NCBI GenBank assembly: GCA_018699955.1
Contig: JABISG010000103.1
Span: 1 to 64,000, forward strand
Source of the DNA: Planctomycetaceae bacterium
Lineage (GTDB): Bacteria; Planctomycetota; Planctomycetia; Planctomycetales; Planctomycetaceae
Length of the DNA: 64,000 nucleotides
Direction: 5' to 3'
The notes below the pieces were generated by a model. The model saw only the letters and a program-made list of their open reading frames with translations. It had not been told where the DNA came from and made no database searches. Positions 1-64,000 of the stretch are shown piece by piece; within the stretch, counting starts at the first letter, position 1, and each line of letters starts with the position of its first letter. The position numbers and the translations under genes were made by a program.

Positions 1-1
1 A

Positions 2-139
2 AGCTTCGGTTTGTTCTTCACATGCTTCCTGCTCTTCTGCCGCATCGCGCCGGTCATTGCCATTGCCGAAATCAAAGGCGCTGCCCATCTGAAAAAACGA
101 GTTTCTCTGCAAACGGTCGTCGAGGAGAAAGTCGCATGA
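2..139 (+). CDS. actC: Alternative complex III subunit ActC (NrfD-like), 3' end only
   Basis: Only the last 45 codons lie in the window. They encode the end of a hydrophobic helix ([20 protein letters not shown]) followed by a charged tail and a TGA at 137-139. The stop overlaps the ATG of the next gene (ATGA), so translation is probably coupled. Identity is inferred mostly from context: the next three genes are recognisable ActD, ActE and ActF, and in alternative complex III operons the gene before actD is the NrfD-like quinol-binding membrane subunit ActC. The fragment alone would not be diagnostic. Confidence 0.65.
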
Positions 140-672
140 GCGAACGAGTTCTACTGGCAACATTCGAACACGAAGACGATTTGCTCGCAGCCGTCGCAGC
201 GATTCGCCGTAAAGGCCTGCAGATTGCCGACGCGTACACCCCGTATGCCGTGCATGGATTGGACCGGGCGATGGGTTTGCGGCCATCGCGATTGCCGTGG
301 GTCTGTTTCATCTGCGGGATGGCCGGTGCGTTAGGGATGTTGTGGTTTGAATATTGGACAGCGGCAATTGCCTGGCCGATCGATGTCGGCGGCAAACCGT
401 GGAATTCGTTGCCGTCGGATGTTCCGGTGGCGTTCGAGGCGGCCGTATTACTGGCCGGTTTCGGATCGGTGTTCGCCCTGCTGGGCGTGAGTCGGTTGTT
501 TCCAGGCAAACGGCCCCGAATTGTCGGCCCGCGGGTGACCGACGATCAATTTGTTCTGGTGATCAACGAGACCGACGCCGCCTTCGATGCGGACGAGGTG
601 ACGCGACTGCTTCAAGGGTTCGATGTCGTTTCGACGGAGGAACGACTGACCGATCGAAAGGGCCGTTTGTGA
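136..672 (+). CDS. actD: Alternative complex III subunit ActD (DUF3341)
   Basis: A 178-residue membrane protein. ActD is a small subunit of the quinol:cytochrome c (or quinol:oxidase) oxidoreductase called alternative complex III, which replaces cytochrome bc1 in many planctomycetes. Visible features are a soluble N-terminus ([19 protein letters not shown], ending [10 protein letters not shown]), two transmembrane segments at about residues 55-72 and 98-118, and a ferredoxin-like C-terminus ([12 protein letters not shown]-like segment, about 135-165). This start is chosen because the ATG overlaps the upstream stop and an earlier in-frame ATG at 22 lies inside actC. It overlaps actE by one base (TGATG). 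Confidence 0.85.
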
Positions 673-1349
673 TGTTGGGCCGATTAAACATTTTGCTGGC
701 GTTACTGCTTGTCGTGGTTGCCGTATTGACGGCGTCCATCGGCGTCGATCAATCGCAGCCGAATCTCGAATTCCTGCCCGAAATGAAATACTCGCCGGCT
801 TGGACCGCGTTCGAGGAGAATCCAAACTTTCCGAACGGCCGAACTTTACAAGCACCGCCCGCCGGCACGATTGCGCGGGGAGACGAGTTGCCGCTGTACT
901 TTGTTGCGACAAAAGAGGACGCCGTTCGCGCCGGTAAAGAACTGCCGAATCCTTACTCTGCAGAGCCGGAAACGAAAAAGCAGCAGGCCGAAGCGGCTGA
1001 GGAGTTGCGTGAGTCGATCCAGCGTGGGGATGAGCGTTATCGTATTTTCTGCGTCTCATGTCACGGTGCGAAAGGCGCGGGAGACGGTCCGGTCGCGAAA
1101 CGCGGATTTCCCCCACCGCCATCACTGTTGACTGGCAAGTCGCCGCAGATGAAGGACGGGCAACTGTTCCATATTCTGACCTACGGCCAGGGAAACATGG
1201 CTCCCTTTGCCGCACAGCTGACTCGCGAGAGTCGCTGGGATGCCATCAATTACATTCGCGATATGCAGGCGAAAATACCCAAACCGACAGAGCCGCCAGC
1301 TGAATCGAAACAACCTGAGAAGAAACAACAAGGCGAGCGGCCGGAGTAA
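672..1349 (+). CDS. actE: Alternative complex III mono-haem cytochrome c subunit ActE
   Basis: A 225-residue membrane-anchored c-type cytochrome. An N-terminal helix (about residues 5-23) is followed by a periplasmic domain with one haem-attachment motif CVSCH at 127-131, a GKGAGDGP-like loop after it, and a probable distal Met ligand in GQGNMAPF. The C-terminus is a hydrophilic, Lys/Glu/Pro-rich tail. In complex III this subunit passes electrons from the iron-sulphur core (ActB) towards soluble cytochrome c or oxidase. The ATG overlaps the actD stop. The frame stays open upstream inside actD, but that extension is an artefact of the overlap. Confidence 0.88.
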   Translation: MLGRLNILLALLLVVVAVLTASIGVDQSQPNLEFLPEMKYSPAWTAFEENPNFPNGRTLQAPPAGTIARGDELPLYFVATKEDAVRAGKELPNPYSAEPETKKQQAEAAEELRESIQRGDERYRIFCVSCHGAKGAGDGPVAKRGFPPPPSLLTGKSPQMKDGQLFHILTYGQGNMAPFAAQLTRESRWDAINYIRDMQAKIPKPTEPPAESKQPEKKQQGERPE

Positions 1350-1439
1350 TCCGGCCGGTGGCTGCGAGAAAGTATCGGCGTTGAATCAGCTGGCCCCAAC
1401 AACAACGGACTCCCCACTCGCTGAAATCTGGATTTCCAC

Positions 1440-2627
1440 ATGATGACCAGATCCTATCCACCAACCGCCCAAACTCGCGTCCTGAAGTGGCTCGCGATCG
1501 CCGGTGCCATCGCGATCGCGATCGGATGCATTCGCGCCCCTGATCGCATCTGGGGCAACGCGTTAGTGGGGACATTTTATCTGCTCACGCTGGCGCTAGG
1601 TGGTGCGGTCTTCGTCGCGCTGACGTATGTCACCGGTGCGGGCTGGCACGTTGCCTTTCGTCGCGTACCCGAAGCGATGGCAAGAATCATCCCGATTGCC
1701 GGCGCGGCGCTGCTGATAGCGCTCATCGTCAAAATGACCAGTTACGGCTGGCATGCCCACGGGCATGGAGACCCGGGAACGTTCTGGTTCAAACAGTTGT
1801 GGCTCGATCCACCGTTTTGGCTAATTCGAGCGATTGCTTACATTGTGCTGTGGAGTCTCATGGCGAGTCGACTCTGCGCCCGTTCGCGGCAACAGGATCG
1901 CACAGGCGAAGCCGCACTATCGGCCGGCAGCACGCGACTATCGGCGATGTTTCTCGGCGTTTTCGCCGTCACCTTTTCACTGGCAAGTGTCGATTGGATG
2001 ATGGCTTTGGAGCCGATGTGGTTCAGCACGATGTGGGGCGTATACAACTTCGCCGGAATGATTCAGGCGGCATTGGCAGCGGTCGTCGTTTTGGGACTCT
2101 TGCTGCGCTCGCACGGCGGGCCGTTGCATGGCGTCTTCAACGACGAACACCTGCACGATCTCGGCAAACTACAACTGGGTTTCAGTTGCTTCTGGATGTA
2201 TATCTGGTACAGCCAATACATGCTCATCTGGTATTCAAACATTCCCGAAGAGACGTTTTACTTCGTCGCCCGCACCCATGGAGCGTGGGGGCCGGTGGTC
2301 GTGCTTTCCATCGTCCTCAACTGGGTCATACCGTTCTTCGTGCTGTTGCCGAAATCCGCCAAACGCAGCGGGCGCGTCATGATGCGGGTTGCCGTCGTCG
2401 TGCTGATCGGCCGCTGGGTCGACCTATATGTGATGGTGTTCCCGGCCATCAAAAGCGGCGAAAACCGTCTCTTCGCGAATCCCGTGTTCGGACTGTGGGA
2501 AGCGGCAGCCATTTGCTATTTGGTGGGGACAGCCGGCCTGTTGCTCTTGCGATCATTCGCAGCAGCCGGCCCGATCCCCCGCAACGATCCCTACCTGCCC
2601 GAAAGCCAACACTATCACGCCGGCTGA
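1440..2627 (+). CDS. actF: Alternative complex III membrane subunit ActF
   Basis: A 395-residue polytopic membrane protein with about ten hydrophobic segments, homologous in type to ActC/NrfD and found as the last subunit of alternative complex III. Recognisable stretches include FKQLWLDPPFWLIRA, SVDWMMALEPMWFSTMWGVY, GVFNDEHLHDLGKLQLGF and FWMYIWYSQYMLIWYSNIPEE, all typical of this family. The frame has a stop at 1422-1424, so translation starts at one of the two adjacent ATGs (1440 or 1443). The 90-base gap after actE shows no hairpin and the genes are probably co-transcribed. It ends 11 bp from the convergent globin gene. Confidence 0.87.
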   Translation: MMTRSYPPTAQTRVLKWLAIAGAIAIAIGCIRAPDRIWGNALVGTFYLLTLALGGAVFVALTYVTGAGWHVAFRRVPEAMARIIPIAGAALLIALIVKMTSYGWHAHGHGDPGTFWFKQLWLDPPFWLIRAIAYIVLWSLMASRLCARSRQQDRTGEAALSAGSTRLSAMFLGVFAVTFSLASVDWMMALEPMWFSTMWGVYNFAGMIQAALAAVVVLGLLLRSHGGPLHGVFNDEHLHDLGKLQLGFSCFWMYIWYSQYMLIWYSNIPEETFYFVARTHGAWGPVVVLSIVLNWVIPFFVLLPKSAKRSGRVMMRVAVVVLIGRWVDLYVMVFPAIKSGENRLFANPVFGLWEAAAICYLVGTAGLLLLRSFAAAGPIPRNDPYLPESQHYHAG

Positions 2628-2638
2628 ACCGGAGTCGG

Positions 2639-3046
2639 TCAACCACCTTGCGGCGCGTCGTAGCCGGAGAGCATGACGTCCGATGCAAGATCGACGGCCT
2701 CTTTCCACTGCTGCTGAAGTTCGTCACTCCAACCATCGCCGTGAAACCGACTCAGCGTTTCCAGTAAACAGTCGCGCCACTGCGAATACAGTTCCGCGGG
2801 GATTTCCCGCCGCGAATGCCGTTGGCCCAGCACTTTGAGGTAACGCTCCGTCGCCGGATACCGATGTTGATAGTGCTGCTCGACCATCAACAAAGCCATG
2901 CCGAGCATGACCGCTTGCTGCTGCAGATCGACGCCTTCAAAGTATGTCCGCACATCGGGATACCGGTCCAGAAAAATCGTATAGAACAGGTCGGTGACGA
3001 CTTTGTCGCGGCGAAGAATCGTCTTGACGCTTTCGCTGATATCCAT
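2639..3046 (-). CDS. Single-domain globin, flavohaemoglobin-like
   Basis: A 135-residue soluble globin without a reductase domain. FY at residues 21-22 matches the B10 Tyr position of flavohaemoglobins, the run of Gln at 42-44 can supply the E7 Gln, and H77 in LGQRHSRREI aligns with the proximal His. Those residues are typical of NO-dioxygenating or O2-binding bacterial haemoglobins (family knowledge). An in-frame ATG at 3091 would add 15 residues; ATG 3046 starts directly with the globin A helix and is preferred. It lies just downstream of an Rrf2 regulator on the same strand and two genes from a hemerythrin, which supports a role in NO or O2 handling. Confidence 0.8.
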   Translation of the reverse strand: MDISESVKTILRRDKVVTDLFYTIFLDRYPDVRTYFEGVDLQQQAVMLGMALLMVEQHYQHRYPATERYLKVLGQRHSRREIPAELYSQWRDCLLETLSRFHGDGWSDELQQQWKEAVDLASDVMLSGYDAPQGG

Positions 3047-3100
3047 TTCAGTTACCCGTCGGCTTATTGAGTCAATCTCGCGGCAAACCACCAGCTAAAA

Positions 3101-3565
3101 TTAACGCGGCACCTTCGCGCGGGATCGTTTTGGGGCACTGGCCTTGCTGCCACACAACGGCCGAACCCCGGAGGAACTCGACAGCAAGTCGGCCAAGCTG
3201 GTTTCACGGAACGAAGTCTCGGTCGCCGCCAGCGTGTCGTCCAGCTTACAGTGCAGCGGGCAGAGTTGCTCTCCGTGTTCGCGAATTCCCAATGGGCATT
3301 GGTGAATTCTCTCAATCGGATCGACCGCATTGACTACGTCGAGCAGCGATAACTCGCTCGGCTCTCTCGCCAACGTCAAACCGCCGTTCGGTCCCCGCTG
3401 CGAGATGACCAGCCCCGCCCGGTTCAGGCCGCGCGTCACCTTCGACAAATACGCCGACGGAACCTTCGTCACTTCCGCCAACTGCTCGTTGGTCACCGGT
3501 CGTGGCGTTTCGTTGGCGATACAAACAATGGCTCGCAACGCATATTCAACCGTCTGCGATAACAC
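3101..3565 (-). CDS. Rrf2-family transcriptional regulator
   Basis: A 154-residue winged-helix regulator. The start is placed at GTG 3565 because it gives the canonical Rrf2 N-terminus (LSQTVEYALRAIVCIAN) and has GGGAG seven bases upstream; an ATG at 3646 would add 27 residues that match no Rrf2 protein. Recognition helix region: VTNEQLAEVTKVPSAYLSKV. The cysteine region CPLG...CPLHC (C-X11-C-X3-C) is where NsrR/IscR bind an iron-sulphur cluster, although the spacing differs from those two. It sits between hemerythrin and globin genes, so sensing of NO or redox state and control of the globin are likely but inferred. Confidence 0.82.
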   Translation of the reverse strand: MLSQTVEYALRAIVCIANETPRPVTNEQLAEVTKVPSAYLSKVTRGLNRAGLVISQRGPNGGLTLAREPSELSLLDVVNAVDPIERIHQCPLGIREHGEQLCPLHCKLDDTLAATETSFRETSLADLLSSSSGVRPLCGSKASAPKRSRAKVPR

Positions 3566-3661
3566 GTCCCAACTCCCGACAACGGCATCTCGGATTCGCC
3601 CACCGATTTTCGGCAGCGCCTCCGAAGATGCCTTCAGTTCATACAAACGGGTCCGATGACT

Positions 3662-3694
3662 CCCTCTCCCTCCGAGAGAGGGTTGGGGTGAGGA
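3662..3694. repeat. Short hairpin repeat (ccctctccctccgagagaggg type)
   Basis: A small palindromic element lies between the hemerythrin stop and the Rrf2 gene. The stem is CCCTCTC pairing with GAGAGGG around a short loop (3662-3682), followed by TTGGGGTGAGG. Sequences of this wording recur as dispersed elements in bacterial genomes. Here it could also act as a transcription terminator or mRNA stabiliser for the minus-strand hemerythrin gene. Only one copy was noticed in this window. Confidence 0.5.
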
Positions 3695-3720
3695 TCGTCG
3701 TCCCGAGTTTCCGGCGGCGG

Positions 3721-4167
3721 TCAGTCACACGCACCAATATCCTGTAACCACGCCTCTTGCACAAGCTCATTTTCCGACGACTCGTGCGCTTCGCAGCGGC
3801 AGAGGAAACCCTCGAAATCGCTTTCGATGGCCTGCCACCATTCGGGCGTGTCTTCCGCTTCGTCAAACAACCGGCACATCGCCTGCAGTGTCGCGAGCAG
3901 GCTGACGTGTTCTTCTCTCAGCGCTTCCACCCGGTCCGCCAGACGGGGGGCGATCTCGACAACCTCATCGAAATAGCCGCCCTGTTCCTCGTGGGCGAAA
4001 TGCCGATCAACCTCTTCGGCCAGCACCAGAAACAGCCGCTGCAAAACGTCCAACTGTCCCGAACCGCGCGTCAACACCGAGCGAATCCCGGCATACATGC
4101 GTTCGAGCCATTGATGCTCTTCGTTAATCTCTTCAAACACGGCCGTCGATGTGGTGACAACGTTCAT
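3721..4167 (-). CDS. Hemerythrin-like HHE domain protein
   Basis: A 148-residue four-helix protein. The expected iron ligands are visible: EEHQWL (helix 1), RHFAHEEQGG (helix 2), REEHVSLL (helix 3) and CEAHESSENELVQEAW (helix 4). Such proteins carry a di-iron site and bind O2 or NO, or help repair iron-sulphur clusters under nitrosative stress. ATG 4167 has AGGAG six bases upstream on the minus strand. It precedes the Rrf2 and globin genes on the same strand and probably forms an operon or regulon with them. Confidence 0.82.
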   Translation of the reverse strand: MNVVTTSTAVFEEINEEHQWLERMYAGIRSVLTRGSGQLDVLQRLFLVLAEEVDRHFAHEEQGGYFDEVVEIAPRLADRVEALREEHVSLLATLQAMCRLFDEAEDTPEWWQAIESDFEGFLCRCEAHESSENELVQEAWLQDIGACD

Positions 4168-4471
4168 GGCGTCTCCTTGCTGAGGAGTGAATACGGGGTC
4201 CGAAAACGATTAAGGGAGAGAGGGATAACCGAGTTGTGGACCCCTATATCCAGATATTACGCGAAATCGGGTTCCTGAGTCAACTCCGATGCGCGAGACC
4301 GCTATTTGCGGTCGATGATACCTCTCAACTCGCCACAAATGAACAAAAGTTCTTGACAGGCTGAGAAAATGCCGTAGCCTGTACATAACGAACGACATAA
4401 CGCCGCGCGGAAGAATCGTTTCGCAGCGCGATGTTTGCCTTAGTTACCTCGCGCGAGCGAATTCGAGTTGG
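4168..4471. promoter_or_regulatory. Divergent intergenic region
   Basis: 304 bases separate the divergent hemerythrin (minus) and the 4472 gene (plus), so promoters for both should be here. A TTGACA at 4353-4358 could be a -35 element for the plus-strand gene, with only a weak TAGCCT 16 bases on. No confident binding-site palindrome for Rrf2/NsrR could be read. Confidence 0.35.
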
Positions 4472-5503
4472 ATGACGATTGGAGCGCCTTTCGTGGCAGA
4501 CGACTTGCAGATTGACATCTTGCCGCCCGACGAAATCTACGGAAGTACTTCGTACACGATAACGGTCCGTGTCACCAATACATCGTCTGAACAAATTGAC
4601 GGTGTTTCCGTTGAGCCTATCGTCCTCGCCGGTCAGCTTTTGATCGCGGACAGCGGACCAGAAGAATCCACAGCCCAAAAGCTGGAGTCAGAAAAACGCC
4701 GACTTGTATCCGAGCTAGAGCGTCAAGTCGAACGCGCTCATGAACGGAACAGGTTTCGCCAACTGTCATTCGTAGACAGGGTGATCTACAACTATGCCCG
4801 GATCGTTGAAGTCTACGCATCACTCTTCACTGGTGGCCGTGCGCGAGTTGGTATTCCTTCATGGGCTCACGAGGCCTTACGTATCCAAGAGTGGGCTGAC
4901 GTTGAACGGCTTGAAGATGACATAGTGTCAAACGAAAGAGAAGAGAGTTTCTTGCGAAAAGCGTTCATGATCAACAAGGATAAACTGCAGCGATGCCTTT
5001 CGAAACTCAGTGAGGCGAATGATCAGAACGAGCCGAACGAAGAACTTTCTAGCGGGGACTCGCTGCCTGTCGGCGCCTCATTGTCATATGCCTCTTCGGT
5101 CCGAGCGCCTCACCAATTTCGGGCACAAGACGTCAACCTCGAATTCCGGTTGAACTATCGGACTACCACAGACGATGCGGTTACAACACGTTCTGTCTCA
5201 CGTAAGGTGACGGTACGCACATCTGCGTTTGCCGTTCCGACTGCAAGTATGATTGGTGCGGCGGCTGGGTATGGAATACGATCGACACTTGCTGCATCAG
5301 CTAACGGCGCCATTTCGTTCAATTGGTGGCACCTAGGAGGCAGTGTGCTCCTTGGCTTGGTATTCGCGCTATTTACGGCGCGACGGCCTGGTGGCAAGCA
5401 GGCAATTGCTGTGGAGGACTTTGTGGGTGGATTCATTATCGGTGCGCTTACTGGATTATTCAGTCAGGAGGTTCTTGAGCGACTAGGTTCGGTCTTGAAG
5501 TGA
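4472..5503 (+). CDS. Orphan protein with Ig-like N-terminus, coiled coil and C-terminal membrane helices
   Basis: 343 residues, no family recognised. Residues 1-55 look like a beta-sandwich (TSYTITVRVTNTSSEQIDGV). Residues about 68-180 are charged and helical with coiled-coil potential (KLESEKRRLVSELERQVERA; DVERLEDDIVSNEREESFLRKA). A second beta-rich stretch spans about 200-250. Two or three hydrophobic segments follow (about 262-275, 286-304 and 318-335), the last ending TGLFSQEVLERLGSVLK. Codon use is noticeably more AT-rich than in the neighbours, and the gene stands alone between a NO module and a repeat-bearing spacer, which suggests acquisition by transfer. The ATG lacks a strong Shine-Dalgarno. 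Function unknown. Confidence 0.7.
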   Translation: MTIGAPFVADDLQIDILPPDEIYGSTSYTITVRVTNTSSEQIDGVSVEPIVLAGQLLIADSGPEESTAQKLESEKRRLVSELERQVERAHERNRFRQLSFVDRVIYNYARIVEVYASLFTGGRARVGIPSWAHEALRIQEWADVERLEDDIVSNEREESFLRKAFMINKDKLQRCLSKLSEANDQNEPNEELSSGDSLPVGASLSYASSVRAPHQFRAQDVNLEFRLNYRTTTDDAVTTRSVSRKVTVRTSAFAVPTASMIGAAAGYGIRSTLAASANGAISFNWWHLGGSVLLGLVFALFTARRPGGKQAIAVEDFVGGFIIGALTGLFSQEVLERLGSVLK

Positions 5504-5634
5504 CGTAGACGCGACCGGTGACGAAGGCCCGACTCTACCGGACGGCGATTCTGAAGTTGCTGAAATCCCGGTTGATTCGGCCGGACCCGCACGGTTCTTC
5601 CGGTCAGTCACGTACAGGGGGAAACTCACCAACG

Positions 5635-5768
5635 CGTCATTCCCGCGCAGGCGGGAATCCAGCGAACCGGCAATCCGCGGGAGCAACCATCCGCTCATCC
5701 ACATCACCCGATCGCGCGCGAACGGTTGACGGCGCACCGAGTGGATTCCCGCCTGCGCGGGAATGACG
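5635..5768. repeat. Paired inverted REP-like element
   Basis: Two copies of a 27-base palindromic unit face each other: 5635-5661 (core CATTCCCGCGCAGGCGGGAA) and 5742-5768 (its exact reverse complement). Each unit is itself a hairpin (TTCCCGC / GCGGGAA), and the pair encloses 80 bases of unique sequence. This is the arrangement of a REP doublet. The whole spacer 5504-5852 holds nothing else recognisable apart from the start signals of the next gene. Confidence 0.75.
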
Positions 5769-5852
5769 TAGGGTGGGGAGACAGTCGCTACAGCGGTCTC
5801 AACACCGATCATCAATTGCGTGGCAACCATATGTCACAAGAAGGACACAACA

Positions 5853-7310
5853 TTGAAACATCGCAACACATTTTCATTTGGCTGTGCCATCGTGCTGGTC
5901 ATGGCGTCTACTCTGATTTCATCCCACCCAACGCAGGCGGGCGATACGCCAACCGTCATCGACATCGGCTCACGGCGTGAGTTGTTCGTTGATCGGTTTC
6001 TCGTTGAGAAACTCGCCGGCGCGACGCTGAAGTTGCATGCGCCGCAATTGGCGCCGGCGGTTTCGCCGCGGCGGCCGCATGGGCATTATGCGACCGTGTT
6101 ACGTAACGGTGGGAAGTTTCAGTTTTACTACCGTGGCGACAAAGATCCCAAAGTCACCTGGAAGACGCACGGTATCGAGGCGTATCACGATGGCGAGGTG
6201 ACGCTATACGCCGAAAGTAACGACGCGATTCAATGGAAGACGCCCAAGCTGGGGCTGTTTGAACATGCCAGTTTTCCGGCGGGGAACATTGTCTCGATGG
6301 ACGAGTTTCTGGTGAACCATAACTTCACCCCGTTCATCGATACCAAACCGGGAGTGCCGGCCAACGAGAAATACAAAGCGCTCGGCGGACTCGCCTTTCA
6401 ACCGCACCAGAAAGACGTGCGAACCAAACGCGGCCCCGGCGGTTTGAAGGCGTATGTTTCACCCGATGGAATTCATTGGAAGAAACTGCGCGAGGAAGCC
6501 GTCGTGCCCGAAGCGTGGGGCAAGTATTTCGATTCGCAGAACTACGCCTTCTGGTCGCCGTCGGAACAATGTTACGTCTGCTACTTCCGCCGCTTCATCA
6601 AAGGGTATCGCGGCATCGCCCGCACGACATCGAAGGACTTTGTGAACTGGACGCAGTTCGTCGAGATGCGGGCGAACCTTCCGAACGAACACCTCTACAC
6701 ACCCTGCACGCAACCGTATTATCGCGCGCCGCACATTTACATCGCCCTGCCCACCCGCTTCATGGTGAAACGCGGCGCGGCCACCGACATTTTGTTGATG
6801 AGCACACGCGGCGGCAACCGCTTCGACCGTGAATTCACGCAGTCATTCATTCGCCCCGGCATCGGCAGTCAGGGCTGGGCAAATCGCGCGAACTACGCCG
6901 CCATCGGCATCCACCAAACCAGCCCGGCCGAGATGTCGCTGTTCCTCACCGGCGGCCGACGGTACACGCTGCGAATCGACGGCTTCGTCTCGGTGAACGC
7001 CCCGCTGGCCGGCGGCCAACTCGTCACCAAATTATTGAAGTTCACGGGCGACAAACTTGAAATCAACTATTCAACAAGTGCCGCCGGTCAGGTGTTGGTC
7101 GAAATCCAGGACGCCGACGGCAAGCCGATCCCCGGTTTCACTCTCGCCGACTGCAAACCCATCTACGGCGATCACATCGCACGGACCGTCGAATGGAAAG
7201 CCGAAACCGACGTCAGCAGTCTGGCAGGAAAATCGATCCGGCTCCACTTCGAAATGTCGGACGCCGATTTGTTTTCGCTGCGGTTCCACGACAAGAAAAT
7301 GTCGCAATGA
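5853..7310 (+). CDS. Secreted five-bladed beta-propeller glycosidase-like protein (GH43/GH32-like fold)
   Basis: About 485 residues beginning with a Sec signal peptide (basic start, hydrophobic stretch to about residue 25, HPTQAG cleavage region). The mature part resembles planctomycete proteins annotated as GH32/GH43-like: DIGSRRELFVDRFLVE near the start, SPDGIHWKK, FWSPSEQCYVCYFRRF, GYRGIARTTSKDFVNW and a C-terminal beta-sandwich (GDKLEINYSTSAAGQVLVEI). It probably acts on glycans outside the cytoplasm; substrate unknown. TTG 5853 is chosen because AAGGA precedes it by about six bases and it gives a clean signal peptide; GTG 5820 would add 11 residues. Confidence 0.7.
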   Translation: MKHRNTFSFGCAIVLVMASTLISSHPTQAGDTPTVIDIGSRRELFVDRFLVEKLAGATLKLHAPQLAPAVSPRRPHGHYATVLRNGGKFQFYYRGDKDPKVTWKTHGIEAYHDGEVTLYAESNDAIQWKTPKLGLFEHASFPAGNIVSMDEFLVNHNFTPFIDTKPGVPANEKYKALGGLAFQPHQKDVRTKRGPGGLKAYVSPDGIHWKKLREEAVVPEAWGKYFDSQNYAFWSPSEQCYVCYFRRFIKGYRGIARTTSKDFVNWTQFVEMRANLPNEHLYTPCTQPYYRAPHIYIALPTRFMVKRGAATDILLMSTRGGNRFDREFTQSFIRPGIGSQGWANRANYAAIGIHQTSPAEMSLFLTGGRRYTLRIDGFVSVNAPLAGGQLVTKLLKFTGDKLEINYSTSAAGQVLVEIQDADGKPIPGFTLADCKPIYGDHIARTVEWKAETDVSSLAGKSIRLHFEMSDADLFSLRFHDKKMSQ

Positions 7311-7374
7311 TTCTGTACCCAGGTTAAGCTGGCCAAAACGGTTGAAAAAGGAACACGTTTTCGCAGAGGGTGCC

Positions 7375-8874
7375 ATGCACGACGACGCTCCTGCCAACGC
7401 TGATTCCAGATCTCGATTTTGGAATGGCGTGGTCTCGGTACTCGTTCTGGCTGTCGCGTGGGGTGCGTGGCGGGTGACCGATCAACCTGTCGAAGACGAG
7501 AAGCAGGCTCTGTTTGATGCCAATGTCTCCCCCGTGGAACGGCATCGGGCGGCCGAAGCGTGGGCTCTGTTGGGACCGTCGGCGGTTCCCAAACTAACAG
7601 CGGCCCTTTCGGATAGCGATGCCAGCGTCCGTCAACACGCCGCCTATGCATTGGGCCGCATCGGCACCGACGCGAAAGAGGCGGCCCCAACGTTGATGAA
7701 GCTGTTGGATGACGAACATTCTTCGGTTCGCAGAAGTGCCGCTGTTGCTCTTGGGTATATCAAGCAGGACCTCGATAACCTGAGCCTCACAATGGTCCGC
7801 TGGCTATCCGCCGCTGATGGCGACCAACGATCCACTGCCACCTTCGCATTGGTAGAGATTGGTTCCGCTGCCGTTCCGGCGGTTTGCGAAGGCACCGAGA
7901 GTGAGAATCCGGAAACTCGCAGACAGGCATTGCTGATCCTCCGAAAACTCCGAACCGCCGATGCGATTGCAATCACGGCAGTGAGAGGACGGCTGGCCGA
8001 TGACGACGACTCGGTTCGCGAGCAGGCATACAAGAATATCATTGCAATGCGTGTCGTGACATCGGAAGAATTCATCCGGGCCTTGCGCGACAAGAACCGG
8101 TCGATTGTCATCGTGGCAACAAGATGGAGAGTGTCCGAATTCGGCGAGGAGGCAACAGCCGTTCTCCCCGATCTGAGGCGTTTTGTCGAAGGGGACGATT
8201 CCGTGCTTCGCGGCTGGGCGATCAGGAATATCAACGAACTGGGCAGCATAGCTCGGTCGATAGAGCCGAGTTTGATTAAGGTGTTGGACGACGAGAGCAA
8301 TTCGACTCGTGCCGCAGCGGTTAGGGCGCTGGTCAGCGTCGGCGCAGAGCCGGACGTTGTGGTGCCGCTGCTGACGAAAATCCTGGCGGACATCAATCCA
8401 TCGCAGAGAGATGCCCACGATTTGTCGCGTGCGGCAGCCAATGCATTAGTTGCGTTGAAACCGGATGCTGCGAAAGCCATTGTGTCCATCTTCATCAAAC
8501 GGTTGCAGGACAAGGATCCCGGCCATCGTCAATTCGCTGCCTGGACGCTCGCCTGTTTTGGTGAAGCGGCGGACGCAGCCGTTCCTGCACTGATCGAGGT
8601 GCTGAACGACGACGAGGTGAGCAGCACCGCAGCCCACGCGCTTGGGAATATTGGTTCCAAGGCGCGTTCGGCCGTACCGGCGCTAATCCGAGCACTGAGT
8701 CACCTCAAACCGAGTGTCAGAGAAACCGCCGCTGTGGCATTGGGAAAGATCGGCCCGGAAGCGAAAGCGGCTGTTCCACGTTTGCAGGAGATTGTCAAAG
8801 ACGAGGAGAGCCAGTCGATCTGGGAAGCAGCAACGACAGCCTTGCAGCAAATCGATCCAGACGCACTGCCATGA
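7375..8874 (+). CDS. Membrane-anchored HEAT-repeat protein
   Basis: 499 residues. One N-terminal transmembrane segment (about residues 15-35, FWNGVVSVLVLAVAWGAW) is followed by roughly ten HEAT/PBS-lyase-type repeats, with recurring patterns such as DSDASVRQHAAYALGRIG, DDEHSSVRRSAAVALGYI and LKPSVRETAAVALGKIG. Such alpha-solenoids are protein-interaction scaffolds and are abundant in planctomycetes. The ATG at 7375 is chosen because the open frame upstream merely overlaps the previous gene. No enzymatic motif is present. Confidence 0.78.
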   Translation: MHDDAPANADSRSRFWNGVVSVLVLAVAWGAWRVTDQPVEDEKQALFDANVSPVERHRAAEAWALLGPSAVPKLTAALSDSDASVRQHAAYALGRIGTDAKEAAPTLMKLLDDEHSSVRRSAAVALGYIKQDLDNLSLTMVRWLSAADGDQRSTATFALVEIGSAAVPAVCEGTESENPETRRQALLILRKLRTADAIAITAVRGRLADDDDSVREQAYKNIIAMRVVTSEEFIRALRDKNRSIVIVATRWRVSEFGEEATAVLPDLRRFVEGDDSVLRGWAIRNINELGSIARSIEPSLIKVLDDESNSTRAAAVRALVSVGAEPDVVVPLLTKILADINPSQRDAHDLSRAAANALVALKPDAAKAIVSIFIKRLQDKDPGHRQFAAWTLACFGEAADAAVPALIEVLNDDEVSSTAAHALGNIGSKARSAVPALIRALSHLKPSVRETAAVALGKIGPEAKAAVPRLQEIVKDEESQSIWEAATTALQQIDPDALP

Positions 8875-8967
8875 ACGCTCCAACCGGTGCATCGTTTTTG
8901 CGACGTGAAACCGGACTCACTCGATTTGATTGCGGCATGAAGCGGTGACTGCGACCGGGTTGCCGGC

Positions 8968-9861
8968 TTAAAATTCGCCGACGACTTCGTCACCGGCGCG
9001 GGTTGTCAGCGCTCGCAACACCGCTCGGCTCATGTTCTCGCCGATGAAGCGGGCGCTACCATCGGCCAATGCGATGTGGATGCCACCTTCGTGGGGGCTG
9101 GACATCTGGAAGCGGCGTTCGGCACTGCTCGAGCAGGTGGTTTCCGGCGGATTGATTCCGGCCTGTGCGCATTTGGGGGCGGCTTTCCACCAACGGAGAA
9201 CGCCACGGGCAAAACCTTGACCGCCGCCTCCGCCACCGCCGCCACCCCCACCGCCGGAATTGATCGCACCGCGTGCCCAGCCACCAATTTCAAATGCGAT
9301 CTCGCCGGTCGCAATGGTGTTTGACGTACCGTCGCGAACATCGCGAAAACTCGTCGATGAGAGCGGGTACAGCAGCCCGTCATTCGCTCCGGGAATGGTG
9401 CCGGCGTTTGCTGCGTAATGACTGGGGCCGTATGCGTTGGAAATAAGTCCGTCTTTGGTGTTTGATGGGCAGAGATAGACGGGAAGTTTCTGGATGACGG
9501 TGGCCGCGTTGGCGGCATTGTCGAACCGCAGGTTGAAGTCGTATTGATCGTAGAGCGTCTTCTGTTCGACGAACGGCAGCAGCATCGCCTGCCAGGTCGT
9601 TAACACATCGCCCTTCGACTTGCTGCCGGTCGTTCCCAGGACTCCGAAGGGAAAGACACTGTGTGTCGATTGGTAATTGTGCAGCGCAAGGGCCATCTGC
9701 TTCATGTTGTTCTTGCACGCCGATCGCCGTGCCGCCTCGCGTGCCTGTTGAACGGCGGGCAACAACAGCGCGATCAAGATCGCGATGATCGCGATTACCA
9801 CGAGCAGTTCAATCAACGTAAACGCCGGCCGGCCGCCTGGCTTGCGGGGTACTTGAGTCAA
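8968..9861 (-). CDS. DUF1559 pseudopilin-like protein (planctomycete prepilin family)
   Basis: 297 residues. The N-terminus is a type IV prepilin-type signal (GRPAFTLIELLVVIAIIAIL) with cleavage expected before Phe, then the hallmark AREAARRSACKNNMKQMALALHNY of DUF1559 proteins. The C-terminus carries the family's SSPHEGGIHIALADGSARF motif. Dozens of paralogues exist in planctomycete genomes; they are thought to be surface or pseudopilus components, but the role is not established. An unusual run of 12 glycines (encoded at 9215-9250) interrupts the globular part. There is no neighbouring secretion gene. Confidence 0.9.
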   Translation of the reverse strand: MTQVPRKPGGRPAFTLIELLVVIAIIAILIALLLPAVQQAREAARRSACKNNMKQMALALHNYQSTHSVFPFGVLGTTGSKSKGDVLTTWQAMLLPFVEQKTLYDQYDFNLRFDNAANAATVIQKLPVYLCPSNTKDGLISNAYGPSHYAANAGTIPGANDGLLYPLSSTSFRDVRDGTSNTIATGEIAFEIGGWARGAINSGGGGGGGGGGGGQGFARGVLRWWKAAPKCAQAGINPPETTCSSSAERRFQMSSPHEGGIHIALADGSARFIGENMSRAVLRALTTRAGDEVVGEF

Positions 9862-9939
9862 CGGTCTACCTTAAAATTCGGCAAATAATGAAAAGCTCAG
9901 ATCGACACAGCGGTGAGGTCCGAATGGTCCCGACTGTTT

Positions 9940-10010
9940 GAGCCTGAAGCGCAAGCGAAGGAGCTTGCTGGCATCGCCCCGGAATCATCCTTCGCTTGCG
10001 CTTCAGGCTC
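9940..10010. repeat. Perfect 23-bp inverted repeat with AAGCGCAAGCGAAGG core
   Basis: Arms at 9940-9962 and 9988-10010 are exact reverse complements (core GCCTGAAGCGCAAGCGAAGG) with a 25-base spacer, forming a long hairpin. The same core, slightly diverged, forms the inverted repeat at 31898-31958, so this is a dispersed element. It lies upstream of the DUF1559 gene and beyond the end of the FmdB-like gene. The rest of 9862-10142 shows no gene. Confidence 0.8.
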
Positions 10011-10142
10011 CTATGTGCCGTGTGTTGGACAAGGGCAACCACGCCAAGACCGCCAACGCGGAGACGGCGAACAGTGCATCGTACCGTCGGCGTGGTGAAA
10101 GGCAAGACTGCGGATCGCAGCGAGATGACGCCGCGAGGCGTG

Positions 10143-10364
10143 CTACGGCAGTCGGCAACAGCCTGGACTGCAGGGGGGCGCATTCGATGGCGGGCAACTC
10201 GATGCAATTGGCAGCGAACTGCCGTTGGTATGCGCCGATGGTGCACTGAGGAGCTTGTCCTGATCGCCGGAACCGCATTCGGGGCAAGCAGCCGATTCGC
10301 CATTGCGAATCAACGACTCAAACTGATGGTCACACCGGCAACAACGGAATTCAAAAGTCGGCAT
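10143..10364 (-). CDS. FmdB-like small zinc-ribbon protein
   Basis: 73 residues. The N-terminal zinc ribbon is the FmdB/'CxxC_CxxC_SSSS' type: MPTFEFRCCRCDHQFE, then CPECGSGD, giving two CxxC knuckles. A low-complexity Ser/Pro/Cys tail follows. Proteins of this family have been called putative regulatory proteins without firm function. It begins two bases after the anti-sigma factor stop on the same strand, so it is the third gene of the sigma/anti-sigma operon. Confidence 0.8.
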   Translation of the reverse strand: MPTFEFRCCRCDHQFESLIRNGESAACPECGSGDQDKLLSAPSAHTNGSSLPIASSCPPSNAPPCSPGCCRLP

Positions 10365-10366
10365 AA

Positions 10367-10954
10367 TTAGTATTGTCCAAAACGACGATCAGGAGCGGAT
10401 CGCCCGGTGAGCGAATAAAACAAAGTTAACCGACGGTCTTCGTCGCCCATTGTTCCAGCCTGAATCGTGTTCAGCTTGATCGAACTGCCGCCCCCCCGTA
10501 AACCGACACCGTTTCCCGGTGCCTGTCGTTCGTCGACTGATATCGAATCCACCGACTGCAGTGACTGCAAAATCACCAGATCAGACGGGAGGGGTTCCCC
10601 ATCCAGACGTTGATTCCGTGGTTGCGGCTCGCTGGTAATTGCAATAACCGCCAAACAGGCAGCGGCGATAGCGGCGGCCGGAAGCCAGCGATTCAAACGC
10701 TCGACTCGATCCGCCTCAACCCGTGATTGCACCGACAGGCGGGATTCCACGTTCGGCCAGACACTGTCGTGCAGATTATATGCCGTCGGGGAAGCCGGCT
10801 CCTGCAACATCTGCAAGCTGCCCTTCATGCGGCAACGATATGCCCGGCACTCCGGACAAAGGGCGAGGTGACGCTGCAACTGCACGGCCTCACGCTCATC
10901 AACGTCGCCGCCAACCCAAAGGGCAATTTCTGATCTGGCCCGCGTGCAATTCAT
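10367..10954 (-). CDS. Anti-sigma factor with zinc-finger (zf-HC2-like) domain
   Basis: 195 residues. The N-terminus carries a zf-HC2-like pattern (NCTRARSEIALWVGGDVDEREAVQLQRHL followed by CPEC), with the H-X3-C-X2-C arrangement that binds zinc in ZAS anti-sigma factors. One transmembrane helix follows (about residues 91-106, WLPAAAIAAACLAVIAI), then a periplasmic tail. It should sequester the ECF sigma factor encoded immediately upstream: the two genes overlap by four bases (ATGA, 10951-10954). Confidence 0.85.
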   Translation of the reverse strand: MNCTRARSEIALWVGGDVDEREAVQLQRHLALCPECRAYRCRMKGSLQMLQEPASPTAYNLHDSVWPNVESRLSVQSRVEADRVERLNRWLPAAAIAAACLAVIAITSEPQPRNQRLDGEPLPSDLVILQSLQSVDSISVDERQAPGNGVGLRGGGSSIKLNTIQAGTMGDEDRRLTLFYSLTGRSAPDRRFGQY

Positions 10955-11598
10955 TTGTCACCGTCCATCTTGCCATTTGCCGCCGAACCGGCCGTCCGCT
11001 CCATCCGCCGTGTCCACAATGCCTGAAAGCGGTCTCGTGCCTCCGCCAACCGCCAACGAATTGTCGCCTCTTTTCGATCGAGGATCGCTGCGATCTCCGA
11101 GGTCGTAAATCCCTCAAGATCTCGCAACACAAGGACCGACCGATAGTTCTCCGGTATTTGATCAATCACCGCTCGAACTTCCTGGCTGACATCCAACGCA
11201 GCGCGGGGATCTGCAGTTGCAGGATCGGGCAGTTTATCACCAGCGTGCTCGCTAAACAGCGACCAGCGAATTCTCCGCTTCCGTTTCCGCAGGTAATCGA
11301 GAGTCAGGTTGACGCCGATGCGAAACATCCACGGGCCAAAACGACGCGACGCGTCAAACTGGTCGAGCCGCTGAAAGACCCGCAGAAAAGTCTCCTGCGC
11401 CAAATCGCGCGCCTGCTCAGTGTCGTGTACAAATTGCAGGATCACACGTATCAGGCGTTGTTCGTAACGCAGGACGAGTTCCCCGAACGCATCGCGGTCC
11501 CCGCCGCGCGCTTCTTCCACCAAGCGGGCATCGCCAACCCCCGATCCGGGGCGGACATCCGCCGTAAGCGGTTTGTTAATATCTGTTTGCGACTGCAT
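10951..11598 (-). CDS. ECF-type RNA polymerase sigma factor (RpoE-like)
   Basis: 215 residues. Region 2 is visible as FGELVLRYEQRLIRVILQFVHD, then AQETFLRVFQRLDQFDASRRFGPWMFRIGVNLTLDYLRKRKRR; region 4 as IPENYRSVLVLRDLEGFTTSEIAAILDRKEATIRWRLAEARDRF. It directs transcription of an unknown regulon, most likely including its own operon with the zf-HC2 anti-sigma factor and the FmdB-like protein. The promoter should lie in 11599-11870, shared with the divergent gene at 11871. Confidence 0.9.
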   Translation of the reverse strand: MQSQTDINKPLTADVRPGSGVGDARLVEEARGGDRDAFGELVLRYEQRLIRVILQFVHDTEQARDLAQETFLRVFQRLDQFDASRRFGPWMFRIGVNLTLDYLRKRKRRIRWSLFSEHAGDKLPDPATADPRAALDVSQEVRAVIDQIPENYRSVLVLRDLEGFTTSEIAAILDRKEATIRWRLAEARDRFQALWTRRMERTAGSAANGKMDGDK

Positions 11599-11870
11599 TC
11601 GGTTATGTCATCCTGCAGAGATCACATTCACTCTATTATACGCCGAATGAATCTCTGCTGTTGGACGGCAGCGAGGATTTCCCGGTTTCCCGATGATCCC
11701 GGTTTCCCAGTAAGAAGACCTGCCTATATATTCTACACGAATGGATGCCATTTTCGCGACCGCATTTCTCGCGAAGACACCTCGCGGTCGATGCCCGGCG
11801 TTGAAGTTTTCTTGTGCCCGAATCGATTCGCAATGCTACCATGCGGTTTTGAACCTCGGAGGAAAAAGCC

Positions 11871-12314
11871 ATGCAATCAACTGACGAACAGAAGCCGGTG
11901 ATCGAAGAACAGTACGATCAAATTCTAAAACTGAAGCGACGGCTGTTGGTCGCGACGTGTGTGGCGGCCGTCTCGACAGCTGCATTTCTGGGCATCGCGA
12001 TTCTGTTGGGAGTCACGTATCTGGCGGACGGATCGGGGTCTCGTGTCGGGCGGCGAGAAGCGGAAATGCAGCGGATGGTTGCGCAGCAGGCGCAACAGGC
12101 GCAACAGGTCGCAATGCAGCAGACGATGCGCGCAAACCAACTTGCTCAACAAGTCGCGGCCCAACAACAAACCGGCGTGGCTCAAGACGACATGGGAATG
12201 ATGGGGGCAGGTGGTTCGGCAGCGGGAGATTTTGGGGCGGATGCTTTTGGAGCGGGAAGTTCGATGGCGAATGACGAGGAACCGGTCGTCGCCCCCGTCC
12301 CGTCAACCGAGTAG
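11871..12314 (+). CDS. Small membrane protein with Gln-rich coiled coil
   Basis: 147 residues, no family recognised. A charged N-terminus (DQILKLKRR) precedes one transmembrane helix (about residues 26-51), then a Gln/Ala/Met-rich helical stretch (QQAQQAQQVAMQQTMRANQL) and a Gly/Ala/Asp-rich tail. GGAGG lies eight bases before the ATG, so it is very probably translated. It is divergent from the sigma-factor operon and could belong to its regulon. Confidence 0.7.
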   Translation: MQSTDEQKPVIEEQYDQILKLKRRLLVATCVAAVSTAAFLGIAILLGVTYLADGSGSRVGRREAEMQRMVAQQAQQAQQVAMQQTMRANQLAQQVAAQQQTGVAQDDMGMMGAGGSAAGDFGADAFGAGSSMANDEEPVVAPVPSTE

Positions 12315-12396
12315 CCATCACTACCGGGTCACTGGTTGTGGAAACAACGACTGGCCTTGCATGATCGGTACAGGGCCAACTCCGCTTCCCCAGCCG

Positions 12397-15300
12397 TCAT
12401 TTCTCCACCAGTCCACGCTCAAACAACCATGCATCGGCCGGCACCAGTTCATCGACGACGGCGTCGAAGCGGGACCGCTGTTCGTCGATATCCACCACCT
12501 TCGAGGATTCCGTCCATTTCGTGAGATCCGCTTCAACCACTCCGGCCGCTTCGGCACAGGCTCCCAGCATACTGGCAGCCAGCTTTTGAAACTCTTCCTG
12601 TTTGGGATGATCACTGCCGCGCGTCGCGGCAAGAAAGGCCGCCAGTCCGGCTACGGGGAGTGCCGCTGTCTGTTCCAGCCCGACGCGTCTTACAAAGGCG
12701 GCCGCGAGTGGAACCGCGCTGCTGACCGGAACGTGGACCCGGTACAGCAGCCAGACGGCCTGTGCCAGATACTGCACAGACTCCGGCGATTCCTCGCTGC
12801 CCAAATTCCGCAGCACGGTGACCAGATCGGGCCACGCTCGCACTCCGCCCAGTATCCGCGCGGCTTCGCGATTCAGTTCGATCTTACGCGCCTTGTCCCC
12901 CGTTTGTCCCGCCGCCCAGGCCATGTTGGCCAGCGTGGCCGCCTTGCCCTGCACGTTGCCGATCTGCTCCTGCAGTGCCAGCGACTGCTGCCACAACTCC
13001 AGCGCACGCGGCACGTCCCCCTGCTGCGCGATCACACCCGCCATCTGATGCAGCGTGGCCGCCTTGCCCTGGACGTCGCCGATCTGCTCCAGCAGTGCCA
13101 GCGACTGCTGCCACAACTCCAGCGCGCGCGGCACGTCCCCCTGCTGGGCGATCACACCGGCCATGTTATGCAGCGTGGCCGCCTTACCCCGTACGTCGCC
13201 GATCTGCTCCTTCAGTTCCAGCGACTGCTGCCACAACTCCAGCGCACGCGGCACGTCCCCCTGCTGCGCGATCACACCCGCCATGTTATGCAGCGTGGCC
13301 GCCTTGCCCTGCACGTCGCCGATCTGCTCTTCAATATCCAGCGACTGCTGCCACAACTCCAGCGCACGCGGCACGTCACCCAGTGTCCGCAGCAGCCCTG
13401 CCAGGTTATGGAGGATCGCGCTGTATTCCTTGATGACTGATTCCGGCGTATTGTCGCCGATCGTGGGACACAGTTCCCGCGCCCGTTCAAAATGCGCGAG
13501 CGCCTCGCCGGTCTCTCCCAGCACTTCCTCGGCGCGGGCGAGACTGTGCAGCACGCGATAGTCTTCGCAGACTGCCAACGTGGTTTTGGCCAGGTCGCGG
13601 GCTTCGGCGAAACGTACCCGGCCGAGGAGACGGTTCGAGAGGGCAGTGGCAATCGGAACGGCGACGCCGCACTCCGCGCACTCTAGTCCCAGCCGGTGAA
13701 CCTCCAGGGCGCGGTCCCATTCCGGTTGGTCGGTCGATTCCCACCATTGCGCAAACAGGTGACGCGCGGCGCGGTGGCTGGCGGCCTGCCGCGCGGCCGC
13801 GTCGATTTCCGCTTCCAGCAATGGACCGAGGATCGCCGACACGTGGTAGTGCGGCGGGTCGGCCGCGCGAATGGTGCCTGCTTCCAGCAGTCCCAAACGA
13901 GCCGCCTTCGTCAGGTGCGGTTCCAGTTCGTCGAAGCCGGTAATCGCCGTCACCGCGTCGCGGTCCACCGGCAGCCGGCAAACCGACAACAGAGCCAGCA
14001 GCCGGCGGCACTCCGGGGATTGCTGGTCCAACAGTTGCTGTAGCAACGTCTGCTCGCGGAATTCGGCCGCCTGCTGCTGCAGTGCGTCGAACACTTTCGT
14101 CGAGTCAACCTCCTCGTCTTTCAGCACGCGATCCAGCCATTCGAGCAGCCGGGGATTCCCCGCCGCCAGTTCCTGTGCGCGTTCGCGTGACTCTGGCTGA
14201 ACGTTTTCGGCCGACTGTTCGGCGTCGAGCCGTCGCTGTTTCTTGGAAACGTCGGTCGCATCCATACTTTGCAGCGACTCCGTAAACAACTTCGCGGCAG
14301 TCTCCGGCAGCGCCAGCGCGTAACGGCAGGTAACGATGACCCGGCTGCCGACTGGTGAATCGCCCGCAGCAGTGCGTCGAGTACATTGAGCGCGGCCGGT
14401 TTCAGGATCGCCCGTCCCTGTTCATCAACCTGCACGGGTTTTCCCGCATCCTGTTCCACGTTCTGCTCGAAGTCGTCGAACACGAACAGCACCGGCTCGT
14501 TGTCGAATTCCGAATCGAGCAACTTCCGCAGCCGCTGATGGAGCGAGAGTGACGCCTCGTTGAGCAGCGCCGCCGCCTCGGCGTCGGCCGTCTGTTCGTT
14601 GACGCAGGAAAGCAGCCGCGCTTCATCCAGCGGGCCGACGCAGACGACGCGCCGCTGATGCGATGGCCGCATCCGCTGGCAGAGCCGGGCGGCCAGACTG
14701 CTCTTGCCCAGCCCTCCCATGCCGGTGAGGATCACGCCGTCGTGGTACTCCACAGCGGACTGCCGGCTGCGGAGTACCTTCAGACAGCGCTGCAGCGGCC
14801 GACGACGGCCGACGAAATCGGATGCGGAACAGACTCCGGTTTGTCCCGCGTCCAGAAACTCCTTCTGTGCTGCGCGGATCTTTATCTTCTCACGTTTCTT
14901 AGTCATCACCGGCGTGACCAGATCGCCGACGTCGGTCGCATCGGCAAACAGCCGCAGCAGATGCCAGTCCGGCACGTTCTTTTCCAGCAGTTGCGCTCGA
15001 GCCGAACAGACCGCCTCGTCGATTCGGTTCCCGATCGCCAACTGGTGATACAGGATTCCTGCCGCCAGGCTGGCGGCGATGTCCCCCACCGGCAGCGCCC
15101 AGCCGAGCACCGCCGGTGCTCCCTTGCTGACAAGCGCTTCACAGAACGACGGCAGCAACCCGTCATCGGCCGCCTGCCCCGTTTTACAGCCGGAGAGAAA
15201 CACCAGCCGGGGCCAATGCTGCACCGCCTTGGCAATCATCTCGGCAGTGGCGTACTCGTGGCCGCCCGTCTCCTGCTCGACGATGAACACCGGCACGTCA

Positions 15301-15923
15301 CCCAGGACGTCGGCGTGGCCGCTGAGGTGCAGAACGTCAAAGTAGTTTGGGCCGAACTCTTCCACCCGTTCCTGCAGACCGATCAGACTGCCACTCTCTT
15401 CGACGACCAATTCAATCGGCTGCTTCGATGTCGCCGCCAACAGAATCGCCTCTTCCCCATCATATTCCAGCACCGGTTTGACGTCGTCCGGCGAGCAGGC
15501 CATCATCAGGATTCTCAGCGGGCGGTTCGCCGGGGTGACTTCGTCGCGGCAGGAATCGCGCACGCGGCGAACGGGAGTCAGCGGCGGATGTAACGTTCCA
15601 CTCAGATAACGCCCGCCGTCATGCATCAGTTCCCACGGCAAGCCGCGCAGCCGTTCTTCGACATCGATGTGTAACGCGTGGCCGTTCGAGTTTTCCAACG
15701 CGCCGGCTAACCAGCGTTCCGCCGGCCCATCGAGCCATTGGTACAACCGCTCGCCGACCGGCTGCAGATCGACACCGGTCCGGCGGTAGTGTTCCGCGAC
15801 GAACTCGATCAGTGCCGCAATGTCGGCAGTGACAAGTTGGCGTTGGGCCTGCGGTGTTTTCGCGTCCCCGTCGAACAGCCTCAGCGATGTGTCCCCGAAG
15901 GCGTCAAAACGCAACACTTTCAT
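12397..15923 (-). pseudogene. CHAT protease-STAND NTPase-TPR protein, interrupted by a one-base frameshift
   Basis: Reads as one about 1,175-residue protein in two frames. Part one (15923 to about 14350) has a CHAT caspase-like domain with the dyad His203 (LHLSGHAD) and Cys246 (FLSGCKTG), then a STAND/NB-ARC-type NTPase with Walker A GMGGLGKS (401-408) and Walker B VLFVFDDF (478-485). Around 14340-14352 the frame shifts: the STAND continuation (VIVTCRYALALPETAAKLF) resumes in the next frame, as a one-base deletion would cause. Part two carries a winged-helix-like stretch and TPR repeats, four of them nearly identical, and a C-terminal region to 12397. ATG 15923 has a good AGGAG. CHAT proteases sit in bacterial immune and cell-death systems. 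Either a real mutation or a sequencing error. Confidence 0.82.
12921..13400 (-). repeat. Four near-identical 120-bp tandem repeats encoding TPR units
   Basis: Anchor sequences recur at exact 120-base steps (for example CAGCGACTGCTGCCACAACT at 12979, 13099, 13219 and 13339). Each unit encodes a 40-residue TPR-like helix pair whose core is RALELWQQSLxLxEQIGDV then GKAATLHxMAGVIAQQGDVP. Differences between copies are few and partly synonymous, implying recent duplication or gene conversion. Confidence 0.9.
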
Positions 15924-16488
15924 GTGTCACTCCTCGAATGTTCATCTCTGTACATCCTGAGGATGACGCGATTCGCCCTGAATTTCCAGCACGAATTCGA
16001 GAAATGCAACTGACGGAGGGTCTGCCCCCTGCGCGCTCATCCGTCACACGGTCGTTTCGTCCTCGAACAACGGCCGGCCGCAGTCCAGATTGCAGCGTCG
16101 GGTGAGTTCATGCGGTCAACCCCTTTGGAGCAGCTACGCCCCGAGACGCTTTCGATTGGCGTAGGTGAGCTCGTGCTAGCGGTGCGGCAGTTGCTCCGCC
16201 AACCGAGTAACCGTCGACAACAGCCCTCAGAACAACTCCTGTTCCACACGGCCTTCGGGCAGCATGTTCATCGTGCGGTCGTTGAGAGTTGTCTTCGTCG
16301 TGGAATTGTGGCCCAACCGAAGTTCTTACCGCCGATAGTTGCGAAGTACCAACTCCTCGCCGAGAATGTCCTTGTCGCTATTCTCGGCAGCCGATTGCCT
16401 GCTTGTGAAACCCAGGGTGGCTCCGAGAGGTAAGAGTGCAAAACAGTTGCCTTTCGTTCATTTCGCCGCGAGATGGAGAAAACTGCCG
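15924..16488. other. 565-base intergenic region, divergent promoters expected
   Basis: Lies between the divergent CHAT gene and the redoxin/monooxygenase gene. No complete gene is supported. A minus-strand stretch (about 16227-16440) has protein-like composition but contains an internal TAA at 16326-16328, so at most it is a decayed remnant. The frame of the next gene stays open back to 16339, without a credible start there. Confidence 0.4.
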
Positions 16489-18315
16489 ATGAAGTCGTTG
16501 TTTTCGTGTGCCGCCTGTTTGTCGATTGCCGTCGTGTTTTGTGCTTGGCAGGTCTCGGCAAAGGATCAGCCTAAGCCGGTGAAGGTGGATCAGCCGGCGA
16601 CTTCCACCAAGGCGGCAGTTAAAAAAAAGAAGTCGGTTATCGGCCGCCACATGCCGAATTTCATTCGACCCAGCTCAGCCGGCAAAGAGGTGGCCTTGTC
16701 CGATTTCGGCGACGCCAAACTGGTCGTCGTGATTTTCATGGGGACGGAATGCCCGATCGGCAACGCCTATGTCCCCGACCTGGTCGCCCTGCAACAGCGT
16801 TATCCGGACAAGCAGGTGCAGGTGATCGGTATCAATTCGGTACTGTCCGACTCGGCCGGGACGGTTGCCAGGTACGTGAAGGAATTCAAGATCGACTTCC
16901 CGGTGCTGATCGACAACGATCAAACGATCGCCGACCGATTCGGCGCACAGCGCACGCCCGAAATATTCGTACTCGACGGCCAACGCAAGATTCGCTATCG
17001 CGGCCGCATCGACGATCGCTTCGGTTATATCTACAAACGCGAAGAGTCGCGACGGCAGGAGTTGGAAGAAGCGCTGAAGGAATTGCTCGCAGGGAAAGAT
17101 GTTTCGGTCCCGGAAACCGAGCCGGTGGGCTGCCTCATCACTCGCAAGAAACGGCTCGCCGAAACGGGCAAGGTCACGTTTGCCAAGCACGTTGCCGGCA
17201 TTCTTCTCGACCGATGCGCGAATTGCCATCATCCGGGAACGGCGGCTCCCTTTTCACTGTTGAGTTACAAGGACGCCCGGAACTGGTCGGAGATGATTAA
17301 GGAAACCATCGTCCAACGCCGCATGCCGCCGTGGAATGCCGATCCGCGTTACGGTCACTTCAGCAACGATTTACGCATGACGGATCAAGAGATCGACACC
17401 GTGGTCGCCTGGATCGATAACGGCTCGCCGTTGGGAGACAAAAAGGATCTGCCGAAGCCGCGAGAATTTGCCGACGGTTGGACCATTGGGAAACCCGACA
17501 GGGTCTTCAAGATGCCGCGGGAGTACACCGTACCTGCGACCGGCACCGTCAAGTATCAATACTTCGTCACGCCGACGAACTTCAAGGAAGACATGTGGAT
17601 CCAAGCCGCCGAAGCGCGGCCGGGTAACCATGCAGTCGTGCATCATATTATTGCCTACTACCGCGATCCGAAGTCGGCACGCAAGCGTGGTCTGCCGGCG
17701 ATTGTCGGCACCGCACCCGGCGAAGAGCCGATGATCTGGCCAAAAGGAATTGGAATCAAGGTTCCCGCCGGTTCGGAAATCGTGTGGCAACTCCACTACA
17801 CACCGACCGGAAAAGTGGAGAAGGATCGGTCAGAAGTCGGTTTGATCTTCTGCAAGGAACCGCCAAGACGCGTTGCCCGGTCCAGGGCTGCGCTCAATTT
17901 TCGCTTTCGCATTCCGGCGGGTGCAGACCATCACCAGGTCGTATCCAGTACGCGATTCTCCAAGGATGCCGAACTGTTATCGTTGATGCCGCACATGCAT
18001 CTGCGGGGAAAAGACTTTCGTTATACGGCACATTACCCCGACGGCAGCAACGAAATTCTGCTGAACGTTCCCAGTTACGATTTCAATTGGCAACACCGCT
18101 ACCGCTTCGACAAGCCTCATCACGTTCCCAAGGGAACGAAGATCGAATGCGTGGCCCACTTCGACAACTCGAACGGAAACCCCGCGAATCCCGACGCAAC
18201 AAAACCGGTGCGCTGGGGAGACCAGACCTGGGAAGAGATGATGATCGGCTTCATCAACTACATCGACGCGCCTCCGAAAGAGACGCCAGCCGCCGACAGT
18301 AGTGCGAGCGAGTAG
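16489..18315 (+). CDS. Secreted redoxin-haem-copper type II monooxygenase fusion
   Basis: 608 residues. Signal peptide (about 1-24); AhpC/TSA-like redoxin domain (about 50-200) with a single peroxidatic-type Cys88 in GTECPIGN; a haem-binding region with CANCH at 243-247 and the following MPPW(N) motif; then a copper type II ascorbate-dependent monooxygenase-like region (about 340-600) with candidate copper ligands HH at 385-386, H436 (WQLHYTPTG) and H502/H504 (MPHMHLRG). The architecture occurs in planctomycetes and related bacteria; the substrate is unknown. ATG 16489 gives the signal peptide. A perfect hairpin terminator follows at 18343. Confidence 0.85.
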   Translation: MKSLFSCAACLSIAVVFCAWQVSAKDQPKPVKVDQPATSTKAAVKKKKSVIGRHMPNFIRPSSAGKEVALSDFGDAKLVVVIFMGTECPIGNAYVPDLVALQQRYPDKQVQVIGINSVLSDSAGTVARYVKEFKIDFPVLIDNDQTIADRFGAQRTPEIFVLDGQRKIRYRGRIDDRFGYIYKREESRRQELEEALKELLAGKDVSVPETEPVGCLITRKKRLAETGKVTFAKHVAGILLDRCANCHHPGTAAPFSLLSYKDARNWSEMIKETIVQRRMPPWNADPRYGHFSNDLRMTDQEIDTVVAWIDNGSPLGDKKDLPKPREFADGWTIGKPDRVFKMPREYTVPATGTVKYQYFVTPTNFKEDMWIQAAEARPGNHAVVHHIIAYYRDPKSARKRGLPAIVGTAPGEEPMIWPKGIGIKVPAGSEIVWQLHYTPTGKVEKDRSEVGLIFCKEPPRRVARSRAALNFRFRIPAGADHHQVVSSTRFSKDAELLSLMPHMHLRGKDFRYTAHYPDGSNEILLNVPSYDFNWQHRYRFDKPHHVPKGTKIECVAHFDNSNGNPANPDATKPVRWGDQTWEEMMIGFINYIDAPPKETPAADSSASE

Positions 18316-18342
18316 GCCAAACGAATCAAGTCCCCAATGAAC

Positions 18343-18374
18343 GAAGCCCGGCTCTTTCCGAAGAGCCGGGCTTC
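18343..18374. terminator. Bidirectional stem-loop terminator
   Basis: A perfect 14-bp stem (GAAGCCCGGCTCTT, loop TCCG, then AAGAGCCGGGCTTC) lies between the convergent genes ending at 18315 (plus) and 18405 (minus). There is no long U-tract, but position and perfection support termination for both. Confidence 0.75.
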
Positions 18375-18404
18375 TGAGTTCGGTTTGTCGATCAACCAGG
18401 AACA

Positions 18405-20144
18405 CTATCGTTTGGCGACAGCGTCGGGGGCGACGAGCGACTTGAGGAATGCTGTGATCTTCATGCGGTTTGCAGGCGACTGCATGAAGAATCGCAACCG
18501 AGAGTCGGCCGCTTCACCGCCGTGAAATGCGATCGCTTGATCGAGGGTCGCCGCGCGGCCATCGTGCAAGTACGGAGCCGAATCGCGCACACCCCACAGC
18601 GGCGGCGTCTTCCATTCCTGCGCACTCGGGGGAACGACTTTCGGCTTGGCATTCTTTCCATCCTTGTCGGCCAATGGCACGGCATCGGGGTCGAACGTCG
18701 GTGTACTTGGAACACCGTAACTCCCCACAGCACCAAGATCGGGGCCCATGTCGTGCAGCAACAAGTCGGCAAACAGGCCATCGGCATCGCCCAGTTTTTT
18801 TACGTGGCAGGCCGCACAGCCAACCTCAACGAACAGCCGCTCGCCATCGTCAAGCCGCTGGGCAACTTCTGCGTGCGACGACTTTCGTTGCACCGGGGCC
18901 GGCAACTCCTTGAGGTAATCGACCAGCGAATTGACTTCATCGCGGTTCAGGTCGAGTCCGGTCGGCTTCGTTTCAGGTTTGTACGGCACGGACGATTGGG
19001 CATGATCAGAAACGTGCAGTCCCACTTCGACGGCACACGCCGTCATGGTGAAGTCGTACAATGTTGACTCCTGGGCTTTCCAACCAAACCGGCCCACACG
19101 GCCGTCCTCCATCCGGTGAACGCGCCCCGAGATGCGCGGGAAGTCCTCGTGCTTGCGTTTCGCAATTGCCTCGATGGCCTCGGCGGGAATCGCGTCGATC
19201 TGTCCGATTCCAAACAGCGCCGTGGTGTTTCGCTGCGATCTTTGGACAGCGGAAATTCCGACACTGAACGCCGACGACATATCAGAGCGTGCTTGTTGCT
19301 TCAACGATTGGATTTCCTGCGAGATCCGGCCAACAACCGGAAAGGGATTGCTGTTGGCGGCCTGAGACACGGCGACTGATTGGAGTTGGGGGAATTGTGA
19401 ATTATTCACTGATGCCGTGCCTGATTGAGCCGGCACCGGCGAAATGAACGCTGCCGTTGGAACGCGAGGAGCCTGGATTGCGTTGCCACTTCTGGCGCGG
19501 AATTGCGTTGGAGCGGATGGGCGTGCGGAAACAAAAATCCCACTGGCCGCGCGTATTCGCCAGTTCTCGTGCTTTGTGTCGATGCCGAACCGATGCAGCA
19601 CGACCGTGTTCGACTTGCGAAATCCCGGATGCCAATTGACCAATTGATCGCGCGTCGCCTTGAGTTGACGTTCGACTTGAGCAATCGCCTTCGCGCGTTG
19701 CGATTCCCGTGGCTTGTTTGATGTCTGCTGAGCCGGAACTGATGGGCTGGGCTGCCTGGACGGTGGTGGGTTTCCAATTGCCGCTTTCAACTGCTCCAGC
19801 GTCGGCATCGAGGCGGTCAACAATTGGACGTTTTTGCCAACCGGTCCGCCGCCGCCAATGGCTCCCTGATTGTGGCAGGCGACACACGAGCTTTCGTTGA
19901 AGACGGGGCCAAGCCCGTCGCCTCCATGACTCCGTGGGTCATCGGCAATCCACTCCCGCCGGAAAATTTCTTCGCCTGAAATTGTTGGGGAGTTCGATTT
20001 CTTCTGCCTGGCTTCGGCGTCGGCTCCACTTCGCTCATCTGCTGCCAGCGAAGTCACCGCCAACAACGAAGCAAATGCGACACCGGCACTCCAACTCGCG
20101 ACGCCAAATCGACTCGTCTTCCACGAATACAGTCGTCCGAACAT
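18405..20144 (-). CDS. Di-haem oxidoreductase (DHOR/DUF1111-type), exported
   Basis: 579 residues with a signal peptide (about 1-35, ending SLAADE). Two haem-attachment motifs: CVACH (87-91) and CAACH (443-447). Family motifs include GGDGLGPVFNESSCVACHNQG, TALFGIGQIDAIPAEAI, RFGWKAQ, and APYLHDGRAATLDQAIAFHGGEA. It resembles cytochrome c peroxidase-like di-haem 'thiol oxidoreductases' of unknown substrate. Between the first haem and the GIGQID motif lies a long Gln/Ser/Pro-rich, low-complexity stretch (about 105-300). ATG 20144 is chosen because GGAGGG precedes it and it starts the signal peptide; the open frame extends to 20234. Confidence 0.85.
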   Translation of the reverse strand: MFGRLYSWKTSRFGVASWSAGVAFASLLAVTSLAADERSGADAEARQKKSNSPTISGEEIFRREWIADDPRSHGGDGLGPVFNESSCVACHNQGAIGGGGPVGKNVQLLTASMPTLEQLKAAIGNPPPSRQPSPSVPAQQTSNKPRESQRAKAIAQVERQLKATRDQLVNWHPGFRKSNTVVLHRFGIDTKHENWRIRAASGIFVSARPSAPTQFRARSGNAIQAPRVPTAAFISPVPAQSGTASVNNSQFPQLQSVAVSQAANSNPFPVVGRISQEIQSLKQQARSDMSSAFSVGISAVQRSQRNTTALFGIGQIDAIPAEAIEAIAKRKHEDFPRISGRVHRMEDGRVGRFGWKAQESTLYDFTMTACAVEVGLHVSDHAQSSVPYKPETKPTGLDLNRDEVNSLVDYLKELPAPVQRKSSHAEVAQRLDDGERLFVEVGCAACHVKKLGDADGLFADLLLHDMGPDLGAVGSYGVPSTPTFDPDAVPLADKDGKNAKPKVVPPSAQEWKTPPLWGVRDSAPYLHDGRAATLDQAIAFHGGEAADSRLRFFMQSPANRMKITAFLKSLVAPDAVAKR

Positions 20145-20288
20145 CTGCCACCCTCCTTGAAAGATTTGCGTTGAATCTGGCGGCGATTCCCAATCAAGAA
20201 GGCCACCATCAGCCGGGTCGATGCTGAAACCCATCCAGTGGTTTTCAGACGCGAATTAGTATAACCAAAGTTCCCCATTTTCAGCGAA

Positions 20289-21650
20289 TTATTTTTTCTG
20301 CAGCCCGGTCTTCCATCGATCGTGAAGTCTCTTCAGCCGCTGAACTTCATCGGGATGCTTGCCGGCCAGATTGGTCATCTCAGATCTGTCCCGTTCCAGG
20401 TTGACCAGAAACAGCTTGTCATCTTTTCCCAGCGTGCCTTTGTTTGATGTGTCGCGCGGGTTGCCGATTAACTTCCAGCCCCCGCTGCGGACGGCCCAGC
20501 TATTGCCAATGGTCCAATGAATCACCTCGTGGGGAGACTTTGCGGAGGCCGAGCGAATGACGGCGGCGATGCTTTGCCCGTCGATGTCTTTCTCGACTAG
20601 TGGGATATCGCAAAGCTCCGCCACGCTCGGTAGCCAGTCACAACTATGGGCGACCTGCTGGCGAACTTCGTCGGCGGGTAAATGTCCGGGCCAACTGATA
20701 ATCGCCGGCACGCGAATGCCCCCTTCAAACAGGCTGAACTTCGCGCCACGATACGGCCCAGCACTGCCGCCGCCAAGATGCGCACGCACTTCGGTCGAAT
20801 GCCCATGATCGGATTGAAAGATGACAATGGTGTCTTCGCGCAGGCCGAGCGCATCGAGCTTCGACAGAAGTTTGCCGATGCGGGCGTCGAACGTCGAAAC
20901 AAATGCGTTGTACAGATTCCGTGGATATTTGACGTCGCGATATCGCTCCAGCCACTCGGGATCTCCCTGATAGGGATAGTGCGGCATGTTAATCGCGTAG
21001 TACATGAAGAACGGCTTCTTCTGATTCTTTTCGATGAAAGTGGTCGCCTCTTCAACCATCAAATCACCAAAGAAACGGCCCGGCATGTGTACCTCTTTGC
21101 CGTTGCGCCACAAATCGTGACGGTTGGGACCGTTCCAATAAAAGAAGTGCGAAAAGTTATCGATGCATCCGCCCATGTGGCCGAAGGTGTAATCGAATCC
21201 CTGCCCGCCGGGCATCGTTTTCGGCTCGTAACCAAGATGCCATTTGCCGATGTGAGCCGTCGCATAACCGGCCGCCTTAAACGTCTCGGCAAACGTCACC
21301 TGCTCGACCGGCAACCCGGAATTTCCCCGTTGACTGGAAACATTTCCCGGCACACCGGCGCGCACCGGATAACGGCCGGTGAGCAATCCCGCGCGGCTGG
21401 GCGAACAAACCGGCGCCGCCGCGTAAAACTGTGTGAAGCGAACGCCACGTTTCGCCAGCGCGTCGATATTCGGCGTCTCGATGTCCTTGGTCCCATAACA
21501 ACCGGCATCCACACTGCCCTGGTCGTCAGTAAAAACAATCACCACATTCGGCTTGCGCGCTTCGGCCGCCGTACAGAAAGACAACTCCGTGCAGAAGGAC
21601 AAAGTTGCCCAGGCGATACCGAGGCAAATAGAGAGAGACGCTTTATTCAT
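20289..21650 (-). CDS. Secreted type I sulfatase (FGly-dependent)
   Basis: 453 residues. Signal peptide (about 1-29). Metal ligands Asp42-Asp43 in VIVFTDDQG; the formylglycine consensus CSPSR with Cys82, followed by AGLLTGRYP; further conserved stretches GKWHLGY, PFFMYYAINMPHYPYQ and SDHGHSTEVR. Members remove sulphate esters from glycans or other substrates outside the cytoplasm; planctomycetes encode many. Expected to need a formylglycine-generating enzyme or anSME for activation; none is in the window apart from the FGE-like domain of the kinase, which is not expected to substitute. Start is the ATG that opens the signal peptide. Confidence 0.92.
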   Translation of the reverse strand: MNKASLSICLGIAWATLSFCTELSFCTAAEARKPNVVIVFTDDQGSVDAGCYGTKDIETPNIDALAKRGVRFTQFYAAAPVCSPSRAGLLTGRYPVRAGVPGNVSSQRGNSGLPVEQVTFAETFKAAGYATAHIGKWHLGYEPKTMPGGQGFDYTFGHMGGCIDNFSHFFYWNGPNRHDLWRNGKEVHMPGRFFGDLMVEEATTFIEKNQKKPFFMYYAINMPHYPYQGDPEWLERYRDVKYPRNLYNAFVSTFDARIGKLLSKLDALGLREDTIVIFQSDHGHSTEVRAHLGGGSAGPYRGAKFSLFEGGIRVPAIISWPGHLPADEVRQQVAHSCDWLPSVAELCDIPLVEKDIDGQSIAAVIRSASAKSPHEVIHWTIGNSWAVRSGGWKLIGNPRDTSNKGTLGKDDKLFLVNLERDRSEMTNLAGKHPDEVQRLKRLHDRWKTGLQKK

Positions 21651-22147
21651 GGGTCGAGTTTCTTTCCAATGAATTGCCGACTTGCTGATGTCGAGCTTTC
21701 GTTATGTTTCACGACGCTGTCATCATTGTAGCCATTAACCGATGCTGGTGCCTCCGTTTGACGATTCGCATTGTCACCCGAAGCGTAAGTCTTGAGGTTG
21801 CCCCCTTGAGTCCCAAAGGGACGACAGGCAATAGCCCCGTCCGTCAGGGCGGGGGATTCGGCACGAGTCTCCGCAGACAAGCCCCGCAAGGGGCGAAAGG
21901 AATGGATCGCGATCGTCGGTGTCGCCCCTCCGGTGCTGCGAACGCGTGTGCGGCTTCCCCTGCACGGACGGACGGGGCTATTGCCTTACGCCGATTCGCG
22001 GCCACAGAAACTGCGCGACTCCATAACTTTCGCTTCGCGTTCCAGTGGCTCACAGCGGATGTTTAATTTCTCCAAACCGAGCACTCCCCCTTGACAGGAC
22101 TACTTTGCCCCGCATAATAGATCGCACCTACCCTATGAGACTAAATA
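21651..22147. other. 497-base intergenic region rich in dispersed repeats
   Basis: Lies between the divergent sulfatase and PadR genes. It contains a partial CACCCGAAGCGTAAG motif at about 21777, the palindromic phrase GTCCCAAAGGGAC at 21810-21822, and an 18-bp perfect inverted repeat (21827-21844 with 21968-21985). No convincing gene was found on either strand. Confidence 0.55.
21827..21985. repeat. Inverted repeat element with GGCAATAGCCCCGTCCGT arms
   Basis: Arms of 18 bp at 21827-21844 and 21968-21985 are exact reverse complements, enclosing 123 bases that contain smaller palindromic words (AGCCCCGCAAGGGGC near 21890). Looks like a small non-autonomous dispersed element; no target-site duplication could be identified by eye. 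Confidence 0.65.
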
Positions 22148-22495
22148 GTGAGCGACATGATTCAAGGCAATCGATTACGCGGGCATTTGGAGTCGATGAT
22201 CCTGGCGATCCTCGAACAGAATCCGGCGCACGGCTTCGACGTCGTCAAGCGGCTCGAAGAACGCGGGGAAGGCGTGCTGCAATTGCGGGAAGGGACGATT
22301 TACCCCGTCCTGTATCGCATGGAAGCGGCCGGGTTGATTCGGGCGAAGTGGGATGATTCGAAGGCCGACCGCCCCGGACCGCGGCGAAAGGTCTATTCGC
22401 TGTCGCGCAAGGGGCATCGCCAACTCGCAAAAGAACGGCAGCTGTGGGACCAGTTCGTTCAAGTCGTCGGCAACATCGTGGGAGCACACGCATGA
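22148..22495 (+). CDS. PadR-family transcriptional regulator
   Basis: 115 residues with the PadR winged helix: LESMILAILEQNPAHGFDVVKRL, then EGTIYPVLYRMEAAGLI and PRRKVYSLSRKGHRQL. PadR proteins usually repress their own operon and respond to small molecules or membrane stress. The start may be GTG 22148 or ATG 22157. It overlaps the next gene by four bases (ATGA), which together with the partner's character suggests a regulator/membrane-protein pair. Confidence 0.88.
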   Translation: MSDMIQGNRLRGHLESMILAILEQNPAHGFDVVKRLEERGEGVLQLREGTIYPVLYRMEAAGLIRAKWDDSKADRPGPRRKVYSLSRKGHRQLAKERQLWDQFVQVVGNIVGAHA

Positions 22496-23274
22496 ATATC
22501 GAATTGATGAAGCACGTCGAATCCATCGTCCGACCCATCCATGCACCCGGCTCGCAAAAACTGCGGATGCGTGAAGAACTGTACTCTCAGTTGGAGCAAA
22601 TCTACCTGGAAGAGTCCGGCAAACAGGACGATCCGCAGGCCGCGCTGTTGGCGGCGTGCGAACGCTTCGGCGATGCAGGTGAATTACGAAAGGAACTGCA
22701 GGCGACCGTCCCGGCAGTTATCGCGACGACTGCGCGAATGGATCAGTGGATCGGCGGGCGCAGGCCGGGCGAACCATTACTGCGGTACGCATCGAGGATC
22801 GGCATTCGGTTTGGTGCAATCATCGCAGTCACCGTGACCCTGTTGTTGCTCTGGGCCAACCCCGGCGGGGGACAAAGCCCACCACTGTCGATCGCCTGGT
22901 CGATCATTGCGGCCGCTGGAGTCCTGTTCGGTCTCAATACGTTCGTCATCACTCTTTGCGGAAATGCCGCAATGGCGGCCATCGAATGGAACGATGGCCG
23001 CATGCGCATTCACCGCAAGGGACAGGCGGCGTTGTGTGTCCTGGCGGTTGGGCTGATGGTGGGGCTGTCCGAAGTGGCAGTGTGGCTCGGCACAGACAGC
23101 GGATACAGCCTCGCCGACGCAGCCATTCTCTTTCTGGAAGTCAGTTTGTTCAGCGTCGTAAGTTTTTCAGCCGTGGTTGGGCTGATGGCGTATGACCAAC
23201 GCGGGCTGAGTGCGTGGAATGAACTGGAGTTGGGCTCTGAACAAGATCGCCAGGCTGTTGCCTGGCATGCGTGA
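22492..23274 (+). CDS. Membrane protein paired with PadR (permease-prefix/HAAS-like)
   Basis: 260 residues. A soluble N-terminal helical domain (about 1-75, ESIVRPIHAPGSQKLRMREE then LYSQLEQIYLEE) resembles the permease-prefix or HAAS-type domains encoded next to PadR regulators. Four hydrophobic segments follow (about 103-121, 132-155, 178-198 and 208-232). Start codon overlaps the PadR stop. Probably senses or responds to envelope conditions in concert with PadR; no enzymatic motif. Confidence 0.7.
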   Translation: MNIELMKHVESIVRPIHAPGSQKLRMREELYSQLEQIYLEESGKQDDPQAALLAACERFGDAGELRKELQATVPAVIATTARMDQWIGGRRPGEPLLRYASRIGIRFGAIIAVTVTLLLLWANPGGGQSPPLSIAWSIIAAAGVLFGLNTFVITLCGNAAMAAIEWNDGRMRIHRKGQAALCVLAVGLMVGLSEVAVWLGTDSGYSLADAAILFLEVSLFSVVSFSAVVGLMAYDQRGLSAWNELELGSEQDRQAVAWHA

Positions 23275-23404
23275 AGGGGGATCTCCGTATTCGTAACAGC
23301 CAATTCTATGGGTACCGCAACCGGGGTATTCCGTGTTACCGTCGGCTGGTATATGCTGTGGGGGAAGGCGTATGTCTCCCACGTCAGTATCTACGGAGCC
23401 GTTG

Positions 23405-26400
23405 ATGACCGTTACGGTGAGTTGCCCGAAGTCTGATTGTCGCCGGACGTATCAAGTTCCCGAGGAAAAGATCGGAAAGCAGGTCCGCTGCAAGGAGTGC
23501 GGAACAGCATTCACGTTTGCCGTTGCCGGACAAACCATCGCTCCGTTGGCCGATCAAACAAATCCGACTGCCGCACGTCAAACTCAAACCAACGAAACCG
23601 TCAAACGGCTTGGTCGTTTCGAGATTCGCGGACGTCTTGGTTCCGGAGCGTTCGGCACGGTCTACCGCGCACACGATCCGCAACTCGACCGCGAAGTCGC
23701 GCTCAAGGTGCCGCATGCCGCGCGTCTTGGGAATCCGCATTTCGTCAAACGATTTCTAAATGAAGCGAAGCTAGCGGCACGGTTACAGCACCCGCACATT
23801 GTCCCGGTGTTCGATGCAGGGCGAGACGGTAAACGGTATTACATCGCGTCCGCTTTCATCGAAGGGGGAACACTCGATGCGGCACTGCGCAAGCGGACGT
23901 TGGACTACCGAGAGACCGCAGGGATTGTGATGCAGCTGGCCGAAGCGCTGGCGTATGCGCACAAACAAAAGATTATACATCGCGACGTCAAACCCGATAA
24001 TGTGATGCTGGACGTGAACGCTGAACCACACCTGATGGACTTCGGTCTGGCGCGACTGGAAACGTCGGACGAACGGCTGACACAAGGCGGCGGCATTCTG
24101 GGGACACCGGCCTACATGTCACCGGAGCAGGCACGCGGCGATCAGGACGATGCGCAAGAGTCGGATGAAACAGAGAATCCTAGCGGTGTCACGGCGGCCA
24201 GTGATCAATACAGCTTGGGTGCGACGTTGTACGAAATGCTCTGCGGGGAGCTTCCCTTCAACGGACCGCCGGAGGTTGTGATCTTCAACGTTATTCAAAC
24301 GGAACCGCCCAAACCGCGCAGCGTCAACGCCGACATTCCGCCCGACCTGGAAACGATTTGCCAGAAGGCGATGTCGAAGGAGCCATCGCGGCGTTATACA
24401 GACTGTGCAGCGCTTGCCGACGATTTGCACCGCTGGTTGGCAGACGAGCCGATCCAAGCCCGGCAACTGAGTCCGCTGGAACGGGCGCAACGCTGGGGTC
24501 GCCGCAATCCTGTGGTGGCGGGGCTGAGTGGTTCAATCGTCTTGGTTGTTCTGCTGGCACTCGTTCTGGTGACCTGGCAGTGGCGTCGTGCAATCAAGGC
24601 TCAAGCAGTGGCTGTCAAGTCGCAAACTGCGGCGGACGAATCGCAGGCTAAAGCTGACAGATCGCAAACTGCAGCGGACAAATCGCAGGCTGAAGCTGAC
24701 AAGTCACAGGCTGAGGTTGTCAAATCAAAATCTGATCGCACTGTGGCACAGGTCGACTCAATTCTCCGGTCGGACATCCGACAGCTTCCCTTAATCATTA
24801 AAGGTCTACAGCCATTCTGGTCCGATGTACTCCAACGACTCGAACAGTACGAGAGCAAGAAAGACCTGACATCAGCAGAGCGTTTGCGGCTGAACATTGC
24901 TTTGGTGTCGCACGACGAAGCGTACGTCGAACCACTTAAGGACAATCTGCTGACATGCAATCCCAACGAACTTACCGTTATCCGCGATGCGCTGTTTCCT
25001 TATCGGGACGACCTGAAAGACGAACTGTGGGACATTGTTAACTACTCTGATGCAAACAGGAATCAGCAATTTCGTGCTGCATGTGCGTTGGCAACTTTTG
25101 ATCCCGAGAGTTTCTGGTGGGCAGATGCTAGCCAACGTCTCGTTCGCGAACTCGTTCTGGAGAATCCGCTTGTACTGCAAACGTGGCTGGATGCGTTGCG
25201 TCCTGTGCGTACCGTACTACTGAAACCGCTTGAATCCATGCTCGAAGACAGGATCGCTGCGACGTCAACGGAAGATGAAGTGAGCGAGCTTTTAAAACGA
25301 AAAGCGAACGTCGCTGGCGCTTTGCTGATGTTGGATGAACCCGACAAAGCCTGGTCACTGCTGAAGCACAGCCCCGATCCGCAAGCCAGAAGCTACCTCA
25401 TCCACTCGATCAGTTCCATGAACGTCGAAGCGCAGACGCTGATTGGCCGGCTGGAGACAGAGCCGGATGTTTCCATTCGGCGGGCACTGCTGCTGGCGTT
25501 GGGCGAATTCAGCAAGCGGATGCTCACCCTGCAGCAACGTCAGCCGGTAATCGACAAGGTACTCGCCCTTTACGAGCGAGATCCTGATCCCGGCATCCAC
25601 GGCGCGGCGGAATGGCTGTTGAGGCAGTGGGGAGCCACAAAGCAACTCGACGCTATCGACGCACGGCTGCGAGCCAATGAAACCAAATTGCCGCAAGGTG
25701 ATGACAAACGGCAGTGGTACCTGACCACCCAGGGCCAGACGATGGTGATTCTGAATGCCGACGGGTTCCTGATGGGATCGCCGGAAACAGAGCCGGATCG
25801 CCAGCCGGATGAAACTCTGCATCGGCGCACCATTGGTCGTAAGTTCGCCATTGCCTCGAAGGAAGTGACCAAGGCGCAATTTCGTGCGTTTGAACGGGCG
25901 AATCCCGCCATCGCGCCCGTCGAGATAGAGGAGACGAGCAAGACGGACGATTCCCCCCAGCTTTCGGTGGACTGGTACAACGCCGCAGCCTATTGCAACT
26001 GGTTGAACGAACAGGAAGGAATTCCCCAACAGCAGTGGTGTTACCTGCCGAAAACGGTATACAACTACCCGCATGGCATAAAACGGGCTGCGGATTATCT
26101 GAAGCGGACGGGTTACCGGCTACCGACCGAGGATGAATGGGAATTCGCTTGCCGTGCGGCGTGTCTCACCAGCCGCTATTACGGCCCAGCGACAACCCTG
26201 TTGTCGAAGTACGCATGGCACCGAGCAAATTCCAGGAAACGGAGCTGGCCGGTGGGCCGTTTGAAGCCGAATGATTTCGGCTTGTTCGACATGCTGGGGA
26301 ATGCAGAGGAGTGGTGTGACGGAAGGTATCGGCCATACGAGGGTGAGGGAGAATTGATTTACGCAATGGGAATTCTGCGTGGAGGCTCGTTTAACGATCA

Positions 26401-26554
26401 GTCGTCGAACGTCCGTTCCGCCCGCCGTGGTCGCCTACAACATAATGGTTTCATTTTTCAGCGTCGTAGCATTCAATCGAAAAGTGGAACCCAGGCCGTT
26501 GGTTTTCGTCCGGCCAGAACCTACCCTGAGCCGCTTGACTTCCCAGCGGAATGA
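23405..26554 (+). CDS. Transmembrane Ser/Thr protein kinase with zinc ribbon and FGE-like domain
   Basis: 1,049 residues. MJ0042-like zinc ribbon at 1-40 (CPKSDC...CKECG); Hanks-type kinase about 70-345 with G-loop LGSGAFGTVY, Lys101, HRDVKPDN (catalytic Asp194), DFG (212-214) and GTPAYMSPEQA; transmembrane helix about 371-391; a short repetitive coiled region (units like KSQAEAD, about 402-445); an alpha-helical HEAT-like region; and a C-terminal formylglycine-generating-enzyme/SUMF1-like domain (about 770-1040, GYRLPTEDEWEFACRA, LGNAEEWCDG, LRGGSFND). In kinases this last domain is likely a sensor or binding module rather than an FGE. An upstream ATG at 23372 with a GGAAGG site is an equally possible start. 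Confidence 0.9.
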   Translation: MTVTVSCPKSDCRRTYQVPEEKIGKQVRCKECGTAFTFAVAGQTIAPLADQTNPTAARQTQTNETVKRLGRFEIRGRLGSGAFGTVYRAHDPQLDREVALKVPHAARLGNPHFVKRFLNEAKLAARLQHPHIVPVFDAGRDGKRYYIASAFIEGGTLDAALRKRTLDYRETAGIVMQLAEALAYAHKQKIIHRDVKPDNVMLDVNAEPHLMDFGLARLETSDERLTQGGGILGTPAYMSPEQARGDQDDAQESDETENPSGVTAASDQYSLGATLYEMLCGELPFNGPPEVVIFNVIQTEPPKPRSVNADIPPDLETICQKAMSKEPSRRYTDCAALADDLHRWLADEPIQARQLSPLERAQRWGRRNPVVAGLSGSIVLVVLLALVLVTWQWRRAIKAQAVAVKSQTAADESQAKADRSQTAADKSQAEADKSQAEVVKSKSDRTVAQVDSILRSDIRQLPLIIKGLQPFWSDVLQRLEQYESKKDLTSAERLRLNIALVSHDEAYVEPLKDNLLTCNPNELTVIRDALFPYRDDLKDELWDIVNYSDANRNQQFRAACALATFDPESFWWADASQRLVRELVLENPLVLQTWLDALRPVRTVLLKPLESMLEDRIAATSTEDEVSELLKRKANVAGALLMLDEPDKAWSLLKHSPDPQARSYLIHSISSMNVEAQTLIGRLETEPDVSIRRALLLALGEFSKRMLTLQQRQPVIDKVLALYERDPDPGIHGAAEWLLRQWGATKQLDAIDARLRANETKLPQGDDKRQWYLTTQGQTMVILNADGFLMGSPETEPDRQPDETLHRRTIGRKFAIASKEVTKAQFRAFERANPAIAPVEIEETSKTDDSPQLSVDWYNAAAYCNWLNEQEGIPQQQWCYLPKTVYNYPHGIKRAADYLKRTGYRLPTEDEWEFACRAACLTSRYYGPATTLLSKYAWHRANSRKRSWPVGRLKPNDFGLFDMLGNAEEWCDGRYRPYEGEGELIYAMGILRGGSFNDQSSNVRSARRGRLQHNGFIFQRRSIQSKSGTQAVGFRPARTYPEPLDFPAE

Positions 26555-26886
26555 CTCCGGTGCGGTTGGATCAAGCGAACGGCGATTCCGAGAGTTGATC
26601 GTGGAATGTGGCTGCGATGGGGATTGTGGCCCGATCTCTCACGCAGCGTCGAACGACGCTGGCACCAGTCAACGGCGCAATGTGAGAAACGAAGCGTCCC
26701 TGACGAGTACCACAACGAAATTGAACTCAGCGCACAACGCGCCGGCGAGAGTGATTCTGAAACGACCTTTGAAATCATCACCCGCCGTGAATGCTGGCTG
26801 GGCCGAATCGTTGACGCGCAATGCAGCCCAAGGTGGCCTTGAATGCGTCGCAAACCAGATGGCGGCCGGTGCCGAAATCGACGACT
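26555..26886. other. 332-base intergenic region without a supported gene
   Basis: Lies between convergent genes (kinase ending 26554, GT39-like protein ending 26887). Short open frames exist on both strands, but none has a ribosome-binding site or recognisable motif. No hairpin terminator or repeat was recognised. Confidence 0.4.
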
Positions 26887-28854
26887 CTAGCGCCGCGTGC
26901 GTTGCGGGTTCGCGGCGGTTTGTGTCTTGCGGCCGGGCGGGGGATTGCGGATGTAGATTGCGAATCCTTCTTTGTGCGGCGGCAATTCCGAAGTGGGGAC
27001 GCGATAGGCGTTCTTTAGGTGTGCGGAGTCTGAGTCATACGAGTTGTCGGCGGCGTCCAGAAAATCGTCTGCAACAACGACAAGCGTTGGCCGCTGCTGA
27101 TTGAGCAACTCGGAGAACTGCAGCTGGTCCTGACAGACTTCCGGGATTGTCCCCTTCGCGTAGTAGCCGATTCTGGTCGCGGCGTTGTCCACCAGCACCG
27201 TCTCGAACGGGCCGTACTCGCCGTTCAGCCAACGACCAAGTGATGCCTGTCTCTGGCGGCTTTTGTGTGACGATGTGATCGCATCGCCGCAGGAGACCAA
27301 AGTCATCACAACGACGAGTGCGCCGACAACTGTTCGGCCCCTTTCCGCAAGAAACCCACGCAAGTTCGCCTGAGAAACGCGGTGCGCGATCGCAAGCAGT
27401 CCGAGGGCTGCAAAGGGAAGCAAAACGAACCAGCCGGTGAAAAAGTATCGGCCATTGATTCCGCCGCTGAAATGAAGTTTGGCCCAGACGCCGAAAAACA
27501 CGCAGGCCGCCATCAACACGAAGACGATGTACTCCCGCTTTCGCAGCAGGTTCCGCCAACCGAACAGCCCGGTCAACAAGAGGACACAGGCCGGCAGTTC
27601 CAACGAATTGAGCAGGTCGTCCAGATAGACCCAGATGGGCCATTCGGTGGCCGTCTCTAGAGGCAGTTTCACGACTTCTTTTCGTGGTTGGGTGGCTGGG
27701 GTCGACCAACGGGAGCCCCCAGCGATTGCAGTATCTGGGGGCTTCGCTCCGCTACGACCCCAGCCACCCTCTTGATGTTTTGAAACTGCCTCTAAAGAGG
27801 CAAACACCTGCGTGTTGTGTGGTGGCGGTAATGCCAGGGCGAAAGTTGTTGAAGCAAACGGGGTCTTCGCGCTACCCACCGGACTGAAGTTGATGGCCTG
27901 CCGATGAGTTGGTGTCAGCCCGTCGGCGGAGTCCGTTTCGGTAGTCAACCAATTCCAGCTCGCTGAAAAATTTCCTGAGCGGCCCCATTCCCAGCGGTCG
28001 TGATCGCGCAGGAGCGTCACGTTGACGACCACCAGCAAGGCCGGAATCATCGCCAGACTCAAGCATGTGCCTGCCATCAGGCGGACACGGACGAACCACG
28101 ATTCGACTCGGCAGAGAATCGGCCAAAGCAGAATCGGCAGCAGAAGCAGCCAGCCCTCGCTGCGGGTGTAACTGGCCAACCCGAACGTAATCCCCGATGC
28201 AACGAACATCCACCACTTCACACTGGTGACGGAGCGCCAACAAAAATAGAGGCACAAATTGAAGAAGAACCAGAACATCGGTTCGCGGATCGGTTCAGCG
28301 CTGATCTCGATGAGTTGCGGTTGAATGGCGTACAAGAAGCACGCAACAATCGCGACTTTGTCGTTGAAGGCATGACGTATCCAGCCAAACATTGGTGCCA
28401 CCACAAGACTCGAGATGAACACTCCCCACAGTTGTCCGCCGGTCACCCAGTCGATTCCGAGCTTGTGAAACAGAAGCAAGACGACCGGATAGACGTTGAG
28501 ATTCAGATACTCGAACGCGCCCTCGAATTGCCCACGATCCAGCAGGTCGGCGATGGAAATGTAGTAATACGCATCGTTACACACCGCATCGATTCGCCAC
28601 ATCATCAGCAGACGCGGAATAGCGCACAGAATGATCAAGGCCGTGATGAGCCGCTTGGCCGGCGGAGCGGGGGAAACGCCTTCGCCTCGGGCCGACAATG
28701 AGCCAGAAAAACGGTCGGGAGGTGGCTCAATCAATCGATCCAGGAGATTGTTCGCAAAGAACCTGATTCGCCCACCAGTCATTGCGATGCAGTCCGTTGT
28801 TCTGCTTGCGTCCAAAGCAATCGCGCCACGTTTGAACACAGCCAAAGTTCCCAC
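26887..28854 (-). CDS. GT39-like polytopic membrane glycosyltransferase
   Basis: 655 residues with about ten membrane segments, beginning near residue 68 (LITALIILCAIPRLLMMWRI). Early luminal-loop motif CNDAYYYISIADLL resembles the acidic catalytic loop of GT39/ArnT-type enzymes, which transfer sugars from lipid-phosphate donors on the outer face of the membrane. Further features are FLYAIQPQLIEISAEPIREP and SEGWLLLLPILLWPIL. Residues about 351-399 are encoded by a nested inverted-repeat element read in frame. It stands at the edge of the surface-polysaccharide locus, divergent from it. The exact start is uncertain: an ATG at 28782 is also possible. Confidence 0.75.
   Translation of the reverse strand: MGTLAVFKRGAIALDASRTTDCIAMTGGRIRFFANNLLDRLIEPPPDRFSGSLSARGEGVSPAPPAKRLITALIILCAIPRLLMMWRIDAVCNDAYYYISIADLLDRGQFEGAFEYLNLNVYPVVLLLFHKLGIDWVTGGQLWGVFISSLVVAPMFGWIRHAFNDKVAIVACFLYAIQPQLIEISAEPIREPMFWFFFNLCLYFCWRSVTSVKWWMFVASGITFGLASYTRSEGWLLLLPILLWPILCRVESWFVRVRLMAGTCLSLAMIPALLVVVNVTLLRDHDRWEWGRSGNFSASWNWLTTETDSADGLTPTHRQAINFSPVGSAKTPFASTTFALALPPPHNTQVFASLEAVSKHQEGGWGRSGAKPPDTAIAGGSRWSTPATQPRKEVVKLPLETATEWPIWVYLDDLLNSLELPACVLLLTGLFGWRNLLRKREYIVFVLMAACVFFGVWAKLHFSGGINGRYFFTGWFVLLPFAALGLLAIAHRVSQANLRGFLAERGRTVVGALVVVMTLVSCGDAITSSHKSRQRQASLGRWLNGEYGPFETVLVDNAATRIGYYAKGTIPEVCQDQLQFSELLNQQRPTLVVVADDFLDAADNSYDSDSAHLKNAYRVPTSELPPHKEGFAIYIRNPPPGRKTQTAANPQRTRR
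27658..27794. repeat. Nested inverted-repeat element inside the GT39-like gene
   Basis: Three nested pairs of arms: TAGAGGCAGTTTCA (27658-27671) with its complement at 27781-27794; GGGTGGCTGGGGTCG (27690-27704) with 27755-27769; AGCCCCCAG (27714-27722) with 27735-27743. The 137-base structure could fold as one long hairpin. It is read through in frame by the minus-strand gene, adding a Trp/Gly/Pro/Ser-rich loop. Confidence 0.85.
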
Positions 28855-28990
28855 CGCGACGTGCGCGGTCTCCGAATGATATCACCGCAGAGGCTGCAAG
28901 AACGGGCCAAGAATATAGGCTGGCGGGACTGGAGGGTCAATCCCGAAGCGGCGGGGTCTGTCCCTTCAGAATCGATGCTCGGTTTGCTTA

Positions 28991-29019
28991 TTGACAGGAT
29001 TCACTGTTGCCGGTAGAAC
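28991..29019 (+). promoter_or_regulatory. Candidate sigma-70-type promoter of the glycan locus
   Basis: TTGACA (28991-28996), a 17-base spacer, then TAGAAC (29014-29019), 66 bases before the GTG of the first plus-strand glycosyltransferase. Four of six -10 positions match TATAAT. No other promoter of similar quality was seen near the start of this locus. Confidence 0.45.
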
Positions 29020-29084
29020 CCCCAGATTAATGCAATCAGCAGATGATCTTCGTTCTGAACGCCCCAAAGGAGTGCTAGGTCGGC

Positions 29085-30353
29085 GTGCGTATTTGGCTTC
29101 TTAAGGATGGTGAAACGCTTCCGGTTCAAGACGGAAGTCGAAAGATGCGCACGTGGATGTTGGCCGAAGCGCTGGCTAAGCGAGGGCACGATGTCGTCTG
29201 GTGGTCGAGTACGTTTTCCCATCAGCGAAAAGAGCTTGTTGCCCGCAGTGATGAGACGTTTCGGGTTTGCGAAGGGGTCACACTGAAGTTGCTGCACTCT
29301 GGATCGTATCGTCGAAATGTTTCAGTCCGCAGATTGCTGCACCACCGCACGCTGGCGCGCCGTTTCTCAGAATGTGCCGATTCCGAAGCCCCTCCCGACA
29401 TCATCGTCAGTGCTTATCCCATCATCGAAGTCGCCAGCCAAGCCGTGCAGTTTGCAAAGCGTAACGCGATTCCCATCGTTGTTGATGTCAGAGATTTGTG
29501 GCCCGACTATTTTCTCGAACACATCCCCAGAATTCTGCGAACGCCAGCCAACTTTGCCCTGCGTGGCGCATACCGCCAGAAACAGCACATCATCCAGAAT
29601 GCCGACAGCGTTGTGGCGACGACCGAGGGAATTCTCCGCTGGGCGCTGCAAACGGGTGGACGAGAACGAATGCCCTTTGATCGGCCATTCCATCTTGGAT
29701 ATCCCGCATCGAATGCGTCAACCGCTGCCGAATCGATGGTCTGCCCCGAATACCTTCGGCCATTCCGCGACCGTACGATTTTCACATTTGTGGGAATTTT
29801 TGGTAGCGCATACGATTTGGAAACGGTTTGCCGCGCCGCGAAAGTCTTGGCCGATGAAGGCGATGAACGGGTGCATTTCGTCTTCGCCGGAACCGGGGGA
29901 CGATTCGACGAGATTTCGGCCCAAGCCCGGGGACTTCCCAACGTGACCATGCCCGGCTGGCTATGGAAAGAACAAATCGACGCTTTGCTGCAGCATTCGG
30001 ACGTCGGATTGGTTCCGTTTTACGACGGAATTCCCGATGCGATGCCGAACAAGGTCTTCGAGTATCTCTCCGCCGGCCTGCCATTAATGACGTGTTTGAG
30101 CGGCGAATTACGAGATCTCGTCGAATCGTGCAGGATTGGCTATTATTACCGCGACGGCGATCATTCGAGCTTGCTCGCCGGAATTCGCAAGATTGCTTCA
30201 GACGGCATTCTCGTCGAAAACATGTCGAAGAATGCTCGGTCGGTCTTCGAGGAACGATTCACGGCCGACACTGTTTACGGCGCGTACGCCGAACACATCG
30301 AACAACTGCACGCAGCATCGACAACCGAATGTGTGGCGAAGGCGGCAGCTTGA
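29085..30353 (+). CDS. Glycosyltransferase family 4 (WbuB-like)
   Basis: 422 residues, GT-B fold. N-terminus MRIWLLKDGETLPVQDGSRK and MRTWMLAEALAKRGHDVVWW are typical of WbuB-type GT4 enzymes; DLWPDYFLEHIP in the acceptor-domain linker; C-terminal nucleotide-sugar site PFYDGIPDAMPNKVFEYLSAGLP with the conserved Glu of the EYLSAG helix. Transfers an amino-sugar or deoxysugar in O-antigen/capsule assembly (family knowledge); donor unknown. Starts with GTG. First gene of the plus-strand polysaccharide locus, 83 bases before the UDP-sugar dehydrogenase gene. Confidence 0.85.
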   Translation: MRIWLLKDGETLPVQDGSRKMRTWMLAEALAKRGHDVVWWSSTFSHQRKELVARSDETFRVCEGVTLKLLHSGSYRRNVSVRRLLHHRTLARRFSECADSEAPPDIIVSAYPIIEVASQAVQFAKRNAIPIVVDVRDLWPDYFLEHIPRILRTPANFALRGAYRQKQHIIQNADSVVATTEGILRWALQTGGRERMPFDRPFHLGYPASNASTAAESMVCPEYLRPFRDRTIFTFVGIFGSAYDLETVCRAAKVLADEGDERVHFVFAGTGGRFDEISAQARGLPNVTMPGWLWKEQIDALLQHSDVGLVPFYDGIPDAMPNKVFEYLSAGLPLMTCLSGELRDLVESCRIGYYYRDGDHSSLLAGIRKIASDGILVENMSKNARSVFEERFTADTVYGAYAEHIEQLHAASTTECVAKAAA

Positions 30354-30442
30354 GCGAAGGTGATTAGGAACTCAACAAATACACGAGAGAAACCGTCCCG
30401 CACGGACTCGGAATTCTCCACTCTGGAATACAGGAAATGACA

Positions 30443-31762
30443 ATGGATCATCGCTTACGAGAAGCGATTGGCGACAAGTCGGCAACCATCGGCGTGATCG
30501 GATTGGGTTACGTTGGTCTGCCGTTGATTAGCGCCTTCGTTGCGGCCGGTTTTCGGTGTATGGGTTTTGACGTCGATCAGAAAAAGGTCGATTCGCTCAA
30601 CGCCGGTCAGAGTTACATCAAACATATCTCATCCGAAACCGTCGCCGACTGGATTTCAAACGACCATTTGGAGCCGACCTCCGATATGGCCCGTTTGAGT
30701 GAAGCGGATGTTCTGCTCATCTGCGTGCCGACACCGCTCTCGGACAGTCGCGACCCCGATCTGAGTTACGTGGAAGGGACAGCGCGGGCGATTGCGAAAA
30801 CACTTCGCCCGGGCCAGCTCGTTGTGCTGGAAAGTACGACCTATCCCACCACGACGCGCGACGTCTTGTTGCCCATTCTTCTGGAAAGCGGCCTGAAACC
30901 GGGGGAAGACTTCTTCCTCGTTTATAGCCCGGAACGCGAAGATCCGGGCAACCCGGATTATTCGGCTGCGGGAATTCCCAAGGTGGTCGGCGGCCTCGAC
31001 AAGGAAAGTTCCGAACTGGCCGAAGCATTGTACAGTCATGCCATTGTGCAAGTGGTCCCCGTCTCCAGTCCGGAAATTGCCGAGGCATGCAAGATTCTGG
31101 AGAACACATACCGCGCAGTGAATATTGCGTTGGTCAACGAACTGAAAACGCTGTTCGATCGTCTGGGAATCGACATCTGGGAAGTTGTCGATGCGGCCAA
31201 GACCAAACCGTTCGGATTCCAGCCGTTTTATCCAGGACCGGGATTGGGCGGGCATTGCATTCCCATCGATCCATTTTATTTGACGTGGTTGGCTCGGAAG
31301 CAAGGTTTGGCAACGCGGTTTATCGAACTGGCCGGCGAAGTGAATTCCCGGATGCCCGAATACGTGATTTCCAGGCTGGCAGACTTTCTGAACGAGGAGA
31401 CCAAGCCAATCCGCGGCAGCAAGATCGCGTTGTTGGGCATGGCATACAAGAAAGACGTGGACGATCCCCGCGAGAGTCCCTCGTTCGAGTTGCTCGATTT
31501 GCTGATGAAACGCGGTGCCAATGTGAGCTACAACGATCCGCACATCGCTTCGTTGCCCAAAATGCGACACTGGGATGTCCCGGAAATGACCAGTTGCGAA
31601 CTCACGCCCGAGTATCTGGCCGAACAAGATTGTGTGCTGATTGCCACCGATCACACGGCCTACGATGCCGACTTCATTGTGCAGCACTCGAAAATGGTAC
31701 TCGACACGCGCAACGCGACGATCAACGTGACCGAAGGCCGCGAGAAGATCCGGAAAGCGTGA
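30443..31762 (+). CDS. Nucleotide-sugar dehydrogenase (UDP-HexNAc 6-dehydrogenase, WbpA-like)
   Basis: About 439 residues. NAD-binding motif IGLGYVGLPL near the N-terminus, middle motif LESTTYPTTTRDVLLPIL, catalytic Cys in PGPGLGGHCIPIDPFYL (residue 272 from this start), and C-terminal LGMAYKKDVDDPRESPS. The family oxidises the C6 alcohol of UDP-GlcNAc or related sugars to the uronic acid in two NAD-dependent steps. ATG 30443 is preferred over 30437 because AGGAA lies nine rather than three bases upstream. It supplies a uronic acid that the downstream asparagine-synthase-like enzymes could amidate. Confidence 0.9.
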   Translation: MDHRLREAIGDKSATIGVIGLGYVGLPLISAFVAAGFRCMGFDVDQKKVDSLNAGQSYIKHISSETVADWISNDHLEPTSDMARLSEADVLLICVPTPLSDSRDPDLSYVEGTARAIAKTLRPGQLVVLESTTYPTTTRDVLLPILLESGLKPGEDFFLVYSPEREDPGNPDYSAAGIPKVVGGLDKESSELAEALYSHAIVQVVPVSSPEIAEACKILENTYRAVNIALVNELKTLFDRLGIDIWEVVDAAKTKPFGFQPFYPGPGLGGHCIPIDPFYLTWLARKQGLATRFIELAGEVNSRMPEYVISRLADFLNEETKPIRGSKIALLGMAYKKDVDDPRESPSFELLDLLMKRGANVSYNDPHIASLPKMRHWDVPEMTSCELTPEYLAEQDCVLIATDHTAYDADFIVQHSKMVLDTRNATINVTEGREKIRKA

Positions 31763-31897
31763 TCTGACAACGGTGCTTCATTGTGAAAGTCACGTGACAC
31801 GGGGCTCGCATCGTCGATACCAAACGGCACGCGTGCGCGATGTCACCGTCGTTGGCTCACGTCCGCAGTTCGGTACTGTCTCGCTTGGCGATCCGCA

Positions 31898-31958
31898 TAG
31901 TAACCCGAAGCGTAAGCGAGGACCTAACGTGCTCCCTCGCTTACGCTTCGGGTTACTA
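31898..31958. repeat. Perfect 24-bp inverted repeat with AAGCGTAAGCGAGG core
   Basis: Arms 31898-31921 and 31935-31958 are exact reverse complements (core AACCCGAAGCGTAAGCGAGG) around a 13-base loop. It is the second copy of the dispersed element at 9940-10010. It lies in the 366-base spacer (31763-32128) between the dehydrogenase and the epimerase, which otherwise holds only the epimerase leader. Confidence 0.85.
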
Positions 31959-32128
31959 TCGCTGGAGCCATTGATTGCAAATCTTCCCGAGTTGAGCCAC
32001 GATCCCAAACCCGATTCACACCCGCTACAGCCGGGTTGACATGATCGCGGAAGACGGCATATAAGGCCGCTGGCTCTTGGAGAGCTGCGCAAACTAAGTT
32101 GAATTCCGTCCGCCAAAGGAGTGAAGCG

Positions 32129-33133
32129 ATGGATTTGAGGGGGAAAAAGCTGATGGTGATCGGCGGTGCCGGTCTCATTGGAAGCCATGTGGTTGATGAA
32201 TTGCTGAAGACCGACGTCGGCGAAATCATCATCTACGATAACTTCTTCCGCGGCAGCATGGACAATATTGCAACCGCGATGGAAGACCCGCGCGTGAGTG
32301 TTTCGCCACACGGAGGCGACATTCTACAACGCGATGTTCTCGAACGGGCGATGGAGGGCGTTGATGGCGTTTTTCATTTGGCCGCACTGTGGATTCTGCA
32401 GTGCCACGAATACCCGGACACCGCCTTCGATGTGAACGTCCGCGGCACATACAATGTTGCCATGGCTGCGATCAAACAAAACGTCCAACGCGTTATCTAT
32501 TCTTCTTCCGCATCGGTCTACGGCGACGCCCTGGAAATCCCGATGACCGAAGATCACGCATACAACAATTTCACGTTCTATGGTGCGTCGAAGATCGCCG
32601 GAGAGCACTTCTTCAAGAGTCTGGGAAGCCGCTACGATCTGAACTGGGCCGGGTTGAGGTACATGAACGTGTACGGCCCACGGCAAGATTACAAGGGTGC
32701 CTACATTGCCGTCATGCATAAGATCCTCGACTGCATTGAGCGCGGTGACCGACCGGTTGTCTACGGCGACGGCAGCCAGAAGTACGACTTCGTTCACGTG
32801 ACCGACGTCGCGCGATCCAACGTCCTGGCGATGCAATCCGACGCGTCCGGAAAATGCTACAACGTCGGCCGCGGCATCGGCACCACGATCAAGGAATTGA
32901 CGGAGTTGTTGCTGCGACTGAAAGGCAGCGATCTCGACATCCGTTACGAACCAGCCGGCACGACCTTCGTTACCAATCGAATTGGTTGTCCGAAAGCTGC
33001 CGCAGAGGACCTCGGGTTCGAGTGGACCGTTGAGCTCGACGCCGGCATGCAGAGCCTGATTAACTGGCGTTGCCAGGATAGCGCCGGCCTGGACGCCAAG
33101 CGGAAAATGACGGGTGGTGTTCGTGCCGCTTAG
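32129..33133 (+). CDS. NAD-dependent epimerase/dehydratase (extended SDR, UDP-sugar epimerase type)
   Basis: 334 residues. Rossmann motif GGAGLIGSH (12-20), the LAALWIL segment, SSSASVYG (125-132) and catalytic Tyr151/Lys155 in FYGASKIAGEHFF. LRYMNVYGPRQDYKGAYIAVM and DFVHVTDVA are typical of UDP-glucose/UDP-GlcNAc 4-epimerase-like SDRs. ATG 32129 has AGGAG 8 bases upstream; a TTG at 32099 is rejected. Likely converts the locus's UDP-sugar between epimers. A hairpin follows at 33171. Confidence 0.87.
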   Translation: MDLRGKKLMVIGGAGLIGSHVVDELLKTDVGEIIIYDNFFRGSMDNIATAMEDPRVSVSPHGGDILQRDVLERAMEGVDGVFHLAALWILQCHEYPDTAFDVNVRGTYNVAMAAIKQNVQRVIYSSSASVYGDALEIPMTEDHAYNNFTFYGASKIAGEHFFKSLGSRYDLNWAGLRYMNVYGPRQDYKGAYIAVMHKILDCIERGDRPVVYGDGSQKYDFVHVTDVARSNVLAMQSDASGKCYNVGRGIGTTIKELTELLLRLKGSDLDIRYEPAGTTFVTNRIGCPKAAAEDLGFEWTVELDAGMQSLINWRCQDSAGLDAKRKMTGGVRAA

Positions 33134-33170
33134 CGGTGCTTTGCAGTCGAACCGGCACGTTGCCTATTCC

Positions 33171-33204
33171 GGCTTGTCGGGGCGAGGGTAGCCCCGCGCA
33201 AGCC
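33171..33204 (+). terminator. Stem-loop after the epimerase gene
   Basis: GGCTTG and TCGGGGC pair with GCCCCG and CAAGCC around a GAGGGTA loop, 37 bases after the epimerase stop. It lacks a U-tract, so it may be a terminator, an attenuator within the operon, or a small dispersed repeat. Confidence 0.45.
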
Positions 33205-33318
33205 TGGGTTTGGTGTTGGGTGTCGCTGCTCCTCCTTCATGTGGCAAGAGAATTCACGCCACGTTGTGATTGCGTTGCTTCAACACGGTCTTGAACTTTC
33301 CCACGATTGACGTGTCCT

Positions 33319-35334
33319 ATGTGCGGTATTGCCGGAATCGTCAGCCTTGAATCCCGTCCCGTTGAGCCGCGGGGAATCAAGCGGATGTGTGATCAGATCG
33401 CCCATCGTGGCCCCGACGATGCCGGCTACGTCATGTTTCGCACCGGCGTGCGAAATGTCGGCGACGGGGGCAGTTGGTCGGAATTTGTCGATGCCGAGTT
33501 TCGCAACGTCAACGAGCATCTGCCGGTTTTTGGCGACGGCTATTTCCAGGACGTGGCGGGTAGCACACAATTCAGCGTAGCACTCGGGCACCGTCGACTA
33601 TCGATCATCGATCTGAGTCACTATGGGCACCAACCCATGGCGAGTTCCGATTGCCGGTTTTGGATCACTTACAACGGAGAGATTTACAACTTCCAGGAAT
33701 TGCGAGCCGATTTAGAGCGCGATGGTTATCAATTTCGTTCCCGCAGCGACACCGAAGTGATTCTTCACCTTTGGCACCGATACGGTGAAAAAGCCGTTGA
33801 AATGCTGGACGGGATGTTTGCCTTTGCAATTTACGACCGCCTCGAAAATCGCTTGACGTTGGCACGAGATCGATTTGGCGTTAAGCCGCTGTACTACGCA
33901 GCCGGCGATGGTTTTTTTCTGTTCGCCAGTGAGATCAAGGCGATTCTTGCCTCGGGTCACGTGAAGGCACAACTGGCCCCCGAACAGCTTGTGGAGTACC
34001 TGTCGTTCCAGAACTTGTATGGCGAGGAGACTTTGTTTGAAGGTGTGAAGCTTCTGCAGCCGGGTGAATGTCTCACCGTGATTCCGGGTACCCGTCGCGT
34101 TCCGGAGAGCCGTAGCTATCACGCCGGGTTTCCCGAGGCGGAACCGGAATTGGCCGACGATCCCGAAGCAACGGAACGGCTTTCGGAGTTGTTCGCCGCC
34201 GCCGTCCGCCGACAACTTGTGGGTGATGTCGATGTGGGATCGTACCTGTCCGGCGGAATGGATAGCGGCTCGATTGTCGCCGTTGCCGGCCGTTCGATCC
34301 CGCGATTGCTCACATTCACATGTGGTTTTGATCTGACCAACGTGAATGGGCTTGAACAAGGTTTCGACGAACGCCGGCTCTCGGAGAAGCTGTCTTATCT
34401 GCTGCAAACCGAGCACTACGACGTTGTGCTGCATGCGGGCGACATGCCTGCCGCGATGGACAAATTGACGTGGCACATGGACGACCCACGTGTCGGCATG
34501 TGCCATCAGAATTGGTACGTCGCCAAACTCTCAAGCAAGTTTGTCAAAGTATGCCTGGCGGGTGCGGGAGGCGATGAATTGTTCGGCGGATATCCCTGGC
34601 GATATTTGCAGGGTCTCGGCGCGCAAACGTTTGGACAATTCGATGACGCGTACTTCCGGTTCTGGAATCGACTCGTTCCGCCTGCCGAACTTCCTCGATT
34701 GTTTGATCCGAGTCTGGCCAAACTCAAAGATGTTCCACGCGAGCGTTTTGATCGCGTCATGAAGGGCGCCCCAGAGTGGCAGGACAATCTCTCGACGTGC
34801 GACAACATGCTGCGTCGCTCTTTGTATTTTGAACAGCGCACGTTCTTACAAGGGTTCTTGATTGTTGAAGACCGCATCAGCATGGCGCACAGCCTGGAAA
34901 CGCGGGTCCCCTTCCTCGACAACGCGCTCGCCGACTACGCGTCACGTTTGCCGCCATCGATGAAAGTCGATACCGCCGCTCTCGCTCAGCACGATCCCTC
35001 GCAGCACCTTGTCACCACCGATGGGAAGCGCGTGCTGCGTGAGGCGATGGAGTCGTTCCTGCCCGCCGAATTCACACGGCAACAGAAGCAGGGTTTTTCT
35101 TCGCCGGACGAAAACTGGTATCGCGGTCCATCGATGCAGTACATCAAGGACGTCCTGTTCGACCGCCGCACGACGGAGCGTCCCTGGTTCGACCAATCCT
35201 ACGTCCAACAGAAGTTGCAGGAGCACTTCCAAGGCAAATCGAATCACCGGCTATTGATCTGGTCGCTGCTCAGCCTGGAATTGATGCAGCGGCATTACAC
35301 GGATTCGGCCGTGCCATTGGAGAAGGCCGCATGA
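33319..35334 (+). CDS. Asparagine synthase-like glutamine amidotransferase (first copy)
   Basis: 671 residues. MCGIAG start exposes the class II glutaminase nucleophile Cys2; HRGPDDAGY, LGHRRLSIIDLS, ITYNGEIYNF and DGMFAFAIYD follow. The synthetase domain has the pyrophosphate loop YLSGGMDSGS and later GAGGDELFGGYPWR and RISMAHSLETRVPFLDN. The true start is ATG 33319 because Cys must be residue 2. In O-antigen loci such proteins (WbpS type) amidate uronic acids rather than aspartate, which fits the dehydrogenase upstream. The stop overlaps the ABC permease start by four bases (ATGA). Confidence 0.92.
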   Translation: MCGIAGIVSLESRPVEPRGIKRMCDQIAHRGPDDAGYVMFRTGVRNVGDGGSWSEFVDAEFRNVNEHLPVFGDGYFQDVAGSTQFSVALGHRRLSIIDLSHYGHQPMASSDCRFWITYNGEIYNFQELRADLERDGYQFRSRSDTEVILHLWHRYGEKAVEMLDGMFAFAIYDRLENRLTLARDRFGVKPLYYAAGDGFFLFASEIKAILASGHVKAQLAPEQLVEYLSFQNLYGEETLFEGVKLLQPGECLTVIPGTRRVPESRSYHAGFPEAEPELADDPEATERLSELFAAAVRRQLVGDVDVGSYLSGGMDSGSIVAVAGRSIPRLLTFTCGFDLTNVNGLEQGFDERRLSEKLSYLLQTEHYDVVLHAGDMPAAMDKLTWHMDDPRVGMCHQNWYVAKLSSKFVKVCLAGAGGDELFGGYPWRYLQGLGAQTFGQFDDAYFRFWNRLVPPAELPRLFDPSLAKLKDVPRERFDRVMKGAPEWQDNLSTCDNMLRRSLYFEQRTFLQGFLIVEDRISMAHSLETRVPFLDNALADYASRLPPSMKVDTAALAQHDPSQHLVTTDGKRVLREAMESFLPAEFTRQQKQGFSSPDENWYRGPSMQYIKDVLFDRRTTERPWFDQSYVQQKLQEHFQGKSNHRLLIWSLLSLELMQRHYTDSAVPLEKAA

Positions 35335-36161
35335 TGACACTCGCAAAACGGCAATTCTCCTCGGTGCGCGAAATGGTCGCGAACCTTGTGCAGAACCGAC
35401 ATCTGACCTGGGAGATGGCCAAGCGGGATATCACCGATCGCTATGCCGGTCAGGTTGCCGGGTCGCTGTGGGCGATTGGACACCCACTGGTGATGATGGG
35501 GATCTACATTTTCATCTTCGCCTTCGTGTTCAAGGTCCGCGTTGGCGGTACGCGGGAACTTCCACTCGATTACACCGCCTATTTGCTTTCCGGACTGATT
35601 CCATGGATGGCCCTTCAGGAAGCGATGACGAAAGGTGCGACCTCCATCACGGGCAATGCCTCGCTGGTCAAACAAGTGGTGTTTCCGGTCGAAATCCTTC
35701 CGGTGAAGGGCATCCTTGCTTCTATGATTACGCAGCTGATTGCCACGGCAGTCCTGCTGATTTACACGCTCGTTTCTCACGGCAGCTTGTTCTGGAGTCA
35801 CCTGTTGCTGCCTGTACTGTTCCTGCTGCAGTTTCTCGGCATGACCGGCATCTGCCTGTTGTTGGCTTCAATCGGCACGTATTTACGGGACATCAAGGAC
35901 GTTGTGCAAGTCACTTGCGTGGCCGGCATGTATGTGATGCCGATCTTCTACCTGCCATCTTCTGTGCCTGCCCCACTACGGCCGTTGTTGTATCTGAATC
36001 CCTTCAGCTACCTGGCCTGGTGCTACCAGGACGTCTGCTATTACGGCCGCTTCGAACACCCGTGGGCCTGGCCCGTGTTGGCGATTCTGTCGCTCTCAAC
36101 CTTCCTCATCGGGTCGCGCGTTTTTCGGACGCTCAAACAGAACTTCGGGAGCGTACTTTGA
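35331..36161 (+). CDS. wzm: ABC-2 polysaccharide export permease (Wzm-like)
   Basis: 276 residues with six predicted membrane segments. The N-terminus ends with WEMAKRDITDRYAGQVAGSLWAIGHPL, the signature of Wzm/TagG-type permeases, and the C-terminus has LYLNPFSYLAWCYQDVCYYG. With the ATP-binding protein encoded immediately after (overlapping start TTGA), it should export undecaprenyl-linked polysaccharide across the inner membrane. Confidence 0.92.
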   Translation: MMTLAKRQFSSVREMVANLVQNRHLTWEMAKRDITDRYAGQVAGSLWAIGHPLVMMGIYIFIFAFVFKVRVGGTRELPLDYTAYLLSGLIPWMALQEAMTKGATSITGNASLVKQVVFPVEILPVKGILASMITQLIATAVLLIYTLVSHGSLFWSHLLLPVLFLLQFLGMTGICLLLASIGTYLRDIKDVVQVTCVAGMYVMPIFYLPSSVPAPLRPLLYLNPFSYLAWCYQDVCYYGRFEHPWAWPVLAILSLSTFLIGSRVFRTLKQNFGSVL

Positions 36162-37441
36162 CAGCCACGATTCCCCCGGCCATTTCGGTCGCCAACTTAT
36201 CCAAAGCCTACCGCATTTACGGCAGGCCTGCGGACATGCTGTTGGAGTTGGTGACGCGCAAGCCGCGGCATCGAGAGTTCCATGCGTTGAGCGGCGTTTC
36301 GTTCGAGGTGCCTCGTGGACAAGTTGTTGGGGTCATTGGCAGCAATGGCGCGGGAAAGAGCACCCTGCTGAAAATTCTGGCCGGAACGCTCGACTGGAAC
36401 AGCGGAGAGATCAACGTTGCCGGAAAGATTTCGGCCATCCTGGAACTCGGGACGGGATTCCACCTCGATTACACCGGCCGTGAGAACATCTACATGGGGG
36501 GCATGTGCCTCGGGCTGACACGCAAACAAATTGACGAGCGCCTCGAATGGATCATCGACTTCAGTGAACTTCGCGACGTGATCGATCAGCAGTTTCGCAC
36601 CTATTCAAGTGGCATGAAGGCCAGACTGACATTCGCCACCGCCATCAGCATCGACCCCGACATTTTCATCGTCGATGAAGCGCTTGCGGCCGGCGACCAG
36701 TTTTTCATATCGAAGTGCATCAAGCGGATCGAAGAAATCTGCCGGAGCGGGGCAACGGTACTGTTCGTTTCGCACTCTCTGGCGATGGTCGAACGCTTTT
36801 GCCAGCGGGTGATTTGGATCGAAAACGGCCGAATCCATGCCGACGGCGACGTGCACGAAATCTGCAAAGCGTACGAACTACGTTGCCTGTCGCAGGAGCA
36901 GCAGTTGATGCAGGATCGCTACGACGACGATGCAGGAGCGGACGAGACCAGCACGCTGTCGAAGGCCGAAGACAAAGACATTGGCACGGGCGAGATGCGG
37001 ATCAACACCTTCGACGTACTCGACGCCGACCAGCAAACGACGCGCACACTAACCGTCGGCTGCCCTTACACAATTCGCCTCGGTGTCGATAGCAACATCA
37101 GCTGCAAAGAGGTCGGTTTCAGTCTTCAGCTGCTCACAGATGATGGTCGGGTGGCGTTCTCGACGTCATCGTTCGCCTACATCGACGACGAAGGAATTGA
37201 GCGCACGCAAGGCGTCGATATTCACGAGGGACATAACGACGTCGACATCGACATCTCGCGGATACTGGTCGGTGCGGGACGTTACACGGTTATCGTTGGT
37301 GCTGCACCACATCAAAACACCAATTCGTATGACGAATTCTTCGATATTAAGTGGAAGCGCTGGTCGGTAAGCGTTCAGCGCGAAGGCCTCACGCAGAGTA
37401 CCGTCTTTGAACAACCGATTCGCGGTTGGAGGTGCGCATAG
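36158..37441 (+). CDS. wzt: ABC transporter ATPase with C-terminal cargo-binding domain (Wzt-like)
   Basis: 427 residues. Walker A GSNGAGKST (61-69), signature YSSGMKARL (149-157), Walker B IFIVDEAL (169-176), H-loop VSHS. GREN and the SAILELGTGFHLDYTGREN segment are typical of polysaccharide exporters. After about residue 270 a beta-rich domain (FDVLDADQQTTRTLTVGCPY, ISRILVGAGRYTVIVGAAPH) matches the Wzt C-terminal carbohydrate-binding module, which recognises the modified non-reducing end of the glycan. TTG 36158 overlaps the permease stop; the longer open frame upstream lies in the permease gene. Confidence 0.9.
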   Translation: MTATIPPAISVANLSKAYRIYGRPADMLLELVTRKPRHREFHALSGVSFEVPRGQVVGVIGSNGAGKSTLLKILAGTLDWNSGEINVAGKISAILELGTGFHLDYTGRENIYMGGMCLGLTRKQIDERLEWIIDFSELRDVIDQQFRTYSSGMKARLTFATAISIDPDIFIVDEALAAGDQFFISKCIKRIEEICRSGATVLFVSHSLAMVERFCQRVIWIENGRIHADGDVHEICKAYELRCLSQEQQLMQDRYDDDAGADETSTLSKAEDKDIGTGEMRINTFDVLDADQQTTRTLTVGCPYTIRLGVDSNISCKEVGFSLQLLTDDGRVAFSTSSFAYIDDEGIERTQGVDIHEGHNDVDIDISRILVGAGRYTVIVGAAPHQNTNSYDEFFDIKWKRWSVSVQREGLTQSTVFEQPIRGWRCA

Positions 37442-38298
37442 CTTTCATGGTTGCGACGCTTGCTCTCTGCAACGATATCGACTTCGCCGACTGGGACACT
37501 TACCGGGCGGCCCATCATGAGCTGCGCGAAGAGTTCGGAATTGATGCCGAAGATTCCTTCTGGCTGTTCGACCCTGCCGGTTCAGACATGGCGTTGTTCA
37601 AATCGTCGTTGAACGAAAAAGGCCCAAGGCACGACGAATTACTGGCGGACATCCAGATCGGCCGTCTCAACATTCTGCATGCTGCAGGAAACTTCGATTT
37701 CGCAACCACCGATCAGCGTCCCACCCGCCGCATGATCGCCGACGGCCTGGACTATCTCGCCGAGCATGCCCGTGTGCCGGAAGTCTGGACGAATCACGGC
37801 GATACCGGAAACCTGCAGAACATTGGCTGGCCGGGCTGCACATACCAGTGCGGCGACAATCCGGCAGCCGACTCCTATGTTCTCGACTTGCTGCTGCAAC
37901 ACGGTGTGCGGTACTTCTGGACCGACCGCGACACGACGAACGACTTTGTCGAATCGCCAATCGTCCACTCGGAACAAACGCGGGCCGGTTACCACATCGA
38001 TTGTTTCACCCGTTATCGGGGAGCACTCAAGAAGGCTCCCGATGCTGAAACATTGTTTCAACAACTCACTGACGAAAACCTCGACCAGTTAATCGACGAA
38101 GAGAACTCCGTGGTGGTGTACCAGCATTGGTGCGTCCACCGCGAAACGGACGGACGCCCGGTGTGTGCGGGACGGCCGGTTTTCCCTGAAAACAGTTGGC
38201 GGTCGTTGAAGCGGCTGTCCGAATATCGCGACCACGGCAAGGTGGTCATTTCTCGCGTTGCCGACCTACTCGAAACCTGCATGCCTGAAAAGGCGTGA
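37432..38298 (+). CDS. Polysaccharide deacetylase-like protein of O-antigen loci
   Basis: About 288 residues. EDSFWLFDPAG, RLNILHAAGNFDF and WTNHGDTGNLQNIG resemble polysaccharide-deacetylase-like proteins found in O-antigen and capsule loci, with His/Asp residues that could bind a metal; the NodB motifs are not clear-cut, so activity is unproven. The start is uncertain: GTG 37432 gives a MRIAFMVATLAL N-terminus and overlaps wzt by 10 bases; TTG 37426 and ATG 37447 are alternatives. It may remove an acetyl group to expose an amine for formylation, but that is inference. Confidence 0.6.
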   Translation: MRIAFMVATLALCNDIDFADWDTYRAAHHELREEFGIDAEDSFWLFDPAGSDMALFKSSLNEKGPRHDELLADIQIGRLNILHAAGNFDFATTDQRPTRRMIADGLDYLAEHARVPEVWTNHGDTGNLQNIGWPGCTYQCGDNPAADSYVLDLLLQHGVRYFWTDRDTTNDFVESPIVHSEQTRAGYHIDCFTRYRGALKKAPDAETLFQQLTDENLDQLIDEENSVVVYQHWCVHRETDGRPVCAGRPVFPENSWRSLKRLSEYRDHGKVVISRVADLLETCMPEKA

Positions 38299-38313
38299 GA
38301 AGGAACTGCTACC

Positions 38314-39756
38314 ATGAGCGCCAAGATCGATTTTGGCCCCCGCGAAAATAGCAGCCGACAAATTGCGGCTGACAATGGAATTGAAATACTCGATGAAGGC
38401 GGAAGGTTACCCGCCGATGCCGCTGAGCGGTTGCAGAACTCAACCCGTGGAGTGCTGTACGTTCCTGATCGTGGCGTTCCGATACACGAAGACTCGTTTG
38501 CTCGCATCATCAAGACGATGGCGCAAACCGAGCCGACGCATCTTGACCCGCACATTCCGGTAGCAACCGAACTGGGGCTTCCCAAGTACGAGCCGCTGGC
38601 ATACTGGTGTCCTGGCAAGACTGCCACCAGTCGTGGTCTGCTCTCGCGACTGTGGAACCGAAATTTCCGCCTCGATTCGACAGCGTTCGCACCCGACGAA
38701 GACAACAGCACGGCGTTAATCGAAACGACGCCGGAAGAGCAGGTGCATTACTTCGCCACAAACTTCCCAGTGCTGTGTCCGCAGCCGATTCAGGTCAGCC
38801 CCGTTGTCAGCAATTCGTGCAACCTGAAATGCATCATGTGTCCGTACCACAGCCCTGACATCCGGCCCAAGCACACGACAGGGTTCTTTGATGAAAAGAG
38901 CCAGATGAGTTGGGAAACGATGATGCGTATCGCCGAGGAATGCGGCGAACGCAAAATCGGCCTGAAGGTGGGAAATATCGAGGAACCGTTGTTGCACCCG
39001 CGGATGATTGACTTCGTCCGCGAAGCTCGCAAACGCGGAGTCCCGTCATTCCACATCACCTCCAACGGACTGCCGCTCGACGAAGCGCGGCTCAATGAAT
39101 TATACGATGCCGGATTGACGAGTCTTTATATCAGCGTCGATGCCGCACGCCACGACACCTACAAGCGCGTCCGTGGTGCATCGCTGGACAAGGTGCAGGC
39201 GAATATTCGCATGGCCGTCCGAATTCGCGACGAACGAAACGTCCCGTGTACCGTCAGGACGTCGTTCGTCAAGAACAAGGGGGTGTCGCTGGAAGAAGTC
39301 GATGAGTTCCGCGAACGCTGGGTCGCTGAAGCGGATGGCGTCATCCTGTACAACCTCGCCGAATATGAAGATGGCAACTCACACTTCGACGAAGTCAACG
39401 AGTTTGTCCAGGAACGAATGAAGTCGGCTCAGGGGCGGTGGCCTTGCCTGAATCCGTTCCAGGAAATCTATGTCTTGCCCGACAGCCGCGTTTATTACTG
39501 CTGCGAAACGGTCTCCAAACTTGCCTTCGAAACGTTGCCTTCCAACGGCGACTACGAACGGCAATCGCTGACCGATATCTGGATCGGAGAATCGTTCACC
39601 AAGCTTCGCAAAGATTTGATTCTGAACCAATTGAGCGACTGGAGTGCGTGCATCGACTGTGGCATCTGGATGGCCCACGCCATGAAAGTCACTGAGGCCG
39701 ATGATCGGATCACGACACAGAACATGATCACCGAAATTGTCGATCGTAAGAAATAG
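38314..39756 (+). CDS. Radical SAM/SPASM-domain enzyme
   Basis: 480 residues. A non-standard N-terminal region of about 150 residues precedes the radical SAM core, whose cluster motif CNLKCIMC has Cys169, Cys173 and Cys176. ITSNGLPLDEARLNELYDAGL, ISVDAARHDTYKRVRG and the C-terminal SPASM cysteines (RWPCLNPFQEIYVLPDSRVYYCC; CIDCGIW) are evident. SPASM enzymes modify peptides or small molecules with an auxiliary iron-sulphur cluster. Here it is embedded in a glycan locus, 15 bases after the deacetylase-like gene and ahead of a methyltransferase-transglutaminase fusion. Substrate unknown: a sugar, aglycone or peptide are all possible. Confidence 0.87.
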   Translation: MSAKIDFGPRENSSRQIAADNGIEILDEGGRLPADAAERLQNSTRGVLYVPDRGVPIHEDSFARIIKTMAQTEPTHLDPHIPVATELGLPKYEPLAYWCPGKTATSRGLLSRLWNRNFRLDSTAFAPDEDNSTALIETTPEEQVHYFATNFPVLCPQPIQVSPVVSNSCNLKCIMCPYHSPDIRPKHTTGFFDEKSQMSWETMMRIAEECGERKIGLKVGNIEEPLLHPRMIDFVREARKRGVPSFHITSNGLPLDEARLNELYDAGLTSLYISVDAARHDTYKRVRGASLDKVQANIRMAVRIRDERNVPCTVRTSFVKNKGVSLEEVDEFRERWVAEADGVILYNLAEYEDGNSHFDEVNEFVQERMKSAQGRWPCLNPFQEIYVLPDSRVYYCCETVSKLAFETLPSNGDYERQSLTDIWIGESFTKLRKDLILNQLSDWSACIDCGIWMAHAMKVTEADDRITTQNMITEIVDRKK

Positions 39757-39808
39757 CGGCGACGTTGGTGGATCGAGGCGGACGGTCATCAAGTTTGAGG
39801 ATGTGTTG

Positions 39809-41914
39809 ATGTCAATTGTCGAATCAAATCAGCGGATCGAGGTCGACTTTCCGTCGGTGGATGACGTTCTGCAGACGGTTTCCGGTTCGGAGGTCGATCA
39901 CGAGTTTCTGGAAATGGAACTTGGGCCGGGCCTCGATTACTACGTTCGCCGAATCGACCGGCTGATGCTCGCCGGCGACCGAGTACTCGATGCGGGGTGT
40001 GGTGTCGGCCAATGGTCGGCTGCACTCGCACAACGATTTCGCCACGTTGAAGCGATTGATCTCAAAGAAAATCGACTCGAAGTTGCCCGCTATCTGTCGC
40101 AACACCATCGCATCGACAACATGACAGTTCGTTGCGGATCGATTGACGATTTGCCATACGAAGACACATCGTTCGACGCGGTGTTTTGTTACGGCGTGAT
40201 CATGTTCACGCCCATTCAACAGGTGTTGGCTGAATTCCATCGCGTGATGAAACCGGGGGGGCGTGTGTACGTCTGCCTGAACGCAGGCGGCTGGAGCCGA
40301 TACCTGATTGACGAGCGAAGCAAAACACATCCCGCAGTGGCCGATGTCGGACGCATGACGTTGTACAAGACTTACTGGCACCGCGCAATCAACGCGGGAT
40401 TTGCCGAGTCGCTGCAATCCGGGGCTGGGCAGCAACTGGTTATGCCGAAGTTGATTCTGCGAAGTGTGCTCGCCTGGGCCCGGCTTAGCAGAATCAACCC
40501 AGACAAACTGGCAACGGTGCTGCTAAAAAGCAGTCCGCAGGGCCGGCTGTTGTATGAATCTGTGAAACAAGACTGCGGGCCGGACCTGGTCAAACGCCTC
40601 ATGGTTGATGTCATCGCATGCCTGAAGGGTGGCGATGTCCGCGAAGGATTCGGTCCGGAGCGCGCATACAATCCTGATGACATCAACGATCTTGTGGCAG
40701 GTGCTGGTTTCTCGGAATTCGACTGGGCATCTGAAGGCGACCTGGTGTACGACTGGCAGCAGCCGGCGTGCAAGCCTCGGTACGACGGATACTTTAACAA
40801 TCGCCTTTCGGTCTGGGAATTTCAGGCGGCCAAACCCGATTGGCAGGCGATCCCAGTTTCGGCCGATTTTCATATTCGCCGGGCTGACGATGCCGCTAGC
40901 CATCCGATCTTCTTCGACCAAACAGCGCAGCCGCGGGTATCGAATACCACACAATTGAGTTATCCGCCTGAATTGTTTGCTTTTGCACAACGGCTTGCGA
41001 AAGACAGCGGCGGCACCAATTACCTGGCTGCGCTTGCACGGCAGATCTGCCGCGACGCTGAGGACGATACGGGCCGCGCATGCTGCATTATTCGGTTCGT
41101 GCAGAAAGCGTTGTTTCGCGATCCAGTCTGCCAGCCACTCGAGCAGGGGGGAAGCGTGCCGGACGCAGCGACCATTCTGTTTTGCGCGCGGGGCCGTTGT
41201 GGACACGCTGCCGAACTGGTTAGCACCCTCGCACAAGTTGTCGGCATCGAATCGCGAATCACACAGTTGCCACAGCACGTCATCGCCGAACTCAGCATCG
41301 AGGGCCGATGGGTTATTGCCGACGCCGATGCCTTCAAGAATGGTGTCGTTCCGTTGAACCGTGACGATCGACTGCTCTCGATGAAAGACCTGAAAGACAA
41401 CCCGTATCAGATCGATCGATTCAGTTCGACCGGCCTCTACATTCGACCCAACTCTTCATACACACAAGGGGTCTTTGGGACACAGGTTCGCGGCTATGTC
41501 GATGCCCTCGAGCCCGATGACCGGGGCTTTGTTTCCAGACTCTACTCAGAAGAATCCATAGGTTTCCCGCCGTCACTGCCGGAGATTCTGAGATTTGAAT
41601 TGGCCGACGACGACCGTTTTGAACTCGAATGGGCCGAGTCGATTGTTCGGGAAGGCGAACTCCGCGGATACCGCGTTCGCGTCGGCACGACTTCATGCGG
41701 TTGGACATACCAGGCGCTTCCCAACGACGAAAGCTTATTGAACGAAACGCTCGACAATGTGCTTTCGGTTGAGACGTTGGAAACCTCGGTATGTGGAACG
41801 GTTCCTAAGGGAACCGGCGAGTTGTTCGCCTCGATTACCCCTTTCAGCAGCCGGATTGATCTCGAACCGGAAACATTTTTCCGCCCCTCTGAGGAGGCCC
41901 GCTGTGAGCGTTAA
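39809..41914 (+). CDS. SAM methyltransferase-transglutaminase-like fusion
   Basis: 701 residues. The N-terminal class I methyltransferase (about 45-320) has motif I VLDAGCGVGQW (59-69), motif II-like VEAIDLKENRLE and FDAVFCYGVIMF. After a linker a transglutaminase-like cysteine protease fold (about 380-570) shows the Cys-His-Asp triad: Cys464 in RGRCGHAAEL, His490 in LPQHVIAEL, Asp505 in WVIADADAF. A further about 150-residue region ends with a Ser/Thr-rich beta-like stretch. The start ATG 39809 has GAGGA upstream. Known transglutaminase-like proteins cross-link, hydrolyse or ligate amides; a methyltransferase fusion in a polysaccharide locus is unusual. The next gene starts 11 bases before its stop. 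Confidence 0.82.
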   Translation: MSIVESNQRIEVDFPSVDDVLQTVSGSEVDHEFLEMELGPGLDYYVRRIDRLMLAGDRVLDAGCGVGQWSAALAQRFRHVEAIDLKENRLEVARYLSQHHRIDNMTVRCGSIDDLPYEDTSFDAVFCYGVIMFTPIQQVLAEFHRVMKPGGRVYVCLNAGGWSRYLIDERSKTHPAVADVGRMTLYKTYWHRAINAGFAESLQSGAGQQLVMPKLILRSVLAWARLSRINPDKLATVLLKSSPQGRLLYESVKQDCGPDLVKRLMVDVIACLKGGDVREGFGPERAYNPDDINDLVAGAGFSEFDWASEGDLVYDWQQPACKPRYDGYFNNRLSVWEFQAAKPDWQAIPVSADFHIRRADDAASHPIFFDQTAQPRVSNTTQLSYPPELFAFAQRLAKDSGGTNYLAALARQICRDAEDDTGRACCIIRFVQKALFRDPVCQPLEQGGSVPDAATILFCARGRCGHAAELVSTLAQVVGIESRITQLPQHVIAELSIEGRWVIADADAFKNGVVPLNRDDRLLSMKDLKDNPYQIDRFSSTGLYIRPNSSYTQGVFGTQVRGYVDALEPDDRGFVSRLYSEESIGFPPSLPEILRFELADDDRFELEWAESIVREGELRGYRVRVGTTSCGWTYQALPNDESLLNETLDNVLSVETLETSVCGTVPKGTGELFASITPFSSRIDLEPETFFRPSEEARCER

Positions 41915-43421
41915 GCGTGTCGCAAAACACTTACTGCGACCGGTCAGCGGCCGAATTTTGGATGCCGTGGCAAGCCGTGTCCGTAATCGGCTGGGATTCC
42001 ACGGAATGACCTCCGAAGAATCCAGCAATAATTGCGCGGGCTGCGCAGCACGGGCTGATCTCGACATTCTGGCGGCCGCCCGATCCATCGCAGCAGGCGG
42101 GGATCAACGGGTCACGCTGCCAACAGAACCAACCGGCGGCTCGACTGAGAGACCGATTCAACTTGGCTTCTGCGGCAACATGGCTAACAACGCATACAAT
42201 TTCGTTAAAGCCTTGAGACGATTGGGACACTCGGCAGAATTGGTCGTCGAAGACGGATACCTTGACGCCTTCATCATGAACCGTCCTTTCTGGGAGGATG
42301 TTGAAGTTGAGTGCGACGACTACGAGCAAGCGGCCACGTTTGAGAAAGAGTGGCGGCAACCGCACTTCGTTCGCCGCGTCGAATACGATCAGGAATTGCA
42401 GGCCCGCTTTCAGCACCGGCAGTCGGCTATTCCTGAAGTCCAAAAGCTCTACCGGGAGACATTTGGGCTGGAACTCCCGACCGACCGCGCACTGGTCCTT
42501 GCGCAGTCGATGGGACACTGGCCCAGCTTGGTCGCATTGAGCCGCTATGACGTGATACAACTTTCCGGTTCCGCCATCAGCTTGGGGCCGTTTTGTCCCA
42601 AGCCGTATGTTGTCTTCCCCACCGGCAGCGACCTGTTTGTGAGTCCGTTTCAGGAAACGTTGTTCGGCTTGCTGATGCGTGCCGGCTACCGTGGCGCAGC
42701 TCACGTGCTGATTTGCGAAACAAATTATCCTGCATATCTTGACCGGTTGGCGATGACCTGCCCGCGCAGCTTCGCCCCGATGATGATCGACACCGTCACC
42801 TATGCACCGGGTGACAGTCAGCAGGTCCGCCAACAGTGGCGCGAACGCTCCGGCGGCGAACGGTTCCTTTACTCCGTCTGCCGACAGGCGTGGCAGTGGA
42901 AAGGAAACGACAGATTGCTGCGGGCCTTTGCAGAATTTACCAGCAACGGCAACTCCGACTGGCGACTTGTGCTGCAACAATGGGGACCCGATGTCGAGCG
43001 ATCACAACAATTGATCGGCGAACTCGGGCTGGAGAACCGTGTCCTCTACGAAACGCTGTGTTCCAAGCCGGTTCTCAGACGCCGACAGCAAGCGGCCGAC
43101 GTTGTTGCCGATCAGTTTGTGATGGAAGGCTACGGAACATCGGTGCTGGAATCGATGGCCGCTTCCAAGCCCGTTTTGATGCGGCCGGTCGATGACATCG
43201 CCGCACAAAACTTTCGGTGGCGCCCACCGTTTCTCGGCGCAACAACTGTGGAAGAAATCACACACGTGCTGCAAACCACGTTGCACGACGATGCGCTGCG
43301 TTCTGCCGGTGAAGAGAGCCTGCGATGGTTACAGGAACATCACGGATACGAATCTGTGTCACAGATTTATCTCGACGCGATGGTTGGTGCCACGCGTGGT
43401 ACAGAGAAGATTGCTGCCTGA
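41904..43421 (+). CDS. GT-B glycosyltransferase, GNMANNAY type (copy 1)
   Basis: 505 residues. A variable N-terminal about 80 residues is followed by IQLGFCGNMANNAYNFVKAL, the donor/acceptor GT-B N-terminal domain, and a C-terminal domain with ADQFVMEGYGTSVLESMAASKPVLMRPV typical of GT4-like nucleotide-sugar binding. GTG 41904 is chosen because GAGGAGG lies seven bases upstream. Its N-terminal block resembles the gene at 45507 (GNIANNAYLN), so the two are paralogues within the locus. Donor and acceptor unknown. Confidence 0.8.
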   Translation: MSVKRVAKHLLRPVSGRILDAVASRVRNRLGFHGMTSEESSNNCAGCAARADLDILAAARSIAAGGDQRVTLPTEPTGGSTERPIQLGFCGNMANNAYNFVKALRRLGHSAELVVEDGYLDAFIMNRPFWEDVEVECDDYEQAATFEKEWRQPHFVRRVEYDQELQARFQHRQSAIPEVQKLYRETFGLELPTDRALVLAQSMGHWPSLVALSRYDVIQLSGSAISLGPFCPKPYVVFPTGSDLFVSPFQETLFGLLMRAGYRGAAHVLICETNYPAYLDRLAMTCPRSFAPMMIDTVTYAPGDSQQVRQQWRERSGGERFLYSVCRQAWQWKGNDRLLRAFAEFTSNGNSDWRLVLQQWGPDVERSQQLIGELGLENRVLYETLCSKPVLRRRQQAADVVADQFVMEGYGTSVLESMAASKPVLMRPVDDIAAQNFRWRPPFLGATTVEEITHVLQTTLHDDALRSAGEESLRWLQEHHGYESVSQIYLDAMVGATRGTEKIAA

Positions 43422-43461
43422 CGGGGGCACTCGAAGAGCGACAGGTTAACGGGAAGAAACG

Positions 43462-44253
43462 ATGCGAGTTTTCTTGATGGGAGCGACAAAGTTCAGTCGT
43501 CGCTGTCTTGATGCTGTCCTGGAATCGGGGCAAGAGTTTTGCGGCTGCGCTGCCACGCCGGAGCATTTCGACATCAGCTACGCGCCCGAGGGTGTGCGCA
43601 ACGTCAACTACTGCAACTTTGTGGAAGTCGCTGGCGAGTTCGGCGTCCCCTGTATTGCCTACGACCGCAAGAACGTCAATTCATTCGTCGATGAGGTGCG
43701 AGAATTGCAGCCGGACCTGTTGCTCGTCGCAGGCTGGTACTACATCGTGCCGAAGAAACTCCGCGATGTCGCGCCCCAAGGGGCCGTCGGTTTGCATGGA
43801 AGTCTACTGCCGCAGTTTCGTGGCGGTGCGCCGCTGGTGTGGACCATGATCCACGGCGAATCGCACGGCGGAATGACACTATTCTACCTCGATGACGGCG
43901 TCGATACCGGTGATATCGTTGGGCAACAGAGCTTTCCCATCGACGAGAACGAGACCATCGCCGATGCACTGGTCAGCTCCGAGAACGCCGCCGTCACTTT
44001 ACTTTTGGAATGCCTCCCACAACTGGCCGACGATTCGGCGCCGCGGATTTCACAGAGTGAGGCGCAAGCCAGCGAGTTCCCCCAGCGCTGCCCCGCTGAC
44101 GGTGAAATCGATTGGACGAAACCAGCTGCAGACATCGGCAATTTCATTCGCGCTCAGACGCGTCCCTATCCGGGAGCCTTCTTGCGAATCAATGGCAAGA
44201 AGGTCGTCATCTGGGATGCAGACATTTCTGAACTTGAGGAGGACTGTGCATGA
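43462..44253 (+). CDS. Sugar N-formyltransferase-like protein (methionyl-tRNA formyltransferase family)
   Basis: 263 residues. Fold motifs LHGSLLPQFRGGAPLVWTMI and YLDDGVDTGDIVGQ match 10-formyltetrahydrofolate-dependent formyltransferases. Catalytic His112 and Asp148 are present, but the Asn two residues before the His in ArnA and Fmt is Gly110 here. Proteins of this kind in O-antigen loci N-formylate amino sugars. Its stop overlaps the aminotransferase start (ATGA), coupling amine formation with formylation. Confidence 0.82.
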   Translation: MRVFLMGATKFSRRCLDAVLESGQEFCGCAATPEHFDISYAPEGVRNVNYCNFVEVAGEFGVPCIAYDRKNVNSFVDEVRELQPDLLLVAGWYYIVPKKLRDVAPQGAVGLHGSLLPQFRGGAPLVWTMIHGESHGGMTLFYLDDGVDTGDIVGQQSFPIDENETIADALVSSENAAVTLLLECLPQLADDSAPRISQSEAQASEFPQRCPADGEIDWTKPAADIGNFIRAQTRPYPGAFLRINGKKVVIWDADISELEEDCA

Positions 44254-45434
44254 GCGGGACACCATCGAAAAATCTGGCAATTACCTTTCCGCAGTTCGAC
44301 GAACGGGAACTGGAGAACGTCAAGGCTTGCCTCGAATCCAAATGGGTGACTCAAGGTCCGTTTTCTGCTGAGTTTGAGCGACGTTTCGCCGACCGACACG
44401 AACTGAACTCGGCGCTGACGACGACCTCGTGTACGGCGGCTTTGCACCTCGCCTGTCTGGCGCTCGAACTCGGCCCGGACGATGAAGTGATTGTGCCAGC
44501 CTTTACGTGGATCACCTCAGCAAACTGTGCGGAGTACGTCGGAGCAAAAGTCGTCTTCGCCGACATCGACCTTGAAACATTCAATTTCGATCCAGAGGCG
44601 TTAAAGGCTGCCATCACACCGCGAACCCGAGCGATTGTGGCCGTCCACCTGTTCGGGCTGGCCGCTCCGATGGATGAGATCTTGGCGATTACTGCTGAAC
44701 GAGGCATTCACGTCATCGAAGATGCGGCCTGTGCTGTCGGATCGACCTACCGGGGTAAGCCGGTGGGCGGGTTGGGCGACATTGGTTGTTTCTCCTTCCA
44801 TCCGCGCAAGGTCATTACCACGGGCGAGGGCGGCATGGTCACGACGAACGATGCCGAATTGGCAAACCGCATCGGCTGCCTGCGAAATCACGGTGCCAGC
44901 CAGCCGCCCGGTCCGCAATCTGCACCGGGCCGACCATACAGCATGGGTGCCTTCGAAACGCTCGGCTTCAATTTGCGCATGTCCGATATTCAGGCGGCGG
45001 TCGGCGTGGCACAGATGGACAAACTCGATGGACTGCTTGATCAGCGACGCCTGAGGGCGGAACGCTACACGCAATTGCTGACCGCGCGTGAGATGAACGA
45101 TTTGAAACCACCGACGGCTCCGGATGGTTGCGGACATAGCTACCAGTCGTACGTCGTCCGCCTGCGGGTTGGCGGCCAATTACGCCGCAATCAAGTTATG
45201 GACTGCCTCGCCGACGAAGGAATTCAAACGCGGCCCGGAACACACGCCGTTCATCGGCTCGGTTACTATGTCAACAAATACGACATTCGAGCCGAGGACT
45301 TTCCCAACGCCAAAACGGCCGAAGAGACAACCATCACGCTTCCAATCTTTCCCGGCATGACAGACGCCGACCAGGACCGCGTTGTTGATTCATTGCGGCA
45401 CGCACTGCACAAATCGGGGCAGGCGGCCGCGTAG
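44250..45434 (+). CDS. DegT/DnrJ/EryC1 family sugar aminotransferase
   Basis: 394 residues, PLP-dependent. PLP Lys187 in FSFHPRKVITTGEGG, VHLFGLAAPMDEI, EDAACAVGSTYRGKPVGGLGD, and a C-terminal substrate-binding part. Enzymes of this type transaminate keto-sugars to amino sugars (for example 3- or 4-amino-deoxy sugars). Overlaps the formyltransferase by four bases; together they would yield an N-formylated amino sugar from a keto sugar supplied by an SDR. Confidence 0.92.
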   Translation: MSGTPSKNLAITFPQFDERELENVKACLESKWVTQGPFSAEFERRFADRHELNSALTTTSCTAALHLACLALELGPDDEVIVPAFTWITSANCAEYVGAKVVFADIDLETFNFDPEALKAAITPRTRAIVAVHLFGLAAPMDEILAITAERGIHVIEDAACAVGSTYRGKPVGGLGDIGCFSFHPRKVITTGEGGMVTTNDAELANRIGCLRNHGASQPPGPQSAPGRPYSMGAFETLGFNLRMSDIQAAVGVAQMDKLDGLLDQRRLRAERYTQLLTAREMNDLKPPTAPDGCGHSYQSYVVRLRVGGQLRRNQVMDCLADEGIQTRPGTHAVHRLGYYVNKYDIRAEDFPNAKTAEETTITLPIFPGMTDADQDRVVDSLRHALHKSGQAAA

Positions 45435-45506
45435 TTTCGCCCCCAGACGCTCAAAACCGGGTTGATTCTGATCGCACAACAAATTCTGATTTCCCCCGAG
45501 AATACG

Positions 45507-47291
45507 ATGACCGAGTCGAAGCCAGAATCCGAACAGCCCGACGGACCGGCGGATCACACTTGCAAAGCAGCCGAGCGCTGGCTGGCAGAATTCCGCGAAC
45601 GGACTGGCCGGGCTCCCAAGGTCTTGCATATCGGAAACATCGCGAACAACGCCTACCTCAACTCCAAGCTACTGCGCGAGGCGGGGCTGCAGTGCGACGT
45701 CATTTGTTACGATTACTTGCACATCATGGGCTGCCCCGAATGGGAAGAAGCGGACTTCGAGGGCGGCTATCTCGATGATTTCTTTCCGGCGTGGGAACGT
45801 GTCAAGATGGGCGGCTACAAACGTCCGCACTGGTTCGCGCAGGGTCGGCAAGACACTTGCATCCGGTACTTGACGGCCGCGCGTCAGGGCCGCGCCAAAA
45901 CTGCCCGCCTGCTACGGATGCGTTTGATTCTCGAATGCCGGTTGATTTCCTGGATGGGACGCAAAGGCCTGTTACCGTTGGCTGCAAAAGTACGGCGGGC
46001 CGTTGGACTGCTACCACGATTGTTGTGGCGCGCGCCCAAGAAGTTGGTGTGTCGCGGCCTAAAGCAGTTGTTGTGGCCTCAGGGACGGCCCGTCCCCGAG
46101 GCACCAGACACCCTCGATGAATCAGAGCAACAGCCACAAGTTCACTGCGAACGATCCGCCAGTCAATCCTCGTCGGAAGAAACGCAACCACTCGTCAAAG
46201 AACGATTACGGCCGACCAGTGAAGAACCGTTCGACCGACGCGCGGCTGCGTTGGTCGAGTGCTTCAAGCAGGTGTTTCCCGAGCGTGAGGATGCCCTCAT
46301 TTCCGAAGAGTTAATGCAGTACAGTTCCGTTGTCGATAAGTGGTCGGAGCTGTTTGATTCGTATGACGTGATTGTCGGGTATTCGACCGATCCGCTGTTG
46401 CCGTTGCTTGCAGGCAATCGGCCCTACCTTGCCTTCGAGCACGGCACCATCCGCAATATTCCGTTTCAACCGACGACACAGGGGCGGCTGTGTGCCATCT
46501 CCTATCGGCTCGCCGATGTCAGTCTGATTACCAATTGCGACAATTACCGTTCGGCAGAGCGGTTACGGCTGCCAAATTATCGGTTCATTCCGCATCCGGT
46601 TAACGAAAGCCCCGTGCCACGTGAGGCGGCCGCTAAGATACGCGAATCTCTTGAAGCCGAATTCGATTGCGACTTCGTCGTCTTTCATCCGTCCCGTCAG
46701 CACTGGGAACCGGATGTCCGTCATCCCGACTGGGAGAAGGGCAACGACATTTTCTTTCGCGGCCTGGCGCGATTCATCACCGAGACCAACTCGCGAGCGA
46801 TGTGCGTTTGCGTGGCCTGGGGAAATTCTCTCGAACAGTCGAAGCAACTGCTGACCGACCTCGGCATCGCTGATCGGGTGAAATGGATCAAGCCACAATC
46901 AAGCCGCCAGATGGTGAGCTACATCCAGGCCAGCGACGTAACGGCAGACCAGTTCTATCTCGGAGCTTTCGGTAGCACGCTCCCCAAGGCGATGCTCCAC
47001 GGCTGTCCCGGCATGTTATACATCGACGCCGAACTGCATGACTGGGCCTTTCCTGAGATTCCTCCTGTCTTGAACACAAGAACCTCGGAAGATGTCTTCT
47101 CATCGCTCGAGAGGCTCTATCTTTCGGTCGAAGAACGAGAACGCCTGGCACGGTTAGGACGCGAATGGTACTTGAAGTATCATTCGAATCAGGTGATCGC
47201 CCGTGGCTTCGTCGAAGCGATTCGCGATGCAATTCAACCGGTAGAGCAACCTGCCGACCAGTCGGAACCGCTTAATCGCGAGGCCGCTTAA
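45507..47291 (+). CDS. GT-B glycosyltransferase, GNIANNAY type (copy 2)
   Basis: 594 residues. VLHIGNIANNAYLNSKLLRE and CDVICYDYLHIMG match the N-terminal domain of the 41904 gene; the C-terminal GT-B domain has VFHPSRQHWEPD and ADQFYLGAFGSTLPKAMLHGCPGMLYI. A linker of about 100 residues between them is unusually Arg/Pro/Ser-rich. ATG 45507 is chosen as the first ATG; an upstream TTG (45462) is possible. The stop abuts the next gene's ATG (TAAATG). Confidence 0.78.
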   Translation: MTESKPESEQPDGPADHTCKAAERWLAEFRERTGRAPKVLHIGNIANNAYLNSKLLREAGLQCDVICYDYLHIMGCPEWEEADFEGGYLDDFFPAWERVKMGGYKRPHWFAQGRQDTCIRYLTAARQGRAKTARLLRMRLILECRLISWMGRKGLLPLAAKVRRAVGLLPRLLWRAPKKLVCRGLKQLLWPQGRPVPEAPDTLDESEQQPQVHCERSASQSSSEETQPLVKERLRPTSEEPFDRRAAALVECFKQVFPEREDALISEELMQYSSVVDKWSELFDSYDVIVGYSTDPLLPLLAGNRPYLAFEHGTIRNIPFQPTTQGRLCAISYRLADVSLITNCDNYRSAERLRLPNYRFIPHPVNESPVPREAAAKIRESLEAEFDCDFVVFHPSRQHWEPDVRHPDWEKGNDIFFRGLARFITETNSRAMCVCVAWGNSLEQSKQLLTDLGIADRVKWIKPQSSRQMVSYIQASDVTADQFYLGAFGSTLPKAMLHGCPGMLYIDAELHDWAFPEIPPVLNTRTSEDVFSSLERLYLSVEERERLARLGREWYLKYHSNQVIARGFVEAIRDAIQPVEQPADQSEPLNREAA

Positions 47292-48503
47292 ATGAATTGG
47301 CGTCGTCGGGTTCTGGAGATTGTTGACGTCGTCGGTATGGCGGGCGTCAGACTGTTCTTTTGCGTGACGCGGCTGGGACGTGTCTCCACAGTCAAACGCA
47401 GCCTGTGGACAGGAACGCCCGTCATCAATATGGCAATCAACGCACGAGCCGAACGCCTGTTGGGGGTCGAGTCGAGATCGCTCGTCGATCATGCGTACTT
47501 CATTACGGACGAGTTCGACTACAACCTTTCGCGATTGATGAAGTTCAAGCCGCTGGCGTTGGTCCTCCCCTATCTGGTGCTGATCTGGGCGGCCATTCGA
47601 TTTCAGCGATTTCACTTCTACTGTGATCGAGGAATTCTGCGATCGAACACGCCGCTAACGTTTCATCCACAGGAGCTGCGATTGTTGCAGGGGCTGGGGA
47701 AGGAAATTTATTTCTGGACGTATGGTGCCGACGTGCGGACACAGCAGCGAACCCGCGCGCTGGGCGAATTTCATTGCTGTTTCGATTGCCCCGAACCCGG
47801 AGAGGGCTGCACCTGTAATGACGATCGGGGACATCAAAACTACGAGCGGATTTCCGCGGCAGCCACTGCTGTTTTCGCGATGGGTGACATGCTCGAATAC
47901 ACGCCCGGCAGTCGGAACGACATCTTCTTCTGGCCGGTCGATCTGAACCGCGACTCGGGCCGGCGCTACACACCCTGTTATCCAGGCCCTGATTCAAACC
48001 GCCCGATACGAATTGTCCACGCTCCCAACCATCGACACTTCAAGGGAACTCGCTACCTGTTGGCCGCCGTCGAAAACCTGAAACTCGAAGGATTCGAGAT
48101 CGACCTGCAACTGGTCGAACGCGTTCCCAATCGCGAGGCTTTGGAGATCTACCGTTCGGCCGACATCATTTTCGATCAATGCCTGATTGGATTTCATGGC
48201 TACTTTGCCAACGAAGCGATGGCGATGGGCAAACCGGTGATGACATACATCCGCCGCCCGGAACACTACTTGCTGGCCTCCGACGAATGCCCGCTGATTA
48301 ACGCCGACGCGAGCCAGGTGGAGTCGACGTTGCGATCGCTGTTGAACGACCGCCGCCGACTTCACGATCTCGGGATTGCCGGTCGAAAGTACATTGAGAA
48401 GCATCACACACTTGACGCATTTGCCGGCCGATTGCGGCTGGCCTATTCACAGATCGGCGGCCAGTCAAATGGCCACTCGAACACCGAACGGATAGCCGCA
48501 TGA
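47292..48503 (+). CDS. GT-B glycosyltransferase (copy 1 of the HAPxHR type)
   Basis: 403 residues with an N-terminal hydrophobic stretch (about residues 97-112) that may associate with the membrane. IYFWTYGADVRTQQRTR, a Cys-rich patch (FHCCFDCPEPGEGCTC), RIVHAPNHRHFKGTRYLLAAVE and IIFDQCLIGFHGYFANEAMAMGKPVMTYI place it with GT4-like enzymes. It shares the C-terminal block with the gene at 49555. The next gene overlaps by four bases. Confidence 0.78.
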   Translation: MNWRRRVLEIVDVVGMAGVRLFFCVTRLGRVSTVKRSLWTGTPVINMAINARAERLLGVESRSLVDHAYFITDEFDYNLSRLMKFKPLALVLPYLVLIWAAIRFQRFHFYCDRGILRSNTPLTFHPQELRLLQGLGKEIYFWTYGADVRTQQRTRALGEFHCCFDCPEPGEGCTCNDDRGHQNYERISAAATAVFAMGDMLEYTPGSRNDIFFWPVDLNRDSGRRYTPCYPGPDSNRPIRIVHAPNHRHFKGTRYLLAAVENLKLEGFEIDLQLVERVPNREALEIYRSADIIFDQCLIGFHGYFANEAMAMGKPVMTYIRRPEHYLLASDECPLINADASQVESTLRSLLNDRRRLHDLGIAGRKYIEKHHTLDAFAGRLRLAYSQIGGQSNGHSNTERIAA

Positions 48504-49438
48504 GCCAACACGTTGCCATTGTCGGTGCGACCGGATTTCTCGGACGGGCGCTCACCCGGCACTTTACGCTGCGCGGCGCCAAAGTGCACGGCTACAGCAG
48601 CACGAAAGCACGCGCCAATGACGACACTCCTCTGACGCAATTCGATGCGGCCCACGATGAGATCCACTTCCCGGAAGAGACCAAAGCCGTATTCTATCTG
48701 GCCCAGTCGCCGTTCTACCGCGAATTTCCGTCGAGAGCCGAACACCTGATCGCCGTCAATGTGTTAGGGGCCATTAAGGCGGCGCGAGCAGCCGTTGAGG
48801 CGGGCGTGTCGTTTTTCTTCTATGCATCAACCGGCAACGTCTATCGTCCTTCACTTCAGCCGTTGCGTGAAGACCATCCTGTTCGCCGCGATAACGGCTA
48901 CGCGTTGAGCAAAGTCATGGCGGAAGAATCGTTGGCGCTCGTTTCGGCACCGATGCAGTTGGTGGTCGGTCGCATTTTCGGACTGTTCGGTCCAGGCCAG
49001 TCGGGAATGCTTGTGCCAAACATCTGCAATCGCATCCGCCAAGGCCAACCGGTTCAGTTCGTACCCTCAACACAGGAACCGGCCGACAGAGACGGGCTTC
49101 GCGTCTCACTCTGTTATGTCGATGACGCCTGTCGGTGTCTCTCCGGGTTATTGGATCTACACTCTGAGGGAGTCGAACTGCCCAGCACCATCAACATCGC
49201 CGGGGACGAACCTATCAGCATTCGTCAGTTGGCCGAAGAGTGCGGACGCATCATCGGCAAACCGGCAGTTATCGAACAGGGCGACGGCACTCGAACGTTC
49301 GATCTGATTTCCGACAATTCGCGATTACAAGAACTGATCGTTTCGGAACAAACGCCATTCAGCACGGCACTCGAAAAGACGTTGCGAAGCGAAGGGTCTG
49401 CGCCGGATCGAAGTCGTGACTGGTCGAAGGCAGGATGA
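48500..49438 (+). CDS. NAD-dependent epimerase/dehydratase (second copy)
   Basis: 312 residues, extended SDR. AIVGATGFLGRAL (NAD-binding), FYASTGNVYRPS, and catalytic Tyr/Lys in DNGYALSKVMAEE; the C-terminal part contains SLCYVDDACRCL and INIAGDEPISIRQLAEE. Shorter than the SDR at 32129 and without the SSSASVYG wording, so probably a different reaction (epimerase, dehydratase or reductase). Start overlaps the preceding glycosyltransferase stop (ATGA). Confidence 0.83.
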   Translation: MSQHVAIVGATGFLGRALTRHFTLRGAKVHGYSSTKARANDDTPLTQFDAAHDEIHFPEETKAVFYLAQSPFYREFPSRAEHLIAVNVLGAIKAARAAVEAGVSFFFYASTGNVYRPSLQPLREDHPVRRDNGYALSKVMAEESLALVSAPMQLVVGRIFGLFGPGQSGMLVPNICNRIRQGQPVQFVPSTQEPADRDGLRVSLCYVDDACRCLSGLLDLHSEGVELPSTINIAGDEPISIRQLAEECGRIIGKPAVIEQGDGTRTFDLISDNSRLQELIVSEQTPFSTALEKTLRSEGSAPDRSRDWSKAG

Positions 49439-49554
49439 CCGCTCGGTGGACCCTGTAACGTCGTCCCCGATTCTCCCGACGACTGCCGGACTCTGCAACT
49501 CGCAACACAAGGTGCGTCGGCAGCAAATGCGATCCCGACCAAGACGACAGAATC

Positions 49555-50715
49555 ATGACTTCCGCACTCCGTGTTCTGCATTGTCCCACAAACGTGGGTG
49601 ATCACCCGCAAGGGCTGGCGCGTGCCGAACGGGAGTTGGGGCTGCAGAGTCGTCTGGTCTCTTTCAAAGAGCATGCCTTCGGCTATCCGATCGACGAAGT
49701 ACTCTGGCCGGCCGGCATCGGGCAGTTACGACGCGAATTCCGGCGCTGGCAACTTCTGCGACGAGCGCTGCGCGAGTTTGATGTGATCCACTTCAACTTC
49801 GGCAGTACCATCATGCCGCAAAGGTTTTCGGCCAACCATACGGCACTCACGTCACGCCCACGTTTGCTGCAGTGGTTCTACCGGTCGTACGCGGCTGCAT
49901 TTGAGTTTCGCGATCTTGACTGGCTCAAACGGGCCGGCGTTGCGACGGTGATGTGCTATCAGGGAGACGATGCCCGGCAGGGCGATTACTGCCGCGAACA
50001 CTTCGAGTTGTCGATCGCCGATGAAGTTGATGCGGACTATTACATTCCGGCCGACGACCGGCTGAAGCGGGAACGCATCGCCCGCATGGCCGGCGTGGTC
50101 GATCGCGTTTATTCTCTCAATCCCGATCTGCTGCATGTACTGCCGGAGAACGCGCAGTTTCTACCGTATGCCAGCGTCGACCCGGACGATTGGCAGCCAC
50201 CCGAAATGAAACCGGGCGAACGTGATCGACCGCTGGTCATTCATGCTCCGACACACCGCGGCGCAAAGGGAACGCGATTTGTCGTTGAGGCCGTCAACCG
50301 TCTTCAACAGCAGGGAATCGAGTTTGAGTTCGTTTTGGTCGAGGGCATGTCGCACGCCGAAGCTCGCGTGGTCTACGAGAAAGCCGACGTGTTGATCGAC
50401 CAACTGTTGGCCGGATGGTATGGAGGTTTGGCCGTCGAACTGATGGCATTGGGAAAACCGGTCATCGCCTACATTCGGCCCGAAGACCTGAAGTTTCTGC
50501 CGCCCGGCATGCACGCCGATTTGCCCATCACACAAGCAACACCTACGACAATCGAAGAAGTCTTACGGCATGTGCTGACAGACGACCGGCAACTGCTCGC
50601 GTCCACCGGGGCGCAATGCCGTCAGTTCGTCGAACGCTGGCACAACCCGCGCACCATAGCGCAACGGGTTCGTGACGACTACGAACAAATCGTGCGGAAG
50701 ATTCGCGGCGAATGA
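49555..50715 (+). CDS. GT-B glycosyltransferase (copy 2 of the HAPxHR type)
   Basis: 386 residues. LRVLHCPTNVGDHPQGLARAE start, FDVIHFNFGSTIMP, VIHAPTHRGAKGTRFVVEAV and VLIDQLLAGWYGGLAVELMALGKPVIAYI. Paralogue of the gene at 47292 in the C-terminal half. Ends seven bases before the convergent asparagine-synthase-like gene, so it is the last plus-strand gene of the locus. Confidence 0.8.
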   Translation: MTSALRVLHCPTNVGDHPQGLARAERELGLQSRLVSFKEHAFGYPIDEVLWPAGIGQLRREFRRWQLLRRALREFDVIHFNFGSTIMPQRFSANHTALTSRPRLLQWFYRSYAAAFEFRDLDWLKRAGVATVMCYQGDDARQGDYCREHFELSIADEVDADYYIPADDRLKRERIARMAGVVDRVYSLNPDLLHVLPENAQFLPYASVDPDDWQPPEMKPGERDRPLVIHAPTHRGAKGTRFVVEAVNRLQQQGIEFEFVLVEGMSHAEARVVYEKADVLIDQLLAGWYGGLAVELMALGKPVIAYIRPEDLKFLPPGMHADLPITQATPTTIEEVLRHVLTDDRQLLASTGAQCRQFVERWHNPRTIAQRVRDDYEQIVRKIRGE

Positions 50716-50722
50716 CTACTCG

Positions 50723-52705
50723 TCAGGCTGCCCGTGCAATGTCTGCCGTCGATACCGGGGCGGCTGCCACGTCTGAGGAAAACTGAACTTCGTATTGTTG
50801 CGACCAGGCGATCAAGTTCAGCCATCGCCAAACACGAAAATCGAACCGCTGTTTGCCGGAGGCAATTCGATCCCATTCTTGCCGCGCGGCGGGAAGGTTG
50901 AGCGCTTGCACGTTTACGGCGGCATCGCTGGAGAGCATGTCATCGACCCAGTCGCGCGATGCGATCAGCCAACTTCGCTCGGGCGTTTCAAATCCGATTT
51001 TGTCTCGCCGATCCAGAATGGCATCGGGAACGATTCCGCGCATGGCCGCCCGGAATACCGATTTTGTTGTGCCGTCCTTCCCGATCAGGAACTCGTTGGG
51101 GAGCGAGAACATGTACGAGGCAAACTGCGGCGTAAGAAACGGCACGCGGCTCTCCACCGAAAATGCCATCGAGTTGCGATCTTCGTACCGCAGCAGTTTG
51201 GGTAGGATGATCGTTTCCATGAGGTTGAGCAGGTGGCCACGGAATACGTCTTCGTGAGACGATCGATGGACCAACGGGGCAGCAACATCTCGCGATTGGA
51301 ACCATTCCTTGTTGATTGACTGCGGGACCATCTCCCGGCCAACGAGTCGTCGCAGTGGGTCCTGCAAACGGTCCGGCACAAGAAAATCGGCTGTGCGCAG
51401 AACAGAACCCATCCAGCCCAATCCGGGCAGTCGACTGCAGCCGACCCACAGCCTCAGCGCCTCGACCAGACTGCCTCGGCGAAGTAGCCCGGCCAGCCGC
51501 GCTCCCACAGAGGGAAGATACCCGCCGAGCAACTCGTCCGCTCCCTGGCCATCGAGCATCACTTTAATTCCGCTCTCCTGAGCCAGTCGAAACACATGAT
51601 CTTGGGCAAAGACACTGGTTGATCCGACCGGCTCATCCTGGATCGAGACAAACGAGTCCATCTCGCTCACAAGCTGACGCGGCCCCGCAGAGACCTTGTG
51701 AACAGTCGCCGCACTTGCCTCGTTGACGACATCAACCCATCGTTCTTCACTGAGGCGGGCGTCACTGGCAATGTAGCTGAATGTGTGCAACTCTGCTTCG
51801 CGACCAAGGATTTTACGCGCGGACATGACGACGGCCGAGGAATCGATTCCGCCGGAGAGTGCCATGCCAACCTGAACGTCGCTGCGCAGATGCAATTCGA
51901 TATTGTTCAGGAACATGTCGCGAACTGTACCGACTGCCTCGTCGAACGAGACATCCAGAGTTTCGGTCGTTTCGGGCTTCCAATAGCGGACCGGCTCCTC
52001 AATTCGCAGTGTCTTCAAATCCACGGACAGATAATGAGCGGGCGGAAGCTGGCGGATGTGTTCGAACATGGTCCGATCGCCGTGGTCGGTGATTCCGTAT
52101 CGCAGATACCACATCAACCGATCGGCCTGGACCTGCCGCGAGACGGCTGTGGTCTTCAGTAGAACCTTAATCTCCGAGGCAAAATTGAAGTCGTCGTCGG
52201 TCGAAGTGTAGAACAGCGGTTTGATGCCGAAGCAATCCCGCGCCAACAGCAGACGGTTGTCGCGCTGATCGAACAACGCAAAAGCAAACATTCCAGTCAG
52301 TCGGCGAAGTGCGTCGGTCCCCCAGGCAATCAGCGCGTTCAGTAACACCTCGGTGTCGGAGTGGGACCGAAACTGATATCCAAGGCTCTCCAATTCATTG
52401 CGGAGTTCGACGTGGTTATAGACTTCGCCGTTGTAGACGATGTGCCATCGGCCGTCGGCGGAACTCATCGGTTGCCAACCGGCTTCCGAGAGATCGAGAA
52501 TCGAAAGCCGGCGATGAACGAGAGTCAGCCAGGATTCGTCGAGGTGCCTCGACAGATCGCGACCGGCATATTCGGCTTGCCGGGAGACGCAAAGAAATCC
52601 CGCATCGTCGGGACCACGATGCTCAAGCAAGTCGATCGCTTGAGCCACCTGAGTACGAGAGATTCCTCGTTTGCGGCGGGTGACAAATCCGGCTATCCCA
52701 CACAT
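50723..52705 (-). CDS. Asparagine synthase-like glutamine amidotransferase (second copy)
   Basis: 660 residues. MCGIAG start with Cys2 nucleophile, HRGPDDAGF, LVHRRLSILDLSEAG, ALSGGIDSSAVV pyrophosphate loop, GQGADELLGGYLPS, and NSMAFSVESRVPFLTPQFA. Divergent in sequence from the copy at 33319, so not a recent duplicate. It may amidate a different carboxylate in the same glycan. Transcribed convergent to the locus. Confidence 0.91.
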   Translation of the reverse strand: MCGIAGFVTRRKRGISRTQVAQAIDLLEHRGPDDAGFLCVSRQAEYAGRDLSRHLDESWLTLVHRRLSILDLSEAGWQPMSSADGRWHIVYNGEVYNHVELRNELESLGYQFRSHSDTEVLLNALIAWGTDALRRLTGMFAFALFDQRDNRLLLARDCFGIKPLFYTSTDDDFNFASEIKVLLKTTAVSRQVQADRLMWYLRYGITDHGDRTMFEHIRQLPPAHYLSVDLKTLRIEEPVRYWKPETTETLDVSFDEAVGTVRDMFLNNIELHLRSDVQVGMALSGGIDSSAVVMSARKILGREAELHTFSYIASDARLSEERWVDVVNEASAATVHKVSAGPRQLVSEMDSFVSIQDEPVGSTSVFAQDHVFRLAQESGIKVMLDGQGADELLGGYLPSVGARLAGLLRRGSLVEALRLWVGCSRLPGLGWMGSVLRTADFLVPDRLQDPLRRLVGREMVPQSINKEWFQSRDVAAPLVHRSSHEDVFRGHLLNLMETIILPKLLRYEDRNSMAFSVESRVPFLTPQFASYMFSLPNEFLIGKDGTTKSVFRAAMRGIVPDAILDRRDKIGFETPERSWLIASRDWVDDMLSSDAAVNVQALNLPAARQEWDRIASGKQRFDFRVWRWLNLIAWSQQYEVQFSSDVAAAPVSTADIARAA

Positions 52706-53047
52706 CGCAAACGACCTTCGGCGAGTTCAAGTGCCCTGAAAAAGCGGATGTTCCGAGCCAACGTCGACTCCTTGACGTACCGCAAAAAGCAGCCAAATCG
52801 GCACGAATATAGCCACGCGCGTCGGAACAGGTCAAGGTCAACGTCAGCCATACGCGTCTCGGGCGCCGACCGGTCAAATCGACCGCCAAACTGCGAACTT
52901 TTCTGCTTCCCAGCCACATCCAAACCCATGTCGCGCGGCCGCTTTCGCGTTCGCACAGGGGGGCCGGTGATGTTAAGATCGATGGTGTTCCACGCCGGAA
53001 ACAGATTCCGGAGTTACCCAAATAGAGAAGTGCCGGAAAAGTCTCCA
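52706..53047. other. 342-base divergent intergenic region
   Basis: Between the minus-strand asparagine synthase-like gene and the plus-strand ThuA/propeller gene, so it should hold both promoters. A minus-strand frame (52693-52956) has mildly protein-like composition but no family, and its stop lies inside the next gene's start; it is not called. The plus-strand frame of the 53048 gene stays open upstream without a start that makes sense. Confidence 0.4.
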
Positions 53048-56000
53048 ATGAAACTACTGCTGCGATTCTGTTCTGTTGCCCTGCTGCTAACTCCGGGGTT
53101 GGGATTTGCCGATGAGCCGAAGTCAGAAAAGCCCATTCGGGCGTTATTGATTACTGGCGGTTGCTGTCACGACTATTCGCGGCAGAAATTGATTTTGACC
53201 AAGGGCATTTCCGCTCGGGCCAACGTCATCTGGACGGTCGTGCAACAAGGGGGGACTGGCACCAACGCGAAGATTCCGCTGTATGAAGATCCGAACTGGG
53301 CGGACGGCTTCGATGTCGTTGTACACAACGAATGCTTCGCCGCCGTCTCCGATATGAAGTGGGTCGAGCGAATCCTGAAGCCGCATCGGGAAGGATTGCC
53401 CGCACTGCTGATCCACTGCGCGATGCACAGTTACCGCACGGGCGATAATGCGTGGTTTGAATTCGTCGGCGTGCAGTCGCCCCGGCATGGCGCACACTAC
53501 GCTTACACCGTCGAGAACTCCCAGCCCGATCACCCCATCATGCGCGGGTTCGGAAAATCGTGGTTGGCACCCAAAGGGGAGCTGTATCACACCATCAAAC
53601 TGTTTCCGACGGCGCGACCGCTCGCACATGCCAAACGTCAGCCGGACAACAAACCACAGATTTGCGTCTGGACTAACCAGTACGGCAAGGGACGAGTATT
53701 CGGGACAACCATCGGCCACTACAACGAGACCATGTCGGAACCGCAGTACCTCGACATGGTGACGCGGGGCCTGCTGTGGTCGGTTGATCGACTCGATGAA
53801 AAAAGTTTTCACCGGGCGTCTGCCGAGTCCAACGCACAGGTTAAGGCGCTATTGAAATCCCAGCCAACCGTCGCGGCTGCCCCCGCAGGTTTGAAGTGTT
53901 GTGGTGAAGGTAACCTCGCCTTTGGTGAAAAAACAAAAGCCAGTTCAGAGGAAACCTCGAAGAAGAATTTCGCCCGGCACGCTGTCGATGGCGACTTGCG
54001 AACGCGTTGGTGCGCTGCAAATGGAAGTCAGAGCAATTGGCAGGTGGAATTCAAGAAACCCGAACACGTTCGTGCCGTGCGACTTCACTGGGAAAAGCCG
54101 AACGCTGCGTATCGGTACAAAGTCGATGCCTCGGCCGATGGTGAGAAGTGGGCAACGATTGTCGATCAATCGAAAAACAAGAAAGCAGCACGAATCACTT
54201 CGCACAAAGTGGATGCGAAAGAGGCGAAGTTTCTGCGCGTGACATTTCTCGGCACCGACAAGGGGGCGTATTGGGGAAGTCTGTGGGAGTTTGAAGCCTC
54301 GACGGATACGCTGCCGAACCTTCCCGCCGGGACCGACAAGCCGCAGGGTGCCGCATCGGCGGGAGTCCCCGACGTGCAGGCACCGGCCGGTTTCAACGTG
54401 ACGATGTTCGGCACACCGCCCGAGGTGAATTACCCCGTCTGCTTGACCGCCGCTGCGACCGGCGAAGTTTTCGTCGGTGTCGATTTGCAGGGATCGCTGG
54501 GCAAGAAACCGGGTGAGGGAAAGGTGCTGCGCTGCATCGATGTCGATGGTGACGGCAAGGCCGATAAGATCAACACCTTCGCAAAAATGGATCACCCGCG
54601 CGGCCTGATTTACGACGCCGGCACGCTGTGGGTACTGCATCCGCCGTTTCTCACCGTCTATCACGATGACGACCTCGACGGAACTGCGGATCGACAGAAG
54701 ACACTGATTACCGGCATCAGCACCGATGAAGTCAATCGCCGCGGTGCAGATCACACCACCAACGGCATCCGCATGGGAATCGACGGTTGGATTTACATTG
54801 CCGTCGGCGATTTCGGTTTCACACACGCCGAGGGAGCCGATGGGACCGTGCTAAGTCGGCGCGGTGGCGGCATCGTCCGCATTCGCCCGGATGGCACCGA
54901 CATGGAGATTTTCAGTTGGGGGCAGCGAAACATTCTGGATGTCTCCATCGATCCTTACATGAATATCTTCACACGAGACAACACCAACGATGGCGGCGGT
55001 TGGGACATCCGAGTGAGCCACGTTTTGCAAAGTGCCGAGTACGGTTATCCGTCGCTCTACAAGAACTTTCCGGAAGAGATCATGCCGCCGCTGGCCGATT
55101 ACGGCGGCGGCTCTGGCTGCGGGACCATGTACTTCCACGACACGCGCTGGCCGGCACCGTATGGCAACGCGCTCTACACATGCGACTGGGGACGCAGCGA
55201 AGTGTACCGCCATAACCTTTCGCCGACGGCAGCAACCTTTGCACCGCATCAGGAGGTGTTCCTCAAACTGCAACGGCCCACCGACATCGACGTCGATGGC
55301 AGCGGGCGGATGTATGTCAGCAGTTGGAAGAACGGAAAATTCGACTACACCGGCCCCGATGTTGGCTACGTGGCGCAAATCACGCCGATCGATTTCGTTC
55401 CGAAGCCGTTCCCGGATCTTGAGGAATCGACGGACAAGCAACTGGTGGAGTTGTTTGCATCGCCGAGTGCTGCACACCGCCTGCACAGTCAGCGGGAAAT
55501 GTTGCGGCGTAAACCGAGTGCCGCGCGAACGAAACTCTTGATCGACTTTGCGGCGAATTCCGATGCACCGTTGTTCGGGCGTGTGGCGGCTGTTTTCACT
55601 CTCAAGCAACTCGATGGAGCGGCTTCGACCGCAGCGCTTCTTGAACTCGTTGCCGATCCGGCCGTGCGTGAGTTCGCGCTGCGGGCAATGACCGATCGCA
55701 AGGGCGAGTCAACTGACGTTCCGGTCGAACCGTTCGTCAAAGCACTCACAGATCGAAATCCGCGCGTGCGTGCTCAGGCACTAATCAGTCTGGGACGACT
55801 CGGGCGACCGGAGATTGCCGATAAAGTTCTTCCGCTCACTCGGCGATCGAATAAAACAGCATTACCAACCAAGCAACCGATCTGGAATCAGCCTGATCCC
55901 GGTCGCGTGCTGCCGCATCTTGCCGTGCGAACGCTTGTCGCGCTGCAGGCATCGGAGGCGGCACTCAAGGCACTCGATGGAGATCATGCAAACGGTGCCT

Positions 56001-56863
56001 TGTGGGCGTTGAAATCGATGCACAATCAAACCGCCGTCAGTGGATTGCTGCATCGACTCAGTACCACGCGGAATCAGTCGCAAAGGCTCGAAGTGCTGAC
56101 AACTCTCATTCGGCTGTATCATCGCGAAGGCGATTACAAAGGGGGCTGGTGGGGAACGCGGCCGGATACCAGCGGACCGTATTACGATCGAAAGACCTGG
56201 GCGGAGAGTGATCGAATCGCGGCTGCGATTCGCACTGCCCTCTCGGAAGCGGACACGGCGACCGCCGCGCACATTCCTGCCCAACTAACACGGCACAAGG
56301 TGCAGATCGACGGCTTGAACAATCTGGCTAAGACCGGTGCCAATCAAGAACCTCAGACTCCGATTGTGGTGCCGAAGGTCGATCCCAACAATCCGAATCA
56401 AATCGCCAACATGTCGCCGGAACAGGCCGGCGAACGCGCGGCGAAAACGAAAGGTAATCCATCACGCGGCCAACTGTTGTTCAAACGCCAATCGTGCATC
56501 GCCTGCCACACGTATGCGAACGGCCAAAACCCGAAGGGGCCACATCTGGTCGATATTGGCAAGCGGTACAAGCGGGCCGAACTGGTCGAGTCGATATTGA
56601 AACCGAGCGCCAAGATCGCTCAGGGATTCGACACCTACCTGTTCGTACTCGAAAGCGGCAAGACGGTGACCGGTTTCGTCGTCAGCGAAAGCGCCGACGC
56701 CGTCATCCTGCGAGAAGCCAACGGCCTGTCAAAAATGATTCCGCAAGACGCCATCGAAGAACGCGCGAAGCAAAAGTTGTCGATGATGCCCAAAGGTCTG
56801 GCTGACAATTTGACGCCGACAGAACTCGCGGATCTGCTCGCCTATTTGGAGTCGCTGAAGTAG
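53048..56863 (+). CDS. PVC-type ThuA-discoidin-propeller-HEAT-cytochrome c protein
   Basis: 1,271 residues. Signal peptide (about 1-20, ending GFADE); ThuA/trehalose-utilisation-like glutamine-amidotransferase fold (about 25-255, [25 protein letters not shown]); F5/8 type C (discoidin)-like domain (about 280-420, [16 protein letters not shown]); beta-propeller of the PVC-type membrane-bound dehydrogenase class (about 430-820, [22 protein letters not shown]); HEAT-like repeats (about 820-1080); and a C-terminal haem domain with CIACH at 1150-1154. Exported oxidoreductases of this type are numerous in planctomycetes and are thought to oxidise carbohydrates; substrate unknown. ATG 53048 chosen because it opens the signal peptide. 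Confidence 0.87.
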   Translation: [1271 protein letters not shown]

Positions 56864-56965
56864 CGATTGCAGAAAAGCAGTATGGTCATTCCCCGACCCA
56901 ACAGCAACTCACATCATCTGATGGAAAAAACTGTGTTGCTTCGGGTTACGATACGCTGGCACTGC

Positions 56966-59761
56966 CTACCGCGATGCCGATTGCGGCAGGTTGGCTTGTT
57001 TTGTTGTTGGCGCGGTCGCTCCGACGGCGGCGTTCAGGTTTTTCAGCAGTGTTGTTTTGGTGTACGTATCACGAATGACGATCGGCCGATTCGGCTGGTT
57101 GCCGGGAAAAATGACCGTCAGCGGAACACTGACGCTGTCGAATTTTTCCAGCCAACGTTTGATTTCCGGCGACTGGTGAGTGTAGTCGGCATACAGCGTC
57201 ACGATATCGTGCTGTTCGACCAAGCGTTTGGTTTCCCGTGTGTTCAGGGCGAACTTATCGACCGTCTTCAGGGCATTGGACCAGTCGGCGGAGAAGTGGG
57301 CCAGCACCGTTTTGTTTTCCGCCTGCGCGGCTTGCAACTTCGTTTCGGTGAATTCTTCCCAAGGCAACTTGGCCGTATCGACGCTGGAATTGTTCAGGCT
57401 GGCCTGTGTTGTTGTCGGCGAAGTTGCTTCGACGGCGGCGTTCAGATTCTTTAAGAGTTTCGTCTTGGTGTAGACGTCACGAATCACAATCGGCCGATTC
57501 GGTTGGTTGCCGGGAAAGATGACCGTCAGCGGAACGCTCACGCTGTCGAACTTTTCCAGCCAACGTTTGATTTCCGGCGATTGGTGGGTGTAGTCGGCGT
57601 ACAGCGTCACGATATCGTGCTGTTCGATCAGCCGTTTGGTTTCCGGCGTGTTCAATGCGAACTTCTCGACGGTCTTGCACGTCATGCACCAGTCGGCTGT
57701 GAAGTCCACCAGCACGGTCTTCTTTTCCGCCAACGCGGCTTGTAACTTCGCCTCGCTGAATTCTTCCCAAGGCAGCTTCGCCGTACTCACGGTCGTGTTC
57801 GTCAAGCTGAATCCAAAGCCACAGATCACAGCCGCCAATGCGAACGATGTGATGCGAACGGTCATCTTGTGCTTGATGTGTGAGGTGACATCGTACAGGT
57901 TGCCAATCATCCACAACGCCAGACCAATGCCGAGCAGCATCACCAGCAGCGGAACAACGTATGCTTGCTGCATGAAGTAGATGAAGAAGATGACCGTTCC
58001 CATCAATATGAAACCTGCGAATTCCTTCATCCGCACCATCCAGTTGCCTGGCTTCGGCAGCCATTTGATGGCATGCGGAAACAGGCCGAACACCACATAG
58101 GGAAACGCCATTCCCAGTCCCATCGTAGTCCAAACCAGATACACAATTGGCGGCGATTGGCGGACCGACCATCCCAAAGTCGCACCGAGAAACGGGCCGC
58201 TGCACGGCGTTGCCAGCAATGTCGCCAAGATGCCGGTCATGAATGCGCCGGTCAGACCTTCGCGATGCTGACCACCGGCCGATGCGCCGACGAAACCGGG
58301 AACTGGAAGTTCAAACACGCCCAGCAAGCTCAGCCCCATCGCAAAGATGACGCAGGCCATCACCAGATTGAATGTTGAATTCTGAAAGAGTCCGCCCCAG
58401 CCCAAACCGACACCGACCGCCAGGCTGGCAAGAATCAAAAAGACCAGAATCACGCCGCCGGCGTAGGCTAAGTTCAGCGTAAGAATTCGACTGCGACTTT
58501 CGCCCGCCTGCTGGACGAAGCTCATCACCTTAATTGCCAGCACCGGTAACACGCACGGCATGATGTTCAGGATCATCCCACCCAGGAATGCCGAGAACAG
58601 GAACCAGGGAAGTCCGCTGGCCGAATCAGAATCGGTTACCTCGAACTCTTGCGGAAATTCGGATCCCACCGTAGCGACTGGTTTGTCGGAGGATGATACT
58701 GCGACCGTTGCCGCATCCTGCAGATTGCCCAATGCAAACGTCACACGTTTGGGGGGCATGCATCGATTTTTTTCGCACGTCATATATTGGACGAGACCAC
58801 CGACACCGTACGACGTCGCGTCGTCGGCAACGCGGAATTCTCGCGTCCAGCGAATTGTTCCATGGTGGACTTCCAGAATGCGGTTGGGGTCGGAATCCAA
58901 TGGCTTTTCTTCCGGCTCCGAACTCGCCGTCCAAGTGTCGTCCATGGGGACCAGTCCCTGAAGTTTTTTCAGGTCGATCGTTGTCGGCAAACCGCCGGGA
59001 CCTTTCTCCATAGTGATGGAATAGGTATGCCATCCCTCTTTCACGATAATGTTTACGGCCAACGTCACTCGGTCGCCCGGTTTCGCGTCGGCCGGCGAAA
59101 TCTCAACACGAACGCTTGCCGCTCCCGGCTTGCCGAGAAACTCGGGAGTTTCCTCGTGGACGAAAGTGACCGGCGTCGTTGAAACTTCTTGACCGGGATC
59201 GGCTGTGTCGGTTTGCAGCGCGACGTTGATGTCCTGTTTGATTGGCAGACACCGCCGGTCGTTGCATACCTGCAGTTGGATTGTTCCTTTGACAGCGACT
59301 TGGCTGAGATCGGCGTCGGAACGAATTCGGAAAACGCGTTTCCAGGTGACATCGCCGAGGTGCTTTTCAACCTGCATTTCGAGCGTCTCGTCAAACAGGG
59401 CCTTCGGTGCATGATCTGGCGTGAACGTCTTCTTACCGACCGCTTCGAGGCCAACCGTTTCCCCGATAACGATTTTCGTGCTGCCCAGCAATTTGGGATT
59501 CACCGAATAGGTGTAGCTACCCGACGGAACTCCCAGCTTCACTGACAGTGTCACTTCATCGCCCGGCTTGGCGTTGCCCGGCGTGAGTGAAGCGGTGATT
59601 TCCGGCTCGGCATCGGAAGCGCCAATGTCAAATCCCGGCTGTTCGAAGAGCAGGGGGTTGATCTTGAGCGGTTCATCGGCATGGCCGGTGGTGGCTGTGG
59701 CGCATGCGACGAATGCACAAGCGAATAGGGCGAGATGAGAAAAGAGGCGGGAGTTGGGCAT
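56966..59761 (-). CDS. DsbD-like transmembrane thiol reductase with two tandem thioredoxin domains
   Basis: 931 residues. Signal peptide (about 1-27); two periplasmic beta-sandwich domains of DsbD-alpha type (with NDRRCLP and KNRCMPP); an eight-helix CcdA/DsbD core with the redox cysteines in NIMPCVLPV and ATPCSGPFLG; then two thioredoxin domains. The first has CMTC (FTADWCMTCKTVEKF); the second has SNAL at the same place, so it cannot do thiol exchange. Residues around the two are otherwise nearly identical. Moves reducing power from cytoplasmic thioredoxin to the periplasm, for example for cytochrome c maturation. ATG 59761 gives the signal peptide; the open frame extends to 59929. Confidence 0.9.
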   Translation of the reverse strand: MPNSRLFSHLALFACAFVACATATTGHADEPLKINPLLFEQPGFDIGASDAEPEITASLTPGNAKPGDEVTLSVKLGVPSGSYTYSVNPKLLGSTKIVIGETVGLEAVGKKTFTPDHAPKALFDETLEMQVEKHLGDVTWKRVFRIRSDADLSQVAVKGTIQLQVCNDRRCLPIKQDINVALQTDTADPGQEVSTTPVTFVHEETPEFLGKPGAASVRVEISPADAKPGDRVTLAVNIIVKEGWHTYSITMEKGPGGLPTTIDLKKLQGLVPMDDTWTASSEPEEKPLDSDPNRILEVHHGTIRWTREFRVADDATSYGVGGLVQYMTCEKNRCMPPKRVTFALGNLQDAATVAVSSSDKPVATVGSEFPQEFEVTDSDSASGLPWFLFSAFLGGMILNIMPCVLPVLAIKVMSFVQQAGESRSRILTLNLAYAGGVILVFLILASLAVGVGLGWGGLFQNSTFNLVMACVIFAMGLSLLGVFELPVPGFVGASAGGQHREGLTGAFMTGILATLLATPCSGPFLGATLGWSVRQSPPIVYLVWTTMGLGMAFPYVVFGLFPHAIKWLPKPGNWMVRMKEFAGFILMGTVIFFIYFMQQAYVVPLLVMLLGIGLALWMIGNLYDVTSHIKHKMTVRITSFALAAVICGFGFSLTNTTVSTAKLPWEEFSEAKLQAALAEKKTVLVDFTADWCMTCKTVEKFALNTPETKRLIEQHDIVTLYADYTHQSPEIKRWLEKFDSVSVPLTVIFPGNQPNRPIVIRDVYTKTKLLKNLNAAVEATSPTTTQASLNNSSVDTAKLPWEEFTETKLQAAQAENKTVLAHFSADWSNALKTVDKFALNTRETKRLVEQHDIVTLYADYTHQSPEIKRWLEKFDSVSVPLTVIFPGNQPNRPIVIRDTYTKTTLLKNLNAAVGATAPTTKQANLPQSASR
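57017..57793 (-). repeat. 408-bp internal tandem duplication encoding the two thioredoxin domains
   Basis: Copies at about 57017-57385 (degenerate domain) and 57425-57793 (CxxC-containing domain) match with a period of exactly 408 bases at four anchors checked (57024/57432, 57081/57489, 57353/57761 and the intervening text). Differences are few, many synonymous; the CxxC codons differ. Confidence 0.9.
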
Positions 59762-60158
59762 CTCGATGTTTCCAGCGAAACGGGAAAGGGGGGTGGGATT
59801 GGCCGAATCTGCAGCAGGATCTGATCGATGTGGGCGCGGGACGGAAAATCGGCAGGGTTGCCGCATTCTTCCTACGCTGTCTTCAGTATCGGTGTGGGAC
59901 GCGGCCCAAGTATGTAAGTTATTCAACAAAACAGTATTTCCTGCCTGTCTCGATTGTGTCAGTCAATCACAAAACAGCATCAATTCCGAAAGTGTGGACG
60001 CGTTTGTTCGCGAACCGGTGTCGCGCACGGTGTCTGAAAACAGTATAATCATAGACAAATTGACGCTGTTTGTTCAATTTGCCCACACAAAAACGGGCAA
60101 TCTCGAATTCCCAAGCGGCTGGACACTGCTGGAAAATTGATGAGAGGACATAGTTGCG
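59762..60158. other. 397-base divergent promoter region, AT-rich
   Basis: Separates the DsbD-like gene from the haem-motif gene. Noticeably more AT-rich than the rest. The word AAAACAGTAT or AAAACAGCAT occurs three times (about 59928, 59971 and 60037), the last overlapping a TATAAT at 60042-60047. These may be a direct-repeat operator or chance; no gene was seen. Confidence 0.4.
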
Positions 60159-61445
60159 GTGCAATCCTCATACCGATTTTGGCCGTTTGCCGCCATTTGC
60201 ATACAGCTCTGGTGTGGGATTGCGCTGGTCGCGCCGGGTCGCTCTGTCTGGTCGGCGGATGATAACGCCGCGCCACAACAAATCAAATTCACCGACAAGG
60301 TTCCCTATGGTCTGCAGCCGGTCGATTACCTGGGAAAAGTGACCACCAATGCCGGTCAGCGGCTGAATGACCGATTGGAAAAGGGAACGCTCGAACTCGA
60401 GTACCGACAAAAAAGCGGCTACCTGCGGGCGTTGCTCGACGCACTCGAAGTTCCTGCCGAGTCGCAGTTGCTCGTCTTCTCCAAGACGGCGCTGAATCAG
60501 AAACTGGTGCAGCCCAGAAATCCCCGTGCCGTTTATTTCAACGATGAAGTGACCATCGGCTGGGTACCGGGAGCGGCGTCGATTGAATTGACCGCCATCG
60601 ACCCGCTGAAAGGCCCCATCTTTTACACGCTGCTGCAGTCACCGGAGAAACCGCCGCGGTTGCAGCGAGAGAGCCGCTGTCTGGCCTGTCACGCCGGCAC
60701 GACCACACTGCAAGTCCCCGGGCTGATGGTGCGCTCGTTTCTCACCGACAAAACCGGCAAACCAATTGTCGGCTACTCGCGAACGACCCACGACAGCGAA
60801 TTGAGAAAACGCTGGGGCGGCTGGTACGTCACGGGAACACACGGCACGCAAACACACACCGGCAACATTTTCGGCGAGAAGGAAATCGCCCGGCAAAGAG
60901 AGCATCCCGCGTTTCGCGGCAACCTGACCGATCTGTCGCCCTTCATCAGCGTTGGTGATTACGAAACGCCGCACAGCGACATCGTCGCGCATCTGGTTCT
61001 CGATCATCAGATGCACGGATTGAACCTGTTGCATCGCGCCGGTCACGAATCACGACTTAATCGGCGATCGGATGTTGAAGAACGGTTGATCCGATATCTG
61101 CTGTTCGTCGATGAACCACCACTCACCGCCGAGGTTCGCGGCACGTCGGGTTATGCCCGCCGTTTCGCTGCACAGACACCGCGCGATGCACGGGGCCGAT
61201 CACTACGGGAATTCGACCTGAAAACACGGCTGTTCAAATACCGGCTGAGTTATTTGATTTACACGCCGTCGTTCGATGGTTTACCGGGGGCGGTCAAAGG
61301 GCGTCTGTATCGTCGTCTGTGGGACATCCTGATCGGCAAGGATGAATCGCCCGACTTCAACACGATTCCCGCCGCAGAGCGCGCCGCGATCATCGCAATT
61401 GTGCGGGCGACGAAAGACGATCTGCCAGAGTATTGGCGGCGATGA
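60159..61445 (+). CDS. Exported CxxCH (haem c) protein, conserved planctomycete type
   Basis: 428 residues. Signal peptide-like start (hydrophobic stretch about residues 8-25, cleavage near VWSADD). One CxxCH: CLACHAG in RLQRESRCLACHAGTTTLQVPG, followed by GWYVTGTHG and HMHGLNLLHR-type His-rich stretches that may ligate haem. Similar proteins are found in planctomycetes as 'cytochrome c domain' or hypothetical proteins. Starts with GTG 60159, GAGAGGA 12 bases before. Convergent with the antiporter, two bases apart. Function unknown. Confidence 0.72.
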   Translation: MQSSYRFWPFAAICIQLWCGIALVAPGRSVWSADDNAAPQQIKFTDKVPYGLQPVDYLGKVTTNAGQRLNDRLEKGTLELEYRQKSGYLRALLDALEVPAESQLLVFSKTALNQKLVQPRNPRAVYFNDEVTIGWVPGAASIELTAIDPLKGPIFYTLLQSPEKPPRLQRESRCLACHAGTTTLQVPGLMVRSFLTDKTGKPIVGYSRTTHDSELRKRWGGWYVTGTHGTQTHTGNIFGEKEIARQREHPAFRGNLTDLSPFISVGDYETPHSDIVAHLVLDHQMHGLNLLHRAGHESRLNRRSDVEERLIRYLLFVDEPPLTAEVRGTSGYARRFAAQTPRDARGRSLREFDLKTRLFKYRLSYLIYTPSFDGLPGAVKGRLYRRLWDILIGKDESPDFNTIPAAERAAIIAIVRATKDDLPEYWRR

Positions 61446-61447
61446 TG

Positions 61448-63067
61448 TCAATCAGCCTCCGCGGCCGAGTCGCCACGATTTAGCGCCCATTTGAGCAACG
61501 GCGGCGTGACCATTGTGGTAATCATCACCATTACCACCACTGCCGAATAGGTTCCGCCGTCGATGACTTTTTCTCCGTCGGCGATGAGCTTGCGGCCTTC
61601 GTTGGCGAAAATGAGGCCGACTTCACCACGAGGAATCATGCCCAGGCCGACGGCTAACCTGTTCAGTCCCTTCTCGCGCACACCAAGTGAGCAGACTTGT
61701 TTGCCGATGATTGCCACCACGGTGATTGCACCAGCCAGCATCCAGACTTCGGAGTTGGCAAAACTCTTCAGATCGACCTGAATTCCCATTTGTACGAAGA
61801 AAATGGGAACCAGTAGTGCTGAGAGGGGCGCGAGCGCATCTTCCAGGCTGCGATTCTCGCGCTTACCCAGTTCCTTATAGTGTGCTCCTTCGAGAATCAA
61901 ACCGGCCGCGAATGCGCCAACAATCGGTGCCAGCCCGACGATATTTGACAGCCATGCGAAACCGAAACAGAACACCAGCGCTGCCGCGACCAGAATGCCG
62001 TGACCTTGCAGGAAACTTGCCGCACGAAATAGCGTGCCGGGAAAGTTGAATCGCCCCAGCAATAACGCGCCGAAAAGAAAGCCGAATGCCAGCACGATAA
62101 TTTTAGCAATCTTGAATCCCAGATCGCCCGAGCCGCCCCCTTCTGAACCGGCCGCTGCAATCGCGCCGGAAACAATGGCCAACACCAGTAGGCCGAGAAC
62201 GTCGTCGATGACCGCTGCGCCGAGAATGATCTTCGATTCGGTCTGTTTGCTGCGTCCCAAATCTTTGAGTACGCGGGCGGTTATTCCCACGCTCGTCGCG
62301 CACAACGTCGCTCCGATGAATGCCGGCACCTCCCAATCGGCCCAGCCGATCTCATTCACGACAAGGACTGTTGCCACATATCCCAACGCCATTGGGGCAA
62401 CGACGCCAAGTATTGCGACCAGAAACGAGGACACTCCCACCGAAAGCATTTCACGGACACTCGACTCCAGCCCGACCTCAAACAGCAGCAACACAACGCC
62501 GATGCCGGCCAGGATCTTGATGACCGCTCCAGCGCTGTACGGATCACCAAGAATGGCCTCATCGGGCGGTTTGACAAAATCGAGACCGTGCCAGCCATCG
62601 AATGTCCCGGTGAAGAAGTAGAGAATGGGACTGGTGAGCAAGGAGAGATTGCCGAGCAGGACACCGAAGGACAATTCACCCAGCACAGCGGGCATGCCGA
62701 ATCGCTCGAAGAGATCACCGCCGATTTTTGCCAGCAGCAAAATGACCACAATGGCCGCCAACACCGGCGTGACCGGGTCAGCATGTCCACCGCCGGAATG
62801 GTCGGCATGGTCATCTTTCGCGTGTGTCTCTCCTTCACCTTCTCCCGGAGATGACGGAGCCGAATCGGCCGCTGCGTGGGCTGCATCCCCTGCCAGCCCG
62901 CCGCCAAACATCGTACAGTCGTGAAGAATCGCGAAAACGGCCAGCACCGCCAGCCAGCGCATCCAGCGACGCCAATGCTCGGCAATGCTACCGCGTCGCC
63001 GATGCAAAAGGCTGGTGGAAGGCGCGAACTCGTTCGATTGGGAACGCGTCGTGAAAAGTCGATTCAT
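61448..63067 (-). CDS. CPA2-family cation:proton antiporter
   Basis: 539 residues with about 12-13 membrane segments starting near residue 97. Motifs IGGDLFERFGMPAVLGELSFGVLLG, LLLFEVGLESSVREM and GLGMIPRGEVGLIFANEG are typical of KefB/NapA-type CPA2 antiporters; the ASKIILGAAVIDDVLGL-like segment carries the Asp pair of electrogenic members. The first about 95 residues include one helix and a His/Asp/Glu-rich patch (AKDDHADHSGGGHADP) that could bind metal. No RCK domain, so regulation is not by KTN. Start uncertain among early ATGs. Confidence 0.9.
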   Translation of the reverse strand: MNRLFTTRSQSNEFAPSTSLLHRRRGSIAEHWRRWMRWLAVLAVFAILHDCTMFGGGLAGDAAHAAADSAPSSPGEGEGETHAKDDHADHSGGGHADPVTPVLAAIVVILLLAKIGGDLFERFGMPAVLGELSFGVLLGNLSLLTSPILYFFTGTFDGWHGLDFVKPPDEAILGDPYSAGAVIKILAGIGVVLLLFEVGLESSVREMLSVGVSSFLVAILGVVAPMALGYVATVLVVNEIGWADWEVPAFIGATLCATSVGITARVLKDLGRSKQTESKIILGAAVIDDVLGLLVLAIVSGAIAAAGSEGGGSGDLGFKIAKIIVLAFGFLFGALLLGRFNFPGTLFRAASFLQGHGILVAAALVFCFGFAWLSNIVGLAPIVGAFAAGLILEGAHYKELGKRENRSLEDALAPLSALLVPIFFVQMGIQVDLKSFANSEVWMLAGAITVVAIIGKQVCSLGVREKGLNRLAVGLGMIPRGEVGLIFANEGRKLIADGEKVIDGGTYSAVVVMVMITTMVTPPLLKWALNRGDSAAEAD

Positions 63068-63092
63068 GCTGTGCGGTATCCAACCTGAGTTC

Positions 63093-63125
63093 AGAAACCC
63101 GGTTTCTCGGAGAAACAGGGTTTCT
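63093..63125. repeat. 33-bp near-perfect palindrome (AGAAACCCGGTTTCTC type)
   Basis: Arms 63093-63108 and 63110-63125 are reverse complements with one mismatch around a single central G. It lies 26 bases upstream of the antiporter start codon. The 300-base spacer (63068-63367) otherwise holds no supported gene. Might be an operator or a dispersed palindrome. Confidence 0.7.
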
Positions 63126-63367
63126 CACGTTCGCATCACGCCGGATTGAAGTTGTCGAAAGTCCAGAGAATAGGTACTTTTCCGGCTGGCGGCAATCCAC
63201 GGCATTCGGCCCATCTTGCCCGCTACGAACGAATCGGAGTAAAATCCTGCGTCGGTGATGTGGTGAACAAGACGCTGCGGGCTGATATTGGCCACGATTT
63301 GATAACATCTGCAGGTGGATTGATGCGAATTGCGTCATCGCTGTACATGGCAACCAGATGGAGCGAC

Positions 63368-64000
63368 ATGAATTACCGACCAACGGCTGCATTGAGAATT
63401 GCACCACGTGGACAACGAATTCGCGGCTGCTTTCAGGCGTGTCTGCTGGCGATCCTCGGTAACTGCCTGTTCACCGCGAATTCAGTGGCCGAAGATGAGG
63501 TCGGCATCCGTGTGCCGGCGGGGTTTGAGGTTTCGCTGTATGCCGATGACGACCTGGCACACGATATTTATTCTATGACCGTCGATTCGTTGGGGCGCGT
63601 GGTCGTTTCCGGTGCCGGTTATGTGCGGATTCTGATCGACACGGACGGTGACGGAAAAGCCGACTCGTTCAAGCAGTTTGTCGATGGCCCCAAAAGCGGT
63701 GCGCAGGGCATGGCATTTCACGGACGTGACTTGCTCTGCACGGGCGACGAAGGCCTCATTCGCTACCGCGACAGCAACGGCGATGATCGCGCCGACGGGT
63801 CGCCCGATGTATTTCTCAAGATCAAGGCTGGCAGCGAACACCATTCGCACGCAATTCAACGTGGCCCCGACGGTTGGTGGTACCTCATCGCGGGAAACAT
63901 GACGGAAGTCACCGGCAAGTACGCGACGCTTCCCACGTCGCCCATTCGCAAGCCGGAATTCGGAACGCTGCTGCGATTCCAGCCCGACCTCGCGGGAGGC
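63368..64000 (+). CDS. PVC-type propeller dehydrogenase, 5' part (runs off the window)
   Basis: The first 211 residues of a larger protein. Signal peptide-like segment (CFQACLLAILGNCLF, cleavage near NSVAED), then VPAGFEVSLYADDDLAHDIYSMTVDSLGRVVVS, LIDTDGDGKADSFKQFVDGPKSGAQGMAFHG and DSNGDDRADGSPDVFL: the DTDGDGKAD-type repeats of the soluble glucose-dehydrogenase-like/PVC propeller. Similar in kind to the propeller in the 53048 gene. ATGs at 63323 and 63347 are in frame and could be the start. Confidence 0.75.
   Translation, partial: MNYRPTAALRIAPRGQRIRGCFQACLLAILGNCLFTANSVAEDEVGIRVPAGFEVSLYADDDLAHDIYSMTVDSLGRVVVSGAGYVRILIDTDGDGKADSFKQFVDGPKSGAQGMAFHGRDLLCTGDEGLIRYRDSNGDDRADGSPDVFLKIKAGSEHHSHAIQRGPDGWWYLIAGNMTEVTGKYATLPTSPIRKPEFGTLLRFQPDLAGG

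Follow-up and report, generated by a model that had tools for sequence, protein, structure and literature searches.

The window analysed in this study, 64,000 nucleotides of a Planctomycetaceae bacterium (assembly GCA_018699955.1, contig JABISG010000103.1, positions 1 to 64,000), contains a surface-polysaccharide export locus in which one open reading frame joins a methyltransferase to a transglutaminase-like domain. The locus begins with a glycosyltransferase gene (29085), followed by genes for a UDP-sugar 6-dehydrogenase and an NAD-dependent sugar epimerase/dehydratase (30437-33133, +), which are assigned to uronic acid supply, an asparagine-synthase-like glutamine amidotransferase (33307-35334, +), and an ABC exporter pair (35331-37441, +) consisting of a Wzm-like permease (35331-36161) and a Wzt-like ATPase. 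The Wzt-like protein carries a carbohydrate-binding C-terminal domain (Wzt_C, 36.5 bits against a cut-off of 30.4), as expected of the partner of a WbdD-type enzyme. An unannotated gene (37426-38298, +), a radical SAM/SPASM gene (38314-39756, +), and the fusion gene (39809-41914, +) complete this part of the locus. Beyond the fusion lie three genes with glycosyltransferase-like Pfam matches (two of them weak), a sugar formyltransferase and a DegT/PseC-like sugar aminotransferase (43462-45434, +) assigned to an N-formyl amino sugar, and a second epimerase, while the end of the locus is marked by an unclassified glycosyltransferase-like protein (49555) and a second asparagine-synthase-like amidotransferase on the opposite strand (50723-52705, -). 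The radical SAM/SPASM gene directly upstream of the fusion and the two asparagine-synthase-like genes had been recognised in the initial annotation and were recovered here. The fusion gene sits in a coding block with the exporter, uronic-acid, amidotransferase, aminotransferase, and formyltransferase genes, and no methyltransferase other than its own was recognised in the locus. Judged by its known families, the gene set is presumably capable of producing amidated uronic acids and N-formyl amino sugars.

Several neighbouring proteins are unusual in their own right. The radical SAM/SPASM protein matches both Pfam families (Radical_SAM, 1.8e-16; SPASM, 7e-8) and reached the cut-off of none of the curated subfamilies against which it was compared; about 150 additional N-terminal residues lie outside its matches to relatives. 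The 290-residue product of 37426-38298 gave no significant match in Pfam, NCBIfam, or the PDB, and motifs such as ALCNDIDF and TNHGD may relate it to distant polysaccharide deacetylases. Two of the glycosyltransferase-like proteins (41757-43421 and 45462-47291, both +) are paralogues with 26% identity and a common GNxANNAY N-terminal motif, and 170 genomes of the same family contain almost no close relatives of them.

The fusion gene encodes 701 residues without interruption, and its coordinates, frame, and start are as initially annotated: an ATG at 39809 preceded by GAGG at 39797-39800, and a stop codon at 41914. Its product comprises a methyltransferase, a helical insert, a transglutaminase-like core, and a fibronectin-III-like (FN3-like) domain. 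The methyltransferase core (residues about 54-165; 39968-40303, +) matches Pfam Methyltransf_11 at residues 60-154 (E 9.6e-23, 81.1 bits against a cut-off of 21.2), and motif I, VLDAGCGVGQW, begins at residue 59; this glycine-rich motif and the Methyltransf_11/25 profile place it among the class I SAM-dependent methyltransferases. Modelling of the core was confident, with most of it above pLDDT 90, and Foldseek matched the model to TleD, RebM, and MitM. The N-terminal domain has its class I fold in common with small-molecule O-methyltransferases, RebM and AtmM included; however, the likeness is limited to the core, and those proteins are unfused enzymes acting on small-molecule natural products. 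A PADLOC match to mad2 was rejected as evidence of a defence function because it reflects generic methyltransferase similarity. The following segment (residues 166-355; 40304-40873, +) gave no match in the Pfam scan and is predicted to be mostly helical, with pLDDT mostly below 50. No signal peptide or transmembrane stretch was found in a search of the protein for hydrophobic segments (best 19-residue mean hydropathy 1.34). Overall, confidence in the modelling is modest (mean pLDDT 57-62); the full-length model was built on alignment A2, in which the methyltransferase tails are partly misplaced, because a joint alignment of both domain sets (A3) misaligned the transglutaminase rows.

The transglutaminase-like core (residues about 378-540; 40940-41428, +) matches Pfam Transglut_core at residues 408-506 (E 5.6e-7; score 30.2 bits, cut-off 23; 34.7 bits in the genome scan), which places it in the transglutaminase-like superfamily (PF01841). 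Both Pfam matches exceed their curated cut-offs, and the original proposal of a methyltransferase and a transglutaminase-like domain on a single polypeptide is borne out. The catalytic triad had also been located exactly: the predicted nucleophile Cys464 in the motif GRCGHAAEL (41198-41200, +), His490 (41276-41278, +), and Asp505 (41321-41323, +) are invariant in 13 transglutaminase-like sequences, most of which are just 23-32% identical to the fusion. In the full model, C464 lies at the start of helix 463-477, H490 at the start of strand 490-497, and D505 after strand 500-504. Judged by topology, this fits the canonical order, in which Cys opens a helix and His and Asp sit on neighbouring strands, and it is compatible with the triad clustering that the initial annotation called for.

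In the model of the C-terminal half, the transglutaminase core is predicted with confidence (block pLDDT mostly 70-93) and leads into an FN3-like beta-sandwich; Foldseek matched this half to 3isr (a putative cysteine protease), 3kd4, the transglutaminase 4xz7, mouse and yeast peptide:N-glycanase, LapG, and many FN3 domains. When a family profile was compared with the PDB, the nearest relatives of solved structure were 3isr again (E 1.9e-9) and the peptide:N-glycanases 1x3w and 3esw (E about 2e-5), the alignment pairing GRCG with GRCGEW; the peptide:N-glycanase match comes from the family profile, and no peptide:N-glycanase was among the 60 matches listed for the fusion sequence alone (P0001). 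The FN3-like domain (residues about 592-686; 41582-41866, +), which the initial annotation had overlooked, is indicated by profile matches to FN3 structures in the PDB, by the Foldseek results, and by a weak Pfam fn3 match in a relative (L055).

The closest relatives found are about 700-750 residues long, come from Planctomycetota, Latescibacterota, and Gemmatimonadota, and contain the same transglutaminase/FN3 module; the module boundary in the fusion is the point at which homology to them begins. Their N-terminal half, of about 400 residues, differs from that of the fusion, has no Pfam matches, and is propeller-like by eye only. Among the loci retrieved, L055/L104 (a Planctomycetota contig), L056/L106, L101-L103, and L146-L151 represent a conserved, cytosolic-looking family with an intact triad; the one member tested against NCBIfam (L055) matched no named family. 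A smaller protein from Gemmataceae (L057/L105) combines the module with a hydrophobic N-terminus that would serve as a membrane anchor. All of these proteins share the Cys-His-Asp core and FN3-like end and can be aligned with the fusion across the whole module, but identity is 25-30% and their N-terminal part is either not a methyltransferase or is a membrane anchor. No recognisable glycan locus surrounds the nearest relatives.

In the search for a second fusion, the transglutaminase/FN3 half was used as a single-sequence query against the class (398 genomes) and the phylum (392 genomes); the search also covered the class again by profile, 64 genomes near a Gemmatimonadota relative, and plasmids, which gave no matches. 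No second methyltransferase fusion was found in these roughly 850 genomes or in a single pattern scan of 85,000 species genomes, which was of limited sensitivity, and a search of 99 relatives for full-length homologues returned matches to methyltransferase cores only. None of the 95 open reading frames with a transglutaminase domain in the fetched loci (some genes were fetched repeatedly) also encoded a methyltransferase. Neighbouring genes were likewise used as anchors for related loci: the best radical SAM homologues in the class were 26-30% identical, with no transglutaminase in the stretches fetched around them, and the neighbouring glycosyltransferase led to no convincing related locus. 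In another planctomycete (L161, 8644-10113, -), a small transglutaminase-like gene has a methyltransferase gene directly after it; this pair was rejected as a separate-gene version of the fusion, being absent from 10 further loci with small transglutaminase-like genes and lying outside a glycan locus. Because the relatives carry other N-termini and 0/95 frames include a methyltransferase, the transglutaminase/FN3 half is, on sequence comparison, a mobile module exchanged between proteins in at least three phyla, and its pairing with a methyltransferase looks recent or rare. The combination is new to the genomes searched and both domains are well known; the fusion is a new combination of known parts rather than a new kind of system.

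There are several potential explanations for the presence of such a protein in a polysaccharide locus. We tentatively favour, with a probability of roughly 0.4, a cytosolic bifunctional enzyme that tailors the glycan of an ABC-transporter-dependent surface polysaccharide pathway before export. The enzyme is placed in the cytosol because it depends on SAM and shows no hydrophobic signal for export. Here we infer that both halves are active and share a substrate, as well as what that substrate is. The N-terminal half would methylate a hydroxyl or amino group of a sugar, on a nucleotide sugar or a lipid-linked chain and possibly at the chain end. The C-terminal half would act as a transglutaminase-fold thiol enzyme: an amide in the same sugar or glycan (a uronamide or N-acyl group) would acylate Cys464 to give an acyl-enzyme, and the acyl group would pass either to water, as in an amidase of the peptide:N-glycanase kind, or to an amine. 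The FN3-like domain may serve for binding or docking. Acyl transfer from, or hydrolysis of, a sugar amide is favoured because the family profile matches peptide:N-glycanases, which hydrolyse the amide joining sugar and asparagine (PMC9102325). Those enzymes (NGLY1/Png1) have in common with the fusion a transglutaminase core, a Cys-His-Asp triad, the GRCG motif, and a cytosolic location (PMC9102325). However, the likeness holds at the family-profile level only, and the fusion contains no PUB, PAW, or Rad23 parts and, in its 701 residues, no CxxC motif, against the two zinc-binding ones of peptide:N-glycanase. With no second fusion in the genomes searched, a shared substrate has no conserved gene neighbourhood to draw on. 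By analogy with known terminators, the Wzt_C domain in the locus makes a methylated cap possible. It is improbable, at the same time, that the full combination holds, namely that a methyltransferase and a peptide:N-glycanase-like amidase or transacylase, here first found on one polypeptide, remodel an amide-bearing sugar in the cytosol and set the methylated cap that tells the exporter a chain is finished.

The main alternative, although somewhat unlikely, is that the transglutaminase-like half works as a protease or regulator on some protein of the machinery for export or assembly, as has been proposed for HvyA of Caulobacter crescentus, with the methyltransferase fusion bringing this control to the assembly complex. 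This precedent, HvyA, is a transglutaminase homologue of the BTLCP family encoded in a capsule export locus; its catalytic triad is needed for capsule control, and its C192, H226, and D241 mutants are non-functional (PMC4241560). It also leaves without support the earlier statement that surface-polysaccharide loci have no normal need of such cysteine enzymes. LapG and putative cysteine proteases among the Foldseek matches point the same way, and an FN3-like domain would suit protein contacts. HvyA and LapG are periplasmic, however, whereas the fusion requires SAM, has no hydrophobic N-terminus for export, and would act in the cytosol; HvyA is moreover an unfused negative regulator of capsulation, and the fusion matches Transglut_core with no Pfam match to BTLCP, the family of HvyA and LapG.

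A more doubtful explanation is that the C-terminal module is non-catalytic or a scaffold and the methyltransferase alone caps or decorates the glycan, in a role like that of WbdD-type terminators read by Wzt_C. In E. coli O9a, a multi-module methyltransferase caps the chain and the carbohydrate-binding module of Wzt reads the cap (PMC3482155), and a similar multi-module enzyme is found in K. pneumoniae O7 (PMC11231755). Such terminators are usual for this export pathway, and the fusion resembles WbdD and O7 ORF6 in being a multi-module methyltransferase of an ABC-exporter pathway with Wzt (PMC3482155, PMC11231755); its methyltransferase is also the sole one recognised in the locus and lies near a Wzt with a carbohydrate-binding domain. 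However, the terminators have a kinase where the fusion has the transglutaminase module, and their coiled-coil ruler is not evident in the fusion (none was seen in a crude heptad scan, and the longest proline-free stretch lies within the methyltransferase core). A complete triad that is invariant among relatives is also unlike a dead enzyme.

According to the initial annotation, the glycan would carry an amide or peptide-like substituent that the transglutaminase-like domain builds or cross-links and that is subsequently methylated. Of this proposal, the bifunctional protein, the intact triad, the export locus, and the plausibility of amide chemistry stand, cross-linking and a peptide-like substituent are not supported, and as a whole it is now very unlikely. 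Acyl transfer is within the reach of the transglutaminase fold, genes for amino sugars and amidotransferases lie nearby, and the amide synthase GdmF is among the weak matches to the family profile (E 0.27). However, a putative cysteine protease and amidases are the closest relatives with solved structures, and the family profile and model fall closest to cysteine proteases, peptide:N-glycanase, and LapG, with nothing specific for cross-linking. In the proteins of the locus that were scanned, nothing was recognised that would activate peptides or amino acids. The two asparagine-synthase-like genes and the radical SAM gene had been taken to indicate a peptide-like substituent, but amides have ordinary sources in the locus as amidated uronic acids and N-formyl amino sugars, and because the amidotransferase and formyltransferase genes already account for them, no transglutaminase domain is needed. 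Finally, although the fusion is known from one genome, a draft assembly of 173 contigs, and some risk of an artefact remains for that reason and because no second instance was found, an artefactual join is unlikely and the accidental joining of two unrelated genes can be given hardly any weight, because the single open frame runs across a tidy module boundary, codon-position GC is level along the entire frame including the junction, and no Shine-Dalgarno sequence and start were found within it ahead of the second module.

Amides in cytosolic polysaccharide assembly are usually ascribed to ATP-dependent amidotransferases or to acyl- or formyltransferases. If the cysteine domain of the fusion acts on the glycan, as the favoured tailoring role would require, a thiol acyl-transfer amidase would enter this stage of assembly, and planctomycetes, whose surface glycans are little studied, would be seen to recombine modules for such modifications. 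If it does not act on the glycan, the protein would still be instructive as an example of a mobile transglutaminase/FN3 module distributed across at least three phyla. Elsewhere in the window, the gene at 23333-26554 (+) encodes another multidomain protein, in which HEAT repeats accompany the fusion of a protein kinase to a formylglycine-generating-enzyme/sulfatase-modifying domain.
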